A DNA stretch of 64,000 nt, taken from assembly GCA_027486655.1 (NCBI GenBank), contig JAIXOR010000078.1, positions 62,001-126,000 of the forward strand, given 5' to 3'. Positions 1-64,000 of the stretch are shown one piece after another (position 1 is the first letter of the stretch; each line of letters opens with the position of its first letter). Position numbers and translations under genes: made by a program. Source of the DNA: Verrucomicrobiaceae bacterium (GTDB lineage Bacteria > Verrucomicrobiota > Verrucomicrobiia > Verrucomicrobiales > Akkermansiaceae). The notes beneath the pieces were generated by a model. It was not told the origin of the DNA. It made no database searches and was given only the letters and a program-made list of their open reading frames with translations.

Positions 1-1696
1 CCCAGGGTTTCCAGCGGGCTTCCAACTCGCTGCCGTAGCGCCGGGAGCTGGCGGCATTGGTGGTGTAGGTATCGATGGGTTTCAAACCTCCGGGTGCGTC
101 GAAGGTGATCTGCGGATCGTCCATCCAGGAATGAAAGAGGCCGGCGGAGAGCTCCAGAGTGTCGCATGGATTGGCCCGGCCATAGAGGTCGAGATCCCAG
201 GTAAGCTCGGGATCATAGGGACCGCTGGTGCCCAGACTGGGCGCGAAGCTGACGCCGCCGCTGTGGTAACCGCGGGCAAGCTGGAGGCCCACTTTCCCTC
301 GCTCGTCCGGCTGCCATTCCAGCGCGATCTGGGGCAGCAGCGCGGTGTCCGCGATGTCCGCCGTGGATTTCGCCTCCGGACGCGTTCCCACGGTCGCCGC
401 GGCCTTCACCTCGCGCTGATCGTGCTGCATGCGCAAGCCGCCGGTGAGGTGGAGGTTTTTCATAAACTCCCAATCTCCACGGCCATACACGGCCAGCACC
501 CTCACATCCTCCTGACCCATGCTTTGATAAGGCGAACCGGAGGGCAAGGGAGCCACTCCCACGCCGCTGTAGCCGAGATCATAACTGCTTGCCTCAAGAT
601 AAACTCCGGACCGCCAATCCAAGACACCCTCGTCACACGAAACACTCAGATCCTGAGTGAAGCGGAGTTCATCGATGACCCCGTTTGCCACCCAGGCGAG
701 CACCGCAGTCTCGTCGAGATCGAAATGGGTTTTCAAGTCGAGCTGCTGGAGGGCGGTGGTGGACTTCAATTCCAAATCATGCGGCAGCGCCAGACTGGCG
801 TTGAGAATGACCGCATCGCGCCGGGCCGGGCAGGAGGGATCCAGATTGAGCGCGGTCTTGCGATCGAACAGATCGTAGCCGGCAACCGCCCTGGCCGTGC
901 CGAACGGATTGCCGCTCGACTCGTCATGGACCAGCGACAGGTCATACGCCGCGTCACGACATTGGTTGGGATGCCATATGAGTCGCGCCTGATAGCGATC
1001 ACGCCGCGTCGCGCCAAAGGCATCGTCACCGTTGTAGAGGTTGGTGACATCGTCATCGCTCTCGCGGTGAGCGACGGCAACCCGCAGCGCGAGTTCATCG
1101 GGCCGCAACACGAAATCCTGGACGATGCCCGCGCGGAGGGTGCGGTTTTCCGATGCTTCAAGCAGCGCCTTGCCATCGTTCGAGAACCCCGGTGCACCGG
1201 TCTGAAGCCGCAGAGCCCCACTCAAGCTTGCCGGGCCGGGACCGAGCAGCTGGGGGCCGCGCAGAAGCTCCACGCTTTCCAGATCCCACAGCAGCGGCGG
1301 CAGGTAACGGAGCGTCGCCACCGAGAGTGTCGCGCCATCTTCCATCACCGGGATCAGCGGATTGGAGGCCGTTCCCACCACATAAAAAAGGCCGTCCTGA
1401 TTCACACCGCGAAGGCTGAAGCTGCCGACCGACATGTTGCCGCCATAGGCATTGGCCACGGTGTCAAACAGATCCTGATAGGTTCCCCGCTGGACAGGCG
1501 CTTCCGACAACGCCGCCGCGTCGATCCGGACCGAATTGCCCGGGATGGCTTCCGTTTCATCCTCTGGCCGTTCCGAAGTGACCATGAGGGGGGAAAGTGC
1601 GGCCGTTTCACCACAAAGGCTCGGCGGGAGAAGCGGGATGCCAAGAAGGATGCCACCCGCAAGGTGGTGGAGTTGCCGGATCAGGGATGGCTTCAT
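1..1696 (-). CDS. TonB-dependent outer-membrane receptor (C-terminus beyond window edge)
   Basis: The frame is open leftward from an ATG at 1696 to the window edge with no stop, giving 565 codons of an incomplete gene. Residues 1-25 look like a signal peptide (KPSLIRQ, then a hydrophobic stretch ending near LCGE). A plug domain follows, with the typical SVELLRGP motif near residue 140 and SFSLRGVNQD before it. The rest alternates like a beta-barrel (for example VYGRGDWEFMKNLHLTGGLR, then LQLARGYHSGG), as in siderophore, vitamin or glycan receptors. The substrate cannot be told. Such receptors need TonB-ExbB-ExbD, and a set of those is encoded at 23.8-26.1 kb. A GGAAAG stretch about 7 bases upstream supports the start. 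A longer plus-strand frame over the same DNA (131-1897) is a shadow with no domain content. Confidence 0.9.
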   Translation of the reverse strand, partial: MKPSLIRQLHHLAGGILLGIPLLPPSLCGETAALSPLMVTSERPEDETEAIPGNSVRIDAAALSEAPVQRGTYQDLFDTVANAYGGNMSVGSFSLRGVNQDGLFYVVGTASNPLIPVMEDGATLSVATLRYLPPLLWDLESVELLRGPQLLGPGPASLSGALRLQTGAPGFSNDGKALLEASENRTLRAGIVQDFVLRPDELALRVAVAHRESDDDVTNLYNGDDAFGATRRDRYQARLIWHPNQCRDAAYDLSLVHDESSGNPFGTARAVAGYDLFDRKTALNLDPSCPARRDAVILNASLALPHDLELKSTTALQQLDLKTHFDLDETAVLAWVANGVIDELRFTQDLSVSCDEGVLDWRSGVYLEASSYDLGYSGVGVAPLPSGSPYQSMGQEDVRVLAVYGRGDWEFMKNLHLTGGLRMQHDQREVKAAATVGTRPEAKSTADIADTALLPQIALEWQPDERGKVGLQLARGYHSGGVSFAPSLGTSGPYDPELTWDLDLYGRANPCDTLELSAGLFHSWMDDPQITFDAPGGLKPIDTYTTNAASSRRYGSELEARWKPW

Positions 1697-2021
1697 GGTG
1701 GTGCTTTCCAGGAAGGGTTGTTTTCAACAACGCCCTCCTGTTCATCCGTCGAGACTCACGAGGCCGATTGGCAGATGTCTGCAACACCACATACCCTTGG
1801 AAGAAATCCGAGCCGCCGGGAAAGTCGATCCATAGAGCCATCGGATCGATGCATATTCTGCACGTTTTCATGGCCCTGTCTTGGTGGTGTGCGATGAAGG
1901 GCATCGCTTCACTTGGGACCATCGAAGCGGTGCACCTCCCCCCATACGTCCCATGCCGAAATCCCGGGAGCCTGCTTTGGCTCCGGAGCGTAACTCGGAG
2001 CCCCACTCCGGCGGCTGGCGG
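1697..2021. other. Intergenic region upstream of the receptor gene
   Basis: About 325 bases between the receptor start and the terminator of the RCC1-repeat gene. It should hold the receptor promoter. I looked on the minus strand for a cobalamin riboswitch, common ahead of such receptors, and did not find the B12-box pattern. Small inverted repeats are present (GGCTCCGAG/CTCCGGAGCC near 1980-2010), but no recognised RNA family. Confidence 0.5.
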
Positions 2022-2060
2022 AAAAAGAAATCCCAAGGCCACAGTGAGCGGCCTTGGGAT
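2022..2060 (-). terminator. Rho-independent terminator of the RCC1-repeat gene
   Basis: An 11-bp perfect inverted repeat (ATCCCAAGGCC at 2030-2040, its complement at 2050-2060) is followed on the minus strand by the T-rich run TTTCTTTTT. It lies about 25 bases beyond the stop of the minus-strand gene at 2086. Confidence 0.9.
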
Positions 2061-2085
2061 CCGTTTGGGTTTCAGGGAGAACAAA

Positions 2086-5000
2086 TCACTGGCCGCCGAC
2101 AGGAGCACCGACGCGCAGGCGCAGGAAGCGCTTGCCGCCGGCTCCGGCAGGCACGCTGGTCTTGACGGTTTCGAGGGCTCCCTCGGTGGAGGTGATTTGT
2201 TGGCTCACGGTTTCCGTGCTCCAGCTTCCGGCTTCGAGGGTCTCGCTCCACTCGATCTGATAGGTCACGCCGTTGTCCTTGGCCGCGGTGCTGCGGGTGT
2301 AGGTGTATTCCAGGTTCGCACCGTTGAGGACGAGGGCGGCGGGCATGACGCCGGAGGAGTTGGGAGCGGTGCCGAGAGCGTATTCCAGCAGGTTGTTCAG
2401 GCCATCACCGTCCGGGTCGGCAGAGTCCGCGCCGGAGGCCACGGAGTCATAGCTACCGAAGTTGGCGAAGCGCCATTCCTCCTGATGGGTGTGGGCTGGG
2501 GGAGCGGCAGGAGTTCCGGTCAGCTGAATTGCCCAACGGTCAGAACTGTTTGGCATGTCATAGTAAGTTCCGGAGTATTCAAGGAGCATCGAACCAACCG
2601 TCCAGCCGGCGCTGGATTGCGGCTCGATGTTGGGTTCATACCGTTTCCAAGATGCGCCGCCCGAGGATGCCCCCACGAATAGGATGTAGGAGGTGTTGGC
2701 CCTGAGGCTGAAGCCGTTCAGCGGGAAGGTGAAATACGCGGGAGTGTTGCCGAAGGAACGGCTGGCATAGTTCTGCGTGGCAAGGGCCGGACCGGAAGGA
2801 AGAAAATCACCCCCAACTGCAAACAAACGAATCTGCAGGGCGGTGGCCGCCTCAAAGTCGGATAGTGCGAGAGTGATGGAACTCAGATCGAATCCCTTAT
2901 TGCCCGTCAAGATGCGATATCCAAAGGCCAGAGTCGAGGAAATGCCATTTCCATGGTAGTCCAACGCCGTGGTTTTTCCGGCGGTGTTGTCGAAGATAAT
3001 GGACACTTCACGAGTGACGACGACCGTGTATGTTTTGGTAGTGATGCCATCCTCTGCGGTGACGACGGTGGTGATCGTATTGTCTCCCACTGCAAGCGGC
3101 ACGGAGCTGCTGGCACTGCCAGAGGTGACCGATGTCCCGTTCACCGTTACCGTGGCGGTTCCGTCAACCAACGTGGGAGTCAGCGTGATGGATTCGATCG
3201 CGTTTGCGACAGTGGCTGTATAACTGGTGGTAGAGCTGTCGAAGACCAAGTTGAGAGCGCCGCTGCTCAGGGTGAGGTTGGAGAGATCGGCGTTCTCAAA
3301 GAGAGGGGCAAGGGCTACCGAGTGAAAAAAGCCCCCTGAAATTGCGGACTTCCCAGCGACCATTGGACCTCGGGCACTCACCGCAACGGGAACATCGCTG
3401 TTCGAGGTGCTGTCATTTCCGAGTTGCCCAAGTGTATTGTATCCAAATGTCGCGAGGGTTCCGTCAGAGCAGGCGACCATATTATGGTGAGATCCCGCCG
3501 CAATCGCGGTCACCGTCTTGCCAGAGAGCACCCCGCTCGTATTCACCGCAACCGGCTCAGAGCGCGTCGTGGTAGTTCCATCCCCGAGCTGACCATAAGC
3601 ATTATATCCCCAAGCGGCCACCGTGCCGTCTGCGCAGAGGGCCAACTGTTGTGAATCTCCCGCTTCGACATCCACCACGGTTTTCCCTGCGAGTGCGCCG
3701 GGAGAACTAAGTGCTTGCGGGATAAAAGTGGAATATCCCCATTGGGCAATCGTGCCGTCCGAGCACAGGGCAACGCTTGTGTATGCCCCGCCCGCGACAT
3801 CGACGACCGTCTTGCCGGAGAGCACCCCACTGGCACTCACTCCCACCGGCACCGGGCGGTTGACCTGGGTTCCATCCCCGAGCTGGCCAGAGCTATTTCG
3901 CCCCCAGGCCACCAAGGCACCGTCCGAGCACAGCGCGAAATTATGGTAGTCCCCCGCTGAGATGCTCACCACCGTTTTACCCGAGAGTCCCCCACTGGTG
4001 TTCACTGCGACCGGCACAGCACGGCTGATCTGGGTGCCATCCCCGAGCCGGCCATCGTCATTCGCACCCCAAGCGACCACCGTGCCATCGGAGCAAAGCG
4101 CGATGCTGTGAGATCTGCCCGCCGCGATGGACACGACTCGCTTGCCTGCCAGGACGCCACCTTGCTCCACAGCCACCGGCACGCGGCGGTATGCCAACCC
4201 GCTTCCATCTCCGACCTGACCATCACCGTTATATCCCCAAGCTGCCAAGGTCCCATCCGAACACAGCGCGAGGTTGTGATACGTTCCCGCCGCGATGGCA
4301 GTCACCGTTTTTCCCTGGAGAATGCCACTTCGGTTCACGGCCACCGGCACGAAACTCTTGGTAGAGCTATTGTTTCCAAGCTCACCTGAGCTATTATTTC
4401 CCCACGCCATTGGACGGTTGTGCCTCCAGACCAATTCCAGGTCATTGCCGGTGCCTCCATAGTAATTGGCGACAAAATAGTAGGTCCTGCCGGCAAAGCT
4501 CAGAGACAGCTCTTGACCTTGAGCAAGGTTATTAAATTCCCCATTGATGAATGGCAGTCCGGTATTCCTGACCACCGTGAGAATGGTCCCTGAAACTGGT
4601 GCGAAATTCAAACTGATGTCGAGCGTGCTCCCCGTGGGATTCAGGCTGCTGGCCGTCACGGGAATATCCGCCGCCGAGGAAAAGCTTGCCGTCACCACGC
4701 CTGTCCGCGTGCCAGTGAGGGAGACTGTACGAGTCACTGCATCCGGACTGGCGAGGACGAGATTTCCACTCACGGAGCCGATTTCATAGGAAGCAGACAC
4801 AGCTGCCATCCGCACGGAAATCGTGGCAGGCAAGCTGGCAGCAGCCAGGCTCAGGCTTGTAGAGTAGGAAACAGCATCGCTTGAGACCTCGTAGCCTGCC
4901 GGAGCTGTGACCGTGACCGGACCGGTGAGTTCGGCGCCATCCACGATCAAGGTCTGCGGCGGTGAGGCGTTGGCGTACTCCGCCGTGAAAGCTCCCAGCG

Positions 5001-5718
5001 CAGCAGGAGTTGCAAGGTTTGGCGCGATAGGTGTGATGCTGAAGTCATCGATGGCAAGGCCTTGGGCGTTGCTGCTTCCTCCGGTGCCGGTGTAAGCCCA
5101 ACGCAGATAATACGTGCTTCCGGGGGCGATGCTCAGGCCTGAAAGTCGGAACGATTTCGCGACGCTGGAAGACGGATTGACGACGGCCTTGTCGGCATCC
5201 GCTGCATAGCTCTGGGCGCCGGCCGGATCCGCGGTGAGCGATGTGGCTACCGTGCCATGGGAAAACGACCAATTGAAGGCACGAGTGCCGGAACGGTATT
5301 TTTCGTAGCTCCAGGAAAGATCGAGCGCGCGGATGGTTTCCCCCGTTTGGTTGATAAAGGCATAGCCCATATAGCTGGGCGAGGGCCAGTAGCCGATGCC
5401 TAGAAAGCCTGCCGCAGAGAGAAAGCCGGGCGCACGGTCCGTGGCGGTGCCAGTGACACCGTTGGCCCAGTTGTAGGCACCGCCCACCGCACCTTCGGTG
5501 ATGACACCAGTGCCAGAAGTGCCGGCTGCTTCGGTGAGGGCGCTGCTACCCGCAGTCCAGACCTCCCCATGACGCCAACCCGTGGGCAAGGCGGCGCTGG
5601 CGGAGGAGCCGAGGGAATCGAAGTTCTGAGTGACCGCGACACGCGCGGTGCTGATGGGCTGCTGGGCAAAGCCGCTGGTGGCGGACAGCAGCAGGGCGAG
5701 CGGAAAGAGCTTGGGCAT
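2086..5718 (-). CDS. Secreted RCC1-repeat protein with cadherin-like and choice-of-anchor domains
   Basis: 1210 residues. A signal peptide (MPKLFPLALLLSATSGFAQQ) is followed by a beta-rich N-terminal region. Residues about 435-806 form a tandem array of roughly seven RCC1 repeats, recognisable from recurring units such as AAWGYNGDGQVGDG, VPVAVNTSGVLSGKTV and HNLALCSDGT. Then come a cadherin-like beta-sandwich (about 806-900, starting LSNLTLSSGALNLVFD) and a choice-of-anchor type jelly-roll (about 905-1075). Near the C-terminus DPDGDGLNNLLEYALGTAP is a signature common in large secreted verrucomicrobial proteins. RCC1 repeats fold as a propeller, which suggests a surface binding role, but no ligand can be inferred. 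The gene stands alone with its own terminator. Confidence 0.85.
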   Translation of the reverse strand: MPKLFPLALLLSATSGFAQQPISTARVAVTQNFDSLGSSASAALPTGWRHGEVWTAGSSALTEAAGTSGTGVITEGAVGGAYNWANGVTGTATDRAPGFLSAAGFLGIGYWPSPSYMGYAFINQTGETIRALDLSWSYEKYRSGTRAFNWSFSHGTVATSLTADPAGAQSYAADADKAVVNPSSSVAKSFRLSGLSIAPGSTYYLRWAYTGTGGSSNAQGLAIDDFSITPIAPNLATPAALGAFTAEYANASPPQTLIVDGAELTGPVTVTAPAGYEVSSDAVSYSTSLSLAAASLPATISVRMAAVSASYEIGSVSGNLVLASPDAVTRTVSLTGTRTGVVTASFSSAADIPVTASSLNPTGSTLDISLNFAPVSGTILTVVRNTGLPFINGEFNNLAQGQELSLSFAGRTYYFVANYYGGTGNDLELVWRHNRPMAWGNNSSGELGNNSSTKSFVPVAVNRSGILQGKTVTAIAAGTYHNLALCSDGTLAAWGYNGDGQVGDGSGLAYRRVPVAVEQGGVLAGKRVVSIAAGRSHSIALCSDGTVVAWGANDDGRLGDGTQISRAVPVAVNTSGGLSGKTVVSISAGDYHNFALCSDGALVAWGRNSSGQLGDGTQVNRPVPVGVSASGVLSGKTVVDVAGGAYTSVALCSDGTIAQWGYSTFIPQALSSPGALAGKTVVDVEAGDSQQLALCADGTVAAWGYNAYGQLGDGTTTTRSEPVAVNTSGVLSGKTVTAIAAGSHHNMVACSDGTLATFGYNTLGQLGNDSTSNSDVPVAVSARGPMVAGKSAISGGFFHSVALAPLFENADLSNLTLSSGALNLVFDSSTTSYTATVANAIESITLTPTLVDGTATVTVNGTSVTSGSASSSVPLAVGDNTITTVVTAEDGITTKTYTVVVTREVSIIFDNTAGKTTALDYHGNGISSTLAFGYRILTGNKGFDLSSITLALSDFEAATALQIRLFAVGGDFLPSGPALATQNYASRSFGNTPAYFTFPLNGFSLRANTSYILFVGASSGGASWKRYEPNIEPQSSAGWTVGSMLLEYSGTYYDMPNSSDRWAIQLTGTPAAPPAHTHQEEWRFANFGSYDSVASGADSADPDGDGLNNLLEYALGTAPNSSGVMPAALVLNGANLEYTYTRSTAAKDNGVTYQIEWSETLEAGSWSTETVSQQITSTEGALETVKTSVPAGAGGKRFLRLRVGAPVGGQ

Positions 5719-5978
5719 GATGGCGATGAGAGCGGAATAGTTCGGTTGTGATTTTCAATGAGCCGCAGTTGCGGGAAGAGCTTCTTATATCAATGGTGAT
5801 CCATGGGGAAATCCCAGTGATTAACGGTTAAATCGTGATGCAAAGTTTGCGCGACTTGGTGGGGCAGCTGATGCCATGGTTGGCAATTGGTGCGATTTCC
5901 GTGTTATGCGGCAATCAACCTCCCGCGTGTTTCTGGAAGGAGCTCACCTAACAGAAACCGCCTGCCTAGCGATTCGCT
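5719..5978. other. Intergenic region
   Basis: 260 bases between the start of the RCC1-repeat gene and the stop of the winged-helix/TPR gene. It is locally AT-richer (5780-5850) and should hold the promoter of the RCC1-repeat gene on the minus strand. No ORF, RNA or strong terminator was recognised. Confidence 0.5.
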
Positions 5979-7586
5979 TCAGTGACAGGTGGCGGCGGTG
6001 ATGCCGGCCTTGGCGAAGGTGCCGATGAGGAACTCCATGTGATCGCGGTGCCAGACGAGGCGGCCTGTTTCCAGCGCGGCTTGTTCGAAGTCCGGGAAGG
6101 CGGAGAGGACCGCGCGGTATTCCCCGGCGGCAAACTCCGTATCGCCGCGCAGCGCGTGCACCGCTCCACGGATCAAGGGATCCGCCCAGCCCCAGGGGAT
6201 CCGATAGACATCCAGGTGGGCGAGGGCGGCATCGGGATCGCCGCGGCGCAGGGCGACGAGTGCCTCGACCACGTGCACGGCGCAGGGCTGATAGGGATTC
6301 ATGCGGCGGGACTCGTGGATGAGCCGCAGGCCGCGTTCTTCATCCATGCAGCGAAAGCACATCAGCACGCCGATCCCGCACTTGGTGATGGCGGCTGCAT
6401 TCGGATCGCCCTCGATGGCGGAGGCGAGGCGGCGGATTTCGTGATCGTGTCCGCCGAAGCAGGCGGCGAAGCCGGAGGCCAGAATGGACCAGGGATCCTC
6501 AGGGGCGAGGTGCCAGGCGTCCCGTGCGAGTTGTCTGATTTCCTCCACGGGCGTTGCTTCCGGCCAACGAGGTTCGTGCCCGGCATTTGCGAGGAGCATG
6601 GCCAGCGTGGCCTTGGGCAGGGATTCTTCCGGATGGGTCCGGACGACGTCCCGCAGCCGCGGGATGGCCTTGGAAAGAGCCCGCGGGTTGAAGTCCGCGA
6701 AATACATCCGCCCTAACAGAACCGCTTCATAGACGGAGAGCGAGTGTTCGGGTTTGATCCGTGCGAGGCGGCTGAAATGCGCGTCCACTCCTCCGTAGTC
6801 CGATCCGATGATGGAGGAGAGGCGGATGATCAGCTCGTCTCCAATGCCCTCGATCGAGAGGCGGTCGAGCGGAAGGTTCTCGTTTACGGTCCAGGTGACA
6901 TGCCCACTGGCTGCATCCAGCATGCGGATGCCCAGCTCGATCCGGCCGCCGCGGCGGTGGATATGGCCGTCGATGAATCCATCGATGCCGTGTTTGGCGG
7001 CGATGATGGTTAGATCCGGTTCATCCGATCCGATCGCGTGGCGGGAGAACGGCCCCATGAAGTCGAAGGTCCCGGACCTGGAGATGCGGTCGCCAAGTTG
7101 CTCGGAGATCAAGGCGGGCAGCAGGCTCCACTCGTCCTCCAGGCCAAGCCCTCGGAATTCGATCAGGGCGAGTACGGGGCGCTTGGCCGGGGATTCGTAT
7201 CGTGTCGGGGATGCCTGGATTTCGAGCAGGTAGCATCCGGCGGGCAATGTGATCCGCAGGGGGTCCCGTGCTCCGGGCCCCTCCGCGTATTCCAGCAAGG
7301 CCTTGCGAAGCTTGGAAAGGTGCACGCGGACAAGCGATGAGCGGTTGGGATCGAAGCTCCGTTCCATTCCGAAGCACTCGAAGGCGATGCGGTATTGATC
7401 GAGCCGGGCGGAAGTTCCCGCGGCGTGGTTCTGGAGCAGAAACCCGAGGAGCTGGCTGAGTTTGGGAGACCTGCGGATCGGATCGAATTCGAGGAGTTTC
7501 CGGCGACAAAGCCGCAGGGAGTCGTCCAGGCCTGCGGCGGCGCACGGATCGAGGGTGGCGGGCTCCGGGGATGCGTGGGGATTCAT
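5979..7586 (-). CDS. Winged-helix / TolB-like / TPR protein (adenylate-cyclase-type N-terminus)
   Basis: 535 residues from an ATG at 7586. That ATG overlaps the stop of the SemiSWEET gene by 4 bases (ATGA), so I prefer it to the longer frame from 7793, which would run through that gene. Residues about 40-135 match the winged-helix module found ahead of TolB/TPR domains in rhizobial and acidobacterial regulators (AFECFGMERSFDPNRSSLVRV, then RITLPAGCYL). Residues about 140-270 resemble the TolB-like nucleotide-free domain (ISEQLGDRI, IELGIRMLDAASG), and the C-terminal half is TPR-like. There is no cyclase catalytic domain and no membrane segment. It is probably a cytoplasmic sensor or regulator; its target is unknown. 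Coupling to a sugar transporter suggests, without proving, control of uptake. Confidence 0.7.
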   Translation of the reverse strand: MNPHASPEPATLDPCAAAGLDDSLRLCRRKLLEFDPIRRSPKLSQLLGFLLQNHAAGTSARLDQYRIAFECFGMERSFDPNRSSLVRVHLSKLRKALLEYAEGPGARDPLRITLPAGCYLLEIQASPTRYESPAKRPVLALIEFRGLGLEDEWSLLPALISEQLGDRISRSGTFDFMGPFSRHAIGSDEPDLTIIAAKHGIDGFIDGHIHRRGGRIELGIRMLDAASGHVTWTVNENLPLDRLSIEGIGDELIIRLSSIIGSDYGGVDAHFSRLARIKPEHSLSVYEAVLLGRMYFADFNPRALSKAIPRLRDVVRTHPEESLPKATLAMLLANAGHEPRWPEATPVEEIRQLARDAWHLAPEDPWSILASGFAACFGGHDHEIRRLASAIEGDPNAAAITKCGIGVLMCFRCMDEERGLRLIHESRRMNPYQPCAVHVVEALVALRRGDPDAALAHLDVYRIPWGWADPLIRGAVHALRGDTEFAAGEYRAVLSAFPDFEQAALETGRLVWHRDHMEFLIGTFAKAGITAATCH

Positions 7587-7885
7587 CGTTTCCTGAAGCG
7601 CCAGACCAGCACCATGGTGAAGAGGACGAAAGCGAGGCCGAGCGAGGTGGTGATCACCATCGGCCATCCGCGGCCGGTGACCAGCAGGAGGGTGGTCGAG
7701 TAGATGAGCGCGATGCTGTAGGAGCAGGCCCAAAGCAGCCAGGACACCAGGGAGATGGATCCGCTGCAGCGCGTTCTCAGCAGCTTGCGCCATTGGGGCA
7801 CATAAGCGCAGAGCGAGCAGATGGGCACGCAGGATTGTGCCGCACCAGCAAGGGTCAGGATGGTCTCAAGCTTTGCTGGATCCAA
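7583..7885 (-). CDS. SemiSWEET-type PQ-loop transporter
   Basis: 100 residues, the usual size of bacterial SemiSWEETs, which dimerise to pass sugars through the inner membrane by facilitated diffusion. Three hydrophobic segments are visible (about 10-30, 41-62 and 68-92), and the PQ motif falls at residues 30-31 in AYVPQWRKLLRT, followed by SGSISLVSWLLW. It ends RFRKR, a positive-inside tail. The stop overlaps the next gene's ATG, implying translational coupling. The exported hydrolase ends about 100 bases upstream and could be in the same transcript. Sugar specificity cannot be read. Confidence 0.75.
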   Translation of the reverse strand: MDPAKLETILTLAGAAQSCVPICSLCAYVPQWRKLLRTRCSGSISLVSWLLWACSYSIALIYSTTLLLVTGRGWPMVITTSLGLAFVLFTMVLVWRFRKR

Positions 7886-7987
7886 AGGTGATCACCTGAG
7901 CCCCGACCTCGCTGTCCGGCAAGCGGCCATTGGTTCGAGCAGGAGCTGCATGATGCAACCATTGCACGAATTTCCATCGATCCGGAT

Positions 7988-9892
7988 TCACCGGCCGCCT
8001 TCCCAACGGAGCTTGCGGATCTCGCGGGGTCCCTGCCAGGCCTTGGGAGGGAATTGAACGCGGCCTTTGGCGGTGCCTTGATAGCCCGGGCTGAGGCAGA
8101 GCTCGGTGGCGGTGTCCCAATCCGAAGGCGGACCTTCGACCTCGGGATCGTTGGGAACAAGATCCTCCAGCCGGACGCTGACCGTTTGCCAGTCGGGCGA
8201 GGCTTTCAGTTTCCGGGTGGTGACGTAGTCGGTGGCGGGGACCTGCCTGCCGAAGACGCCCCATTGGTTCGTGCGGATGACCACGGCGAGGGTGTTGTCG
8301 CTGGTGGACCGGATTTCGAAAACCAACCGGGCTCCCTTCGGGCCGCGCCACTTGGGATCCTTGATCTTCGCGGTGGCGGCGGTCCAGAGCGGTGGGTGGC
8401 CCCAGTTCGATCGGTGCCAATCGCACCATCCATCGTCTCCGGCATCGATCATGCGGTCCGCATGGTCGGTCGCGCGGGTGCCGGCGGTCTTCCAGATGGC
8501 GGGCGCGGCGGTGACCACCCGCGAGCTGATCGTGTAGTTCGGGGAATCGCCGGCACCGGCAGGACGGGCGATTTTCTGATAGATGGGCGGGGTTTCATAA
8601 CTCACATCCGCGTAGGCGAACAGCGGTTGATCGAGGGACATCAGCGGCGCGGCGGCGGTCCAGGATGAACCGTGCTTCACGGCCCTGACATGCCGCCAGA
8701 AGCGGGTGGTGGGATGGGGGTCGAGCGAGTAGTAGATGGCCACGGAGTGAACGGGGCGGGAATCATCGGGCGTCACCTCCAAGCATGGGATTCCTTCAGC
8801 ACCCCGTGCATGCAGGACGAGCCGCGGCGTCTTCGGCAACGCAAAGGCCTGCTTGAGGTGTTGTTCGAAGAACAGGTGTCTCGTCAGCCCGTGGGCGTCG
8901 TCATGCAGGTGGTTCTGATGCGGAGTGATGCTGAGGCGCAGGAGCTCGTCGGGCACGATGCGCCAGTTCCATGCCATGTGATCGATGATGCCATGGAAAT
9001 CCTGGGTCGGGGAAAGCCAGAGGATCGGACAGCTGATGCGGGGAAGGTAGGCGTTGTCGGACACGCAGGCCTGCTGGATCGCATCGGTGCGGGTTTTGAG
9101 GCAGCCGGGGAGCTCCGTCTGGGACACATCGATCTCGCCGCATCCCCCGCAGGATGGGACGGCGGCGCGGATGCGGCGGTCGATCCCGGCGAGGTTGGTG
9201 GTGAGCTTTCCGCCCATCGAGTGTCCGTAGACGCCGATTCGGGATGGATCGACTTCCGCTTGCTGCTCCAGAAAGGTCAGAGCGCGGCGGGCGGCAATGA
9301 GCACGAGAAACCAGTTTGCGTTCCGTGGAGATTCGACGGCATCGAGGGTGAAATCATCCGCCGCGATGTTTCCCGTGAAGTGGTTGATCGGGTTGCGTTG
9401 GGGCGGGTGGGTGGCGTCGAGCTTGCCCCAGTCGGTTTGCGGGCCCTGCCAGAATCCGTCGGGATGAATGCTCTTGGGCACCGGGATGCGGTTGCCGCCC
9501 CAATTGAGTGAGAGGCTGGCGTAGCCGTTTGCGGCATCGGCCATCGGGCCATCGAGGCTGGCGGATTGGCCGCCGCCATGGAGGTGGAGCAGTGCGGGCA
9601 GCCTGGTGCCGCCTTTGGGCACGCAGTAGATGGCGGCCATGGTGGATGCGGCTCCCTTGAAGGTCCCTATCTGATAGCGGATGAGGCGGGTGACGACTCC
9701 ATCGTTTTCCCACTCGCGGAGGATTTCGGTGTGCAGTGGCTCGCTGGCCGGATCGTATCCGTTCCAAAGGGCGTCCAGATCACGCGGGATGTGGCCGTCC
9801 TTGAGCGGTGGAAACGATTCCGCCGCAAGCGGGATGGATGCGGACAGGATGAGGGCAAGGACCGTGCCCGCGGCGGAGTGCTTCCATTTCAT
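7988..9892 (-). CDS. Exported alpha/beta hydrolase (acetyl-xylan-esterase/dienelactone-hydrolase-like)
   Basis: 634 residues from the ATG at 9892, chosen because GGAGAGGA lies just upstream and the first 24 residues (MKWKHSAAGTVLALILSASI, then PLAAE) form a signal peptide; a frame from 9994 adds an implausible proline-rich leader. The nucleophile elbow is GHSMGG near residue 224. Likely acid and base partners are in SPTQDFHG and HQNHLHDDAHG. The last 200 residues are beta-rich, with a carbohydrate-binding look (LVFEIRSTSDNTLAVVIRTN). It probably deacylates polysaccharide in the periplasm or outside the cell. It faces menC across a 111-base divergent gap that should hold both promoters. Confidence 0.75.
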   Translation of the reverse strand: MKWKHSAAGTVLALILSASIPLAAESFPPLKDGHIPRDLDALWNGYDPASEPLHTEILREWENDGVVTRLIRYQIGTFKGAASTMAAIYCVPKGGTRLPALLHLHGGGQSASLDGPMADAANGYASLSLNWGGNRIPVPKSIHPDGFWQGPQTDWGKLDATHPPQRNPINHFTGNIAADDFTLDAVESPRNANWFLVLIAARRALTFLEQQAEVDPSRIGVYGHSMGGKLTTNLAGIDRRIRAAVPSCGGCGEIDVSQTELPGCLKTRTDAIQQACVSDNAYLPRISCPILWLSPTQDFHGIIDHMAWNWRIVPDELLRLSITPHQNHLHDDAHGLTRHLFFEQHLKQAFALPKTPRLVLHARGAEGIPCLEVTPDDSRPVHSVAIYYSLDPHPTTRFWRHVRAVKHGSSWTAAAPLMSLDQPLFAYADVSYETPPIYQKIARPAGAGDSPNYTISSRVVTAAPAIWKTAGTRATDHADRMIDAGDDGWCDWHRSNWGHPPLWTAATAKIKDPKWRGPKGARLVFEIRSTSDNTLAVVIRTNQWGVFGRQVPATDYVTTRKLKASPDWQTVSVRLEDLVPNDPEVEGPPSDWDTATELCLSPGYQGTAKGRVQFPPKAWQGPREIRKLRWEGGR

Positions 9893-10003
9893 GAGCGTAT
9901 CCTCTCCGGTAAGCGGCGGCGGCGGCGGATCTTTCTTCGGAACGGTTCTGCGCCACCGATCCGGTTTGCCTCGCGGGCAGCCGGGGATTATCAATCGCGC
10001 GGA

Positions 10004-10972
10004 ATGCTTGCCCAGGATGACATCGTGTGGATCTCGCGATACCGCTTGAAGGCGGTGGGTCGCCTCAATTCCGTCTCACGGCGCGCGGTTTTCGAAGGCG
10101 TGCTGATCCGGGTGAATGACGGGTTCGGCTGCATCCATCCTTGGCCGGAGCTCGGGGACCCGCCGCTGGAGAAGTGCCTGGCCGACCTCGCCGGACCGCG
10201 CCGGCGGGCGATCGTGCGGCGTGCGCTGCGCTGTGCCGAGTATGACCGGGCGGCGAGGGAGTTTTCGCATTCGCTTTTCGAAGAGATGGAGACGCCGGAG
10301 AGCCATGCCACGCTGCCAGCGGCGGATCCGACCACCGTGGCGCTGGCGATCGAGGCCGGGTTTCAAACCATCAAGCTGAAGACCGGGCGGGACCTCACGG
10401 CCGAGGCCGCGTTTCTCGACGCCATGACCAGCGAATACCCGGGGATGAAATGGCGGCTGGATTTCAACGAATGCCTCGAGCCCGCGGAGGCGGAGCAGTT
10501 TCTGTTAGGCCTGCGGCCGCAGACCCGGGCCGCGATCGACTTTGTGGAGGACCCCTGCCCGTATTCGGAGAGCGCGTGGAAGAAGCTCGGATGGAATACC
10601 GGCGTGAAACTGGCGGTGGACCGCGAGGCCGCCCCGCTGAGCAGCTCCGCCGCGGTGATGGTGGTGAAGCCGGCGATTGACGAACCCTTTCTATTGGCGG
10701 AGGCGGCGCTTGCGCATTCGCAGCGCCTGGTGGTGACGAGCTACATGGACCATCCCGTGGGGCAGACCTTCGCGGCCTGGGAAGCGGCGCGGCTTTCGCT
10801 GCAGTTTCCCGGGTGCGTCTCGGTGTGCGGATTGCAGACGCATCATCTTTTCGAGGCGGACGCCTTCACCGAGGCGCTCGGGCCCTGGTCTCCCGCGTTC
10901 CAGGCGCCTTCCGGGGACGGGCTTGGATTCACGGATCTTCTCGAAGCGCTGCCATGGACCCGTCATTTCTAA
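10004..10972 (+). CDS. menC: o-succinylbenzoate synthase
   Basis: 322 residues, enolase superfamily. It dehydrates SHCHC to o-succinylbenzoate in menaquinone synthesis. The barrel residues are all in place: the KLK pair at 124-126, metal ligands D153 (LDFNE), E182 (VEDP) and D206 (AVDRE), and K222 (VVKPA). The N-terminal cap has GCIHPWPELGD, typical of MenC. I chose the ATG at 10004; the longer frame from 9566 would run backwards over the divergent hydrolase. It overlaps menE by 19 bases, so the two are likely co-translated. Confidence 0.88.
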   Translation: MLAQDDIVWISRYRLKAVGRLNSVSRRAVFEGVLIRVNDGFGCIHPWPELGDPPLEKCLADLAGPRRRAIVRRALRCAEYDRAAREFSHSLFEEMETPESHATLPAADPTTVALAIEAGFQTIKLKTGRDLTAEAAFLDAMTSEYPGMKWRLDFNECLEPAEAEQFLLGLRPQTRAAIDFVEDPCPYSESAWKKLGWNTGVKLAVDREAAPLSSSAAVMVVKPAIDEPFLLAEAALAHSQRLVVTSYMDHPVGQTFAAWEAARLSLQFPGCVSVCGLQTHHLFEADAFTEALGPWSPAFQAPSGDGLGFTDLLEALPWTRHF

Positions 10973-12084
10973 CAAGCGGGGACTTCTGGCGGGATGCCAC
11001 GCCTTTCGCCGAGGGTTTTCCGGGGACCTTGCCGTCCCAGCCGGAGATGGCCGGGCATGTGTTGTTCCAGACCTCCGGCAGCACGGGCGAGCCGAAGTGG
11101 ATCGCGCTTTCGAAGGAAGCGCTGCTTGCATCGGCGGCCGCCGTCAATGCGCACCTCGGTGTGGATCGTTCATCGTGCTGGGGACTGGCGCTGCCGACGC
11201 GACATGTCGGTGGTTTCGGCGTGGCGGCACGTGCCTTTGCGGCGGGGTGTGCGTTCCGTCATTTTGAGAAACGCTGGAGCACCGGTGAATTCGTCGAATG
11301 GCTGCATGAGAATGGCGTGTCGCACACCTCGCTGGTGCCGACGCAGGTGCATGATCTTGCCGTCTCGAAACTGCGGGCACCGGAAGGCCTGCGCGCCGTG
11401 GTGGTCGGCGGAGGAAGACTGGACAACCGCTCCGGCAAGGCGGCGCGGGACCTCGGGTGGCCGGTGCTCGCCAGCTACGGCATGACGGAGGCGGGCTCGC
11501 AGATCGCCACGCAGGAGCTGGCTTCGCTGCATGAAATCTATCAGCCCGCGCCCATTCCGCTGCTGCCAATCTGGAGCGCACGGCTTTCGGCCGACGGTCG
11601 GCTGCAGATCGCCGGTCCCGCGTTGTTCTCGGGCATGGTTTCCAGGGCGCAGGGAGACTGGATCTATCAGAAACGGCCGGGTGAATGGCATGAGACCGCG
11701 GACCGGGTGAGCCTCGGACCGGACGGCCTCACTCCGGCCGGCCGCGCGGACACGCTGGTGAAGGTTCTTGGCGAGTTGGTGTATCCCGGCGCGATCGAAT
11801 GCGAGTTGGCCGACCTGACGGATGGTCGTCTTGCCACCGGTTCTTTCGTGGTCGCGGCGGTGCCGGACGAGAGGATGGAGCACGCCCTGATCCCCGTCTT
11901 TGATGCCGCTGTGAACCGGGAACTTGTCGATTCCGTTATCGAGGCATACCACTCGCGTTGTCCGGGTTTCCGAAGGCTGGGTGCGGCCGTGGTGCTGGAT
12001 CCTCTGCCAAGGGGACCTCTGGGAAAACCCATGATGCGTGAGATCCTCGCCTTGCTGGATGCAATGAAATCGAAGGGAGCTTGA
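10954..12084 (+). CDS. menE: o-succinylbenzoate-CoA ligase
   Basis: 376 residues from the ATG inside the end of menC. ANL-family adenylating enzyme that activates o-succinylbenzoate to its CoA thioester, the step after MenC. The P-loop FQTSGSTGEPK is at 38-48, and YGMTEAGSQIA matches motif A5. The C-terminal subdomain is recognisable from AGRADTLVKVLGELVYPG and ends with the catalytic-lysine segment GPLGKPMMR. It is shorter than most MenE proteins (about 450-490 residues), mainly at the N-terminus. With menC directly upstream the role is well supported. Confidence 0.87.
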   Translation: MDPSFLTSGDFWRDATPFAEGFPGTLPSQPEMAGHVLFQTSGSTGEPKWIALSKEALLASAAAVNAHLGVDRSSCWGLALPTRHVGGFGVAARAFAAGCAFRHFEKRWSTGEFVEWLHENGVSHTSLVPTQVHDLAVSKLRAPEGLRAVVVGGGRLDNRSGKAARDLGWPVLASYGMTEAGSQIATQELASLHEIYQPAPIPLLPIWSARLSADGRLQIAGPALFSGMVSRAQGDWIYQKRPGEWHETADRVSLGPDGLTPAGRADTLVKVLGELVYPGAIECELADLTDGRLATGSFVVAAVPDERMEHALIPVFDAAVNRELVDSVIEAYHSRCPGFRRLGAAVVLDPLPRGPLGKPMMREILALLDAMKSKGA

Positions 12085-12128
12085 GCATCGACAAGGCGGG
12101 CGTGGCGAGAGAGGATCGCAATTGCCCG

Positions 12129-12692
12129 ATGATGATGAAACCGAGCTTCCATGCCAATCCGACGAGGGTGCTTGCGTGCGGGCTGATTTTGGCCGCCCTG
12201 GCGACGGGGGTGTGGAAAATCGCAAGCGAGCCGGATCCGGACAAGCCGGTGGTTTCCCCGCCAGGTCGCACGGCGGCGGCATCCGGTTCGGTTTCATTGC
12301 GGTCTGATGCCGCGGGCCACGCGCCGCGAGCTGCCGGACTCCGATTGGACGAGGAAGCCGAGCGTCGTTTGAGGGAGCAAGCGGCATCCGGAGACTTGCA
12401 GGCGCTGCAGGCCGAGCTGGCCGCACGTTCGGAAGCAGGAACGCTGGAGGGCATCTCGGGCGTGCTCCGCGAACTCGCGCGCGAGGGAGCAATGGAACCC
12501 GCCCAATGGAGTCTGGTCTTCAGCGGGGAAAGCGATCCCGGGCTTCACTTGAAGCTGTGCGCGGAAGCGCTTTCCAATCCATCCGACGTCATCCGGGCGC
12601 TCGCCTCATCCAGGCTGGAAGAGGCATCCGGACAGATCTTCAAGGACACGTTCCAAGCCAACAAATGGCTGGCGGAGCGTGTGCGGAAATGA
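12129..12692 (+). CDS. Membrane-anchored protein of unknown function
   Basis: 187 residues from the first of three consecutive ATG codons at 12129, with GAGAGAGG upstream; a TTG at 12081 overlapping the menE stop is an alternative. One transmembrane segment (ARVLACGLILAALATGVW-like, about residues 12-30) is followed by a proline/alanine linker and a helical domain with repeated Leu/Ala/Glu (EAERRLREQAASGDLQALQA). It follows menE by 44 bases and may share its transcript. I do not recognise a family. It ends 5 bases before the convergent gene at 12698. Confidence 0.6.
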   Translation: MMMKPSFHANPTRVLACGLILAALATGVWKIASEPDPDKPVVSPPGRTAAASGSVSLRSDAAGHAPRAAGLRLDEEAERRLREQAASGDLQALQAELAARSEAGTLEGISGVLRELAREGAMEPAQWSLVFSGESDPGLHLKLCAEALSNPSDVIRALASSRLEEASGQIFKDTFQANKWLAERVRK

Positions 12693-12697
12693 CCCGT

Positions 12698-13735
12698 TCA
12701 ACCGGGTGGAAAGGCCCCTCCCTCCATCTCCCAGGCACCCGGACCGAGCACGATCCGTCCGCCTTCAAAGACACGGAGAAACTGCCAGGATTCCGTCGCG
12801 GAAAGCGTCATTCCGTGTTTTCTAACCACCAGTGGCCCGCCCTGAAACTGGACCACCTCGCCCGCTCCGGCGCTTTCGAAGGAGGCACATTGGATCGTTG
12901 TCACGGAGTTGCGCTTGGTCGCGTGGATCCAAGCCTCGACCGAGCCGGAAGCCAGAGCGCGGAACCCCTCTTCCTCTTCGGCGATACGGATGCCGCCATC
13001 GCATGCAAGCATCATGCCCTGGCCGAGGATGGCCGCCGGGCCGGTGATCGAAAGCCGGCGATCCGGCAGATCAAGATGCCCACCCTCGCGGCCCACCAGG
13101 ATGATGGTGCGGGGGCATGCCAGTGCGTCTTCAGCCGCAAGGCAGCGCATGTAGCGATCCATCCGTCCGGCAAAGCGCGCGATGAATCCGGAAGCGTCCG
13201 GCGGAAGGATGCAGGGAAACGGAGTGATGGGGGTGATTCTCCATGGATCCGCAGAAAGGATGCGTCCGGCAGCCAGCGCGACGGAGGGAACAAAGCGCGG
13301 CTTCATCCCGATCTCGACAAATCCTGTTAGATCGAAACGCCGGGTCCGCACCTCCCCCGCCAGCGAATCCCCGCGGATGCGCAAGGTTTCCCCATCCGCC
13401 GTAAACCCGGAGGGGGCATGGATTCGGCCGGTGCCCGTCTCATAATCCGCCCGCGGCGCTGCGAGTGAGAATGCGGGGGCGGCCGCCGTGTAGCGGAGAC
13501 CGTCGAGGAGGAAAACCCCCGGTGCCCGGCCCACCGTGGCATGATCCGCACGGATCAAGCCGGCTGCGGATCCGGCGAGCGGATCGAGCGGAACCATCAT
13601 GCCATGGATCGTCATGCCAGGCCGCATCACATCGCCGAGGATGGCGGTGGTGAGGGATGGCGGCACGGCATGCGCCCAGGAAGCCGCGGCGATGACGGTG
13701 AACCATGCGCGCCTGATGGATCGGCCGGAGATCAA
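12698..13735 (-). CDS. Exported protein of unknown function
   Basis: 345 residues. It has an N-terminal signal-like segment (RRAWFTVIAAASWAHA) and then a beta-rich body with many Gly/Thr turns (FDLTGFVEIGMKPRFVP; GGHLDLPDRRLSITGPAAIL). No catalytic motif is visible. Its start overlaps the stop of the upstream exported protein by 4 bases (13732-13735), so the two are a coupled pair, perhaps acting together on or outside the inner membrane. A plus-strand frame over the same region (12506-13330) lacks a signal peptide or domain and is taken as a shadow. Confidence 0.6.
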   Translation of the reverse strand: MISGRSIRRAWFTVIAAASWAHAVPPSLTTAILGDVMRPGMTIHGMMVPLDPLAGSAAGLIRADHATVGRAPGVFLLDGLRYTAAAPAFSLAAPRADYETGTGRIHAPSGFTADGETLRIRGDSLAGEVRTRRFDLTGFVEIGMKPRFVPSVALAAGRILSADPWRITPITPFPCILPPDASGFIARFAGRMDRYMRCLAAEDALACPRTIILVGREGGHLDLPDRRLSITGPAAILGQGMMLACDGGIRIAEEEEGFRALASGSVEAWIHATKRNSVTTIQCASFESAGAGEVVQFQGGPLVVRKHGMTLSATESWQFLRVFEGGRIVLGPGAWEMEGGAFPPG

Positions 13736-14205
13736 AGACGGATGTTGAGTTTCTTGCTGATGTTGATGGTGCCGGAGTCCTTGGTGGCAAGGGTAAGCGT
13801 GAGGGTGGCGGTGCCGACCGGCATGAACTCGGGAATCGTGAGCAGCTCGGCCGCGGAGTTCACGCCTTGGAACGACGCCATTTCATCGCGTGTCCGGGTG
13901 ATGCCGCCCTCCGACTTCGGGAGGACGAACTTGCCGGAAATCTTTCCGGACACCGAGGTCGGCGTGTTCGAACCCTCGGGCAGGACCGAGAGGAGGTAGG
14001 TGAAGGTGACATTTTCCCCTGCAAGCAGATGGAGGTTGGAGACCGAGACGCGGATCTTGACCGGTTTGCCGACGCGCACCGAGCTCACTTCCTGATTGGT
14101 GGCCGGAGAAAGAAACTTGAGAAACCCTCCAATCTTGTCGGCCGCGTGTGCGGTGGTTGAAACTAACAGAACGCCCGATGCGATGAGGAGTGATGTGGTT
14201 TTCAT
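13732..14205 (-). CDS. Small exported protein of unknown function
   Basis: 157 residues. A clear signal peptide (MKTTSLLIASGVLLVSTTAHA, cleavage after AHA) precedes a single all-beta domain of about 135 residues resembling an immunoglobulin-like fold (VRVGKPVKIRVSVSNLHLLAG; PVGTATLTLTLATKDSG). It is first of a two-gene unit with the 345-residue exported protein. There is no cysteine in the mature part and no lipobox, so it is probably a soluble periplasmic or secreted protein. Function unknown. Confidence 0.65.
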   Translation of the reverse strand: MKTTSLLIASGVLLVSTTAHAADKIGGFLKFLSPATNQEVSSVRVGKPVKIRVSVSNLHLLAGENVTFTYLLSVLPEGSNTPTSVSGKISGKFVLPKSEGGITRTRDEMASFQGVNSAAELLTIPEFMPVGTATLTLTLATKDSGTINISKKLNIRL

Positions 14206-14299
14206 GCGGTGACAGAATGCGCACCGTCCTCGGAGCGGTCAATCCGCCGGATCACCCGCCGCTGCCACTCAACGGTTTAGGAAGGCGGCATGAATGCGG

Positions 14300-14325
14300 G
14301 AATGCTTTCGATGCACGAAGCATTC
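14300..14325 (-). terminator. Hairpin downstream of the transglutaminase-like gene
   Basis: Perfect 8-bp inverted repeat GAATGCTT / AAGCATTC with a 10-base spacer, starting 13 bases after the stop of the minus-strand gene at 14338. There is no clear T-run after it, so it may be a weak terminator or an RNA-stabilising hairpin. Confidence 0.4.
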
Positions 14326-14337
14326 TGTCGTTTGCCA

Positions 14338-16578
14338 TCACAAGGCTCCGCGCTTCGATCTGCGGAGGAGCACCTCGATGCGTTTTTCAAGCATCTCGGC
14401 ACGGTCCGGATCGCCGGCGCTGCGGTAGTAGCCGCAGATCATCCGGTAGATGCCGGACTCGGCATTGGCGCGGAACCAGTCCTTGGTGCCGGTTTCGACG
14501 ACGCGTTTGAAGGCGAGTTCGATGTCGCGCGCGGCCTTGCGGGCGAGTTCGGGATCGTCCTTGAGGTGGCCGAAGTAGTCCTCGGCCATCATCTTGAAGC
14601 CGGTGACGCTGCCGCCGTAGTCGCGCAGGGCGCGGTCGTAGAGCTGGCTGATGTCGCGCTTGGCGCCGGGGCCGCCGCGTTTGGCGATGAGGTCGGCCTC
14701 GCGTTTGAGGGAGGATGCGATGAGGTCCGACTGTTCACCGGAATCGCGTTCGATGCGGCGGCGTTCGCGGAGCAGCGTGCGTTTGGCATCACCGGCCTCG
14801 CCGTAGGGGAAGATGTATTCGAGCTCGGCGTTGGCGGCGAGTTCGGCCATGCGCGGGTTGTCCTTGAACTCGCGGCGCATGTCCTTGGCGAAGGATTTCC
14901 ACTCTTCCAGATTGTTGGGGGCGGCGGGATCACCGGTGAGCTGCATCTGCCGCTCTAACAAACCGTGGAGGGCCTGCCAGGTCTCGACGAAGGTGTGGCC
15001 GATGCGGTTGGCGAGGCGGATGGCGTCGGCGTTTTCCTCATCCTTTTCCATGGCCATGAAGTAGTCCGCGAGCCAGAGGTGACGCCAGACCGAGAGGGTG
15101 ACGGTGGGGCTTTGGTGGAAGCGGTCGTTCCAGAGTTGGATTTCCTGTTCGGTGATGGAGGCACCGGTTTGGGGATTTCCGGCGGTGCCTTTGGACGCGC
15201 CGCCGATGCGGCCGACGCCGGTGGTCCATTCATCGTCATCGATTTTCAGTCCAGCCCAGGCATGGCCGCCGAGGTCGGTTTCTCCGGCGATGGTCATGGC
15301 GGGGATGCCCTGGGCGCGGGCGGTGTTCACGCAGAAGTACGATTGATCGCCGCAGATGCCGCCTTCCTTCTCGATCTCGGCGAAGGAGTATTCCTTGTAC
15401 GGATTGAGCCCGTTGACGGCGCGTTCCATGAGGTATTCGATGGATCCGTAGGCATCGCCCCAGTTGCGGCGGCGGTAGTGGAGCTTGTCGATGGCCCACT
15501 CGAGTTCCGAGGTGGTGACCGGGGCGCAAACGACCCAGACGAGGTCGCGGGCGGTCGAGTGATGGACGGGGGCGGCGAGTTTCCCCTTCTCGTTTTTCTC
15601 CACGTACCAGAGATAGCGTTTCATGGGCTCGACCGTTTGTTCGACGCCGTATTCCACCTTGCCGACGGGATTGGGGATGGACATCGGCCGGTCGAAGACC
15701 ACGGCGCAGGCGAGGGCGAGCGGGAAGTATTTCTCGTACTTGTCTCCGTTGACGGACCACGCGTCTGTTAGAAATTTGAGCACCGATCCGGCATCATCCT
15801 TCGGGTGGAGGGTGAGCAGGAGTTCCTCCATCGCCTTGTTGTTGCGGAGCAGCCAGCCGAACATCGAGCCGCTGTAGGAGTCGGTGACGACGGTGGTGAT
15901 CTGCGACTGGGAAAGCGAGCCGAGCACGCGCCAGCGGAGGAAGGTCTGATAGAGGACCGGCTCGTTCCAGAGCGGATCGAAGCGGTTGAGCCCCTGGCTG
16001 GCGGGAAGGCGGGTGAGGCCGGACTGGATCGAGCGGCCGAGCAGGGCGCGATAGGCGTCCCAGGCACCGCCGTCCATCGTGCGTTTGAGCAGGGCGCGAT
16101 CGCGTGAGGTGGCGGCGTCGCGTTGCGAGTCCGGTCCGGCGAGAAGCAGATCGGGCTCGGCGGCGAGGAGCTCGGCTTCGGATTTCGCAACGGGCTCGGC
16201 CACGGGTTCCGGCGTGGGCTGGATCGGGACGACGGGCGTTGCCGGGGCTGGTTGGTTGGAAACCACGGCGTCGTCCGGGTTTGCAGCAGGCTCGGGAGCG
16301 GCGGCAGGGGGGGCTTTGGCGGCGGCGGCTTCCTGTTCGCTGAGGATTCTGGCCTTGAGGGCGGACTTGGCATCGCCCGGTGCGGGTTTGAGTGCCTCCA
16401 GGCAGGCGAATACAACGAGGACCGCGAAGCCACCGATCATCAGGGCGCGCAGAGCGGTCTTGCGATCGTCGTCCCGCTTGCGGGCGGCCATGGCAGCCTG
16501 CCTTTGGGCTTCGTTCACCGGGGACTGCCGCTTGGGCGAGGGCGGGCCACCTGCGGGAGGCTGGACGGGAGGTTTCAT
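14338..16578 (-). CDS. Membrane-anchored transglutaminase-like protein
   Basis: 746 residues from the ATG at 16578; the frame reaches 16758, but that extension overlaps the start of divergent tcdA. A proline/lysine-rich cytoplasmic N-terminus precedes one transmembrane helix (ALMIGGFAVLVVFACLEAL, about 45-63), then a Pro/Ala-rich linker. A transglutaminase-like core sits at about 400-460, with Cys in GGICGDQSYFC, His in DLGGHAWAG and an acidic residue in DDDEWTTG, in the order of the Cys-His-Asp triad. The C-terminal 250 residues are helical and TPR-like. Bacterial members are usually proteases or peptide-modifying enzymes; the substrate is unknown. The active domain should face the periplasm. 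Confidence 0.7.
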   Translation of the reverse strand: MKPPVQPPAGGPPSPKRQSPVNEAQRQAAMAARKRDDDRKTALRALMIGGFAVLVVFACLEALKPAPGDAKSALKARILSEQEAAAAKAPPAAAPEPAANPDDAVVSNQPAPATPVVPIQPTPEPVAEPVAKSEAELLAAEPDLLLAGPDSQRDAATSRDRALLKRTMDGGAWDAYRALLGRSIQSGLTRLPASQGLNRFDPLWNEPVLYQTFLRWRVLGSLSQSQITTVVTDSYSGSMFGWLLRNNKAMEELLLTLHPKDDAGSVLKFLTDAWSVNGDKYEKYFPLALACAVVFDRPMSIPNPVGKVEYGVEQTVEPMKRYLWYVEKNEKGKLAAPVHHSTARDLVWVVCAPVTTSELEWAIDKLHYRRRNWGDAYGSIEYLMERAVNGLNPYKEYSFAEIEKEGGICGDQSYFCVNTARAQGIPAMTIAGETDLGGHAWAGLKIDDDEWTTGVGRIGGASKGTAGNPQTGASITEQEIQLWNDRFHQSPTVTLSVWRHLWLADYFMAMEKDEENADAIRLANRIGHTFVETWQALHGLLERQMQLTGDPAAPNNLEEWKSFAKDMRREFKDNPRMAELAANAELEYIFPYGEAGDAKRTLLRERRRIERDSGEQSDLIASSLKREADLIAKRGGPGAKRDISQLYDRALRDYGGSVTGFKMMAEDYFGHLKDDPELARKAARDIELAFKRVVETGTKDWFRANAESGIYRMICGYYRSAGDPDRAEMLEKRIEVLLRRSKRGAL

Positions 16579-16736
16579 GGGATGAGGCGGTGGAAGGAAA
16601 TCGCGATACCGAAAGACCCGGGAATCCTGCCATCGGCGCGGGTGCGATGCAATTCGGATTCCCGGGTCGGATACGGGCCGCAGCGGGCGGTGCATTCGTG
16701 TCGTGACTCGCGGCCCGTGGTTTGCATGCTCGGGGC

Positions 16737-17528
16737 GTGGCGGAGTCTGGCAATCCACGTTTCGGGGGCATCGCGCGGTTGTATGGCCGTGCGGCGCTGG
16801 ATCGTTTTCTCGGCGCCCATGTGGCGGTCATCGGCGTGGGCGGTGTGGGATCCTGGGCGGTGGAGTCTTTGGCCAGATCCGGGATCGGGAAACTCACGCT
16901 GGTGGACCTGGATGAAATCTGCGTCACCAACGTGAACCGCCAGCTGCACGCCATGGACGGCCAGATCGGGCGGCAGAAAACCGAGGCCATGGCGGAACGC
17001 GCGCGCGCCATCCACCCGGAGTGCGACGTCACCGTGGTGCCGCGCTTTTTCACGGAGCGCTCGGCGGAGGCGATCCTGGCGGCGGGATTCGATGCGGTGA
17101 TCGATGCGATCGACAGCACCGCGCACAAGGCGTTTCTGTTAGCCGAATGTTCGCGGCGGGGCCTCATCACGGTGACCTGCGGCGGCGCGGGTGGCCGACG
17201 GGACGCCACGCGCATCCGGGTGACCGATCTCGCGTTCAGCGGCAAGGATCCACTGCTGCATCAGGTGCGCAAGCTGCTGCGGAGCAGTCATGGCTTTGCC
17301 AAGGTGCCAATGGGCGTGAAACCGGAACCGATGGGCATCGAGGCCGTGTTTTCCGACGAACCCCAGGTTTTCCAGCAATGCGATGGATCGGTGGGTTGCG
17401 AACGGCCGGAATCCGGGAGCCAGCGTCTGAGCTGCGAGAGCGGACTGGGAACCGTGACCCACGTGACGGCCGCGTTCGGGATGATTGCCGCCGGGCGGGT
17501 CCTCGAGCGTCTGGCGCAGCTGCCGTGA
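16737..17528 (+). CDS. tcdA: tRNA threonylcarbamoyladenosine dehydratase
   Basis: 263 residues from a GTG at 16737 (a TTG at 16722 is the alternative). E1-like ThiF/MoeB family enzyme that cyclises t6A37 in tRNA to ct6A, using ATP. Visible are the nucleotide-binding GVGGVGSW near the N-terminus, the acceptor segment LVDLDEICVTNVNRQLHA, and the DAIDS motif. The C-terminal SGLGTVTHVTAAFG is typical of the TcdA/CsdL branch. Length matches the family (about 260-270). A bidirectional terminator follows. Confidence 0.88.
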   Translation: MAESGNPRFGGIARLYGRAALDRFLGAHVAVIGVGGVGSWAVESLARSGIGKLTLVDLDEICVTNVNRQLHAMDGQIGRQKTEAMAERARAIHPECDVTVVPRFFTERSAEAILAAGFDAVIDAIDSTAHKAFLLAECSRRGLITVTCGGAGGRRDATRIRVTDLAFSGKDPLLHQVRKLLRSSHGFAKVPMGVKPEPMGIEAVFSDEPQVFQQCDGSVGCERPESGSQRLSCESGLGTVTHVTAAFGMIAAGRVLERLAQLP

Positions 17529-17558
17529 AACCCGGTGCAAGCCTCCTTGGCAGGCACG

Positions 17559-17586
17559 AAAAAAGCGGCCCGCAGGCCGCTTTTTG
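17559..17586. terminator. Bidirectional terminator between tcdA and rpmJ
   Basis: A GCGGCC/GGCCGC stem with a four-base CGCA loop is flanked by A6 on the left and T5 on the right, so it can end transcripts from both convergent genes. Confidence 0.9.
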
Positions 17587-17610
17587 CGATGAAATCGAAT
17601 GTGAACCGGA

Positions 17611-17772
17611 TCAGAGACCCTTCTTGGAAAGACGGGTGCCCGGAGTGGCTCCCTGGCGGGCCTTGAACTTCGGGTTGGACTTGCAGATCACGTAGACCGT
17701 GCCCTTGCGCTTCACGACTTGGCAATCGGCGTGACGGCGCTTGGCGGAGGAGAGGGAAGAGAGGACTTTCAT
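17611..17772 (-). CDS. rpmJ: 50S ribosomal protein L36 (type B)
   Basis: 53 residues. It begins [17 protein letters not shown] and continues with [19 protein letters not shown], ending in ARQG plus a 12-residue tail. This is the zinc-independent (C-minus) form of bL36, which has only scattered cysteines instead of the C-C-C-H zinc site. The usual protein is 38-41 residues, so the tail ([12 protein letters not shown]) is an extension. The gene stands alone, away from the main ribosomal operons, with its own terminator. Many bacteria induce the C-minus copy in zinc shortage; no Zur box was identified here. Confidence 0.9.
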
Positions 17773-17961
17773 AGCGGGAAACGGATGAATGGTTGCCGAT
17801 CGCAGTTGCCAACCGGGGCGCGAAAGCTAGCCAGCCGACCCGGCTTGTAAAGGCATTTCTGGATTCGGCCCGGGTTTTTTGAAATTTCCGGCCAGAAATG
17901 CTTCGACCTGCCGGAATTTCGCGTCCAGAATGGCGGCGTAACCTTTGTTTGTTTTTTTGCC

Positions 17962-19401
17962 ATGACACTCGAAATCCATCCCGCATTCCGTCCACTTCTC
18001 GACCCCACCTTTGTTCCCGCGGTGCTTTGGAACCGCGCTTATCGGGCCAAGGCCGCCGCCCATCCGGCATGCCGCACCGTGGATCTGGCGCTCTGCCGCC
18101 ATGACGGCACGACCTTCCGCTGGTCCGGAACCCTCCTTCCCCCGGGGCCGGGCCACGATGAACTCACCCTCCGCTACATGGAGCGCCACGTGAAGTTCCT
18201 GCTCTGGCAGAAAGGAGGCAGCCGCCTGCTGATCGCCGGAGCTCCGGACGTGGCAGCCGCGCTTGCCGGCATCTATTCGGAAAAGGGTGCGCGGAACTTT
18301 GACTGGGGCTTCATCGGCACCAAGATTTTCGGCGAGCCGATCCGGGTCGAGGCGGTTGAAAAGTCCGCGCTGCCCGAGGCCAACGACTCGGTCATGACGC
18401 TGGGCCGCAACCTGAAGGGCTGCCGCATCGGCTTCGACCTCGGTGGATCGGACCGGAAGTGCGCCGCCTTGATCGATGGCGAGGTGGTGTTTTCCGAAGA
18501 AGTGGTGTGGGACCCGTATTTCCAGAGCGATCCGAACTATCACATCGAGGGCATCCACGATTCGTTGATGCGTGCCGCGGCCCATCTGCCCAGGGTGGAT
18601 GCCATCGGTGGCAGCTCGGCCGGGGTCTACGTCAACAACGAGGTGCGTGCCGCCTCGCTGTTCCGCGGGGTGAGCCCGGAGGACTTCGAGAAACACATCC
18701 GCCGGGTTTTCCTCACCCTCAAGGAGCGCTGGAACGGCGTGCCCTTCGAGGTGGTCAACGACGGCGAAGTCACCGCGCTGGCCGGCTCCATGGGGCTCAA
18801 CGCCAACAGCGTGCTCGGTGTGGCCATGGGAACCTCGCAGGCGGCGGGTTACGTCGATGCGGAGGGCCACATCAAGCCCTGGCTCAACGAACTCGCCTTC
18901 GCGCCGGTCGACTTCCGCGACCCTTCGGAATCCCCGGTTGACGAATGGTCCGGGGACCACGGATGCGGCGCGCTTTACTTCTCCCAACAGGCGGTCGCCA
19001 GGCTTGCGCACGAAGCCGGCTTCGACTTCGCCGGACTCCCCTTCCCCGAGCAGCTCGTGAAGGTGCAGGAGGCCATGAAACAGGACGACCTCCGCGCCGC
19101 GGCGATCTATGAAACGATCGGCTGCTACTTCGGATACTCGATCGCCCACTACGCGGATTACTACGACATCTCGAACCTGCTCATCCTCGGTCGCGTGACC
19201 TCCGGAGAAGGCGGAAACCTCATCATCCAGGAAGCTGAAACCGTGCTCGCGAAGGAGTTCCCGGAGCTCAAGATCAAGCTCGTGGTCCCGGACGAGAAAA
19301 CCAAGCGCCACGGACAAGCGGTGGCCGCCGCCAGCCTTCCTGCCGCGGAAGTCGGGGCCTGCGAAACCGTGGAGAAGCGCCCACTGGTTGGGGTTTCTTG
19401 A
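17962..19401 (+). CDS. ROK-family protein (sugar kinase-like)
   Basis: 479 residues. The ATP-binding 'phosphate 1' motif IGFDLGGSDRKCAALIDGEVVF lies near residue 155, preceded by an unusual N-terminal part of about 150 residues. The catalytic-loop segment VNDGEVTALAG near 270 and MGTSQAAGYVDAEG fit the ROK/hexokinase fold. A typical ROK protein is 300-400 residues. The zinc-binding CxCGxxGC motif of classical ROK members is not seen. It probably phosphorylates a sugar, but the substrate and activity are not established. The start is ATG at 17962; the preceding 189 bases hold no gene. Confidence 0.72.
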   Translation: MTLEIHPAFRPLLDPTFVPAVLWNRAYRAKAAAHPACRTVDLALCRHDGTTFRWSGTLLPPGPGHDELTLRYMERHVKFLLWQKGGSRLLIAGAPDVAAALAGIYSEKGARNFDWGFIGTKIFGEPIRVEAVEKSALPEANDSVMTLGRNLKGCRIGFDLGGSDRKCAALIDGEVVFSEEVVWDPYFQSDPNYHIEGIHDSLMRAAAHLPRVDAIGGSSAGVYVNNEVRAASLFRGVSPEDFEKHIRRVFLTLKERWNGVPFEVVNDGEVTALAGSMGLNANSVLGVAMGTSQAAGYVDAEGHIKPWLNELAFAPVDFRDPSESPVDEWSGDHGCGALYFSQQAVARLAHEAGFDFAGLPFPEQLVKVQEAMKQDDLRAAAIYETIGCYFGYSIAHYADYYDISNLLILGRVTSGEGGNLIIQEAETVLAKEFPELKIKLVVPDEKTKRHGQAVAAASLPAAEVGACETVEKRPLVGVS

Positions 19402-19444
19402 AATTTCGCTTTTCCGTGGGATTTGGGCGGGGTATCTCAGGGGC

Positions 19445-19609
19445 ATGAGATACCTTGCTCTCATCGCACTCGTCACCACTCTCAGTTCCTGCAACACCAC
19501 CATCGGGATCTACCGCGATACCAAGGCGGCCTTCCTCTGGACGAAGGGCAAGATCCAGGGATCGGGCGGTGGCGGTGGCGGCGACGATTACGGTGCCCCG
19601 GTTTACTGA
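19445..19609 (+). CDS. Small lipoprotein, entericidin-like
   Basis: 54 residues. MRYLALIALVTTLSSC is a lipoprotein signal with lipobox LSSC, and the mature part is NTTIGIYRDTKAAFLW, a glycine run, then DDYGAPVY. Size and lipobox resemble entericidin-type lipoproteins, but similarity is too short to assign a function. It would be anchored to a membrane by the Cys at position 16. The ATG at 19445 is chosen because it begins the signal; a frame from 19388 overlaps the ROK gene. Confidence 0.6.
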   Translation: MRYLALIALVTTLSSCNTTIGIYRDTKAAFLWTKGKIQGSGGGGGGDDYGAPVY

Positions 19610-19667
19610 ATCCGGGCCACACCCGGTGAATCGGGAAATTCCGTTTTGTGGTTGAGCCGGGTTCTGA

Positions 19668-20264
19668 TTGGATGGAGGGGTGACGGTCGCCAGTAAAATC
19701 ACGATCACCCGCATCCTGATGGTGCCGGTTTTTGCCGTGTTGGCGGCCGCCTACGGCAAAAGCGTGAGCGCGGGTGCGCCGGACGAGGCACTCCGTTGGG
19801 GTGCGTTGGCATTCTTCGTCACCGCCGCCTGCACCGACGGCCTGGACGGCTGGGTCGCCCGACGCTTCAACCAGATCTCGGACTTCGGCGCCTTCATCGA
19901 TCCCATCGCGGACAAGCTTCTTCTGCTCATTGGCGTGGTGACTCTTTCGCTGGTGGACTGGGCCGTTCCCGGGTGGAGGCTGCCTCTCTGGTTCGCCATC
20001 CTCGTCTTCCTGCGAGACTGCATCATCCTCTTCGGCATCGTCATTCTATGGCGCTGCAAGCGGAAGGTGAAGTTCGCCCCGCATTGGACCGGGAAAATCT
20101 GCACAGTCACCCAAATGTTCGCGCTTGGCTGGGTAATGCTGCGGGTGGTGGATCTGCCACCCGCCTGGCCGTGCCTGGTGGCCGGGTTCTTCACCGTGTG
20201 GTCCGGCGTATCCTATCTCATCCAAGGCACGCGCATCTTGAAGGGAGAGAAGCTTACAAATTGA
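19668..20264 (+). CDS. pgsA: CDP-diacylglycerol-glycerol-3-phosphate 3-phosphatidyltransferase
   Basis: 198 residues. Integral membrane enzyme of the CDP-alcohol phosphatidyltransferase family that makes phosphatidylglycerophosphate, the phosphatidylglycerol precursor. The full signature is present: D57, D60-G61, A64-R65, G74, D78 and D82 in TDGLDGWVARRFNQISDFG plus AFIDPIADK. The N-terminus ASKITITRILMVPVF matches PgsA starts. The start codon is uncertain: TTG at 19668, or GTG at 19680 with GGAGGG very close. At least four hydrophobic segments are visible. Confidence 0.88.
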   Translation: MDGGVTVASKITITRILMVPVFAVLAAAYGKSVSAGAPDEALRWGALAFFVTAACTDGLDGWVARRFNQISDFGAFIDPIADKLLLLIGVVTLSLVDWAVPGWRLPLWFAILVFLRDCIILFGIVILWRCKRKVKFAPHWTGKICTVTQMFALGWVMLRVVDLPPAWPCLVAGFFTVWSGVSYLIQGTRILKGEKLTN

Positions 20265-20294
20265 AGTGCGATCGATGATGGCTATACTTGGCCG

Positions 20295-20417
20295 ACGGCT
20301 CAACTGTTGGTCAGAAACCTGGATGACGATCAGGTCCGTGATTTGAAACGGCGGGCCGGGGAGCACGGTGTATCCGTGGAGGAGGAGCACCGGCGGATTT
20401 TGAAGGGCTTGGATTGA
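20295..20417 (+). pseudogene. FitA-like ribbon-helix-helix antitoxin remnant
   Basis: Reading from ACG at 20295 gives (T)AQLLVRNLDDDQVRDLKRR then AGEHGVSVEEEHRRILKGLD and a TGA at 20415. FitA-type antitoxins start MAQLLVRNLDDD and continue to about 80 residues. Here the initiator position reads ACG, no in-frame ATG exists upstream before the pgsA stop, and the protein ends after about 40 residues. No PIN-domain toxin follows. It is best read as a decayed antitoxin from a lost VapBC/FitAB pair. A short protein from the TTG at 20307 cannot be excluded. Confidence 0.55.
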
Positions 20418-20432
20418 AGATTCTCAATCCGT

Positions 20433-21134
20433 TTAAGGCTCCCAGATCATGAGGTGCTCGAAGCGGTCGAGGGTTTTGCCGCTCTCACTGGCGAGCCAAC
20501 CACGTTTCGCGGTGAAACGGGTCAATCCACCTTTCATGAATTTCCCGCGCAGGGTATCGGCATCCTCATCGCTGATCTGATAGGCGTGCATCATGTCCCT
20601 GCTCGAAGTGGGAACCTGGATCAGGAAAACCTTTTCACCATCGATCCCGTAGGGATCAAAGGAGCCCACGAGCCAATCGAGGTGTTCATCGAACTTCGAC
20701 AGATTCGCCTCTCCGGCTTCCTTTCTCAGATCCGCTATCTGTGCTTTCACGGTTTCAATCTCGCCTGGAGAGGGCGGATTGGTTTTGTAGAGATAGCTGC
20801 CGATGCCATCTGCGAAACGTTCTCCGAGTTTGATTGTTCTTGCGGCTTCAGCTTCGCCGAAGATCCTCGCGGCCTCGCGTTGAAGTGTTCCGTATGATCT
20901 CCCGGGTTTTTCGGGAGACGATTTTTCCCTAACGGATTTTTGGGTTCTGGCCACGCCGTCACGCGCGGAAGAATCGGCTTTATCCAGTGTGGAAGAGGCT
21001 GTCGCCGCCAAATCACGAGAAGGCTTTTGATCGGGTCGCCTGTTGTTTTCCCACAGCCGCCTGCCGGGAAATCCGGCCAAAAGGATCAAAATCAAAAACC
21101 CCGATGAGAGCCACAACCGGCGGTTGCGTTTCAT
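20433..21134 (-). CDS. Membrane-anchored protein of unknown function
   Basis: 233 residues. One N-terminal transmembrane segment (LWLSSGFLILILLAGF) follows a basic MKRNRR start, so the body faces the periplasm. The middle is charged and helical (residues about 75-150, ending GEIETVKAQIADLRKEAGEA), and the C-terminal part has LVGSFDPYGIDGEKVFLIQ and SDEDADTLRGKFMKGG. I recognise no family. It lies 30 bases beyond the ilvN stop on the same strand and may be read from the ilvBN transcript. Confidence 0.6.
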   Translation of the reverse strand: MKRNRRLWLSSGFLILILLAGFPGRRLWENNRRPDQKPSRDLAATASSTLDKADSSARDGVARTQKSVREKSSPEKPGRSYGTLQREAARIFGEAEAARTIKLGERFADGIGSYLYKTNPPSPGEIETVKAQIADLRKEAGEANLSKFDEHLDWLVGSFDPYGIDGEKVFLIQVPTSSRDMMHAYQISDEDADTLRGKFMKGGLTRFTAKRGWLASESGKTLDRFEHLMIWEP

Positions 21135-21164
21135 CGGGGCAGATCGAAGGAACTTCGTTTCAAA

Positions 21165-21701
21165 TCAAGTCGGCTGTTCGCCGCGGGCCATCACCACCTT
21201 GCCGGTGCGGACCGTCTCGATGATGTTGAACTGCGAAAACATGCCGACGGCGGCATCGATCTTCGGGCTGTCGCCGGTGATCATGACGATCATCGAAGTG
21301 GGGGTGAGATCCACGGTCTTGCCATTGAAGTGCTCGGAGATCTGCAGCGCCATCGAGCGGTCGCCGGGCGAGCACTGGATCTTGATGAGGATCATTTCCT
21401 TGGTCACTGAGTTGTCCGAGGTGTGCTCGAAGCAATGGATCACATCGATGAGCTTGCCCACCTGCATGATGATCTGGTTGAGACCTTGGGAATCACCGGA
21501 GATGCCAATGGTCATCCGCGAGAAGTTCGGGTTGCGGCCCTCGGAGACGACCAGCGAGTCGATGTTGAAGCCCCGGCGCGAAAAGACCTGGCAAATGCGC
21601 ATGAGCACGCCGGGCTCGTTGTTGACGAGGATGGAGAGCGTGTGCAGCGCTCCGCGTCGCTGAACGGGAGGCACCTCGGTGGTGACGGGATTGTGGGACA
21701 T
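21165..21701 (-). CDS. ilvN: Acetolactate synthase small (regulatory) subunit
   Basis: 178 residues, about the usual length for IlvN/IlvH. An N-terminal ACT domain (HTLSILVNNEPGVLMRICQ) binds branched-chain amino acid for feedback control. The second half (SMIVMITGDSPKIDA; VRTGKVVMARGE) matches the C-terminal IlvN domain that activates the catalytic subunit. It lies 116 bases downstream of ilvB on the same strand, so the two probably form one operon for valine, leucine and isoleucine synthesis. Confidence 0.92.
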   Translation of the reverse strand: MSHNPVTTEVPPVQRRGALHTLSILVNNEPGVLMRICQVFSRRGFNIDSLVVSEGRNPNFSRMTIGISGDSQGLNQIIMQVGKLIDVIHCFEHTSDNSVTKEMILIKIQCSPGDRSMALQISEHFNGKTVDLTPTSMIVMITGDSPKIDAAVGMFSQFNIIETVRTGKVVMARGEQPT

Positions 21702-21817
21702 GGGAAGAAGTGTTCGGTTGGAGGTTTTCAGTTTTCAGGATGTGGCTCGCGTCGTTTCCAGTGGGCGGTTTCCAACGATTCCGCCGGAAGCCGAACACCG
21801 GGAACACGCAAACCCAC

Positions 21818-23545
21818 TCACGTGGAACCGACGGGTTTGGCCATCTTCTGTTTGGGGGCCTCGGTGATCATGTCCTCCAGCGCGGCGCCGGCCGGGATCA
21901 TCGGGAACACGTTCTCCGTCTTCACGCACTCGGCATGGATCAGGATCGGACCGTCGTTGTATGCCAAGGCCTTTTCCAACTGGCGGGTCACATCCGCAGG
22001 GCGCTTGATGTGCACCGAGGGAATGCCATAGGCGGCGGCGAGCTTGCAGAAATCCGGATTGCCGATGAGGTCCACGCCGCTCTCGCGGTTCTCGAAGAAC
22101 AACTCCTGCCACTGGCGCACCATGCCGAGGTAGTGGTTGTTGAGGACCACGATCTTGATCGGCAGGCGGTGAATCTGTGCGGTGGCGAGTTCGAAAAGGG
22201 TCATCTGGAATCCACCGTCTCCCGAGATGGAAATGACGGTCTTCTTCGGATGCGCAAGCTGCGCGCCGATGGCAGCGGGGAAACCGAAGCCCATCGTGCC
22301 GGCACCGCCGGAAGACAACCAGTGATAGGACTCGTTGTTCTTGTAAAACTGCGCCGCCCACATCTGGTGCTGGCCCACGTCGGTGGAAACGATGGCCTCG
22401 CCCTTGGTGAGTTCATACAACTCGTCAATCACCTGCTGCATGCGCAGGCCGCCTTGTTTCTTGTAACTGAGCGGAAACTTCTTCTTGTAACCATCCAGCC
22501 TGGTCAGCCATTCGGAGGTTTCCAGCGGCGTGATCCGCTCGTTGATGCCGGCCAGCGCGGCCTTGGCATCACCGACGATCATCACGTCCGGGCGGATCAT
22601 CTTGCCGGCCTCCGCAGGGTCGATGTCGATGTGGATGATCTTCGCATCCTTGCAGAACTTCGATGGCTGGCCGATGATGCGGTCGTCGAAACGCGAACCG
22701 ACGTTGATGAGCAGGTCGCACTCGATCATCGCCTTGTTGGCGTAGGCCGTGCCGTGCATGCCGAGCATGCCGAGGGAGAGCGGATGGGTTTCCGGAAACA
22801 CGCCCTTGCCGAGCAGGGTGCTGGTCACCGGAGCCTGGAGGGTTTCCGCGAGGAAGCGGAGCTCCTTGTCGGCCCGCGAGATCATCGCTCCCTGACCCGC
22901 GAGGATCACCGGGCGCTTGGCATTGGCAATGAGGGCAATGGCCTCGGTGATCGTGGTCGGATCAATCCGGAAGGCATCGCTGGGATCATAACCGGGAAGG
23001 TTGATCGGCGCGTTCATGTCGCCCTTGAACGGTCCCTGGGAGATGTCCTTGGGAATGTCGATGAGCACTGGACCGGGCCTACCCGTCGTCGCAATGTGAT
23101 AGGCCTCACGGGCGATCCTCGGAAGGGAATCCGAGTCCTTCACCAGGTAGTTGTGCTTCACCACCGGAATCGTGATGCCGAAAATGTCCGCCTCCTGGAA
23201 GGCATCCTTGCCGAGCATCCAGGTGACCGTCTGGCCGGAGATCACAATCATCGGCACCGAGTCCATCATCGCCGTCATCAGGCCGGTGACGGTGTTTCCC
23301 GCGCCCGGACCGGAGGTGACGAGCACCGCGGCCGGCTTGCCGGTCGCCCGGGCATAGCCATCCGCCATGTGGACGGCACCCTGTTCGTGGCGAACGAGGA
23401 TGAACTTCATCTTGGTCTTGACGGTCTCAAGCGCATCGAAGATCGGAATCGCCGCGCCTCCGGAATAACCGAAGATGTATTCGATGCCCAACTCGTCGAG
23501 GGTCTTGATCAGTGCTTGTGCGCCATCCATTTGCTCTTTGCTCAT
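21818..23545 (-). CDS. ilvB: Acetolactate synthase large (catalytic) subunit
   Basis: 575 residues. Thiamine-diphosphate enzyme joining two pyruvates, or pyruvate and 2-oxobutyrate. It has the N-terminal pyrimidine-binding domain (IEYIFGYSGGAAIPIFD, HEQGAVHMADGYARATG), the central FAD-type domain (GKGVFPETHPLSLGMLG), and the diphosphate-binding GDGGFQMT...NNHYLGMV motif. The divergent leader (23546-23720) has no run of Leu/Val/Ile codons that would indicate a classical attenuator. ilvN follows. Confidence 0.94.
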   Translation of the reverse strand: MSKEQMDGAQALIKTLDELGIEYIFGYSGGAAIPIFDALETVKTKMKFILVRHEQGAVHMADGYARATGKPAAVLVTSGPGAGNTVTGLMTAMMDSVPMIVISGQTVTWMLGKDAFQEADIFGITIPVVKHNYLVKDSDSLPRIAREAYHIATTGRPGPVLIDIPKDISQGPFKGDMNAPINLPGYDPSDAFRIDPTTITEAIALIANAKRPVILAGQGAMISRADKELRFLAETLQAPVTSTLLGKGVFPETHPLSLGMLGMHGTAYANKAMIECDLLINVGSRFDDRIIGQPSKFCKDAKIIHIDIDPAEAGKMIRPDVMIVGDAKAALAGINERITPLETSEWLTRLDGYKKKFPLSYKKQGGLRMQQVIDELYELTKGEAIVSTDVGQHQMWAAQFYKNNESYHWLSSGGAGTMGFGFPAAIGAQLAHPKKTVISISGDGGFQMTLFELATAQIHRLPIKIVVLNNHYLGMVRQWQELFFENRESGVDLIGNPDFCKLAAAYGIPSVHIKRPADVTRQLEKALAYNDGPILIHAECVKTENVFPMIPAGAALEDMITEAPKQKMAKPVGST

Positions 23546-23830
23546 AGAAAATTGCCTTTCGGGCGGCGAAATAGGTCAGCGGACCGCGTCTTGCAATCAA
23601 AAACTCTCGTTTTTTTGATAAATTTTGAGTAATCGTCCATCCATCCGGACCAAAATCGGGATTTTCCAGGCAACTTTCCCAAACCGGCCCAGCCACCCGG
23701 GGAAAACCTGATCGAGCGGCGCTTGGTTCTACTTTCGATCCCCCGAATGCCGCCATCCCGCCTTGGGGGATCCTCTCGATTTACCGGATTGCGTGTTCCA
23801 GCCATTCGGGCCAGTGTTTCGGGGTCGCAG

Positions 23831-25015
23831 ATGGAGGGTCAGGCATATCCAGTGCAGCGCAGTGACGGCCCCTTGTGGATGGCCGCCTTCTGCATGTCCC
23901 TGCTGCTCAATGGATTGTTGCTGGCCATGGTGGGCCTGGGCAGTGTGAAATCCTGGATGGTCCCCAAGCCGGAAATGGCAGCCACGGTCCCGCCTCCGCC
24001 GACGGAATCGGTGGCCACGGTGTTCGCGGAGTTCACACCACCCTCCGCGGCAGCCCAGGAGGCCGCAGATGCCAAGCAACGGTTTGCACGCACCTCCGAG
24101 GATCAAGCCTCGGCTCCCCACGAGAGCAAACCGGCATTCATGGGCGAGCGAAACACCCGGGCCACCAGCGACCGGGCACCGGATCCCAGCGCATCTCCCC
24201 TCCCCTCCCAGGCCGGGGTGACGCCGCAGGACAAGGAGGACATCGAAACCACGGAAAGCCGCTATCAGGATGGCAGTCTCAGCGGCAGTGAGCGCCCCAG
24301 CCCGGATGCCAATCCGGAGCCGGCTCCCGTCCCGCCATCGACGGCCCAGGCCCAGGCGGAGATGCCCGCAGAAAAGCCACCCAGCGCCTCCACCACAACT
24401 CCCGCCGCGCTTCCCGGGACGGACGCCGAACAGAGCGTGCCGCCGCCCAGGGAAAAGCTTCTCGAAGGCCCGAATCCCGTGGACGTGATGGTGCCAAAAC
24501 CAAGCCCGCCGAGCGAGGACCCGATCCAGCCGAAACCCGAGAGCCGGGCCCTGCCGCCCGAGCCCCCCGCCCCGCCAGCCCCTGCCGAGCGCCCGACCGT
24601 CTCGGAGGCTCCCAAGCCGAAACCAAGCAAGGATCCCGCATTCAAAGGCTATCAGCGGAAGACCGCGGTGATCGGATCCATCTCCCGCACCGGTCGCAGC
24701 GCTCTGGATGTGGAGGACTCCCCGCTCGGCCGCTATCAAGCGGCCATCAGCCGCGCAGTGGAACAGGAATGGCAACGCAACTGCGTGCGCCATCGCGATT
24801 TCATCACACCCGGATTCCTCACCGTGCGTTTCTTCGTGGAAGGCACCGGAAAGGTCCGCTCCGTGCAATTCGTCGGCGAAATGGAAACCGGTGAGGTCCA
24901 GAAAGGCTTCACCCTCAACTCCATCCGCAACGCCGAGATCCCCGTCATGCCTCCCGCTATCCGTAAGGAATACGACAAGGAACCTCTCGAACTCGTCTTC
25001 AGATTCTATTTCTAA
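23831..25015 (+). CDS. TonB-like energy transducer
   Basis: 394 residues from the ATG at 23831, which places a transmembrane segment (about 15-36, LWMAAFCMSLLLNGLLLAMV) at the N-terminus; an upstream in-frame start at 23723 would add a leader over the ilvB promoter. Residues about 50-290 are rich in Pro, Glu and Ala, as in the periplasm-spanning part of TonB. The C-terminal 90 residues (YQAAISRAVEQEWQRN; FLTVRFFVEGTGKVRSVQF) match the TonB C-terminal fold that contacts receptors. It begins a three-gene operon with exbB- and exbD-like genes. Confidence 0.82.
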   Translation: MEGQAYPVQRSDGPLWMAAFCMSLLLNGLLLAMVGLGSVKSWMVPKPEMAATVPPPPTESVATVFAEFTPPSAAAQEAADAKQRFARTSEDQASAPHESKPAFMGERNTRATSDRAPDPSASPLPSQAGVTPQDKEDIETTESRYQDGSLSGSERPSPDANPEPAPVPPSTAQAQAEMPAEKPPSASTTTPAALPGTDAEQSVPPPREKLLEGPNPVDVMVPKPSPPSEDPIQPKPESRALPPEPPAPPAPAERPTVSEAPKPKPSKDPAFKGYQRKTAVIGSISRTGRSALDVEDSPLGRYQAAISRAVEQEWQRNCVRHRDFITPGFLTVRFFVEGTGKVRSVQFVGEMETGEVQKGFTLNSIRNAEIPVMPPAIRKEYDKEPLELVFRFYF

Positions 25016-25017
25016 CC

Positions 25018-25689
25018 ATGATCGACTCCCTCTATCTGCTCGTCGCGCCTTCGCCGGACATTTTCTCCTCCACATGGTCCTTCCTCGAACGGGGTGGCGT
25101 CTTCATGATTCCTCTGGGCCTGACCTCCGTCGCCGGAGTCACCGCCTTGATCTACAAATCGCTTTCCCTCAGCCGCGCACGCATCATTCCGGATTCGCTT
25201 GTCCGTCAAATCGAATCCTTCGAGGAACTCGCGGCGGCCGACCGGATCGCGCCCGTCATCGAAGAGTTCCAGCGTGGACGGAGCACCCTCGCCCGGCTCG
25301 CGGCGGTGGCCTACCAACAACGGGGCAAGCCACGCCAGGATATCCAATTCGCCGTGGAAACCCGGGCTCGCGAGGAAACCACCCGCATGCATGCCGGCAT
25401 CGGTGTGCTTGATGTCGTCATCACCATCGCCCCTCTTCTCGGCCTTCTCGGAACGGCTTCCGGACTCGTCCACATCTTCGATGGCCTGAGCGAGGCCGCC
25501 GACTACCTCGTCATCGCCCGCGGCATCGCCGAAGCCATGACCACCACCATCTTCGGCCTTGCCATCGCCGTTCCGGGGATCATTGCCCATGGGTTCTTCA
25601 CCCGGCGCATCGACGTCCTCACCTCGCGTCTTGAATCGCTCCTGGCCCATCTCGCCACCGCCTGCCAGAAGAGCCAGCCCCACTCATGA
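25018..25689 (+). CDS. exbB: MotA/TolQ/ExbB proton-channel family protein
   Basis: 223 residues with three hydrophobic segments (about 25-45, 130-150 and 172-195). The family core GVLDVVITIAPLLGLLGTAS and GIAEAMTTTIFGLAIAVPG is present. It forms the inner-membrane proton channel that, with ExbD, energises TonB. It starts 2 bases after the tonB-like stop and its own stop overlaps the exbD ATG by 4 bases, a tight operon. TolQ or another paralogue remains possible, but the neighbours favour ExbB. Confidence 0.85.
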   Translation: MIDSLYLLVAPSPDIFSSTWSFLERGGVFMIPLGLTSVAGVTALIYKSLSLSRARIIPDSLVRQIESFEELAAADRIAPVIEEFQRGRSTLARLAAVAYQQRGKPRQDIQFAVETRAREETTRMHAGIGVLDVVITIAPLLGLLGTASGLVHIFDGLSEAADYLVIARGIAEAMTTTIFGLAIAVPGIIAHGFFTRRIDVLTSRLESLLAHLATACQKSQPHS

Positions 25690-26123
25690 GCTCCGCCATG
25701 CGCTTCCAACGTCCACCACGCAGAAAACCGGAGATCACCATCATCCCCATGATCGACATCATGTTGATCATGCTCATCTTCTTCATCGTCACCACCAACT
25801 TCAAAAAACCGCGCCACATCCTCCGTGTCGAAATCCCCACCGTGCGCGAGGTGCCTTCCGAACAAATCTCGGACACCCGCTCCGTGATCGCCGTGGATGC
25901 CCTCGGCAACATCACCCTCGACTCACTCGCCGTGCCCGAGGGACTGCTGGAGTCCTACCTCGCCGCCTATCAGAAACAGAATCCGGGCCGCAAACTCGAA
26001 CTCGAGGCCGATAAGAAGCTTCCTCTCGAACGCCTGCTCCAGGTCTGGGACGCCCTCATCAAATCCGGCATCGACATCAAGGATGTTCCCGCACGCATCA
26101 AGGTGCCGGATCCTTCGAAGTAG
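25686..26123 (+). CDS. exbD: ExbD/TolR-family protein
   Basis: 145 residues. A short basic cytoplasmic N-terminus (RFQRPPRRKPE) is followed by one transmembrane helix (residues about 17-38, ITIIPMIDIMLIMLIFFIVT) carrying the conserved proton-path Asp at position 24. The rest is a periplasmic domain (SVIAVDALGNITLDSLAVPE, KKLPLERLLQVWDALIKSG). It completes a TonB-ExbB-ExbD unit, and its ATG lies inside the end of exbB. Confidence 0.85.
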   Translation: MSSAMRFQRPPRRKPEITIIPMIDIMLIMLIFFIVTTNFKKPRHILRVEIPTVREVPSEQISDTRSVIAVDALGNITLDSLAVPEGLLESYLAAYQKQNPGRKLELEADKKLPLERLLQVWDALIKSGIDIKDVPARIKVPDPSK

Positions 26124-26587
26124 ACCGCTCACCAAAAGCAGGATCCACGATCCGGACTGCATGGTGTGCAGGTAGAATCAAGGGGCGGCAATCTCCGAAT
26201 CGCTGTGGTCCATGGGCCGCCGATGCATCGGGGTTCATCTCTGCCCGTCGCCACCTGATCGGCTTCGGCCATCACGGTCTAACACCTCTGGCTGGTTTCA
26301 GCTCGCAGGATTCAACAGGCCGGATTTCGAACCGCTTCCATGCTGGAGTTCATGGTGGGGCGCGTTCTTCGGGGAAGTCTCAACCCAAAGGTTGAACTCC
26401 GGACGCGGGGTCACAGGTTCAGCCGGTGGGGAGATTTGGGACATCTCTCGGGATTTCTTCTCACGGACGTTTGGAACATTCCCCTTTCACACCGGCCCCA
26501 TCCCGCCCGCTCCTTACAACAAAAAGAGGCGGGCTCGCGCCCGCCTCTTTGAATAAACCCTAAGTTGTCTTGAAACCGAAGCGCGGA
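26124..26587. other. Intergenic region between exbD and the PEP-CTERM gene
   Basis: About 460 bases between convergent genes. Apart from the terminator at 26523-26550 I see no RNA or repeat. A plus-strand frame at 26212-26556 would end inside the terminator hairpin and has no recognisable content, so it is not called. Confidence 0.5.
26523..26550. terminator. Terminator of the PEP-CTERM gene
   Basis: A 12-bp perfect stem (AAAGAGGCGGGC / GCCCGCCTCTTT) with a TCGC loop. On the minus strand the stem is followed by TTGTTGT, about 38 bases after the stop of the gene at 26588. It may also stop transcripts coming from exbD. Confidence 0.85.
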
Positions 26588-27265
26588 TTAGGCGCGGCGG
26601 CGACGAAGGAGTCCAAGGGCACCCATAGCTCCAAGAAGAGCAGCGGAGGGCTCAGGGATCACAACAAGAGATGCAGTCTTCCAACCTGGGGTCACAGACG
26701 CATCAGTTCCAGTTGTGCGGATATCAGTCGCTGCGCTACCAACGAGCAAAGTTGTGTTTGCAGTGGTGATGGTATTGACGATCGGAGTGGGGGTCGGATC
26801 ATCAGTGGAAAGGAATTTGAATGCAGTCTTGAGGATCGCGAACTCCGTTGAGTTAGCATAGGTGGTGCCGTTACCAACGAAGACATACATAAATGCATCG
26901 TTGAAGCTTGATGCACCGACAGTTCCGACCGAGTTCCTCGAGAAGGTTCCGCGGTTTGCGGTAAGACCGGGAGCTGTGAACGTTCCGGTAGCCGAGGAAC
27001 CAAATCCGGTGAAAGCGGCGATAAGTGCTGTGGAGTCGGTCGTAGATTGGATCTGTGCGTCGGAGATCGTAAAGATACCGAAACCAACAATACCGGGGCC
27101 AGCAAAAGAAACGCTCGCGGAGTTCTGGAAGGCGACTCCTGCGGAGTTCGCGAATCCATTCGAAGTAGCTGCCGATCCAGTCTGCAATGTGTAGCTGGCT
27201 GCGCTACTGAGCATGACAGAAGCACCGAGAGACAACGTGATGCCTAAGATGGTTTTCATTTTCAT
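26588..27265 (-). CDS. PEP-CTERM exported protein
   Basis: 225 residues. An N-terminal signal peptide (MKMKTILGITLSLGASVMLS, then SAAS) precedes a Ser/Thr/Ala/Gly-rich beta domain. The last 24 residues carry the PEP-CTERM sorting signal: IPEP at 203-206, a hydrophobic helix (AALLGAMGALGLL), and the basic tail RRRRA. Such proteins are processed by an exosortase at the inner membrane and often end up in the extracellular matrix. No exosortase gene is in this window. Function of the domain is unknown. Confidence 0.85.
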   Translation of the reverse strand: MKMKTILGITLSLGASVMLSSAASYTLQTGSAATSNGFANSAGVAFQNSASVSFAGPGIVGFGIFTISDAQIQSTTDSTALIAAFTGFGSSATGTFTAPGLTANRGTFSRNSVGTVGASSFNDAFMYVFVGNGTTYANSTEFAILKTAFKFLSTDDPTPTPIVNTITTANTTLLVGSAATDIRTTGTDASVTPGWKTASLVVIPEPSAALLGAMGALGLLRRRRA

Positions 27266-27303
27266 TATATTTTATTTTCAGGTTTAGGTGAGACTATCAG
27301 AGA

Positions 27304-28299
27304 TTAGAGGCTGCTGTATGAAGAGGGCGTGGAAACCGAATATGACTTAATCCCACCTCTGTTGAAAACAAGAAATCCGTCTTCAACAGCATAAGAACCT
27401 GCCAAGTTTCCTTCCGAATCGAGCCATCCTTCAGTCCCGCCTCCATCATTGAAGTAAAAGCATGTGGTGTAACCACCGGTGGCGTTTGGCAGTAGGACAT
27501 TGTCGACAAGGGAGGCATCACCGTCGGACGACTGAGAGAGCGAATCCTTCAGGTTGGAAGAATCCAAAGTAAGTCCAACCGGAGCCACTGAGTTCAGGTA
27601 ATTATATCCTGCAACGAGAACACCGGAGGTTTTGACAGTCTTGACCTCGCCCGAGATTACAAGATCTTTATCGGCTCCAGCTACTCGCTGAACGTAAAAA
27701 CCATCGGGGTAAGACATTACTTTGTCAGCAGCGAGGTTACCATCCCCATCCAACCAACCTTCGGTACCACCGCCATCGTTGAAGTAGAACACCGTGTCGA
27801 AGCCGTTCGTCGCGTTGGGGATCAGGATCTTGTCTGCGGAAGTAGGATCTCCGTCGGCCGTCGGGGTAAGACCAACCGAGTTAGTGGCACCAAAGACACT
27901 GCTGACGGTTGCTGCCTTACGAAGGCTGTAGGTGGTCACACCAGGTGTCACAAAAGCAGTGATGTTGGAAGGCGTCGTGAGGACCGATCCAGACCACGCT
28001 GTCACTTCCTGCACAGTACCTTGACCTGAACCATCGTTGATTTCGAGGATGTAAGTCGCTCCTGCTGTCAGGAGAGTAGTGAAATTCACCTCTGTGTCGG
28101 TCACAGACGAGGCCGATTCGGCATCGATCACTCCAGCAGCAACAGTTGCATTATGAACAGTGAGACCAGCGAGCGTGAATTGATTGGCTTTGAGCGTCTG
28201 CGTCACATACCCCACCGGAGTGGTGTAAGCGGTTTCTGCGGCGGAAGCCAGGCCGCAGGCAGCGGCGGCGGCGAGGAAGGCGTAGGTGTATGGTTTCAT
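27304..28299 (-). CDS. TIGR02597-type secreted protein
   Basis: 331 residues from the ATG at 28299, which begins a signal peptide (MKPYTYAFLAAAAACGLASA); the frame reaches 28512 but that leader has no signal. The mature start TAYTTPVGYVTQTLKANQF is the hallmark of the TIGR02597 family, found mainly in Verrucomicrobia. Two internal segments repeat: VLLPNATGGYTTCFYFNDGG and ILIPNATNGFDTVFYFNDGG, each followed by GTEGWLD. Function unknown. It lies 38 bases upstream of the PEP-CTERM gene on the same strand and may be co-transcribed with it. Confidence 0.75.
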   Translation of the reverse strand: MKPYTYAFLAAAAACGLASAAETAYTTPVGYVTQTLKANQFTLAGLTVHNATVAAGVIDAESASSVTDTEVNFTTLLTAGATYILEINDGSGQGTVQEVTAWSGSVLTTPSNITAFVTPGVTTYSLRKAATVSSVFGATNSVGLTPTADGDPTSADKILIPNATNGFDTVFYFNDGGGTEGWLDGDGNLAADKVMSYPDGFYVQRVAGADKDLVISGEVKTVKTSGVLVAGYNYLNSVAPVGLTLDSSNLKDSLSQSSDGDASLVDNVLLPNATGGYTTCFYFNDGGGTEGWLDSEGNLAGSYAVEDGFLVFNRGGIKSYSVSTPSSYSSL

Positions 28300-28997
28300 G
28301 ACAAGCTTTGGGGGTTCAGGGTTTTGGTAGAGGTATTTGGTTAATCGAGGTTTCGGTTTGTCGTTATGGATCCGTCGAAAGGAAGGTGGTTGGTTCAGAA
28401 CCGGGCACAATACTTTCGCGGACTCATAGGTTTCGTGATGAGAAAACAGCGGGCGGGCCGGGTCGGCAAGGAAATTTTGCGAAATTTTGGAAATTTGTGT
28501 GCACGGTTGCACGGAGGTGGGAGCAGGGGCCTGGGTTGCGGTGCAAGCGATTGGTTACCAGTGTCATGGAAGCGTGTAAAAGAATGAATTGTGGCGAAAA
28601 TGACAGCATCCAGGTGGGTGAAATTGGTTAAGAAACCCGAATAGACAACCCGTTTCGGGGTGTCTTGCGGGCAGTTGGAGTGCCGAAAACGGGAATTTCG
28701 AAGACGGGAGGGGCTGTGTCCCATGATTTAGGGACAAGACAGGATTGCGGGAATGGTGCAGTCTAACGGCGTCGAGGGGAGAGGTCCCCGGTTTCAGCAT
28801 CATGACAAGCTTCGGAGGTCGCACGAGAGTGCGGCCTCTTTGCGTTTTGGGGGGGAGCAGGGAGCAGCGGATTTTCGTAGGCTTTCTGGTTTGAGGTTTC
28901 CGAGATCTGATCGAGACCCCGGCCTGGTTGACGGGTCTGGCAGCGGAACAGGCAATCGCGGATCGACTTGGCGGTGGGGCCGGGTCATGCTCGGGGC
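28300..28997. other. Long non-coding region with several hairpins
   Basis: About 700 bases between the divergent TIGR02597 gene and cvfB. Open frames here (for example 28308-28631 plus) have no recognisable content. On the plus strand I see a hairpin at about 28646-28666 (GACAACCCG/CGGGGTGTC, one mismatch), one at about 28712-28735 (TGTCCC/GGGACA), and a strong terminator-like hairpin at 28815-28838. No tRNA or known RNA family was recognised. Confidence 0.5.
28815..28848 (+). terminator. Terminator-like hairpin with no gene upstream
   Basis: Stem GAGGTCGCAC / GTGCGGCCTC (10 bp with one G-U pair) with a GAGA tetraloop, followed by TTTGCGTTTT. The T-rich side is on the plus strand, yet no plus-strand gene ends upstream within 2.5 kb, so it may end an unannotated RNA from the 28.3-28.8 kb region. 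Confidence 0.5.
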
Positions 28998-29840
28998 ATG
29001 GCGAAGATTGGCGAGTGTGCGGCGTTGAAGGTTCTGAGGGAGAAATCGTTCGGGCTGTATCTGGACGGCGGGGATCTGGGAGAGGTGTTGTTGCCACACA
29101 AGGAGGTGCCGAGGGACAATGTGATCGGCGGGTATCTGGAGGTGTTCGTGCATACGGATTCGGAGGATCGGCCGGTGGCGACGATGAAGAGGCCGAAGGC
29201 GCTGCCGGGTGGATTTGCGAAGATGCGTTGTGTGGCTGTGACGGGGGTGGGGGCCTTCGTGGATTGGGGGTTGGAGAAGGATCTGTTGGTTCCTTTCCGG
29301 GAGCAGGCCGCGCGGATGGATGTGGGGCGGAGCTACGTGGTCTTTGTGAAGGTGGACGAGGTCTCGGGGCGGATCGTGGGATCGACGAGGATCTCGAAGC
29401 ATCTGGACAAGGCGCCGCACGGATTGCGGGCGGGGGATGAGGTGGAGCTGGTGGTGTTTGCGAAAACGCAGTTGGGCTACAAGGCGATCGTGAACGGGGC
29501 TCACAGCGGGCTTTTGTATGCGGACTCCGTGTTTCAGGAATTGCAGCCCGGGGAGAGGGTGAAGGGCTACGTCTCCGGAGTGAGGGAGGATGGAAAGCTG
29601 GATCTGAGCCTGCACCCGACGGGCCGGGCCCGGGTGGAGAGTCTGGAAGACCGGATCATCGCGGAACTGAAAGCACGCGGCGGATACTGGGCGCTGGGCG
29701 ATCACAGCCCGGCGGAAGAGATCCATGACGAGCTGGGCGTGAGCAAACGGACCTTCAAACAGACCCTCGGGGCCTTGCTGAAGAAGGGGCGGATCCGGAT
29801 CGAGGAGCGGGGCATCCGCCTGGAGGCGGAGGAGGCTTGA
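28998..29840 (+). CDS. cvfB: CvfB-like S1 RNA-binding protein
   Basis: 280 residues from the ATG at 28998. The architecture matches CvfB/YitL: S1-type OB folds (residues about 5-60, 65-130 and 145-205; motifs SFGLYLDGGDLGEVLLP, VTGVGAFVDWGLEKDLLVP and GYKAIVNGAHSGLLYADSVF) and a C-terminal winged helix (about 220-280, EEIHDELGVSKRTFKQTLGA). CvfB influences virulence and stress genes in staphylococci; the role here is likely general RNA binding in the cytoplasm. It is a single gene with no close partner. Confidence 0.82.
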   Translation: MAKIGECAALKVLREKSFGLYLDGGDLGEVLLPHKEVPRDNVIGGYLEVFVHTDSEDRPVATMKRPKALPGGFAKMRCVAVTGVGAFVDWGLEKDLLVPFREQAARMDVGRSYVVFVKVDEVSGRIVGSTRISKHLDKAPHGLRAGDEVELVVFAKTQLGYKAIVNGAHSGLLYADSVFQELQPGERVKGYVSGVREDGKLDLSLHPTGRARVESLEDRIIAELKARGGYWALGDHSPAEEIHDELGVSKRTFKQTLGALLKKGRIRIEERGIRLEAEEA

Positions 29841-29928
29841 TCCGGCTCATCTTCCGAGTGAGCGATTCACTGCCATCAAGTCGCTGACCTTTTGTGCCTT
29901 TTCGTGGATTTGACTTCGAAAGACAGGA

Positions 29929-32241
29929 TCAGCGGTTGATGGGTGCCGTGGCAGGAAACTCGACCACGATGGGTTTTCCGGCGGTGGCCTTGAGTGTGCG
30001 GGTTTCCGAGCCGTAGCGGACGACGAGGGTGCCGGAGCGGTCCGGGGTGAGGGTGGCGCGGGTGGGTTTTGAGTGGCCCCAGAGGAGATCCACGGTGACG
30101 CCGCCGCGGGCGCGGAGACCTTTGACGCTGCCGGAGGGCCAGGCCGAGGGCAGGGCGGGGAGGAGGTGGATGAGGAAGCCTTGGTTTTCCCGGATGTGGG
30201 ACTGGAGGAGCATCTCGGCGATGCCGGAGGTGGCGCCGAAGTTGCCATCGATCTGGAAGGGCGGATGGGCGTCGAAGAGGTTTGGATAGAGTCCGGCCAT
30301 GCCTTTGGTGCGGCCGACGGGTTGGAGGAGGTTGGAGAGGATGAGGTAGGCGTGGTCGCCATCGAGGAAGCGGGCCCAGAGGTTGGTTTTCCAGCCCATG
30401 GACCAGCCGGTGGCGGCGTCTCCGCGGTGGATGAGGGACTGGCGTGCGGCCTTGAAGAGATCCGGCTGGCGCCAGGTGATGTCCGCGCCGGGATAGACGC
30501 CCCAGAGGTGGGAGACGTGGCGGTGTTGGTTCTTCGGATCGTCCTTGTCCTGCATCCACTCCTGGAGCTGGCCGTGTTTGCCGATTCGGTTAGGGGCGAT
30601 GCGGGGGATCAATCCGTCGAGTTTTCCGGCGAGTTCCGGATCGGTCCCGAGGATGCCTGCGGCTTCCGAAGTGGCGCGGAACAGCTCACGGATGATCTGG
30701 TGGTCCATGGTGGGGCCCATGACGAGGCCGCCCTGCTCGGGACTGTTGGACGGGCCGGAAACGAGTGCTTTCGTTTCCGGGTCCTCGACGAGGTATTCTG
30801 TAAAGAAGAGCGCGCAATCGCGGAGGATGGGCCATGATTTCCGGAGGAAGGCTTCGTCGCCGGTGAAGAGGTAGTGCTCCCAAAGGTGGAGGCTGAGCCA
30901 GGGGGCGCCGGTGATCCAGATGCCGTGGTTGGCGTGGTTGATGGGGGCGGTGCCGCGCCAGAGGTCGAAGTTGTGGTGAAGGGCCCAGCCGCGGGCGCCG
31001 TAGTGTTCGCGGGCAGTGATGGTCCCGGATTCGCGGAGCTCGGCGAGGCACTGGAAGAGCGCTTGATGGCACTCGGGCAGCCGGGTGACCTCGGCGGGCC
31101 AGTAGTTCATCTGGGTGTTGATGTTGCAGGTGTATTTCGAGTCCCAGGCGGGTTTGAGGGAATCGTTCCAAATGCCCTGGAGGTTGGCAGGCTGACCGCC
31201 ATCGCGAGAGGACCCGATGAGCAGATAGCGCCCGTATTGGAAGAGCAGGGCGGCGAGCTGCGGGTCCTTGCCGTTCCGGAAATCCGCAATGCGGCGGTCG
31301 GTGGGGAGATCGGCGGAAGGGGTGCGTCCGAGATCGAGGGAGACGCGGCGGAAGAGCTTGTGGTGATCCGCAAGGTGCTCGTGGCGCAGGGTGTCGTGAT
31401 TCTTTCCGGCGGAGCGGGCCAGGGTGGAGGTGGCGCGTTGGTCCGGGTCGGCACCCAGCTGTTTCCATGACTCCACATTGGTGGCGGCGGTGAGGCGGAT
31501 CTCGATGAAATCGGCCCCGGAGATTTCGATGGCGTCCGGTTTCTCCGTGAGGGTTCCTCCGCTGCGGGTGATGGCGGCGCGTGCCTGGAACGCGACCCCA
31601 TCCGCCTGGACGCGGCCGTTGAGAACGAGGGTGGCGGGTTGGGCAAGGACGAGGGCATGGTCCTTGTGGGGCGAAGTGAGGCGGATGCGTGCGCCGACCT
31701 TGCCGGGGCGGTCCGCGCGGATGCGGGTGACGATCAGGTTGGCCGGGTGCGACGCGAAGGTCTCGCGATGGTAGGTGACTCCTCCGGCGGACCAGGTGGT
31801 GGTGGCGGTGGCGGAGTCGAGATCGAGGCGGCGTTCGTAGCCCGTGGTTTCCGCAGCAGGGGATTCGATGATCAGATCACCGCAAGGCTGATAGGCGGTC
31901 TGGCGGAGGGGATCGCCCATGAATTCCTTCATGGCGAGATTCTCGGCATCCCTTTGTTTGCCGGCAAAAAGCAGGCGGCGGAGCTCCGGCAGAAACTTGA
32001 CGGCACCCGGTCTGGCGTAGGACCTCGGCTGACCGGTCCAGACGGTGTGTTCGTTGAACTGGATGCGCTCGGACGACACCCCGCCGAAGACCATGGCACC
32101 GAGGTGGCCGTTGCCCACGGGGAGGGCTTCCTCCCATTTCTTGGCGGGCTTGTCATAGCGGAGGATCCATCCTTCGTCGGACGCGTGCGCGCCGAGGGTC
32201 AAGACCGTGAGGAGAAGGGTGGAGAAAACGAGGCGGCTCAT
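29929..32241 (-). CDS. GH95 alpha-L-fucosidase
   Basis: 770 residues from the ATG at 32241 (a TTG at 32253 is possible). A signal peptide ([20 protein letters not shown]) sends it across the inner membrane. The N-terminal beta domain begins [20 protein letters not shown]. The (alpha/alpha)6 domain has [12 protein letters not shown], matching the asparagine pair of AfcA, SNSPEQGG as the likely acid, and [15 protein letters not shown] with the second catalytic Asp. Family members release 1,2-linked fucose (some act on galactose). It fits polysaccharide use by this bacterium. No sulfatase or transporter is adjacent. Confidence 0.85.
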
Positions 32242-32298
32242 GCAGGTTCTCAACGCCCGGGATGGCCGGGGTCTTTCGCGGGGAACCTGGCGCAGAGG

Positions 32299-33753
32299 TC
32301 ACGTGGCCTCCGCCGAGTTCTCCGCAAGGGTCTCGACGAGGGCGGAGAAAACGTCCGGTTCAAGCGCGCGGTTGGGAGCACCTTTGAGGCAGGATCCAAA
32401 CCACTTGGCGAGCAGCGCGCGGCGTGGCCCGGGAAAGCTCCGGGTGAATCCCGTGCCGGCGCCGGCAAGGATCTCGACGTCCCTGCGGCCGTGGGCGCGG
32501 TTGAGGATTTTCTGATAGCGGACGAGCACGCCATCCAGCAGGACCCAGGGAAAATTCGGATTCGAGGGCGGGCCGACGATCAGGGACTTGTGGTCGCCTG
32601 CGGAGAGCTTCACGCCGCCGCGGAGGTCCAGGCTGAGATCCGGCAGGCTGCCTCCCTTGAACCAGGCCGCCGCCCCGCCGGTGAGGGCTCCGAGAACGGC
32701 ACCGGCACCGTGGGTGAGACCACCGGTGGCGGCGTCCACGGCCAACCCGGCAGCTCCGCCGGCGATGGTGGCTGCGGCGGCCAACTGGGTGCGACCGAGG
32801 CCCCACTTGGTCCAGGTTTCCGCGCTTTCCAGATCGATCCCGTGGTAGGCGGAGGGATCGGCATCCGCCTTGAGAAGGTGGTGGCGGTGAATCCCGAGGA
32901 GCCGTGCGAGGCACTTTTGTTCGAGCTCGGCGAGCTTGGCAAGGTAGCGGGCGGCGAGGGCTTCCGACTCGCGGGAGCGGCGCGACGGCAGGGCAAGGTC
33001 TTTTTCCGGGAGGGTGGAGGAAACCCGGAGCATGAGGGCATCCTCAAGAAACCCGAGGATGGCTTCGGCGGCCTCCTCGCGCCGGGTGTGCCACTCGGAT
33101 TCAACGAGGCGGATGGTCGCGGTGAGGGCGTCCCGGTGGGTTTCCTCGATTTCCAAAAGCGACTTCAGAAGCCGGAGCCGCTCGGGAAACCGGGCGCGGT
33201 GGGCATCGAAGCTGCGGGTGAGGTTGAAGGCACCGCCGAGACGGGATTTCCATGCCTCCTCGTCTCCGCCGGGGGCTCCTTCGCGGCGGTTCAGCAGGGC
33301 GAGCCGAGGCCGGCCGGTCCAGCGCAGGATCTCCATCTCGGCGAGGAAATCATCCCGCAGGGGCTTGGATGGATCCACCACATAGAGGACGCCAGCACCC
33401 TGGACGAGCGGTTCAAGGAGACGCTTCTCATCGCCGAACGAATCGCCGGGAGCACGGATGAATCGGCGGATCGCCTCAAGGTCCGGCGTGCCCTCGCCAT
33501 GAAGCCGCTGGATCTCACGCATGGCCTCGACCGGCTGGGAGAATCCCGGCGTGTCGATGAAACGCACGCACTCGCGGCCGCCGAAAACCACGCGGTGGGC
33601 CTGACAGCGCGTCGTTTCACCCGGGGTGGGGGACACGCGGATGAGCTCGTTGTCATCGATTTCCAACAAGGTCGCGAGCACGGCGGACTTGCCCATGTTC
33701 ACGCGCCCGACCACGGCGAAGGCGGGCACCGCGTCGCTGACGATGGCGTTCAT
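32299..33753 (-). CDS. Era-like GTPase with DUF3482-type C-terminus
   Basis: 484 residues. The P-loop is GRVNMGKSA at residues 16-24, the switch II motif DTPGF is near 67, and the specificity loop reads NRRE rather than NKxD. The second half, with glycine-rich TIAGGAAGLAVDAATGGLTH and AGAVLGALTGGAAAWFKGG, looks membrane-inserting and agrees with the GTPase/DUF3482 family. Its start overlaps the stop of the pseudokinase gene by 4 bases, so the two are probably made together. Cellular role unknown. Confidence 0.75.
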   Translation of the reverse strand: MNAIVSDAVPAFAVVGRVNMGKSAVLATLLEIDDNELIRVSPTPGETTRCQAHRVVFGGRECVRFIDTPGFSQPVEAMREIQRLHGEGTPDLEAIRRFIRAPGDSFGDEKRLLEPLVQGAGVLYVVDPSKPLRDDFLAEMEILRWTGRPRLALLNRREGAPGGDEEAWKSRLGGAFNLTRSFDAHRARFPERLRLLKSLLEIEETHRDALTATIRLVESEWHTRREEAAEAILGFLEDALMLRVSSTLPEKDLALPSRRSRESEALAARYLAKLAELEQKCLARLLGIHRHHLLKADADPSAYHGIDLESAETWTKWGLGRTQLAAAATIAGGAAGLAVDAATGGLTHGAGAVLGALTGGAAAWFKGGSLPDLSLDLRGGVKLSAGDHKSLIVGPPSNPNFPWVLLDGVLVRYQKILNRAHGRRDVEILAGAGTGFTRSFPGPRRALLAKWFGSCLKGAPNRALEPDVFSALVETLAENSAEAT

Positions 33754-35195
33754 GGCGCTTCGCGGATGGCGTTCATGTCCTTGAAGAGGATCTCCGGCCT
33801 TTGGTCGGTGTACTTGGCTTTCTTGACCATGCCGGTGGCGAGGATTTCCTTCTGCGTGAAGCGCTCCAACTGCGTCTTCACGGCCTCCGAGTCCTCCGGT
33901 TTTCCCTCGATGCCGACACGCAGCGCCCGTTTGTTCGAGGTGCCTGCGAAGAGGAGGTAAACGGTTTTCCGGGTGTTGGACACCTCAACGCCCCAGACGC
34001 GGCCGCGGACGGTGATTTCCGAGCCACCGTGGCTGTTGATCTTCTCAGTCTCGTCCCAGGGAATGACGCCGGAAGCGGCGGACGGTTTGGCTTCTTCCTT
34101 TTTCGGCTCCGCCTTGACCGCCGGAGACTTGCTGAGGCTCGCGGCAAGCTCGTTCGCCCGGGCAATGCGCTCGGCCTCGCTGGGAGCCGGCTTGGCCTCG
34201 GACGCTGGGGGAGTGGAGGGAAACGGCAACTCCTCCACCGCAGGGAGGGCCTCCGCAACTGGTGCATCCTCCGCCGCCGGTGCCGGAAGCGCCGGTTTTT
34301 CCGCATGCACGATGCCCGGCAGCATCAGCCGCCCCTGGCGCGCCTGATCGTAGAGAAGCCAAGCCACCGAGCCGACCGCACAAAGCATCGCCAGCACGGC
34401 CAGGCAGCGCCCGACGGGAAACGCGGACGACTTTCTGCCTGCAGAAAGCGGAATGCGCCGCGGCGGCATCGTTGCACGGCTCACCAAGCGGGGAGCGGGC
34501 ACCGGTGGCTCGCTACCGAGCGAAGCCGCCAGGGTCTCGCGGGCCTCGCGAAGGCTCGCGGAATCCGCGTGCTGCCGCAACCAGCGCAGCCATCCACCAA
34601 GCCCCCTGCCGGCCTGGTCGGGGACCGATTGGTTCGTCCAGCCCATCGCGGTCTCGACCATCGGGATGATGGACCTGAGGTCGCGGTTTCCATCCACCCC
34701 CAGCCATTTGAAGGGGGAAACCCAGAAGGTGAAGCCCCGCCCGGAGTCCGTCCGGCTGACAACCACCGAATGAAGGCCCGTTTCCACCCACACCGCCTCC
34801 TCGGCCAGCACCTGCGAGAGCAGTTCGGAGACCTCCAGCGCCTGGCTGATCAACAATGCGGCAGCCTCGGGCGGCATCGCCGCATCCCCCAGCACCGCGT
34901 CCAGCGGATCTCCCTCCACCCACTCGGTCGCGATGAAGGGCATGGCGTCTACCGGATCGCAGCCACCGCTGATGACCGCACGCAGCGCGGGGTGGGAAAG
35001 CGTGGAAAGCCGCTCGATGACGATGGCGAATGCGGACTGCTCCGCCTCGGTGAGCCCGCCACCGTCTGGCCCGTGAGGGAAAAATCGCCGCACCGCCACC
35101 TCCGCACCGGTCTCCGAGTCGATCGCATGGAAGACCACACCGGTCGCATCCTGCGCGACAAGGTCCTCGATCTGGAAACGGCGGATCATCCGCAC
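33750..35195 (-). CDS. Membrane-anchored pseudokinase-like protein
   Basis: 481 residues. The N-terminal 230 residues resemble a serine/threonine kinase fold (FQIEDLVAQDATGVVFHAID; EVAVRRF; FIATEWVEGDPLDAVL). The beta-3 lysine is Arg in AVRRF, the HRDLKPxN loop reads VETGLHSVVVS, and DFG reads WVSPF, so catalysis is unlikely. A transmembrane helix lies at about 268-286 (LAVLAMLCAVGSVAWLLY), then a Pro/Ala/Glu linker. The last 90 residues (SEITVRGRVWGVEVSNTRK, VYLLFAGTSNKRALRVGIEG) look like an OB-fold nucleic-acid-binding domain. It is coupled to the GTPase gene downstream. Confidence 0.65.
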   Translation of the reverse strand: MRMIRRFQIEDLVAQDATGVVFHAIDSETGAEVAVRRFFPHGPDGGGLTEAEQSAFAIVIERLSTLSHPALRAVISGGCDPVDAMPFIATEWVEGDPLDAVLGDAAMPPEAAALLISQALEVSELLSQVLAEEAVWVETGLHSVVVSRTDSGRGFTFWVSPFKWLGVDGNRDLRSIIPMVETAMGWTNQSVPDQAGRGLGGWLRWLRQHADSASLREARETLAASLGSEPPVPAPRLVSRATMPPRRIPLSAGRKSSAFPVGRCLAVLAMLCAVGSVAWLLYDQARQGRLMLPGIVHAEKPALPAPAAEDAPVAEALPAVEELPFPSTPPASEAKPAPSEAERIARANELAASLSKSPAVKAEPKKEEAKPSAASGVIPWDETEKINSHGGSEITVRGRVWGVEVSNTRKTVYLLFAGTSNKRALRVGIEGKPEDSEAVKTQLERFTQKEILATGMVKKAKYTDQRPEILFKDMNAIREAP

Positions 35196-35256
35196 CGGGT
35201 TACCACGAGGAATCGCCGATGGAAAGCCACTTGGAGCCCGCCGCGTGAAATCCGAT

Positions 35257-35949
35257 TCATGGCACCGCGAGCGGCCGGAACTCCACTTCGGGAAAACGCT
35301 CGGGCTGGTGGAAATCCGGAGTGCCTCCTCCCAGATCGGACGCCGTCACGAAACGCTGGGCGGGCGACTCCAGGATGAACGTGACGTTTGCTTTGGTCGC
35401 CTTGCCGAAGTCGAGCCGCGCCCGGAGCAGGTCCAGCGGCAGCGCCATCGCCGCCACCCACGAACCATCCGGAGCCATGTCCGCAAAAGTCGCCACCTCC
35501 GGCATCGCGATGTCCACCTCCTCGGCCCGCACCCGCGGCGCGGTGAACTCGCAGGACCACCACGCGCCGTTCGGTGAGAGGTTGAATTCGAAATACCGCC
35601 CGCTCACCGGGTCCGCCAGGAACAACTCCGCCACATCATGCTTCCACAACTCGCCTTGGAATCCCCCGGGCATCGCCTCCGGATGCAGACTCGCCGGACG
35701 CCGGTGGTGCGCGATGAACCACAGCCGCCGCGGATCGGCCACCAGGCAGTAACCGGGTGCCGGAACCAAGCTATCCCCGAACCAATCGCGGTCGATGCCA
35801 AGCAACGGCACGTCCAACGCCCCCCAGGTGAGCCAATCGCGGCTTTCAAAAACGATCATGCACGGAATTTGGAACGCGGGCGAAGCGACTGTCGAGCCAC
35901 GAAGCCCGCAGGCCAGGCCGGAGGATTCGAAAATTTCCGGGAAATTCAT
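35257..35949 (-). CDS. CBM9-like carbohydrate-binding protein
   Basis: 230 residues from 35949, or 200 from an ATG at 35859 (MIVFESRDWLTWG); neither has a good ribosome site. The pattern WKHDVAELFLADPVSGRYFE followed by FNLSPNGAWW is typical of family 9 carbohydrate-binding or DOMON-like modules, and the all-beta composition agrees. There is no signal peptide, so it may be cytoplasmic, which is unusual for this family. It lies 61 bases upstream of the pseudokinase on the same strand. Function beyond sugar binding is not known. Confidence 0.6.
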   Translation of the reverse strand: MNFPEIFESSGLACGLRGSTVASPAFQIPCMIVFESRDWLTWGALDVPLLGIDRDWFGDSLVPAPGYCLVADPRRLWFIAHHRRPASLHPEAMPGGFQGELWKHDVAELFLADPVSGRYFEFNLSPNGAWWSCEFTAPRVRAEEVDIAMPEVATFADMAPDGSWVAAMALPLDLLRARLDFGKATKANVTFILESPAQRFVTASDLGGGTPDFHQPERFPEVEFRPLAVP

Positions 35950-35994
35950 CGCATTCCGTGATCACGTGTGCTTATTTCGCGCCAGACCACCTCC

Positions 35995-36753
35995 ATGGCC
36001 CGCCAGCGTCCCGGATTCTACAGCACCATCGAGTACATCGGCCCGCGGCCTCAAAAGCCGAAGCGGTCGAACGTGTTTGGCGGCTGGGTGATCGTGGTGA
36101 TCGCTGTGGGCATCGCCTGCTGGTTCGGAAAACCTCTGGTTCCTTTCCTCAAGGCCACTCAGGAAGGCGTCTCGACCGAGCAGGCCTCGCTGCTCATCAA
36201 CACGCTCGGCGAATCCGGCGTGCCCGGCCATGATCTGGCGGCCGCCGCTCTGGCCCATTCCAGGGAGCCGGTGACGCTCGACTCCACTTACTACAAAATC
36301 GCCTACCCCGGCGGAGACATCTCACCCGGCAAGGGCAACGCCGCGGACGTCATCATCCGTTGCTACCGCCGCATCGGCATCGATCTCCAAAAGGAGGTGC
36401 ACGAGGACATGAGCGCCCATTTCCGCGCCTACCCGCAGCTCTTCGATCGCACCGCTCCGGATCCGAACATCGATCACCGTCTGGTGCCGAATCTGCAACG
36501 CTTCTTCGAGCGCAAAGCGGAGACCCTCGAACCAACGCGCAATCCCGCGGACTACCAGCCCGGTGATGTCGTCGTCTGGTCGCTCGCCAATGCCGAATCC
36601 CACATCGGCATCGTCGTCCCCGGCCCGGGCAACAATGCTGCGGAACCCTGGGTGGTCCACCACATGGGCAAGACGATCAAATGGGAAAACGTGCTCTTCG
36701 ACTTCAAGGTGGCCGCCCATTTCCGCTATCCGAAAAAGGACGGAAAGCCCTGA
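35995..36753 (+). CDS. DUF1287-family membrane-anchored protein
   Basis: 252 residues from the ATG at 35995. One transmembrane helix (about 30-48, VIVVIAVGIACWFGKPLV) puts the body in the periplasm. The family core is clear: DVIIRCYRRIGIDLQKEVHE, FDRTAPDPNIDHRLVPNL, and DYQPGDVVVWSLANAESHIG. DUF1287 belongs to the NlpC/P60-like superfamily, so cell-wall peptide or amide cleavage is possible. The N-terminal anchor is an addition to the usual secreted form. The next gene starts 58 bases on. Confidence 0.78.
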   Translation: MARQRPGFYSTIEYIGPRPQKPKRSNVFGGWVIVVIAVGIACWFGKPLVPFLKATQEGVSTEQASLLINTLGESGVPGHDLAAAALAHSREPVTLDSTYYKIAYPGGDISPGKGNAADVIIRCYRRIGIDLQKEVHEDMSAHFRAYPQLFDRTAPDPNIDHRLVPNLQRFFERKAETLEPTRNPADYQPGDVVVWSLANAESHIGIVVPGPGNNAAEPWVVHHMGKTIKWENVLFDFKVAAHFRYPKKDGKP

Positions 36754-36811
36754 GGCGCGCCAAGCCCGGAATGCGCTTGCCGCCGTCATCCCTCACGGGG
36801 ACGATGCGTTC

Positions 36812-38131
36812 ATGAGAAATGCCATTCTTGCCGCCTTCTCGATGGCGTGGCTCCTCGGCACTGCCACCGACCTGTCAGCCAACGGCGGCGGCTTTTTCCG
36901 CGGAGGCGTGGAAAGCGCGGGCGACGTCGCCGGCTTCGAACCCAAAGCCACCGAAAACGTCCGCATCCTCGATGAGGAGCTCACCGTGCACCTCGGCTCG
37001 AGCGATGCCGAGGTGGAGGTGCGCTACCTGATGAAAAACGTCACCGACCGGAAAGTGAAGGTGCGTTTCGGATTCCCGGTGGAGGAGTCCACGGACGCCG
37101 ACGCGATCATGCCCAAAAAGTCCACACCGGACCCCAAGCGCCTCAACTACTGCCGCGACTACCGCATCACCGCCTCCGGAGCCCCGCTCAAGGCGACCTG
37201 GCAGGGTGAGGTGAACGATGGCAGCGACCGTCGCTTCCGCGGCATCGCCGGCTGGATGATCTCGGAAGCCACCTTCGCTCCCAATGAAGAGAAACCCCTG
37301 CTCATCCGGTTCCGCAGCATCTATCCGAATGAGGAGTGGAGCGTCAGCGAGCACGGCACGCGCTCCGCAGGCCTCTTCCGCTACCGCCTCTCCACCGCGG
37401 CTTGCTGGCATGGCAGCATCGCCCGCGGTCGCATCACCCTGAAACCCCGCGGCATCGATCCCGGATGGATCCAGGTGATCAAGCCGGTCAATCGTTTCAA
37501 AAAGGAGGGCAACGACTGGATCTGGAACTTCGAGGATCTGGAACCGACGCTCGCCGATGATTTCGAAATCGAGGCAAGGCCCGCCCAGGCGAGTTATCCC
37601 GAAAACTCGGACATCACGGACGGCACCTTCTCCGAATACATCGAGCGCCGCAAGCGCTGGACCATGGCCCATTCGAACTATCAGGTGAAGGCAAGCTCCA
37701 CACTGCCGCCGGACGGAGACATCCAGTACCTGCCGGAAAACGTCCGCAATCCGTGGTCGGAAATGTGGTCCGAAGGCGCGAAAGGCCCCGGCACCGGCGA
37801 GTGGCTGGAACTCACACCAAAGACGCCCAAGCCGCTCACCGCCATCGCCATCAAACCCGGCTGCTTCAAAAGCGCCGCGCTTTTCCAGGCCAATGCCCGC
37901 CCGAAGAAACTGCGCATCCAACTCAATGGCGAGAAGACCCTGTCCGCGGACATCCCGGACCTGATGGAGGAAATCGAGATCCCGGTGACCGATTATAACA
38001 AACCGGTGAAACACCTGCGGATCACCTTCGACGAAGTCTGGCCGGGAAGCCGCTTCGAGGATCTCTGCGTCACCTCCATCCGCCTCCATGTGCGCCTCGA
38101 CAAGAAGCCGAACCTCCAGCCGGCCCGTTAG
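36812..38131 (+). CDS. Exported protein with discoidin-like glycan-binding C-terminus
   Basis: 439 residues from the ATG that begins a signal peptide (MRNAILAAFSMAWLLGTATD). The first domain (ATENVRILDEELTVHL; AEVEVRYLMKNVTDRKVKV) resembles DUF4424-type proteins. The C-terminal 130 residues (MWSEGAKGPGTGEWLELTPK; IAIKPGCFKSAALFQANARP) match the NADase-type glycan-binding domain. It probably binds cell-surface glycan outside the inner membrane. The 3' end overlaps the start of the next gene by 44 bases. Confidence 0.65.
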   Translation: MRNAILAAFSMAWLLGTATDLSANGGGFFRGGVESAGDVAGFEPKATENVRILDEELTVHLGSSDAEVEVRYLMKNVTDRKVKVRFGFPVEESTDADAIMPKKSTPDPKRLNYCRDYRITASGAPLKATWQGEVNDGSDRRFRGIAGWMISEATFAPNEEKPLLIRFRSIYPNEEWSVSEHGTRSAGLFRYRLSTAACWHGSIARGRITLKPRGIDPGWIQVIKPVNRFKKEGNDWIWNFEDLEPTLADDFEIEARPAQASYPENSDITDGTFSEYIERRKRWTMAHSNYQVKASSTLPPDGDIQYLPENVRNPWSEMWSEGAKGPGTGEWLELTPKTPKPLTAIAIKPGCFKSAALFQANARPKKLRIQLNGEKTLSADIPDLMEEIEIPVTDYNKPVKHLRITFDEVWPGSRFEDLCVTSIRLHVRLDKKPNLQPAR

Positions 38132-40604
38132 ATCGATCCTCGCGCTGGTCGCAGCCACCATGCCGTTGGCGGGCGGAGAACCGTTACGCGTTTTTCTATC
38201 AGACAACCACGCGGAGACCTTCGGCTGGATCGCGCGCCTCACCGATCTCGACGCACGCCACCGGCTGGTGCTCGTGGATGCCCACTCGGATGCCTCGGCC
38301 ACGGAACGCTCCGAGGAAATCCGCGAGCAACTGCGCCGCGTGCCCTCACTCGCCGCACGCCGGGACAGGATCGAGGCATGGCGCGCAGGCGGACGCCTGC
38401 AAGGCTTCAACTGGATCGAGCCGCTCATCCCGCGGCCGCTCGAACACGTGACCTGGCTCGCCGGAACCCGGATCCCCTCAGACACGCTGGAGCTTCACAC
38501 CCGCGAGGCCGTGGCGCTGCTCGATGGCAGACTGGAAGTGGAACCACGCGACTCCGGATCCTTCGAAGCACGCTGGGAAACGCTGGATCTCGACGGCTTT
38601 CTCCGCTGGAACCCAGCCGGGGAAGCCGTGATCCTCGCGATCGACCTGGACTTCTTCGCCGGCATGGCCGCGGAGGAACGCGGGCGGATCTTCCACATCC
38701 TCTGGAAGCAGGCCATGTCCTGGCCTCGTCTCAGCGGGGTGGCCTTCTCGGTTTCCCGGCCCTGGCTGCGGGACGATGCGGAGGCGGATGCCCTGGTGCG
38801 GCTGGCCTGCGAAGCCGTCATCCACACCCGTGGCGCGGTGTTGGAAATGGATGTGACGATCGATGACCGGCCGGACCGCTCGCTCAAGGCTCTCACAGGA
38901 GAAAGGCCGCCACCGCGTTGGGACGCAAGGGCCGCAGGCGCGGAACTCCAGGCGATCTGGGCGACCATGGGCGGTGCCCTGGTTATGACCGACCGCCGCA
39001 ACGAGGCGCAGACGTTTCGCAGGGAAATCCAAGCCGCGTTTCCCATCCGCACCCTCCACGCGGACGGCGGGGAGGCGGACAGCGACGGCGTGTGGAGATT
39101 TCCGTTGGACAAGGCTCCGGTGCTGCGCGTGGACCTCGATCACGAATGCACCGGCAGGGTCCGCTGGCACGTGCGGGAACCGGCCCACGCCGCAGTGGAC
39201 CTGCTGCCGGAGACCGGACTTGGCAAGGGATTCGCGCAGGCACCCGCAGGCAGGGTGTTAGAGACTCCGAGGACCCTGTGCGTGACCGAAGACGGAGCCC
39301 TTGCTCCGACCCGCTGGGCACCGAATGGCCCCGGCCGGATGCGGATCCACGCAGAGGTGGAGACCCACCGGGGATGGGCGATCACGCCACCCATCGAGAT
39401 CCGCCTGTGGGAAGGGGAGGGCTTTCATGCAGCCCTGTCCGAATGCTTCGGCATGCCCTACGTCTTCGGCATCGCCGGCGTGGAGGAAAACGATCAAACC
39501 GGCGTCGAAACCGGCTGGGGCGCGGATTGCTCGAACCTGCTGATCCACGCCTGGCGGCGCTGCGGCATGGCATTGCCCTGGGGTGATCCCGGCCGCCTCC
39601 GCAAACAACTCGCCACCCTGGCGGCGGATCTCGATCCCGGCTCCCGCACACCGCTCGATCCCCAGGCACTGCGCCGGGGGATCCTCCTCGACTTCGGAAA
39701 CCATGTGGCCGCCCTCTGGAAAGACCTTCCCCCGCTCGGCACGCTCGATGGTGGCGATCTCCTGCTCCATCACCTCGGCGGCTTCCCGGAAGTCATCGAT
39801 CTAACAACCTTGGCGGCGGGGCGCGGTCGATTCGCCCTGCGCACGCCGGAGCCCCTCCAACCAAGCGTCTCCGTGAGAGTCGCAGGCGATGTCGTGCTTG
39901 CCGGCACGCGGCGGACGGCGGTGGACGGCTTTGAAAAGGCCGGCGCGGATTGGTTTCTCGCCAATCTCGAAGGCGTGCCCACCCGGGAAGCACCGCAGGG
40001 GAATCCGCGATACGATTTCCGATTTCCGCCGGAACGCCTCGGCTGCTTGCGCGGGCACGGCGTGGACCTCGTCTCCCTCGCCAACAACCATGCCGGGGAC
40101 GGCGGCCGGAAGGGACTGATCGAGGGCATGGCGGCACTCGAAAGCTCCGGCATCCGCTTCACCGGTGCCGGCCGGAATGCCCGGGAGGCGTGCCGGCCCA
40201 TTTTGTTAGAGAAAAACGGGGTGACCCTCGCAGTCTTCGGCATCTGCGGCGTGGAGGCGATGGCGGCCGGTCCGGATTCACCCGGAGTGGCCTGCCTGCC
40301 GGAACACGCCGCGCTGCTGGAACAGGAACTCGCCAAGGCCGCCGCAGACGGTGCCACACCGGTGGTCCTGCTCCATCATGGCGACGAATACGACACCCGC
40401 GTTTCCGACAACCAGCGGCATCTCGTCCGCTGGCTGGCACGGCGGGGTGCCCGCTGGATCTTCGGCTCACACCCGCACGTGGTGCAGCGGACGGAAAACT
40501 TCGGCGGAGCGGTCATCCACCACTCGCTCGGCAACGCGATCTATCCGCTAGATCTCAAGGGCGCGGACTCCGGCGTGGTGGTGGAACAAAGGATCAGCCG
40601 CTGA
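38088..40604 (+). CDS. Three-domain exported protein: UPF0489-like, NlpC/P60-like, CapA metallophosphatase
   Basis: 838 residues. The ATG at 38088 is chosen because it gives a signal peptide (basic SRTSSRPVR, then SILALVAATMPLAGG), although it overlaps the previous gene by 44 bases. Residues about 35-270 resemble UPF0489 (arginase-like fold), with LVDAHSDAS at 62-70 and AIDLDFF near 184, likely metal ligands. Residues about 450-575 look like an NlpC/P60 cysteine peptidase: Cys in GADCSNLLIHAW near 479 and His in GDLLLHHLG near 557. Residues about 590-838 are a CapA-type phosphoesterase (VAGDVVLAGT, ANLEG, SLANNHAGDGG, GSHPHVVQ). CapA-like proteins work in poly-glutamate capsule export or wall metabolism. 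This combination suggests a periplasmic enzyme on peptide-linked polymers. Confidence 0.65.
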   Translation: MCASTRSRTSSRPVRSILALVAATMPLAGGEPLRVFLSDNHAETFGWIARLTDLDARHRLVLVDAHSDASATERSEEIREQLRRVPSLAARRDRIEAWRAGGRLQGFNWIEPLIPRPLEHVTWLAGTRIPSDTLELHTREAVALLDGRLEVEPRDSGSFEARWETLDLDGFLRWNPAGEAVILAIDLDFFAGMAAEERGRIFHILWKQAMSWPRLSGVAFSVSRPWLRDDAEADALVRLACEAVIHTRGAVLEMDVTIDDRPDRSLKALTGERPPPRWDARAAGAELQAIWATMGGALVMTDRRNEAQTFRREIQAAFPIRTLHADGGEADSDGVWRFPLDKAPVLRVDLDHECTGRVRWHVREPAHAAVDLLPETGLGKGFAQAPAGRVLETPRTLCVTEDGALAPTRWAPNGPGRMRIHAEVETHRGWAITPPIEIRLWEGEGFHAALSECFGMPYVFGIAGVEENDQTGVETGWGADCSNLLIHAWRRCGMALPWGDPGRLRKQLATLAADLDPGSRTPLDPQALRRGILLDFGNHVAALWKDLPPLGTLDGGDLLLHHLGGFPEVIDLTTLAAGRGRFALRTPEPLQPSVSVRVAGDVVLAGTRRTAVDGFEKAGADWFLANLEGVPTREAPQGNPRYDFRFPPERLGCLRGHGVDLVSLANNHAGDGGRKGLIEGMAALESSGIRFTGAGRNAREACRPILLEKNGVTLAVFGICGVEAMAAGPDSPGVACLPEHAALLEQELAKAAADGATPVVLLHHGDEYDTRVSDNQRHLVRWLARRGARWIFGSHPHVVQRTENFGGAVIHHSLGNAIYPLDLKGADSGVVVEQRISR

Positions 40605-40629
40605 AGCGCGGACAAGCCGCTCTGGACAA

Positions 40630-41640
40630 GTGGCGGGACCCCGACTGAAATCCGAACAAGTGAAACGCTTCCTCCAATCCGAGATCGGTGCGGCCGTGCT
40701 CTGGCTGCTCGGCTCGCTCGTGCTGGCTGCGGTGGTTTCACCCTGGCTCCACCAGGCCGGAAAGTGGCTCGCCGCCACGGCGCAGACCCACGATCTGCCG
40801 GCCGCGATCGAATGGCTCGCCGCAGCCTGCGGCAGGGCGAAGTTCGGGCGGTTTTACGATCGCGCCCTGTTGATGTCCGCGGTGCTCCTTCTCCCCGTGA
40901 TGTTCCACCGCATCCGTTCGGTGCGCGCGGCGGGTGGGGCCTTGCAAGCCCCGCGAATGACCCGCTGGGGATGGCGGGAGGGAGTCTTGCAAGTGACGGT
41001 CGGCTGCATGCTGGCGGGTGGTCTGCTATGGGGACTTTGCGTTTTCCTGCATTGGTCCGGAGCGAACGAGGCGAAGCCGGCCGCACCCGCGCTGGGCCGC
41101 CTGCTCTCGAAGGTGATGGTCCCTGCCCTGGGTGCCTCGCTGGTGGAGGAATGCCTGTTCCGCGGACTGCTGTTAGGGTTGTGGCTGCGTTTCGCAAAAC
41201 CCGTGGCGGCCTGCGCCGGGTCCGCCGCGCTCTTCGCCTTCCTGCATTTCCTCAATCCTCCGCCGGGCACGTTGATCGCGGACCCGGGCCATCCTCTCGC
41301 CGGCTTCCAGCTTCTCGGAGCGATGTTGATGCATTTCACCGAGCCGCGCTTTTTCCTGACGGACTTCGCCACGCTTTTGGCCGTCGGCCTCATGCTGGCA
41401 TGGGCCAGGCTGCGCACCGGCGCGCTGTGGTTTCCCATCGGCCTGCACGCCGGGTGGATCATGGCCTTCAAGGCATGCGGGATGTTCTATCAGAAAGTCC
41501 AGGATCACCCGCTGCGGCCCTGGGGGGTGGGGGACAACCTGCGCTCCGGCCTGCTGCCGCTGTTCACGTTGGTGGCCACCGCCTGCCTGTGCCACTGGGT
41601 GCTGCGGCGCTTCGATCCGCTCATCCGCGCATCACGGTGA
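40630..41640 (+). CDS. CPBP-family intramembrane metalloprotease
   Basis: 336 residues from a GTG at 40630, with about seven transmembrane segments. The CPBP (Abi/CAAX protease) motifs are all present: EECLFRG near residue 178, FAFLHF near 200 and HAGW near 277, which supply the Glu and His catalytic and metal residues. Related proteins process or protect against peptides; no bacteriocin gene is nearby. Its 3' end overlaps that of convergent comF by 20 bases. A paralogue lies on the other side of comF. Confidence 0.82.
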   Translation: MAGPRLKSEQVKRFLQSEIGAAVLWLLGSLVLAAVVSPWLHQAGKWLAATAQTHDLPAAIEWLAAACGRAKFGRFYDRALLMSAVLLLPVMFHRIRSVRAAGGALQAPRMTRWGWREGVLQVTVGCMLAGGLLWGLCVFLHWSGANEAKPAAPALGRLLSKVMVPALGASLVEECLFRGLLLGLWLRFAKPVAACAGSAALFAFLHFLNPPPGTLIADPGHPLAGFQLLGAMLMHFTEPRFFLTDFATLLAVGLMLAWARLRTGALWFPIGLHAGWIMAFKACGMFYQKVQDHPLRPWGVGDNLRSGLLPLFTLVATACLCHWVLRRFDPLIRASR

Positions 41641-42385
41641 GCACCTGCACGTGGAGAAATCCCGCCCCACGGAGGATCCTGGCGCATTCGTTCACCGTGG
41701 AGCCGGTGGTGAGCACGTCATCAACGAGCACCGCTCCGCGCGCGCCACGTTCCAGCCAGGCCCCGACGCGGGAGGTGGCCTCGAAGGCACCACGCAGGTT
41801 CGACATGCGCTGGCGGCGTCCGAGCATTGTCTGGGTGTCGGTGGGCCGCACGCGCCTCAGGGCTGTTAGAACCGGAAGGCCCCGTGCCACGGAAAGCCCG
41901 CGGGCAATCTCGGCAGCCTGGTTGAAATGCCGGTGGCGCAGACGGCGCGGATGAAGCGGCACAGGCACGAGCGGCCATTTCTCGGCAAGCGCCCTGGAGA
42001 AACGTGGATCCAGAAACGCCTCGTCGGCCAGGATCGAAAGCTCTGCGGCAAGGTGGATCTCGCGCCCGTACTTGAGCCGGTGGATGAGGTCGAGCGTCCG
42101 CTCGTCCCGCAACAGGGAGGGCCTGGCAAAATCGAAGGAGAACGAAATGTCCGTGCAGTTCGGACAAGCGAAGGGACCGTCGATCTGGCCCGGAAAAGCC
42201 TCGCCGCAGGACTCGCAAAACGGCTCGGTGATCCGCGGAAGCCCCGCCGCACAGGGGGCGCAAAGCGAGCGGCCATGGGTGAGGGGGACCGAGCACAGCG
42301 AGCAGGAAGCCGGATAGAGAAGATCGAGGAACCGGGCGACACCCCGCCTCCAGGGTCCCGGATCAGGAGCGGAGGGCGTGTTCAT
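41621..42385 (-). CDS. comF: ComF-family phosphoribosyltransferase-like protein
   Basis: 254 residues from the ATG at 42385. An N-terminal zinc ribbon (CSLCSVPLTHGRSLCAPC, then FCESCGEAF and CPNC) precedes a type I phosphoribosyltransferase domain with PLHPRRLRHRHFNQAAEIA and the PRPP loop VLVDDVLTTGST near 218. ComF helps import single-stranded DNA in natural transformation. The start lies 23 bases inside the end of the CPBP gene upstream, suggesting coupling. comEC, another competence gene, is 3.9 kb to the right. Confidence 0.87.
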   Translation of the reverse strand: MNTPSAPDPGPWRRGVARFLDLLYPASCSLCSVPLTHGRSLCAPCAAGLPRITEPFCESCGEAFPGQIDGPFACPNCTDISFSFDFARPSLLRDERTLDLIHRLKYGREIHLAAELSILADEAFLDPRFSRALAEKWPLVPVPLHPRRLRHRHFNQAAEIARGLSVARGLPVLTALRRVRPTDTQTMLGRRQRMSNLRGAFEATSRVGAWLERGARGAVLVDDVLTTGSTVNECARILRGAGFLHVQVLTVMRG

Positions 42386-43373
42386 CGCCGGGTGTGCTGG
42401 TGAGGTGGTGGGCAAGGAAACCCGCGGCAAGGATGGCGAGGATGGGCACCACACCCTCAAGGAGCAGGCCGCCCTGAACCGCGGTAGCCTGGGAGGTGGA
42501 CGTGCTGAGCGTTTCCAAAAGGTTGCCCGCGAAATGCCAGCCGGCATGCAGGCCGATGGGCATCCACAGCGAGGCCGTGCGCCACCGGGCGTATGCAAGC
42601 ACACCACCCAGCGCAAGCAGCGGACAAAATCCGGAAAGCATCCCCCGCCAGTCCGCAAGGCGGGAGGCCAGCACGCCTAACAATTCAAACCCGGTCCCCG
42701 CCGCATCGGGATCCACCACCGTCCGGCCCGCCGGGAGGACGAGCATGCAGGTGATCGCGAAAAAAGCGGCGGACATGCCCAGAGCCGCCGCAGGACGCAT
42801 GCCACGCAGGAAAATCCCCATCGCCACGCCGCGGAACATCACCTCCATCACCATGGCCAACAAAACGGCATCCAACAGCAGCTTCCCCGCAAGCGGCAAC
42901 ATCGAGTCACCCGGGTGGTTCATCTTGAAAAACCCGGCGGGCACCAGGGCAACCCCCATCGAGAGCAGCAAGCCGGCCACCACCATGAAACCCGCGCACG
43001 AATGCCACAGGCCCTCGACATTCCGATGCAGCGCCTGACCCCGGGAAAACGCACGCGCACCCCACGGAAGACGGAATTTCCATGGCCCGAGACCGGAAAC
43101 CGAACCGCGCTTCGCATGAATCCAGTCCGCCCAGGGAATGAAGAGCAGCAACGCCGCAGACCCGATCGCTGCCACATAAAACTCCGGGAAATCCGCCATC
43201 CGGCAGCGCTCCGCCAGCCACTCCAGCGGACCATTGGTGGTCTTGCTGCCGGACACCTCCGCCAAGGCCTTGCCCGCGTTGTAAAGCAGCGGGGTGGCCC
43301 AGGCGCCCAGCGCGATCGAGGCCGCGGCATACAGCCAGACCTTGATCACGTCTCCGCGCCATTCATTCCGCAT
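42363..43373 (-). CDS. CPBP-family membrane protein, catalytically degenerate paralogue
   Basis: 336 residues from the ATG at 43373, the same length as the CPBP protein at 40630 and clearly related (LLYNAGKALAEVSG against LHQAGKWLAATAQ; GPLEWLAERCRMADFPEFY against AIEWLAAACGRAKFGRFY). Motif 1 reads MEVMFRG instead of EECLFRG, and motif 2 reads FAITCML with no His; HAGW is kept. It is therefore probably not a protease. Seven or so transmembrane segments remain. It overlaps comF by 23 bases, so the two are likely expressed together. Confidence 0.78.
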   Translation of the reverse strand: MRNEWRGDVIKVWLYAAASIALGAWATPLLYNAGKALAEVSGSKTTNGPLEWLAERCRMADFPEFYVAAIGSAALLLFIPWADWIHAKRGSVSGLGPWKFRLPWGARAFSRGQALHRNVEGLWHSCAGFMVVAGLLLSMGVALVPAGFFKMNHPGDSMLPLAGKLLLDAVLLAMVMEVMFRGVAMGIFLRGMRPAAALGMSAAFFAITCMLVLPAGRTVVDPDAAGTGFELLGVLASRLADWRGMLSGFCPLLALGGVLAYARWRTASLWMPIGLHAGWHFAGNLLETLSTSTSQATAVQGGLLLEGVVPILAILAAGFLAHHLTSTPGDEHALRS

Positions 43374-43467
43374 GCCTCGCAGGCTGCCAGTTCCACCGGC
43401 GGATTGAAAGCCCGCGATCGGAGAATTTGCGTTGGTGATCCCCAAGAGGCCCGGTAGCATCCCGCCC

Positions 43468-44319
43468 ATGATCCGCACCGAACCGGTAGGACCGATCCGC
43501 TGCCAGTGGGGCGAAGGCCCGATCTGGTGGCGAAACGCGTTGTATTTCGTCGATATCGAAGGCCATGCCGTGCACCGCTTCGATCCATCCGATGAATCCG
43601 TCAAAACCTGGAACGTCGGCCAACGCGTAGGCACCGTCGTCCCGCGCGAAAGCGGCGGGCTCGTCCTCGCCGGTGATCACGGGTTCTTCTTCCTCGACGA
43701 GGAAAGCGGCAAGCTCACCCCCATCGCGGATCCGGAACACGACAAACCGGACAACCGTTTCAACGACGGCAAATGCTCGCCGGACGGCAGGTTCTTCGCA
43801 GGCACCATCAGCCTCGCCAAGAAAACGGGCGACGCCATGCTCTACCGGCTCGATCCCGACCTGTCGCTCCACGAAGCCTTCGGCCCCGTCACCAACTCCA
43901 ATGGCATCGTCTGGTCCACGGACGGCAGAACCTGCTACTACATCGACACACCTCGCAAGGAGGTGCTTGCCTTCGACTACGAGAACGGCCACCTGCGCGA
44001 CCCTCGGAGCGTCATCACCACCGGTCACATCGAAGCCTCGCCGGACGGCATGTGCATCGACGCGGACGGAAACCTCTGGATCGCCTTCTGCCACGGAGGC
44101 TGCGTGTCGTGCTTCGACCCCACCACCGGCAACGAACTTCACCGCATCGCCCTGCCCTGCCTGGAAACCACCGCCTGCACCTTCGGCGGACCGGAGTTGG
44201 CGGATCTGTTTGTCACCACCGGAGTCCACAAGACCGCCAAGGAGGAACACGCCGGACGCCTCTTCGTGATCCGCGGGCTGAAGACCCGCGGCATCCCGGC
44301 GGATGCCTTCGCCGGCTGA
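43468..44319 (+). CDS. SMP-30/gluconolactonase-like protein
   Basis: 283 residues from the ATG at 43468. Six-bladed propeller of the SMP-30/LRE family, which hydrolyses sugar lactones with one divalent metal. The expected ligands are visible: Glu in GEGPIWW, Asn in VTNSNGIVW near 140 and Asp in ASPDGMCID near 190, with repeated blade motifs such as NRFNDGKCSPDGRFFAG and GNLWIAFCHGGCV. There is no signal peptide. It probably opens gluconolactone or a similar sugar acid lactone. It is read divergently from the CPBP/comF unit. Confidence 0.82.
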   Translation: MIRTEPVGPIRCQWGEGPIWWRNALYFVDIEGHAVHRFDPSDESVKTWNVGQRVGTVVPRESGGLVLAGDHGFFFLDEESGKLTPIADPEHDKPDNRFNDGKCSPDGRFFAGTISLAKKTGDAMLYRLDPDLSLHEAFGPVTNSNGIVWSTDGRTCYYIDTPRKEVLAFDYENGHLRDPRSVITTGHIEASPDGMCIDADGNLWIAFCHGGCVSCFDPTTGNELHRIALPCLETTACTFGGPELADLFVTTGVHKTAKEEHAGRLFVIRGLKTRGIPADAFAG

Positions 44320-44362
44320 CTTCCCGCTTCCCTCCCGCCCCGGACGCGCCTATCGTGGCGCC

Positions 44363-44725
44363 GTGTTGCAGATCGTTTTCAATGAAATCAGCGCCGCGGA
44401 GCTCTCCAGCCTCGACACGCTCGAGCAGCTGGAACTGCTGGAGGAGTTCAGGGTCGGCAAGGATGACCTCGACAAACTGGACAGCGAGCGCTTCGGGCGG
44501 ATCGAACGCGACGGCCGCGTGCTTCACCGCTTCCGCGCCAAGGACCATCGCTTTTACTTCGAGGTGAAGGACGGCGCGGTGATCGTCCACCGCGTGCTCC
44601 ACAAAGGCACCTTCTCGGATTTCCTCTTCCGTTCGAAGATGCCACTCGCCGAAGATGAGGCACTGGCCAACTCGAAGCACTTCTGGAAACTCATCGACGA
44701 GGGACGCAACGCCCGCCGCCTCTGA
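44363..44725 (+). CDS. RelE/ParE-fold protein without an antitoxin
   Basis: 120 residues from a GTG at 44363. The segment RIERDGRVLHRFRAKDHRFYF and the following EVKDGAVIVHRVLHKGTFSD match the RelE-type toxin core, in which basic residues and a C-terminal Arg/Tyr cut ribosome-bound mRNA. A C-terminal extension of about 30 residues follows. No antitoxin ORF is adjacent: the SMP-30 gene ends 43 bases upstream and a TPR protein follows 34 bases on. Similar orphan proteins occur in Verrucomicrobia and Planctomycetes, so it may be a housekeeping homologue and not a toxin. Confidence 0.6.
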   Translation: MLQIVFNEISAAELSSLDTLEQLELLEEFRVGKDDLDKLDSERFGRIERDGRVLHRFRAKDHRFYFEVKDGAVIVHRVLHKGTFSDFLFRSKMPLAEDEALANSKHFWKLIDEGRNARRL

Positions 44726-44759
44726 CATCCGGGAAATTTTTCTTCCGCTACGGCCGGGG

Positions 44760-45554
44760 ATGCCGCTAGATAAGCCAATGATGAAATGGCTGCTTTACTT
44801 GGTGCTGGCCGTCCTCGTTGGCGGTTCGTGGATGCTCTACTCGAACACGGGCAAGGAGATGAAAATCAAGCAGGAGCTCGTCGAAAAACTCGAAGAGGCG
44901 GGAGACCCGGACGAAAAGGTGCCAAAGCTCGAAGGTGAGATCCAGGCCCTTGAGGGCCAGAAGACCTTCAATGGCATCCTGCTCGCATTCCTGAGTGCAG
45001 GATTGGTCGGGATTTTCTTCGTTTTCCAAGTGCTCCCATCGCTCGCCCACCGCGCCACCCATGCGGTCTATGACAGCGCGGAAATGATGGAACATGATGT
45101 CATGCACGACGCCCGTTCTCTGCTCGCCCAAGGCGACTATCAGGGAGCCATCGAAGCCTTCAAGCAGGCCGCCGCCGCGGACCCGACCAACCGCCTGCCC
45201 TGGGTGGAAATCGCCAAGATCTACAAAGACAACATCGGTGACTCGGCCGCCGCCATCCAAACCATCCGCCACGCCCTTGAAAGCCAGGCATGGGAGGTCA
45301 ATGACGCCGCCTATTTCCTCTTCCGCCTCGCCGAGCTTTACGACGAGGTGGAGGGCGATCGCGCGTCCGCAACGGCGATCATGCATCAAGTCGTCGAACA
45401 ATTCCCGGGCACCCGCCACTCCGCCAACGCCAGCCACAAGCTGCACGAGTGGGAACAGCAGGCCACCGCCCAGGCCGCCAATGCCGAGGAGGAGGAATAC
45501 CTCGCGAGAATGCGCGCCTCCCAAGGAGGCAGCGGCCCGCGGAATCCCTCTTGA
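44760..45554 (+). CDS. Membrane TPR protein
   Basis: 264 residues from the ATG at 44760 (an internal MMK start at 44778 is close). Two transmembrane helices (about 8-25, MKWLLYLVLAVLVGGSWM; about 70-90, ILLAFLSAGLVGIFFVFQVL) flank a charged coiled-coil loop (KIKQELVEKLEEAGD). TPR repeats follow (ARSLLAQGDYQGAIEAFKQA; ASATAIMHQVVEQFPGTRHS), and a charged tail ends the protein. It may be a scaffold. It lies 16 bases upstream of the comEC fragment. Confidence 0.7.
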   Translation: MPLDKPMMKWLLYLVLAVLVGGSWMLYSNTGKEMKIKQELVEKLEEAGDPDEKVPKLEGEIQALEGQKTFNGILLAFLSAGLVGIFFVFQVLPSLAHRATHAVYDSAEMMEHDVMHDARSLLAQGDYQGAIEAFKQAAAADPTNRLPWVEIAKIYKDNIGDSAAAIQTIRHALESQAWEVNDAAYFLFRLAELYDEVEGDRASATAIMHQVVEQFPGTRHSANASHKLHEWEQQATAQAANAEEEEYLARMRASQGGSGPRNPS

Positions 45555-45569
45555 TCCTCACGCCCGACG

Positions 45570-46322
45570 ATGACCGGAAACCCCACCGGCCTTCGCTCCG
45601 GGCCGGGCCGCTGGGTGGCCCGCCACCCGCTTTTCGCCACATCGATCGTGGTGACCGGCGGCGTCGCCATGGCGGACATCCACATCGCGGCCGCAGCCGT
45701 CGTCATCACCCTGGCCGCTGCCGCCGCCTGCCGCTGGATCCATTGGAAAACCGGATGCATCTGGTGGCTTTGCGCGTCTCTCGCCGTCGCGGTTTTCCTG
45801 ATCCGCAGCCATGCCCGCGATGAAGCCGGCCGACGCTTGCTGGCCACTCCCCACGGCCCCGCCCAGGCGGTCCTGCTCAAAGACCCACAAGGCAATCCAC
45901 GCCACTGGTCCGCACCCGCTCGCCTGATCGGCGGTCCGGTCCCAGGCACCCGGGTTTGGTGGGAAGGCAGCGGCCCCGTGCCCGTCGCCGGGTCCATCGT
46001 CGCTGCCGAAGGGGTGTTCGAAAACCTGCCCTCACCCCGCAATCCCGGTGAATTCGACCGCGGGGCATGGCTCCGCAGACAAGGCACCGCCGCGATGTTT
46101 CGCACCGACTGGAAACCCGGGGCAGTCACCACCGGGAAATGGGCCGCTAGAGGCGCCGCCATCCGCCACGGTTTCCGCCATCGCGTCACCGACGGACTCG
46201 AACCCCACTCGGAAAGCGCCGCCGTCATCCGCGCCGTGGTCATCGGTGAACCACCGCCGGATGCGGACTCACTCATCGCGGCCTTCCGCAACAGCGGCAC
46301 CCTTCACGCCTTCACGGTTTAA
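45570..46322 (+). pseudogene. comEC: ComEC/Rec2 DNA-uptake channel, 5' part, interrupted by the island
   Basis: 250 codons remain of a protein normally 650-800 residues long. Two or three transmembrane segments and a DUF4131-type domain (PVPGTRVWWEGSGPVPVAG; EFDRGAWLRRQGTAAMF) are followed by AVVIGEPPPDADSLIAAFRN and SGTLHAFTV, where intact ComEC continues with the highly conserved SGLHVG. The TAA directly after GTT is supplied by the incoming DNA. A serine recombinase starts 60 bases later, so this is the left junction of an inserted element. The missing 3' part should lie beyond the right end of the island. Confidence 0.85.
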
Positions 46323-46330
46323 GAATAACA
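46310..46330. other. Predicted left attachment junction (attL) of the island
   Basis: The comEC reading frame agrees with the family up to TTCACGGTT (46312-46320) and then breaks. Serine recombinases cut at a 2-bp core, so the crossover probably lies in ACGGTT. The exact core needs the other end of the element. Confidence 0.6.
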
Positions 46331-46381
46331 CCTGACATATTCTCTCCCTCCGGATATACTGCGCCGGGGCGGAATCCAGCC

Positions 46382-48172
46382 ATGACACCCACGACCATAA
46401 AACCTCACAGCAAGCTGCGGGCATACTCCTACCTTCGGATTTCAAGTCCGGAGCAAATCAAAGGTGACGGCATCCGCCGCCAACTCGATTCCACCAACGA
46501 ATACTGTGAAAAGAACGGGCTGGTTCTGGAGACCCGGCCGCTGACGGATCTGGGCCTCTCCGGGTTCCACGGAGACAACCTCGCCAAAGGTGCGCTCGGC
46601 ATCTTCCGAAACGCGGTGGAAAACGGGAAAATCGAAACCCCATGCGCCCTCGTTGTTGAAAAGCTCGACCGGATCTCCCGTCAGGACATCGAAACCGCCG
46701 TCGGTCTCATTCTCGGCCTCATCGGCTGCGGGGTGGAAATCCATACGGTCATGGACCAGCAGATCTACCGTAAGGGGCAGATGGACATGACCAAGTTCAT
46801 CATCTCCATCGTCACGCTGTCCCGCGGCCACGAGGAAAGCCTGACCAAATCCAAAAGGCTCAGCGCCGCCTGGATCAAAAAACGGGAACTCGCCCACAAG
46901 AAGATCCTCACCCGGGTTTGCCCCGGATGGCTCAAGCCGAAAGAAGACCTTTCGGGATTCGACATCATCCCGGAACGGGCTGCCCTCGTCCGTGAAATCT
47001 TCGAGCTTACGGCCGCCGGCCACAACAAGGCCAAGATCGCCGCCATCCTCAACGACAGGAAAGAACCCATCTGGGACACCGGCAGGAAGAGCAAACCGGT
47101 CCGCTGGCACGACACCTTCATCAACAACTTGCTGACAGGCCGAGCCGTCCTCGGAGAACTCCGAACCTGCAATCTGGTCGGTGGCGTCCGCAAATACGAC
47201 CTCCCCCGCATTCAGGATTACTACCCTAGGATTATCAGCGAGGAACTTTGGAACAACGCCAGCACCTCCAACGCCGCCCGCAGGCGTCAGCGTGCTTACT
47301 ACCCTGACCCCGACGGCCCGCGCAATCTGGTGCCGGGACTCGTATGGATCAACGGGCAAAAGGCATTCTGGAGAAACCGCGGCTGCCGCCGCAACCATGT
47401 GTGGAAACGTCCAAGGAAAACCCAAGTGCCCCGATACTGGGTTTATTACATCACCAAGAAAACGACGACCGGAAAGGTCCAGGACTCCATACCCCGGGAA
47501 ATAGCCGAATCCATGATCGTCGGTAGGCTCGTTAGCGTCCAGCCAAGCGACCTCACAGTCGCTCCATTGGTGGATGAAAAAGCCAACCGTCGAAACATCC
47601 TCACCGCCCGCATCCAGGAACTGGAAACCGGCATCGCTCGAATGGTTTCCGCCATCCGGAAATCCGACGACGGCAGTGCGCCCACAGCGCTGCTCCAACA
47701 AATCAAGGAGGACGAACGCTCACTGGACCTCGCACAGATCGAACTCCGGAAACTCGACGCCTCTCAAACCGAAACCATCCAAGTAGGCAAAACCCTTCCC
47801 GACAGCCTTGCCGCCATCCGGGAACTCGCGCTCCAACAAAACGACCCCGTCATCCGGGAACAGCTCACCCGCCATCTCACCAATATCATTGCCCGAGTGG
47901 ACCTCGCCACAGCTCCGGAACACCTGCCGGATTGGTGCCGGACCGGTGCCATGGCTCTGGCCAAACTCTACCAAGACGAACCCGAAGGAAAAGACAGCGC
48001 TTCCGCATGGGTCGGCATCACCCTGCGCGACGGGACCCGCATCGCCGGCTTCGCCACCGGCGACCCGAACCAACCGAAAATCATCACCGTGGAACCCGGC
48101 ACGAACGTGCCGAAAAAGAAAGTCCACCTCTACATCGGCGCAGGAACCGTCCGAGCCGAACAGCCGGAATGA
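46382..48172 (+). CDS. Large serine recombinase (integrase)
   Basis: 596 residues. The N-terminal resolvase domain has catalytic Ser21 in YLRISS and the arginine motif VEKLDRISRQDIETA. The 'recombinase' domain (about 170-290; IIPERAALVREIFELTAAGH; RWHDTFINNLLTGRAVLGEL) and a zinc-ribbon-like part (NRGCRRNHVW, only one clear Cys) follow. A coiled-coil region is at about 400-460. This is the usual layout of phage and ICE integrases that insert at a specific att site without host factors. It lies next to the broken comEC and reads away from it. A terminator follows at 48201. No recombination directionality factor was recognised nearby. Confidence 0.9.
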   Translation: MTPTTIKPHSKLRAYSYLRISSPEQIKGDGIRRQLDSTNEYCEKNGLVLETRPLTDLGLSGFHGDNLAKGALGIFRNAVENGKIETPCALVVEKLDRISRQDIETAVGLILGLIGCGVEIHTVMDQQIYRKGQMDMTKFIISIVTLSRGHEESLTKSKRLSAAWIKKRELAHKKILTRVCPGWLKPKEDLSGFDIIPERAALVREIFELTAAGHNKAKIAAILNDRKEPIWDTGRKSKPVRWHDTFINNLLTGRAVLGELRTCNLVGGVRKYDLPRIQDYYPRIISEELWNNASTSNAARRRQRAYYPDPDGPRNLVPGLVWINGQKAFWRNRGCRRNHVWKRPRKTQVPRYWVYYITKKTTTGKVQDSIPREIAESMIVGRLVSVQPSDLTVAPLVDEKANRRNILTARIQELETGIARMVSAIRKSDDGSAPTALLQQIKEDERSLDLAQIELRKLDASQTETIQVGKTLPDSLAAIRELALQQNDPVIREQLTRHLTNIIARVDLATAPEHLPDWCRTGAMALAKLYQDEPEGKDSASAWVGITLRDGTRIAGFATGDPNQPKIITVEPGTNVPKKKVHLYIGAGTVRAEQPE

Positions 48173-48200
48173 ACTAGGGAGATAGGAACACCTTCTAAGC

Positions 48201-48235
48201 GCCCCCCGCCGGAATTCTGGTGGGGGCCACTTTTT
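48201..48235 (+). terminator. Terminator of the serine recombinase gene
   Basis: GCCCCC stem region with the mirror GGGGGC after a GCCGGAATTCTGG loop/extension, followed by ACTTTTTATC. It lies about 30 bases after the recombinase stop and separates it from the IetA-like gene. Confidence 0.75.
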
Positions 48236-48294
48236 ATCAGTCCTAGGAGGGCTTGCTCTGTTGAAACCTCCATGGTAATCCTCCTTCAGAGACC

Positions 48295-49326
48295 ATGTCA
48301 TTTCAGGATCTAGTCGAGAACCTTAAAACGATGATCGTGTCGCATCGCACACACGACGAGGATGGCTTTCGCCAGAGCGCGGAGGCGATTATCAGGTCGC
48401 TCAATGTCCAAAACAGACCGGGCGAAGCCCGGAGCATTCGCGAGGCACTTCGGCTAAGCGAAACGAAGAGCGGAAAGCGGGCGGCTACCGTCCATCCGGT
48501 GGCAAATGTATCATTCTCCGTTTTGACCAGGCAAGTGCCCGGATTGATTTCGTTTGTGCAGCCACCCGGCCAGCGTCATTTGGTTCTTCAAAAAGAAACA
48601 ACCAGATCTCTTGATCTGGTAGTGAGCGAACACCAGGCGGTGAACAAACTTGCGGAGTCTGGACTAATGCCACGCAGGAAACTTCTTTTCTGGGGGCCTC
48701 CAGGTTGCGGCAAGACGGCCACGGCCCAATGGCTGGCGCAGCAACTGGGAATCCCTTGTGGTGTCGTTCGTCTTGCAAGCTTGATAACCAGCTATGTCGG
48801 CGAGACCGGGGCCAATATCCAAAAGGTGCTTCAAATCGCCAACCAGACACCTATGGTGCTTCTGATCGACGAGGCTGACGCCATTGCCAAGTCCCGGGAC
48901 GATGGAAATGATGTAGGCGAACTCAGGCGTGTCGTGAACACTCTCCTGCAGGGACTGGATTCTTTCACGGCCAGCCATAGCATCGTGATTCTTGCCTCGA
49001 ACCACACTCACTTGTTCGACAGCGCGTTATGGCGTCGTTTTGATGACGTGATCGAGTTTCCGCTTCCTTCGGAAAAGGAGCGTCTTGAGCTGTTGCGCTA
49101 CCTCACAAATGGAATAAAAATCAATGGTAGCCTTGCAACTGTCGCCAAAGGCACGGCCGGCTGCTCCTACGCTGAGGTTGAAAGGGCGGTTTTCGAGGTG
49201 GCGAAATCGGTAGTGATTGAAAACAGAACCTCAGCCACTGGCGCGGAGATTCTGAGAGCGTCGCAACAATTCAGAAGAAAGATCACCTCCGCCACGTCAC
49301 GGAGAAGAAAGCCCACCGTAAGATGA
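48295..49326 (+). CDS. IetA-like AAA ATPase
   Basis: 343 residues. An N-terminal helical part of about 95 residues is followed by one AAA+ module: Walker A GPPGCGKT at 134-141, Walker B LLIDEAD at 189-195, sensor 1 ILASNHT and an arginine-finger segment ALWRRFDD. Its stop overlaps the ATG of a subtilisin-like gene by 4 bases. A lone AAA ATPase coupled to a subtilase is the IetAS arrangement, known from plasmid maintenance and reported as an anti-phage system (Iet). The ATPase probably controls the protease. Its GC content is lower than in the flanking chromosome, as in the rest of the island. Confidence 0.78.
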   Translation: MSFQDLVENLKTMIVSHRTHDEDGFRQSAEAIIRSLNVQNRPGEARSIREALRLSETKSGKRAATVHPVANVSFSVLTRQVPGLISFVQPPGQRHLVLQKETTRSLDLVVSEHQAVNKLAESGLMPRRKLLFWGPPGCGKTATAQWLAQQLGIPCGVVRLASLITSYVGETGANIQKVLQIANQTPMVLLIDEADAIAKSRDDGNDVGELRRVVNTLLQGLDSFTASHSIVILASNHTHLFDSALWRRFDDVIEFPLPSEKERLELLRYLTNGIKINGSLATVAKGTAGCSYAEVERAVFEVAKSVVIENRTSATGAEILRASQQFRRKITSATSRRRKPTVR

Positions 49327-51743
49327 ACCCGGAGTTCCCACCCTTGTGCTTTCCAGAGCCGGAGATCCGGCGGCGCAGGCGGCAGCGGGCAGGATTTTCA
49401 CCCGGAAGCCTACCTACAGCCGAACAGCGGAGGATTACGGCTCAGCGGGTGATTCAGCAAAAGGCCAGACTCGACCACGAGATGTCACGATTAACGCCGG
49501 AACAGCTCCGAGCGGTGATCTTGAAACTACGGCATGACAGGCCATTGACTTTGGAGGACTTAGCGGGAACAGGTTTACGATTCATCGGCGAGCCCGGTGA
49601 TAACGAAAGCCTGGTTTTCCCCAAGAACGATAGCTTAGCCAAATTGTCTCAACGTGCTCAGGCCTATGAGGCGGGATCAAAAAAGAGTCTGATAGCGCAT
49701 CCGGGATTGATCTCCGTGGTAAGCGAAATGGAGATCGCTGATGCTAAGGACCGGGTTTCAGAGGAAATATTAAATCGGTATGAGGAACTGATCCAGCAAG
49801 AGCATCTGATTTACGAAATTGAGGTGAGCGCGACAAAATCCAGCCAAGACCTGACAAAAAGGCGGGAAATCGAGAGCATCATTTCAGAGATCCGGAACAC
49901 ACTAGGCCATGGCGTTCACGGAAGGATTTACGACGTGGATTTTCAGGTGGAAGGAGCCGTTCTGATGGTTTCGACAACCGGCACCAAGCTGCAGGAATGG
50001 GTCGAGAACCCCAAATGGTGGCGGAAGATCACGCGGTTCGAATTGCGTCCGAAATTCCAGACGATGACCGAGGTGTTGGCAGGCTTCAACGTCGAGCGAA
50101 TTTCGATTAATCCACCTCCCCCCAATGCGGAGACTATTTGCATCATTGATAGTGGGATAGCCGTGGGCAACCCCTTTCTTGGACCTGTGACCCAACGGGA
50201 TGCCAGCCGTTCATGGGTATTTGGAACATCCCCGGTTGAGGATTTCAATGGGCACGGTTCAGGTGTCGCTTCGCTCGCCGCCTATCATTCGATCAGTTAC
50301 GAGGAGGGTGGTGAAAATCAGGCGTCGGCGTGGGTGGTAAGCGCACGCATCATGACCGACGATGGCGAACTGGATTCTCCTGTGATCGAAGATGCTGCCG
50401 ATGATCGTAACGAACAGGCCTGGCTCCTTTCTAATATTCTGAGGGAAATCGTTGAGCACTTCGTTCCCCTAGGAGTTCGCATTTTTGTATTGGCCTTCGA
50501 AATGCAGGGGCACATTTGGAGCCATGCAACTCGGCGACAAGTAGCTCGCAACGCTTGGATAGCACGAACCATTGACCAACTCAGCCGCCAGTATGACGTA
50601 ACATTTGTTTGCATTACCGGGAACTTGGCACCGCGGGACGCTGAGGAACTTCGAGAAGAAACAGAGACGGATTACCCGCATTATCTCCTATCGCCTTATG
50701 CCAAACTGCTTGATCCCGGCCCAGCCGCACTTGCGGTAATCTGTGGTTCGATCTCCCATTCCACCCAAGTTGTTGGAGGCGAGCATGGCTTGATTGCCGG
50801 TATGGATGCGCCTTCGCCATTCACACGAACGGGTCCTGGATTTGGTGACAGCATTAAACCCGACGTGGTCGAATATGGGGGCAGCCTCGTGAGAGACTTG
50901 GAAACAGACCGAATCGTGCCAAATTTAGGCACATCGGTGGTCATGGCCAGCAACATGCTTACTCCGGCTCTCAGCCGGAACATCGGCACGAGCTATGCCG
51001 CGCCGCGAGTCGCCAACCACCTTGCGATGATTTTGAGGGATGCCAAGTCGCTGGGAATTGATCCAAGTGCAACCCTACTTCGGGCCTTTCTGGCGGCATC
51101 CTGCAAGGATGCGGAAGTATCCGAAGGATTGGGAAAATCCGAGAAGCTGGCGCTGGTCGGGCATGGCAGGCCTGATGGAAATGAGGCGATGCTTTGTCGA
51201 GGTCATTCGGTTCTACTCTATTGGGATGGAGCTGTCGAACTGGAGTCGACCGCCATTCTGCGAATTCACGTGCCATCCGAAATCATGATGGCAGGTCGCA
51301 GCAAAAAGCGGATTACTGTTGCCGTTGCAGCCTCGCCTGCCGTGCAGCGCTGGGGACTGGGCGATTACCTCGGTGCCAATCTGAAGTTCTGGCTTTATCG
51401 GGGCGACAAGTCTACCGACGATATATTGATTCAGCATCAGCGGGAACTGGATGAACCTAATACTGCCCCAGCTTCTTCAGAAGATCACATGGTTGGCGAA
51501 CTTGGGATCAACACCCGCAGCGTGGGAACGCTGCAACGCGATGTATTCGAATGGTCGGAACATCGCGACGAGTTCAGCGACTACGACTATACCCTCGCTG
51601 TTTCGGTCTGGGGTGCCGCCAAATGGGTGAAGGACGTGGATCGCACAGTTCCGCTTGCCGTGGTTGTTCGAATCGAAGAAACCTCGGGTGTTTATCAGGA
51701 GCTTTACTCCCGGGTGAGCACTCGGGTTCGTGCGACTTCGTAA
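49323..51743 (+). CDS. IetS-like subtilisin-family serine protease
   Basis: 806 residues. The S8 triad is complete: Asp276 in CIIDSGIA, His311 in NGHGSGVASLA, and Ser557 in GTSYAAPRVA. A helical N-terminal part of about 260 residues precedes the protease, and about 220 beta-rich residues follow. There is no signal peptide, so it acts in the cytoplasm, unlike most subtilases and as expected for IetS. It is translationally coupled to the AAA ATPase. A cytoplasmic protease of this kind would need tight control, which fits the toxin-antitoxin-like description of IetAS. Confidence 0.8.
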   Translation: MNPEFPPLCFPEPEIRRRRRQRAGFSPGSLPTAEQRRITAQRVIQQKARLDHEMSRLTPEQLRAVILKLRHDRPLTLEDLAGTGLRFIGEPGDNESLVFPKNDSLAKLSQRAQAYEAGSKKSLIAHPGLISVVSEMEIADAKDRVSEEILNRYEELIQQEHLIYEIEVSATKSSQDLTKRREIESIISEIRNTLGHGVHGRIYDVDFQVEGAVLMVSTTGTKLQEWVENPKWWRKITRFELRPKFQTMTEVLAGFNVERISINPPPPNAETICIIDSGIAVGNPFLGPVTQRDASRSWVFGTSPVEDFNGHGSGVASLAAYHSISYEEGGENQASAWVVSARIMTDDGELDSPVIEDAADDRNEQAWLLSNILREIVEHFVPLGVRIFVLAFEMQGHIWSHATRRQVARNAWIARTIDQLSRQYDVTFVCITGNLAPRDAEELREETETDYPHYLLSPYAKLLDPGPAALAVICGSISHSTQVVGGEHGLIAGMDAPSPFTRTGPGFGDSIKPDVVEYGGSLVRDLETDRIVPNLGTSVVMASNMLTPALSRNIGTSYAAPRVANHLAMILRDAKSLGIDPSATLLRAFLAASCKDAEVSEGLGKSEKLALVGHGRPDGNEAMLCRGHSVLLYWDGAVELESTAILRIHVPSEIMMAGRSKKRITVAVAASPAVQRWGLGDYLGANLKFWLYRGDKSTDDILIQHQRELDEPNTAPASSEDHMVGELGINTRSVGTLQRDVFEWSEHRDEFSDYDYTLAVSVWGAAKWVKDVDRTVPLAVVVRIEETSGVYQELYSRVSTRVRATS

Positions 51744-51870
51744 TTGGATCATGGCGTCTTCGAGGATGGGCACTTGGACTCCTCCCTTTGACCTTCCCAG
51801 CTATCAATATTTCCGCTCTTCTTACTCCGTGCCACTGAGGCCGCCAGAACTCCGCATTTTCCCTGATTTC

Positions 51871-54800
51871 ATGCCACCAACCGGACCCCAGTCGAATTCA
51901 TCCCTGCGCGATAACCGCACCCACCGGGGCACCGTCGGGGATTTTCTCAAATCCGAGATTCAGCCGGGCAGCCATCTGTCTTTTGTTTCCGCGTATTTCA
52001 CGGTTCACGCCTACGAAGCGCTCGCGTCACAACTCGAAGGTGCCGCAAAACTCCAGTTCCTTTTCGGAGAGCCCTCGTTCGTCACGGGCATTGACCGGGG
52101 CGACAAGGGGAAGGCGAATTTCAAGCTCACCGAACACGGCATCACCATCGCCAAGACCCTGACCCAGCGACCCGCCGCCAAGGCTTGTGCCGAATGGATT
52201 GAACGCATGGTGGAAATCCGCTCGATCCGCCAATCCAATTTCCTCCACGGCAAGGCCTACCATATCGAAAACGGCAACGCGTCCAGCGCGATCCTGGGCA
52301 GCTCGAATTTCACCGTCCCCGGACTAGGCCTCGGCACCAACAGCAATGTCGAATTGAATCTCGTGGTCGATTCCGACCGCGACCGCAAGGACCTCAAGGC
52401 ATGGTTCATGGAAGTCTGGGGTGACGATACCCTCACCAAGGACGTTCGCGACGAGGTTCTCACCTACCTCAAGCGCCTCGCCTCGCCGAATTCCCCGCAG
52501 TTCATCTACTTCCTGACCCTCTTCCACCTCTTCCGCGACGAACTGGAGGGCACCAAGGACGTCGATGATGCACTGAAACGCACCACCCTGCTGGAATCCC
52601 AAGTCTGGAAGATGCTCTATTCCTTCCAGCGCGACGGCGCGAAAGGTGCCATCAACAAGCTCCTCGAATTCAATGGCTGCATCCTCGCTGACAGCGTTGG
52701 TCTGGGAAAAACCTTTGAGGCCCTCGCCGTCATCAAATACTTCGAACTTCGCAACGAGCGCGTTCTTGTTCTCTGCCCGAAGAAACTCCGCCCGAACTGG
52801 ACGGTCTTCAAATCCAACAGCCGCCTCAACCCGCTGCTGGAGGACGGCTTCGGCTTTGATGTCGTTTCCCACACGGACCTCTCCCGCACGAGCGGACTCA
52901 CCGGCGACATCGACCTCGCGAATTTCAACTGGCACAACTACAGCCTCATCGTCATCGACGAATCCCACAACTTCCGCAACAACGCTGTCGGCAAACCCAA
53001 GGAAGACGGCACACCCCGGCGGACCCGCTACGAGCGCTTGCTGGAGGAAGTGATTCAGAAAGGACAAAAAACCAAAGTCCTCCTTCTCTCCGCCACCCCG
53101 GTCAACAACCAGATTGCCGATCTCCGGAATCAAATCTCCTTCATCGCCGGTGGAGATGTCGCCCGTGACGCCAGCGGCGAGCATGACGGCGCATTCAAGG
53201 AAAAGCTGGGCATTCCCAGCATCAAGGAAACCACCCGGAAGGCTCAGGCCAAGTTCACCAACTGGACCAAGAAGCCAGCCAGCGAGCGCAAGGCCCGCGA
53301 TCTCATCCACGAACTCGGCAGCGACTTCTTCAAGCTGCTGGACGGCCTCTCCATTGCCCGCTCGCGCTCCCAGATCAAGCGCTACTACGCCAAGGAAATG
53401 GAACGCCTCGGCGGCTTCCCCAAGCGTGAGAAACCTGCCGCCGAATACCCGAGTATTGATCTCCACAACGAATTCATCTCCTTCGAGGAACTCGACCTGA
53501 AGATCAGCGAGCTGAAACTCAGCCTCTATCACCCCAGCACCAAACTGAAGAAAAACCTCCCTCCCGAGGTCCTTGCGAAATACGCGGCGAAAATCGGCAA
53601 CTTCAACCAGGAAGGCCGCGAGCGGATCCTCATCTGCATGATGAAGATCAATTTCCTCAAACGTCTCGAAAGCTCCATCGACTCCTTCCGCCTCACGCTC
53701 CAGCGCACCATCGAGAAAATCGACAAGCTGGAAACCAAGATCCAGGCATTCGAAAACAAGCGGGACAACAACCCCACATTCGATTTCGCCAATCTATCCG
53801 AAGACGACTTCGACGATTTGGACCTCGATCCCGAGGACCTCGAAATCGGCGGCAAGCACAAGATCAACCTCGCCCACCTGAATCTTCCCGAGTGGTTGCT
53901 CGCCGTCCGGCAAGACCGGGCGCAACTCCAGAACCTGCTGGATCACTCCCGCCCCGTCGTTCCTGCCCGCGATGCCAAGCTTGCCCGCGTCCGGGAACTC
54001 ATCGCCGCCAAGGCCGCGAATCCGGCGGAAAACATCGACGGCATGTCCGTGCGGAAAATCATCCTCTTTACCGCCTTTGCCGATACCGCCCGCTACCTTC
54101 ACGACAACCTTGCTGCTTGGGCGAAGGACACCCTTGGCATCCACAGCGCCCTTGTCTGCGGCGGCGGCCAATACAAAACCTCGCTCGGCAAGGCGGACCT
54201 CGAACACATCCTCACCAACTTCTCGCCCATCTCGAAAAAGCGCGACCGCCAGCCGGAACTCCCGCAGGATCAAGAAATCGACCTGCTCATCGCCACGGAC
54301 TGCATTTCGGAAGGTCAGAACCTCCAGGACTGCGACCTGCTCATCAATTACGACATCCACTGGAACCCCGTCCGCATCATCCAGCGCTTCGGGCGCATCG
54401 ACCGGATTGGTTCCCGGAACAAATCCGTTTCACTCATCAACTTCTGGCCCACCAAGGACCTCGACGCCTACCTCAACGTCAAAAACCGCGTGGAAGACCG
54501 CATGGCGCTCGTCGATCTAACCGCTTCCGGTGAGGACAACCTGCTCGCCTCCGACCAGATTGAAGACCTGATCAAGGCGGATCTCCATTATCGGAACAAA
54601 CAACTCAAGGACTTGCAAAAAGGGGTTGTCGATTTCGATGAGGAAGACCCGGAGGGAATCTCACTCGCCGACTTTTCCCTAACCGACTTCCGGCTGGACC
54701 TCCTCCGGTTCCTCGAAAACAACCGCGAACTTCTGGAAACCGCCGAACTCGGCCTCTTTGCCGTCGTGCCGCCCGATCCAGAATTGCCCGTCTCCCAGCC

Positions 54801-55212
54801 AGGCATCCTGTTTTGTCTCCGCCAGCGGGACAACAAGCGCCCCACCGAGGTCAATCCACTCGCACCCTACTACCTCGTCTATGTGCTGGATGACGGAAAC
54901 GTCCGCCTCACCTTCATGCAGCCGAAGCAGTGCCTGGAACTCTTTCGCGCCCTCGCCGCCGGTCACGCCAGCGCATTCACCGACTTATGCGATGCCTTCG
55001 ATGCTCGAAATGCCAATGGCTCCGACATGAGCCACGAATCACGCCTGCTCGATTCCGCCATGGAATCCATCAAACGCACCTTTGCCCGGCGCGCCACCAC
55101 CTCGCTCCTCTCCGGCCGCGACGGCCTGCTACCCATGGCCTCTGAAACCCCAACATCTTCCGACGATATGGAACTCGTCACCTGGCTCGTAGTCATGGAA
55201 CCCCAACCCTGA
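51871..55212 (+). CDS. SNF2-type helicase with N-terminal PLD-like nuclease domain
   Basis: 1113 residues from the ATG at 51871; an in-frame start at 51730 overlaps the protease gene and its extra 47 residues look non-coding. Residues about 20-180 are phospholipase D-like, with one HxK motif (HGKAYHI, His126) and GSSNFT. The superfamily 2 motor follows: motif I DSVGLGKT at 274-281, motif II DESH at 363-366, motif III SATP, and motif VI QRFGRIDRIG. A charged insertion (about 600-660; LSEDDFDDLDLDPEDLEIGG) separates the lobes. It probably moves along DNA and cuts it. The AlbA_2 fragment and a large methyltransferase follow, implying a restriction-like defence unit. Confidence 0.82.
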   Translation: MPPTGPQSNSSLRDNRTHRGTVGDFLKSEIQPGSHLSFVSAYFTVHAYEALASQLEGAAKLQFLFGEPSFVTGIDRGDKGKANFKLTEHGITIAKTLTQRPAAKACAEWIERMVEIRSIRQSNFLHGKAYHIENGNASSAILGSSNFTVPGLGLGTNSNVELNLVVDSDRDRKDLKAWFMEVWGDDTLTKDVRDEVLTYLKRLASPNSPQFIYFLTLFHLFRDELEGTKDVDDALKRTTLLESQVWKMLYSFQRDGAKGAINKLLEFNGCILADSVGLGKTFEALAVIKYFELRNERVLVLCPKKLRPNWTVFKSNSRLNPLLEDGFGFDVVSHTDLSRTSGLTGDIDLANFNWHNYSLIVIDESHNFRNNAVGKPKEDGTPRRTRYERLLEEVIQKGQKTKVLLLSATPVNNQIADLRNQISFIAGGDVARDASGEHDGAFKEKLGIPSIKETTRKAQAKFTNWTKKPASERKARDLIHELGSDFFKLLDGLSIARSRSQIKRYYAKEMERLGGFPKREKPAAEYPSIDLHNEFISFEELDLKISELKLSLYHPSTKLKKNLPPEVLAKYAAKIGNFNQEGRERILICMMKINFLKRLESSIDSFRLTLQRTIEKIDKLETKIQAFENKRDNNPTFDFANLSEDDFDDLDLDPEDLEIGGKHKINLAHLNLPEWLLAVRQDRAQLQNLLDHSRPVVPARDAKLARVRELIAAKAANPAENIDGMSVRKIILFTAFADTARYLHDNLAAWAKDTLGIHSALVCGGGQYKTSLGKADLEHILTNFSPISKKRDRQPELPQDQEIDLLIATDCISEGQNLQDCDLLINYDIHWNPVRIIQRFGRIDRIGSRNKSVSLINFWPTKDLDAYLNVKNRVEDRMALVDLTASGEDNLLASDQIEDLIKADLHYRNKQLKDLQKGVVDFDEEDPEGISLADFSLTDFRLDLLRFLENNRELLETAELGLFAVVPPDPELPVSQPGILFCLRQRDNKRPTEVNPLAPYYLVYVLDDGNVRLTFMQPKQCLELFRALAAGHASAFTDLCDAFDARNANGSDMSHESRLLDSAMESIKRTFARRATTSLLSGRDGLLPMASETPTSSDDMELVTWLVVMEPQP

Positions 55213-55238
55213 CTTCTATTTGCCTCCCTACCCCTGAA

Positions 55239-55529
55239 ATGAAACGCAGCGAATCCCAGCACACCGAATGGAAGGAGTCGTGGTGCGACGATCGTCTTCG
55301 CTGGGTTTCCGGATTCGCCAACGCCGAAGGCGGGTGTCTGGAAATCGGACGCAATGACAAGGGCGAAATCGTAGGCTTGGCGGATGCCCGGAAATTGCTC
55401 GAAGACCACCCCAACAAAATCCGCGATCTGCTGGGTATTCTCGTAGCGGTCAATCTCCACCATACCGACGGAAGGCCTTGGCTCGTGATCGAAGTCGATG
55501 CCTATTCGAATCCAACGACGGCCAACTAA
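55239..55529 (+). CDS. Short AlbA_2/Schlafen-type ATP-binding protein, probably truncated
   Basis: 96 residues. TEWKESWCDDRLRWVSGFAN and AEGGCLEIGRNDKGEIVGL are the AlbA_2 (Schlafen-like) core, continuing to PWLVIEVDAYSNP, where homologues carry on with a Gly/Tyr-rich strand and some hundreds more residues. Here the reading frame stops after TTAN. It could be a minimal working subunit or a decayed gene. It sits 26 bases after the helicase and 65 before the methyltransferase. These 65 bases are AT-rich and hold no further AlbA_2 sequence that I can see. Confidence 0.65.
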   Translation: MKRSESQHTEWKESWCDDRLRWVSGFANAEGGCLEIGRNDKGEIVGLADARKLLEDHPNKIRDLLGILVAVNLHHTDGRPWLVIEVDAYSNPTTAN

Positions 55530-55594
55530 TCGCACGGGTTTCCTGATCCATTTCAGCATCTCAACTTTTAAAAATTTCAGCTTCTACCCTCACA

Positions 55595-58500
55595 ATGCCT
55601 GATCTCCGCGAATCCATCACCACCGCTCTCAGTGACTTCGCGGTTCAGCCACTCCGCGTATCAGCATTTGCGTTTTTCAGAACGCTTGGCTACCAATCCG
55701 ACCGCTCAGCAGACTGGTCGCTCGAATCCTTCCTAGAACTCGCTGCCCAAAGTCGCCGCCCACTCAGCACCGAGGACATTAAATCCCTTCGGCAGCTAAC
55801 CTCCCTTCATCTTCTCTTTCAGCTCACCGACGCCGAAGTCTCCGATGTCCTCTCTGGGCAACAGTCTTTCCCCGATTCTTCGGTGAAGGAAACAGAAATG
55901 GAATCCTACCTGTTCTTCGCAGCCGAACTGCCAGCGGGACCATACACCCGCACGGAACTTTCCACCCTCGTCCGAGCCATCAACAAGCCATTGCCCATGC
56001 CGGCAATGGTGTTGCTGAAACACGGGAAAATCCTTTCTCTAGGCATTATCCACCGCCGCCTGAATAAACGGGATCGCTCCAAAGACGTTCTCGAAAAGGT
56101 CACCCTGATCAAGGACATCAACCTTGCCGATCCCATCCGCGCACATATCGAAATCCTTCATGATTTTTCGCTATGGAAGCTCGCTGCCGATTTCCCATTC
56201 CCGAAGGATGAAAACCCTTTCGTCTCCCTGCATTCCGCTTGGCAAAAGCGACTTGGCTCCTACGTACTCTCTAACAATTTCTACCGTGAGATCGCCGATT
56301 GGTATTTCTGGGCTCTCCATCAAATCGAAGACGGCGCGATCCGGCTACCCGAGCACTGCGACACCGAGCAGGAAAAATCCCTTTTCCTTATCCGGCTGCT
56401 CACCCGCATGATTTTCTGCTGGTTCCTCGTCGAGAAACGTCTCATCCCCGCTGATCTCTTCCGCGTCCACAGCCTGAAAAAACTCATCAAGGACTTCCAC
56501 CCGTCCGCCGATCCGAAAAAACCCGATTCCTCACCCGCCTATTACCACGCCATCCTTCAAAACCTCTTCTTCGGCACCCTCAACATGCCGCCCGAACAGC
56601 GCGGCTTTCGCGAGCGGAAAAAGGAGGGCGAGCGCTTCGATCCCAACTTCGGCATCACCACCCTCTGGCGTCATGAGTCCACCTTCCACGATCCCACCGA
56701 GTGGATCGCTCTCGCCAAAAGCGTCCCGTTCCTCAACGGCGGCCTCTTCGATTGCCTCGACGACAAGACCGGCAAGAAGACGGACAACACCATCCTCGAC
56801 GGCTTCTCGGACACCCCCAAGCTCTCCTGCCACCTCCCGAACGACCTATTCTTCGGCCCCGAGCGCAATGAGGATCTATCCAAGGATTACGGCGAGGAAG
56901 ACAAACGCACCGCCCGCTCAAAAAAGGCCAAGGTCCGCGGCCTCATCGAAATCCTCTCCCGTTACAAATTCACCATCGAGGAAAATACGCCCCTAGAAGA
57001 GGAAATCGCCCTCGATCCTGAGCTGTTGGGAAAAGTCTTCGAAAACCTGCTCGCCTCCTACAACGAGGACACCCGAACCACTGCCCGCAAAGCCCTCGGA
57101 GCCTTTTACACGCCACGCGAGATCGTCACCTACATGGTGGACGAGTCGCTGAAATCCTACCTCACCAGCCAAGTCCCCAAGTGCAAAGGAGCCTTGGAAG
57201 ATCTCTTCTCCAACAAGGCCACCCTCAAGGAAATCCAGCCCGCCACCCGTGCCGCCCTCATCGACGCCATCGGTCGCGTGAAAATCCTCGATCCTGCCTG
57301 CGGCTCAGGTGCTTTCCCGATGGGCGCGCTCCACCGCCTAGTCGATCTGCTCCAAAAGCTCGATCCCGAGAATGCCCGCTGGCGGGAAATCCAGCGCCAG
57401 CGTGCCCTCTCGGAAACCGAAGCAGCTTTCAAATCCGGCGATCGCGAAACGCGCGAACAGCGGCTCAAGGAAATCAACGACACCTTCGAGTTCAATTCCT
57501 CAGACTACGGCAGAAAGCTATATCTCATCGAAAACGCCATTTACGGTGTGGACATCCAGCCCGTCGCCGTCCAGATCGCCAAGCTCCGCTTCTTCATTGC
57601 CCTCGTAGTGGATCAGCGCGTCTGCCCGAAGGAAAACAACCTAGGCGTCCGCCCGCTGCCCAACCTCGAAACCCGCCTCGTCGCCGCCGACACACTCATT
57701 CCTATTCCGCGCCCGAAACTCCAACAGGCCAGCCTCTTCGGCGACGACGTGGCCACCCTCAAGCAAGTACAGCAGCTCAAACGGCGTCTCCAATCCGTAA
57801 GGCACGAACACTTCAATGCCCGCGAGCCACGCAAGAAGCGCTCCTGCAAGGAAAAGGATCAGCAAATACGCGCTGAACTCAGTGCCGTCCTCTCAGACAA
57901 AGCCAGCATGGATGCCCCCATCGCCGCGAAGCTCGCCGCCTGGGATCCCTACGACCAAAACAACTTCGCTCCCTTCTTCGACTCGGAGTGGATGTTCGGC
58001 ATACCCATAGGGAAAATCAGCGGCGACAGCCCGGCAACTCCCGCCACCTTGCGAGGCAATCTTGGTCTCATTAACGAAACGAGCGGCCAGACCGAGCTGA
58101 CCGAAGCGAAGGCGAAAGACGTGGATAGCGGATTTGATGTGGTGATCGGAAACCCTCCCTATATTCGAATCCAAACGCTCAAGCAGAAAGATCCCGGTAT
58201 CGTTGCCTTCTACAAAGACACTTACGCCAGTGCGGCCAAGGGCAACTACGACATCTACGTGGTCTTCATTGAGGCGGGATTGAATTTGCTGAAATCCGAT
58301 GGGCACCTCGCTTACATTTGCCCTCACAAGTTTTTCAATTCACAATACGGTGAGCCAATTCGCGAAGTTATCTCCAAAGGAGAACACTTGCGCCACGTAG
58401 TTCATTTCGGAGACCAGCAGGTTTTTCCAGGAGCAACCATCTACACTTGTCTGTTGTTTCTAGCAAGGGCGGGCAGTGCTAGTTGTCAGATGGTGCGTGC

Positions 58501-59659
58501 GGAAGATTTGGACGCATGGAAGGCAAATCTGAGTGGGATCGAAGGGAAGATTCCTTCGTCGAGAATCACAAATTTGGAGTGGAATCTTGCTGTTGGCCGC
58601 GGTACCGAGATTTACGGAAAGCTTTCTGAAATGCCTGTGAAGCTTGGCGATGTAGCGGAAATTTTCGTGGGTCTCCAAACTAGCGCAGACACCGTTTTCC
58701 TCTTCAAAGACTCACAACGGTCAACTGGCAAATTGACTACAGTGCGAAGTAAGGAGAGCGGAGAAAATGTTCTGATCGAAACGGCTCTACTAAAACCCGT
58801 TGTACGTAGTGGCGAACTAGGCCGTTATTGGTCTGCTCCATCGGCTCTGGTTCTATTTCCTTACGAACAGGAAGGTGGTCGTTTTCAACTAATATCCAAA
58901 ATCAAAATGGAGAAGAAATATCCAGCGGCTTGGGCATATCTAATATCCCACAAGACGCTACTTTCCAATCGCGAACATGGTAAATTTGCAGCATCAGGAT
59001 GGTGGCAGTTGTATCCTAAGAATCTTGATCAATGGGAGCAGGCAAAGGTCATGGTTCCCTACATGATTACCGATTTGGCAGCTTACCATGACGAAGGCGG
59101 CACGTATTTTGTAAACGTCACCACCGGAGGATTTGGCATCACGATGCACCGAAGTGGTCGAAGCCTCGAGCTATTGACTGTTCTTCTCAATAGTTACTTG
59201 CTCGACTGGTTCCTAAAGAAGGTAAGTACAACTTTTCACGGAGGCTACTTTGCCGCAAATAAACAATTTCTCGTTCAACTTCCGATTGCGGACTGCCCGA
59301 TGAAGGAGCAATCAGTTGCAGTCGCACTATCCAGATTATTGCACGGGATCAAAAGGCTGCTGCCAATCACTAACCAAACCACCCGCGACCCCTTGATGGT
59401 GGCGTATTGGGAACGGACGCTGAATGGGTTGGTGTATGAGCTCTATTTCCCGGATGAAGTCCACGGGGCAGGGCTTCGGCTGTTCGATCTCGTGGAGAAA
59501 GCGAAACTCCCGGACGTAGATGCGCTTGCCGAAAAAGACCGCCTGCCGCGCCTGCGGCAGAAGTTCGAGGAACTGCACGACGGCGCCCACCCCCTTCGCA
59601 TCGCCCTCGACAAGCTCCAAACTCTCGAAATCGTCCGCATCATCGAAGGCAAGGCCTGA
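55595..59659 (+). CDS. Eco57I-type adenine-specific DNA methyltransferase (possible methyltransferase-nuclease)
   Basis: 1354 residues. Motif I is ILDPACGSGAFPMG at about 564-577 and motif IV is VVIGNPPYIRIQ at about 848-860, the gamma-class N6-adenine arrangement of Eco57I and PglX-like enzymes. About 500 residues precede the catalytic domain. The C-terminal 400 residues match the TaqI/Eco57I target-recognition region (HRSGRSLELLTVLLNSYLLD; FHGGYFAANKQFLVQLPIAD). No PD-(D/E)XK nuclease motif was confirmed in the N-terminus. With the PLD-helicase upstream it probably marks host DNA. From about 58.2 kb codon use becomes AT-richer than the first half, suggesting a mosaic gene with an exchanged recognition domain. 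Confidence 0.85.
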   Translation: MPDLRESITTALSDFAVQPLRVSAFAFFRTLGYQSDRSADWSLESFLELAAQSRRPLSTEDIKSLRQLTSLHLLFQLTDAEVSDVLSGQQSFPDSSVKETEMESYLFFAAELPAGPYTRTELSTLVRAINKPLPMPAMVLLKHGKILSLGIIHRRLNKRDRSKDVLEKVTLIKDINLADPIRAHIEILHDFSLWKLAADFPFPKDENPFVSLHSAWQKRLGSYVLSNNFYREIADWYFWALHQIEDGAIRLPEHCDTEQEKSLFLIRLLTRMIFCWFLVEKRLIPADLFRVHSLKKLIKDFHPSADPKKPDSSPAYYHAILQNLFFGTLNMPPEQRGFRERKKEGERFDPNFGITTLWRHESTFHDPTEWIALAKSVPFLNGGLFDCLDDKTGKKTDNTILDGFSDTPKLSCHLPNDLFFGPERNEDLSKDYGEEDKRTARSKKAKVRGLIEILSRYKFTIEENTPLEEEIALDPELLGKVFENLLASYNEDTRTTARKALGAFYTPREIVTYMVDESLKSYLTSQVPKCKGALEDLFSNKATLKEIQPATRAALIDAIGRVKILDPACGSGAFPMGALHRLVDLLQKLDPENARWREIQRQRALSETEAAFKSGDRETREQRLKEINDTFEFNSSDYGRKLYLIENAIYGVDIQPVAVQIAKLRFFIALVVDQRVCPKENNLGVRPLPNLETRLVAADTLIPIPRPKLQQASLFGDDVATLKQVQQLKRRLQSVRHEHFNAREPRKKRSCKEKDQQIRAELSAVLSDKASMDAPIAAKLAAWDPYDQNNFAPFFDSEWMFGIPIGKISGDSPATPATLRGNLGLINETSGQTELTEAKAKDVDSGFDVVIGNPPYIRIQTLKQKDPGIVAFYKDTYASAAKGNYDIYVVFIEAGLNLLKSDGHLAYICPHKFFNSQYGEPIREVISKGEHLRHVVHFGDQQVFPGATIYTCLLFLARAGSASCQMVRAEDLDAWKANLSGIEGKIPSSRITNLEWNLAVGRGTEIYGKLSEMPVKLGDVAEIFVGLQTSADTVFLFKDSQRSTGKLTTVRSKESGENVLIETALLKPVVRSGELGRYWSAPSALVLFPYEQEGGRFQLISKIKMEKKYPAAWAYLISHKTLLSNREHGKFAASGWWQLYPKNLDQWEQAKVMVPYMITDLAAYHDEGGTYFVNVTTGGFGITMHRSGRSLELLTVLLNSYLLDWFLKKVSTTFHGGYFAANKQFLVQLPIADCPMKEQSVAVALSRLLHGIKRLLPITNQTTRDPLMVAYWERTLNGLVYELYFPDEVHGAGLRLFDLVEKAKLPDVDALAEKDRLPRLRQKFEELHDGAHPLRIALDKLQTLEIVRIIEGKA

Positions 59660-59662
59660 CTT

Positions 59663-59866
59663 GATGCGCTCGACGGATGCACCACATTTCAGGGCAACTA
59701 ATCCGTGATGGTCCGAATTTACGAAATCGACAAAGAGAACCGCACTTTCCTGGATGCCTTGATTGTAGCTACGAATTCCCAAAACGCAATTCGCCCCCAG
59801 GACCTGCTTTCCAACGATCCGATCCAGAAGGTTCTCCAGCGCACCATGGGTTCCTACGGAGTCTGA
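59663..59866 (+). pseudogene. AIPR (abortive infection phage resistance) gene fragment
   Basis: From 59705 or 59708 the frame reads MVRIYEIDKENRTFLDALIV then ATNSQNAIRPQDLLSNDPIQ, then KVLQRTMGSYGV and a stop. This is the conserved central region of AIPR proteins, where the ATN(T/S)QN motif and 'IRPxDLxSND' recur. The same frame just upstream gives DALDGCTTFQGN before a TAA, resembling the preceding NG(C)QTT block. Full AIPR proteins have about 550-700 residues, so only some 65 remain, with an internal stop. It is a dead defence gene left between two live modules. Confidence 0.6.
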
Positions 59867-60069
59867 TATTCGCTCAGGAAATCTTATCGAATGCTTCAAG
59901 CGAACTACGTGACTGGTCCGTAAAAATAAGTGAATAACAGCGCCGTAACGTCAATCCGGTTTACGACGAGAGTCGGACTGGCATTTTAGCGAATCTTTTC
60001 CCCATTAACCTGCCGTCACAGAATTCGGAATCAAGTATTTGGGGAGGAATTCCTAGACCATTCTAGGTC
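59867..60069. other. AT-rich intergenic region
   Basis: About 200 bases with markedly lower GC than the rest. No ORF or RNA was recognised. It probably is a junction left when defence modules were exchanged. Confidence 0.4.
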
Positions 60070-60357
60070 TTATGCCGTTTCCTTTTTGAACCTTTCGATT
60101 TTACAATCCTCATCAACAAGAGCGGTATACTTATCGAATTCGCCGGTTATCAAGTATCCTTCGTGACTTGAAATAATCACTTCGATCTCTGCTTCTGTAA
60201 GATTGTGGTAAATTGTCAGCATTGCGGCACGAACCTTTCTTCGGCAATCATCCCGATCTTTGAATCTTTTCCTTTCCGGACTCGCGTTTTTATTTTTCTC
60301 TATTGGGTCACCAATGTTCATGTGGATGATATTAGGGAATCTGCTTCTGCGACTCAA
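60070..60357 (-). CDS. Small hypothetical protein
   Basis: 95 residues, or 83 from an internal ATG at 60321 (MNIGDPIEKNKN). It is charged and helical (KRFKDRDDCRRKVRAAMLTI; LTEAEIEVIISSHEGYLITG), with no signal or membrane segment. GC is low, unlike neighbouring genes. It is the only minus-strand gene proposed in the island. The composition is protein-like, but I recognise no family and it could be spurious. Confidence 0.4.
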   Translation of the reverse strand: MSRRSRFPNIIHMNIGDPIEKNKNASPERKRFKDRDDCRRKVRAAMLTIYHNLTEAEIEVIISSHEGYLITGEFDKYTALVDEDCKIERFKKETA

Positions 60358-60760
60358 GAATATTTCGATTGAGATGTTTCCCTAAACCTAGCCGGGGAAA
60401 GGACTTCCCCACACCCTGCTCGCTTCGTTCATGCGGTCATCTGGACACAATTCCTCGTTGCTCTGTCTCCGCCTAAAGACAGCCAGGTATTTTTGTCTGT
60501 CATCAAACGCCGGCTCATGACGCTTTCGCGCCAAAAGCCGGATGGCGGGATTTAGCAGCGAAGCGGCGTAAAGAGAGCGATTTCCGACGGAACCGGAATC
60601 CCCCCCGGCCGGTTGACGCATTGGCGGCATATTCGCGGGGTTTCCCAATGCGAGCCAGCCGTCAGAAGGCAACCCTTCCCGAGGGTTTTCGGGAAGGGCG
60701 AAGCCAGTCCTAAAGATTGGCGAATCTTCTCTTAACAGCGCAAGCAAACCACATAGAACC
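60358..60760. other. Hairpin-rich non-coding region upstream of the DUF3150 operon
   Basis: About 400 bases with at least three inverted repeats: GGGGAA/TTCCCC (60394-60410), AACCGG/CCGGTT (60591-60614) and a perfect 10-bp CCCTTCCCGA/TCGGGAAGGG (60673-60698). A minus-strand frame across it (60388-60831) runs into the DUF3150 gene and is not supported. The region may carry the promoter and leader of the operon or a structured RNA. Confidence 0.5.
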
Positions 60761-61777
60761 ATGAATACCAACAGCAGCATCCCACTCCTCGAAGCCGTGT
60801 GCAAACGCGGCGTTCTCGTATCAACCTCCATACGCTACTGGCGCGGTTGCAAGCGGCTCAATGCCGAAGACCTTGGCTTGCACCCGAACCAGGTGTCAGA
60901 CCGGTTGATCCAACTCGGACACAAACGGCTGATCCCGCGAGACGCATTGAGCGACTTCGCTTTGATCGAATCCCGCGCTCATGCGAGCGTCGAGGGTTCC
61001 AGTTTTCCATTTCTTGGTGGCATCGCAAGATTTGTTCCCAATCCACGCCTGGCTGAGGTCAACGCCATGCTCGACAAGCTCCGTGAGGAGTTCGAGGAGG
61101 CAAAGGATCGGTTCGTCGACAACTATGCTCCCATGCGGGACAGGGCGATGGCGGAATGGCGCGAAGCCGCCCGCCATTTGAATGGCAGCGCGGAACACTT
61201 GATTGCCACGATTGAACAGTCCTTTCCCCCGTCCGGCGACATCGCGAAACGGTTCGGGTATGATGTGCAGATGTTCCAAATCACGGCACCTGAAGGAATC
61301 CGTCTCGAGGTGGCGGAAGGAATCGCGGAATTCGAAGTTGCCGACGACCGCCGCCGAATCGCGGAGGAGGCAACGAGGCGTTTGCAAACAGACCTTAACG
61401 GATTTATCCGCGAAAGCATCTCATCGCTCCGGCAAGAGACCGCACGCCTTGCGAGTGATGTATTGGCGACAATCGACGAGTCCAAGAATGGGGTCCATCA
61501 GCGCACTCTCAATCGACTTGCGACATTCATCGAAAGCTTCCGCTCGCTCAATTTTGCAGAGGACCAGCAGTTGGAGGGAACTCTGGAACGGTTTCGTCGG
61601 GAACTCCTCAACCGCAGCGCGGAGGAATACCGGAATAACCCCGGAGCCATGGCCAGCCTAACCGACGGGCTGAACCGTCTCCGGGAAAACGCGGTGGAGC
61701 TTGTCCGCAGTGACACGCGGGACGTGATCGCCAGGTTTGGACAGATGGGTAGCCGCCGCCTTGCTGCTGTCGGCTGA
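60761..61777 (+). CDS. DUF3150-family protein
   Basis: 338 residues. The N-terminal part (GVLVSTSIRYWRGCKRLNAE; FLGGIARFVPNPRLAEVNAM; LREEFEEAKDRFVDNYAPM) matches DUF3150, a family of phage- and island-encoded proteins often found beside AAA ATPases. The rest is mostly helical, with coiled-coil stretches (about 200-240, 260-320). No membrane segment or catalytic motif is visible. It leads an operon with the Ycf35-like, DUF2997 and AAA genes; the gap to the next gene is only 40 bases. A structural or adaptor role for the ATPase is an inference from context. Confidence 0.75.
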   Translation: MNTNSSIPLLEAVCKRGVLVSTSIRYWRGCKRLNAEDLGLHPNQVSDRLIQLGHKRLIPRDALSDFALIESRAHASVEGSSFPFLGGIARFVPNPRLAEVNAMLDKLREEFEEAKDRFVDNYAPMRDRAMAEWREAARHLNGSAEHLIATIEQSFPPSGDIAKRFGYDVQMFQITAPEGIRLEVAEGIAEFEVADDRRRIAEEATRRLQTDLNGFIRESISSLRQETARLASDVLATIDESKNGVHQRTLNRLATFIESFRSLNFAEDQQLEGTLERFRRELLNRSAEEYRNNPGAMASLTDGLNRLRENAVELVRSDTRDVIARFGQMGSRRLAAVG

Positions 61778-61817
61778 TCCCTCCGTTCCTCTGAATTGAA
61801 ATCATCACCAAAGAATC

Positions 61818-62207
61818 ATGTCACATTTCACAACCATTCAAACGAAGATCAGGGATCTCGCCGCGCTGGCGGATGCCTGCACCGAACTCGGCGTCCGTCT
61901 CGCCGCCAACACCGAATGCCGTGGCTATGCGGGAATTACCCGCAAGGCGACAAATGTCATTCAGCTTAAAGGGCCTTACGACATCGCTGTCGAAGCATCC
62001 GACACCAACGACGGCAATTATGGCCTGACCACCGACTGGTGGGACGGACACGTCGCCAAGGAAGTCGGCGAAGGCTACGGTCGCCTGCTCCAATCCTACG
62101 GAGTCCATAAAACAATGCGCGAGGCCCGTTTGCGTGGACTCCGCACAACCCGCAAGGTCGAAGCCGACGGCTCGATCCTGCTCACATTAGAAGGAGGTAA
62201 ACTGTGA
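61818..62207 (+). CDS. DUF1257 / Ycf35-like protein
   Basis: 129 residues. MSHFTTIQTKIRDLAALADA and the later YDIAVEASDTNDGNYGLTTD, WWDGHVAKEVG and YGRLLQSYG match DUF1257, known in algae and cyanobacteria as Ycf35. Function of the family is unknown. The last 4 bases overlap the next ATG. In cyanobacteria a DUF2997 gene commonly follows ycf35, and the same order is kept here in a heterotroph's mobile element. Confidence 0.8.
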   Translation: MSHFTTIQTKIRDLAALADACTELGVRLAANTECRGYAGITRKATNVIQLKGPYDIAVEASDTNDGNYGLTTDWWDGHVAKEVGEGYGRLLQSYGVHKTMREARLRGLRTTRKVEADGSILLTLEGGKL

Positions 62208-62410
62208 TCCGCAAAATCCAAGTCCGTATTACCCCGTCCGGTGAAATTACAGTGGAGGCCCACGGCTTCAAGGGGATGGGATGCGAAGCCGCAACCAAGG
62301 CGATTGAAGACGCGCTTGGCAAAGCAGGCACTCGCACGCGGAAACCGGATTTCTGGCGGCAGTCGAACGCTGCACGAAACCCGCAAAAGCTCGGAGGTGG
62401 GGAGGGATGA
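62204..62410 (+). CDS. DUF2997 protein
   Basis: 68 residues. MIRKIQVRITPSGEITVEAH followed by GFKGMGCEAATKAIEDALG is the DUF2997 core, a short protein regularly paired with Ycf35-like proteins. A basic tail (RTRKPDFWRQSNAARNPQKL) ends it. Both ends overlap neighbours by 4 bases, so expression is coupled to DUF1257 and to the next gene. Confidence 0.78.
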   Translation: MIRKIQVRITPSGEITVEAHGFKGMGCEAATKAIEDALGKAGTRTRKPDFWRQSNAARNPQKLGGGEG

Positions 62411-62652
62411 AATCCACCCTCCGCTTCCCGGCTGACGGTGGAACCGTCGAATGCCTCTACACCGAGGCCATCGACCTCCAAAAGCTCGGACCGCTCCAAA
62501 TCACCCGCGCTACCGACATTCGTTTCTGTGGACCAAACCAGCAATGGCAGGTCCATGAGGCCGGAACGGACCGCGTGCTTTTTTCCAATCCATCCCGCAG
62601 CGAATGCCTCGCATGGGAACTCCATAATCTCCAACCACGATCAAACTCATGA
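62407..62652 (+). CDS. Small protein of unknown function in the Ycf46-like operon
   Basis: 81 residues: STLRFPADGGTVECLYTEAI then DLQKLGPLQITRATDIRFCG and a mixed alpha/beta tail (NQQWQVHEAGTDRVLFSNPS). I recognise no family. Both ends overlap neighbouring genes by 4 bases, which argues for a real gene that works with the DUF2997 and AAA proteins. Confidence 0.65.
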   Translation: MKSTLRFPADGGTVECLYTEAIDLQKLGPLQITRATDIRFCGPNQQWQVHEAGTDRVLFSNPSRSECLAWELHNLQPRSNS

Positions 62653-64000
62653 ACCTTATTACCTACCTACAAGCCGGATACCCCGGCCTCGCCGTCATCA
62701 CTACCGAAGAAGCCCGTGCCGAAACCGAAATCGGAACCGTCTGCACCGCGCTCAACCGGCAGCTCCACGCGTGGTCATCAACCGAGGGACTGGTGGATTT
62801 GAGCGAGGGCCGCATCACCCAGTGTGCCGACCCGCTTGATGCCTTTCAGCTCCTGGAAGAATTGTTTGCCAAAAGAGAGCCACAGACCGTGGTTCTACTG
62901 CGCGATCTGCAACTTCACATGGATCAAACCGATCCAATGCTCATCCGCCGGATCAAGGACATTCTTCGCATCGCGAAGACCAGCGGCCACGCGCTAATTC
63001 TTTTGGGTTGTCGCCTCAATCTCCCGGCGGAGATTGATCACGAGATCACCCGGATCGAATTCGGGCTGCCGGACGCATCCGCCCTCTCTGCCGTCATGGA
63101 TGGCATCATCGCATCCGCTGGCCTGCCGGAACTGGAACCAGCGGTAAGGGAATCGGCATTGGCCAATTCGCTGGGGCTGACCACCACTGAGGCCGAGAAC
63201 GTATACGCGTTATCCGTTGTTGAAGCCAAAGCCATCGACCCGGCAATCATCGCTCGTGAAAAGGCCAATGCGCTCAAACGCAACGGGCTGGTCGAAATCG
63301 TCCAATCCAATACACGTCTGGAAGATGTTGGCGGACTGGAAAACCTCAAGCAATGGCTCGTACGCCGAGCTGGAGCATTCGGGCAAGCGGCCAAGGTCTA
63401 TGGACTCCCAGCCCCCAAAGGACTACTCATTGTGGGAATTCCCGGAACCGGGAAGTCCCTGACAGCCAAAGCCACCGCCAGCGCGTTTGGACTGCCACTG
63501 CTGCGGCTCGACATGGGACGCGTGTTCGGTGGAATCGTCGGCCAATCGGAGGCGAACTTGCGGGCCGTCATCCAGACCGCCGAGGCCATCGCGCCCTGCG
63601 TCTTGTGGATCGACGAAATCGAAAAGGGTTTCTCGGGCAGCAAGTCCAGCGGCGGCAGCGACGGGGGCACATCCTCCCGCGTTTTCGGATCCTTCCTCAG
63701 CTGGATGCAGGAAAAAGAAAAACCCGTCTTCGTTGTCGCCACTGCTAACGACGTTTCTCAACTGCCACCGGAATTCCTCCGCAAAGGACGGTTTGACGAG
63801 ATGTTTTTCGTGGACCTGCCGGATGCCGCCGAACGATCCCAAATCTGGGAAATCGTCATCGCCCGTCATGGACGCTTAACCACGGACTTTGATACAACGG
63901 CACTCGGGAAATCCGCTGAGCAATTTACTGGCGCGGAGATCGACGCTGTCTTCGTGGATGCTCTCTACGACGCATTTCTCGAAAACCGGGAACCCACCGA
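62649..64000 (+). CDS. Ycf46-like AAA ATPase (continues beyond window)
   Basis: 450 codons are visible, with the C-terminus off the edge. The opening [20 protein letters not shown] matches Ycf46, and the N-terminal 240 residues form the Ycf46-type regulatory part ([20 protein letters not shown]). The AAA module has Walker A GIPGTGKS at 263-270, Walker [11 protein letters not shown], the pore-like [12 protein letters not shown], sensor 1 VVATAND and the arginine finger LRKGRFDE. Cyanobacterial and plastid Ycf46 has an uncertain role in photosynthesis; this bacterium has no visible photosynthesis genes. The 4-base overlap ties it to the small genes before it. Confidence 0.82.

Follow-up and report, generated by a model that had tools for sequence, protein, structure and literature searches.

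Five genes are arranged head to tail on the forward strand at the end of the window, that is, the whole 64,000-nucleotide stretch of DNA from a verrucomicrobium that was analysed. The first encodes a DUF3150 protein of 338 amino acids (positions 60761–61777; PF11348, 97.2 bits versus a curated cut-off of 24.9), and it is followed, after 40 bases, by a gene for a 129-amino-acid protein of the DUF1257 (Ycf35) family (61818–62207; PF06868, 38.4 versus 22.2 bits). Then come a DUF2997 gene with a GTG start (62204–62410; 68 amino acids; PF11211, 54.1 versus 24.1 bits), which has a Shine-Dalgarno-like GGAGG at 62193–62197, a gene for an 81-amino-acid protein designated here as G4 (62407–62652; family profile built in the present analysis) and a gene for a Ycf46-like classical AAA ATPase (from 62649; PF00004, 105 versus 21.2 bits). 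The last gene outruns the window end at 64000, and its full frame of 505 amino acids, up to window-equivalent position 64166, is found in the sequence beyond. The original prediction of this spacing is borne out by the gene coordinates, with 4-base overlaps at all three junctions among the last four genes, and the four Pfam identities that it named all score above the curated cut-offs. The five-gene operon is confirmed as a real, tightly packed unit.

The closest PDB relatives of the AAA protein by sequence are Cdc48/p97 (E = 2e-54), a class of AAA remodelling motors to which it is alike in the ATPase domain, although it has a single such domain, a difference from Cdc48/p97. To our knowledge, its partner families are unlike the known Cdc48 cofactors. 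Six residues, K269, D322, E323, N367, R378 and R381, are invariant in nine relatives; K269, D322-E323, N367 and R378/R381 presumably fill the Walker A, Walker B, sensor and arginine-finger roles. With the classical AAA motifs intact, the ATPase is predicted to be active.

The other four proteins are less easily placed. DUF1257 is a small alpha/beta protein (AlphaFold2 pLDDT 88.9, pTM 0.83) in which S2, H3, D73 and Y94 are nearly invariant among 44 sequences, so that a start with MSH is near-invariant. Its best Foldseek hit in the PDB (E = 0.039) is not a confident fold match, and the best score in a second fold comparison (Z 5.5, rmsd 3.6, 77 residues aligned) is within the common range of that tool. 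Bcs1, an AAA protein, moves an Fe-S protein, which makes a likeness of DUF1257 to it tempting; that row is weak (Z 4.3, 84 residues, rmsd 4.1) and is not taken as evidence. The DUF3150 protein is modelled mostly as helices (AlphaFold2 mean pLDDT 80.2), and comparison with PDB folds yielded nothing confident with Foldseek (best E = 0.38) and, for this helical protein in the second comparison, a best Z of 10.5 (104 residues, rmsd 3.4), again within the common range of the tool. The DUF2997 protein has a cysteine inside a G-x-x-G-x-x-C-like stretch; most proteins of the family have the cysteine, and one viral group has a His-rich tail instead. G4 matches no Pfam family at cut-off and had been set down as an unknown gene. 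It is no orphan, as its family recurs in 17 of 91 and 43 of 180 loci (two samples, window copies included) and in three isolated phages, and it is a conserved fifth member of the module. Window proteins match PHROG families 8638, 20456 and 23133, all annotated as of unknown function.

The exact order of the five families is kept in 23 of 35 loci, which were chosen for holding relatives of these genes and include that of the window; the operon is thus more than a chance arrangement. Across 27 loci, the pairwise distances of the five families correlate with r from 0.44 to 0.92, the highest value being that for AAA and DUF1257, and none of 999 permutations reached any of the ten correlation values. 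The five families therefore co-diverge and are conserved as a unit. Within Verrucomicrobiales, DUF2997 lies within 5 kb of 38 of the 44 places where DUF3150 occurs, and it is present in 31 of 288 genomes, with up to six copies. A locus so patchy and sometimes multi-copy is not core. The view that this is a multi-gene AAA module on accessory DNA has stood, as it is a conserved unit that also occurs on plasmids and phages, and so has the claim that no system of such composition has been described, as far as the literature searched is concerned.

The copy in the window lies downstream of a row of recombinase and defence-type genes. A large serine recombinase (46382–48172; PF00239, 51.1 bits; PF07508, 39.9 bits) stands just upstream of IetAS, a known pair of an AAA protein, IetA (48295–49326; PADLOC IetA, 258 bits), and an S8 peptidase, IetS (49323–51743; PADLOC IetS, 215 bits). 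An HKD-Snf2 helicase and a restriction-modification-like methyltransferase of the type IIG or PglX-like kind (55595–59659; PADLOC REase_MTase_IIG, 273.5 bits; Eco57I Pfam, 132.7 bits) complete the row, and the operon begins 1.1 kb downstream; the recombinase, IetA, IetS and methyltransferase genes are all on the forward strand. The PADLOC and Pfam matches show that the defence-type genes reported here earlier are real. In PADLOC, the helicase scores best with HKD+Snf2, and interpreting the helicase and methyltransferase as of CRISPR or DISARM type was set aside. When the host genome was searched with the 376 bases upstream of DUF3150, nothing but their own place was matched. tRNA genes were found in 5 of 20 stretches scanned; since by a rough estimate this is little above chance, no claim of a tRNA-linked integration site is made.

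These neighbours raise the idea that the operon is another cassette of the island, its AAA motor sensing or disabling phage complexes. Its patchy, sometimes multi-copy occurrence would suit such anti-phage defence, as would matches to type III restriction-modification, Cas1 and type II methyltransferase among 91 neighbours of 14 other loci, a tally made without a matched control. However, PADLOC-DB 2.0.0 has no match for DUF1257, DUF2997 or G4 and gives DUF3150 just 12 bits (E = 0.015), the AAA protein matches its models through the ATPase domain only, and in isolated tailed phages the module adjoins replication genes of the phage itself, while copies in Verrucomicrobiota often adjoin exonuclease, clamp and ligase genes. 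The defence role put forward in the original prediction is thus not supported beyond proximity, and we regard this role as quite improbable.

Behind the AAA gene, where a VWA or nuclease gene had been named as an example of what might follow, a ClpX-like AAA gene is found instead; next come a single-stranded DNA-binding protein (SSB), at a distance of 2.2 kb from the AAA gene, a protein of unknown family and a YARHG-SH3 protein; a relaxase is also present on this side. A MoxR-type AAA with a VWA partner was not seen, as no VWA gene is among the genes next to the AAA gene. The ClpX-like AAA was rejected as a sixth member of the module, its family being present at 1 of 180 loci, that of the window itself. 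SSB is present at just 4 of 180 loci and is therefore outside the module.

In Verrucomicrobiota, the five genes are often surrounded by a larger block, the gene identities of which were taken from Pfam and PHROGs: a new family of about 175 amino acids, a PD-(D/E)XK exonuclease, a diverged sliding clamp and a WGR-DNA ligase. Among the 35 loci in which gene order was compared, the same-strand partners are the ~175-aa family in 24, the nuclease in 24, the ligase in 16 and the clamp in 10. The ~175-aa family lies within 8 kb of 35 of the 44 DUF3150 places in the order, whereas in the reverse view DUF3150 is within 8 kb of just 35 of 131 places of the ~175-aa family. As most of these places have no AAA module, the two are frequent neighbours rather than parts of an obligate pathway. 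The window copy shares with this block the same five genes at the core, mostly in the same order, but the ~175-aa gene, nuclease, clamp and ligase were absent when the window and the contig end were searched with models built here, and the ~175-aa family and the ligase were not found elsewhere in the host genome; this absence speaks against a role in replication or repair. Without its usual partners and with ClpX-like ATPase and SSB genes downstream, the window copy may either work with other partners or be a cassette of five genes that was carried off.

Viral contigs and a plasmid also hold the five families. The isolated tailed phages Rhizobium L338C, Pseudomonas PA_L9 and Aeromonas HJ05 have AAA, DUF1257, DUF2997 and G4 in one cluster, with G4 directly after DUF2997 in all three, and behind it a DnaB-type helicase and a polymerase or replication gene. 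Unlike the window operon, these modules have no DUF3150 match, start with the AAA gene and carry an extra gene of about 200 amino acids between AAA and DUF1257. All four partners are within 7 kb at 12 of 80 viral AAA loci, and terminase, SbcC/SbcD and DnaB genes, named by eye, are near some. At 50 of the 80, none of five partner families (Fer4_12 included) is found within 7 kb, which counts against the replication or repair reading. The 1651 plasmid records that were matched are not a module count, as further AAA families, IetA among them, are picked up through the AAA domain too. In a viral clade with AAA only (38 loci left for clustering after 11 near-duplicates were removed by hand), a family of about 265 amino acids is within 5 kb of AAA at 24 loci and a small family with a His-rich end is present at 14. 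Profile comparison of the former with DUF3150 is suggestive only (probability 9, E = 0.0036; DUF1257 control, 0.2), and the latter matches no profile of DUF1257, DUF2997, G4 or DUF3150; neither is claimed as a hidden partner.

The Ycf35, DUF2997 and Ycf46 families had been described as known from cyanobacteria and plastids, and their occurrence is far wider. The cyanobacterial protein belongs to the same AAA family as that of the window (42–44% identity between the window protein and 25 cyanobacterial hits), and its gene is presumably the one named ycf46; one study of Ycf46, by its title, is reportedly about CO2 utilisation. At all 25 loci, a DUF1257 gene lies 66–202 bases behind the AAA gene, and no DUF2997, G4 or DUF3150 gene is within 7 kb. 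A core chromosomal locus, which would have told against accessory DNA, is not what is seen in Verrucomicrobiota, although the cyanobacterial pair does look fixed. According to one report, DUF2997-ycf35 adjoins the ferredoxin gene fed7 in cyanobacteria, and a mutant in fed7 tolerates oxidative stress poorly, as it does metal and iron stress (PMC4284462); this adjacency, the CO2 title and the pair lacking DUF2997, G4 and DUF3150 are further observations against replication or repair. Many red-algal plastids retain Ycf35 and Ycf46, for which no mechanism is known (PMC5940233). In contrast to cyanobacteria and plastids, DUF2997, G4 and DUF3150 share a single operon in the window, at an accessory locus, and the ferredoxin of the DUF2997-ycf35-fed7 cluster has no counterpart there, no ferredoxin family having turned up in a scan of the proteins near the operon.

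A second flavour of the module combines AAA-DUF1257-DUF2997 with a radical-SAM/4Fe-4S gene (Fer4_12), which DNA repair does not explain. This gene is within 7 kb of AAA at 13 of 37 non-cyanobacterial genome loci that have no DUF3150 or G4, 7 of 80 viral loci and 3 of 6 plasmid loci, and a redox role therefore remains a rival. AAA, DUF1257 and DUF2997 would then act as a chaperone on a protein that depends on a metal or on Fe-S, remodelling or maturing it, and DNA genes would lie nearby because their enzymes need it. Consistent with this are the cyanobacterial ferredoxin cluster with the stress sensitivity of the fed7 mutant, the near-invariant MSH start and the cysteine or His-rich tail of DUF2997. 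However, the window locus and all 17 genome loci bearing DUF3150 or G4 lack a Fer4_12 gene within 7 kb, and we consider this explanation unlikely. An addiction or stabilisation system is far less probable still. IetAS, about 9 kb upstream, likewise lies on a mobile island and has a motor of the classical AAA kind, and small overlapping genes together with the best PADLOC likeness of the AAA protein, to IetA, might suggest an AAA controlling a toxic partner such as DUF3150. That likeness amounts to 80 bits versus 258 for the true IetA, though; the operon has no peptidase and no known toxin, no S8 gene adjoins it, the upstream IetAS having an AAA of its own, and AAA with DUF1257 occurs without a DUF3150 match in cyanobacteria, plasmids and isolated phages.

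The gene context leads us to infer, with about even confidence, that the five genes specify a single AAA+ machine of mobile elements that remodels proteins and serves DNA replication or repair. The Ycf46-like ATPase would drive it as the motor, presumably in hexameric form as in Cdc48/p97, and DUF1257, DUF2997, G4 and, in the flavour of the window, DUF3150 would be dedicated adaptors or substrates that assemble with it into one complex and link it to its target. Such a machine would load, strip or remodel complexes bound to DNA, be they those of a clamp, an SSB, a nuclease, a helicase or recombination, and would thereby allow the element to be copied or breaks in it to be repaired. More tentatively, and less likely than not, the replication and repair machine could be an undescribed one in which a Ycf46-type motor and four partners work with an exonuclease, a clamp, a DNA-break-binding WGR-ligase and the ~175-aa family in Verrucomicrobiota, or with a helicase and polymerase in phages, the plastid and cyanobacterial Ycf46 and Ycf35 being its fixed, domesticated remnant. 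If this is true, two long-standing chloroplast orphans, Ycf46 and Ycf35, would gain a testable function. The presence of the Ycf35/Ycf46 pair within an AAA module of phages, plasmids and islands makes an old annotation puzzle testable in phage, and the known accessory genes of Verrucomicrobiota are extended by a DNA-processing block of several genes that recurs and includes families as yet without names.

The five genes are found where the original prediction had placed them near the end of the window, as confirmed by gene coordinates and Pfam: a DUF3150 gene (60761-61777; 97.2 bits), a DUF1257 (Ycf35) gene (61818-62207; 38.4 bits), a DUF2997 gene (62204-62410; 54.1 bits), an 81-aa gene called G4 (62407-62652) and a Ycf46-like AAA ATPase gene starting at 62649 (Pfam AAA, 105 bits). 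All of these scores are over the cut-off, and G4 has no Pfam match at cut-off. DUF3150 and DUF1257 are separated by 40 bases and the other three junctions overlap by 4 bases. The AAA gene is truncated at the end of the window, which covers 62001-126000 of a 135,571-base contig, and is complete in the contig, encoding 505 amino acids (L003:6649-8166; L003 is the locus comprising the operon and the contig end beyond the window). Residues K269, D322-E323, N367, R378 and R381 of the ATPase, which we take to be Walker A, Walker B, sensor and arginine-finger residues, are kept in nine of nine aligned relatives, and its nearest solved structures are Cdc48/p97 proteins (E 2e-54). The fold of DUF1257 is predicted confidently (pLDDT 88.9, pTM 0.83) and that of DUF3150 moderately (pLDDT 80.2, pTM 0.72); structure comparison gave no confident match for either. 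DUF1257 has a near-invariant MSH start, and some DUF2997 proteins have a His-rich C-terminal tail. In one viral group (L014, L017, L030, L044), DUF2997 has no Cys and ends in a His-rich tail, and DUF1257 has MPC, not MSH, near its start.

The operon sits between defence-type genes and a single mobilisation gene. Upstream are four consecutive defence-type genes (48295-59659), IetA, IetS, an HKD-Snf2 helicase (PADLOC C3a139) and a type IIG/PglX-like methyltransferase, the last of which ends 1.1 kb before the DUF3150 start. Directly upstream of IetAS is a large serine recombinase (46382-48172; Resolvase and Recombinase Pfam), which may be the integrase of an element carrying the defence-type genes. 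Downstream follow a ClpX-like AAA ATPase (L003:9013-10449; the nearby proteins that were scanned include no ClpP), SSB, a 240-aa protein (L003:11148-11870) with no match in Pfam or PHROG and a YARHG-SH3 protein, and a relaxase gene lies close to the contig end on the opposite strand. The ClpX-like AAA was considered as an operon member and rejected because its family occurs in just 1 of 180 loci.

Conservation of the unit was assessed with profile models built in this analysis and a limit of 7 kb from AAA. Of at least 353 viral-contig relatives of the AAA protein and at least 510 relatives in genomes, the best 80 each were used; the viral loci include some near-duplicates, and 79 of the genome loci were tabulated (L100 has no AAA match). 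Among these 80 viral loci, DUF3150 was found in 20, DUF1257 in 26, DUF2997 in 28, G4 in 14 and Fer4_12 in 7; all four partners (DUF3150, DUF1257, DUF2997 and G4) were present in 12, and none of the five families in 50. Cyanobacteria account for 25 of the 79 genome loci, and in all 25 DUF1257 lies 66-202 bases behind AAA, with no DUF2997, G4, DUF3150 or Fer4_12 within 7 kb. Seventeen non-cyanobacterial loci hold DUF3150 or G4 at any distance within the locus, and 14 of them have all four partners inside the 7-kb limit; the remaining 37 have DUF1257 (18), DUF2997 (21), Fer4_12 (13) or none of these families (11). G4 was found in 43/180 loci overall. From the occurrence counts across viral and genome loci, G4 is therefore a true member of the module. 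In the 27 loci with the ATPase and all four partners, the pairwise distances of the five families correlate (r 0.44-0.92; 0 of 999 permutations reach any of the ten values), which is partly due to common descent of the loci. An abundant viral AAA clade lacks the DUF partners (L021, L029, L033, L049 and others); of 38 of its loci, 24 have a family of about 265 aa within 5 kb of AAA and 14 have a small family whose end is rich in His.

Where DUF3150 and G4 are absent, a Fer4_12/radical-SAM gene is often near AAA, and a redox or metal role for AAA-DUF1257-DUF2997 is a serious rival explanation. In cyanobacteria, ycf35 belongs to a conserved cluster with DUF2997 and the ferredoxin gene fed7, and a mutant in fed7 shows sensitivity to oxidative, metal and iron stress (PMC4284462). 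Across 127 red-algal plastid genomes, ycf35 and ycf46 are two of the four genes that differ in occurrence between marine and freshwater species (PMC5940233). Together with the MSH start and the His-rich tails, these observations keep the rival a serious one.

A search for DUF1257 with a permissive E-value limit (0.1) yielded 17 phage records. In Rhizobium phage L338C, Pseudomonas phage PA_L9 and Aeromonas phage HJ05, AAA, a gene of about 200 aa, DUF1257, DUF2997 and G4 form one cluster, with one additional annotated gene ahead of DUF1257 in PA_L9. G4 is followed by a helicase of the DnaB type (in L338C its annotation reads replicative helicase, and our own model matches it in all three) and then by polymerase or replication genes. 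Rhodobacter phage RcMenchie has AAA, DUF1257 and DUF2997, and G4 was not matched. Six plasmid loci were read, and in five of them one or more of the five families, counting Fer4_12, lies within 7 kb. All four partners are present on a Manganitrophus plasmid, and on a Paenibacillus plasmid AAA-DUF1257-DUF2997 is accompanied by a 4Fe-4S gene. In Mycobacterium phage Suarez (Corndogvirus, L011), an annotated Ku-like gene lies about 4.7 kb from the AAA gene, and in Treponema succinifaciens plasmid pTRESU01 (L004), AAA and a 4Fe-4S gene lie between contractile injection system/baseplate annotations.

A larger block was seen in 35 compared loci, mostly from Verrucomicrobiota, chosen for relatives of the operon genes and including the window's own. 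The strict five-gene order holds in 23/35, a minimum because some other loci lose the strict match through double DUF2997 or DUF1257 calls, which probably arise from overlapping frames. On the same strand are a family of about 175 aa (24/35; no Pfam match at cut-off for two members, no clear PHROG for three), a PD-(D/E)XK_1 nuclease (24/35; Pfam 117.7 and 102.3 bits; PHROG exonuclease), a ligase with WGR and ATP-dependent ligase domains (16/35; two members over both cut-offs) and a diverged beta clamp (10/35; three members under Pfam cut-offs; PHROG processivity factor, E 2.6e-25). The ~175-aa gene immediately precedes the nuclease in 22 loci, and the ligase is the next block family after AAA in 14. 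PARP2 uses its WGR domain to bridge DNA ends (PMC8190142). Throughout the order Verrucomicrobiales, the ~175-aa family lies within 8 kb of 35 of 44 DUF3150 places, and DUF3150 is at only 35 of 131 places of this family. Of twenty hand-picked module-free places, 18 have the nuclease, 13 a DUF932 family (31.0 bits for the one member tested), 8 the clamp (one member scores 47.8 bits against PF02767) and 7 the ligase. Thus, the AAA module is one option within a broader DNA-processing block. The module-free block of ~175-aa family, exonuclease, WGR-ligase, clamp and DUF932 recurs (L210, L213, L214, L221 and others), the ~175-aa family occupies up to six places in one genome, and it adjoins a PD-(D/E)XK nuclease on a 72.7-kb IMG/VR viral contig (L201:6935-8454). 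By our models the window copy is without the ~175-aa, nuclease, clamp and ligase families; a search of its own genome found no ~175-aa gene and no such ligase, an empty answer that is weakly informative.

Among the matches listed, the nearest named AAA relatives are from Verrucomicrobiaceae and Akkermansiaceae, including Luteolibacter and Haloferula (68-75% identity over 329-505 residues), and DUF1257 is present in 16 of 59 relatives. In 288 genomes of the order, a tool-drawn subset of a larger group that includes the window's genome, DUF2997 occurs in 31 (47 places, six in one genome) and DUF3150 in 30 (44 places). By this test, which the original prediction had itself proposed, the locus is not core in the order, and its patchy occurrence leaves the mobile reading standing. 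The idea of a mobile AAA machine is supported by the conserved unit, the patchy spread and the phage and plasmid copies; the defence role also proposed finds no support apart from proximity to defence-type genes. For 91 neighbour proteins of 14 loci, in uncontrolled tallies, Pfam gave a mixed set (kinases, sigma factors, methylases, resolvases, transport), and PADLOC matches included type III RM, Cas1 and methyltransferases. The literature searched, outside which most subscription journals lie, has no description of the module and no mention of DUF3150, and none of the papers in it that name ycf46 together with phage appears to be about this module. With confidence evenly divided, we consider the operon to be a putative replication/repair-linked remodelling machine of mobile elements.
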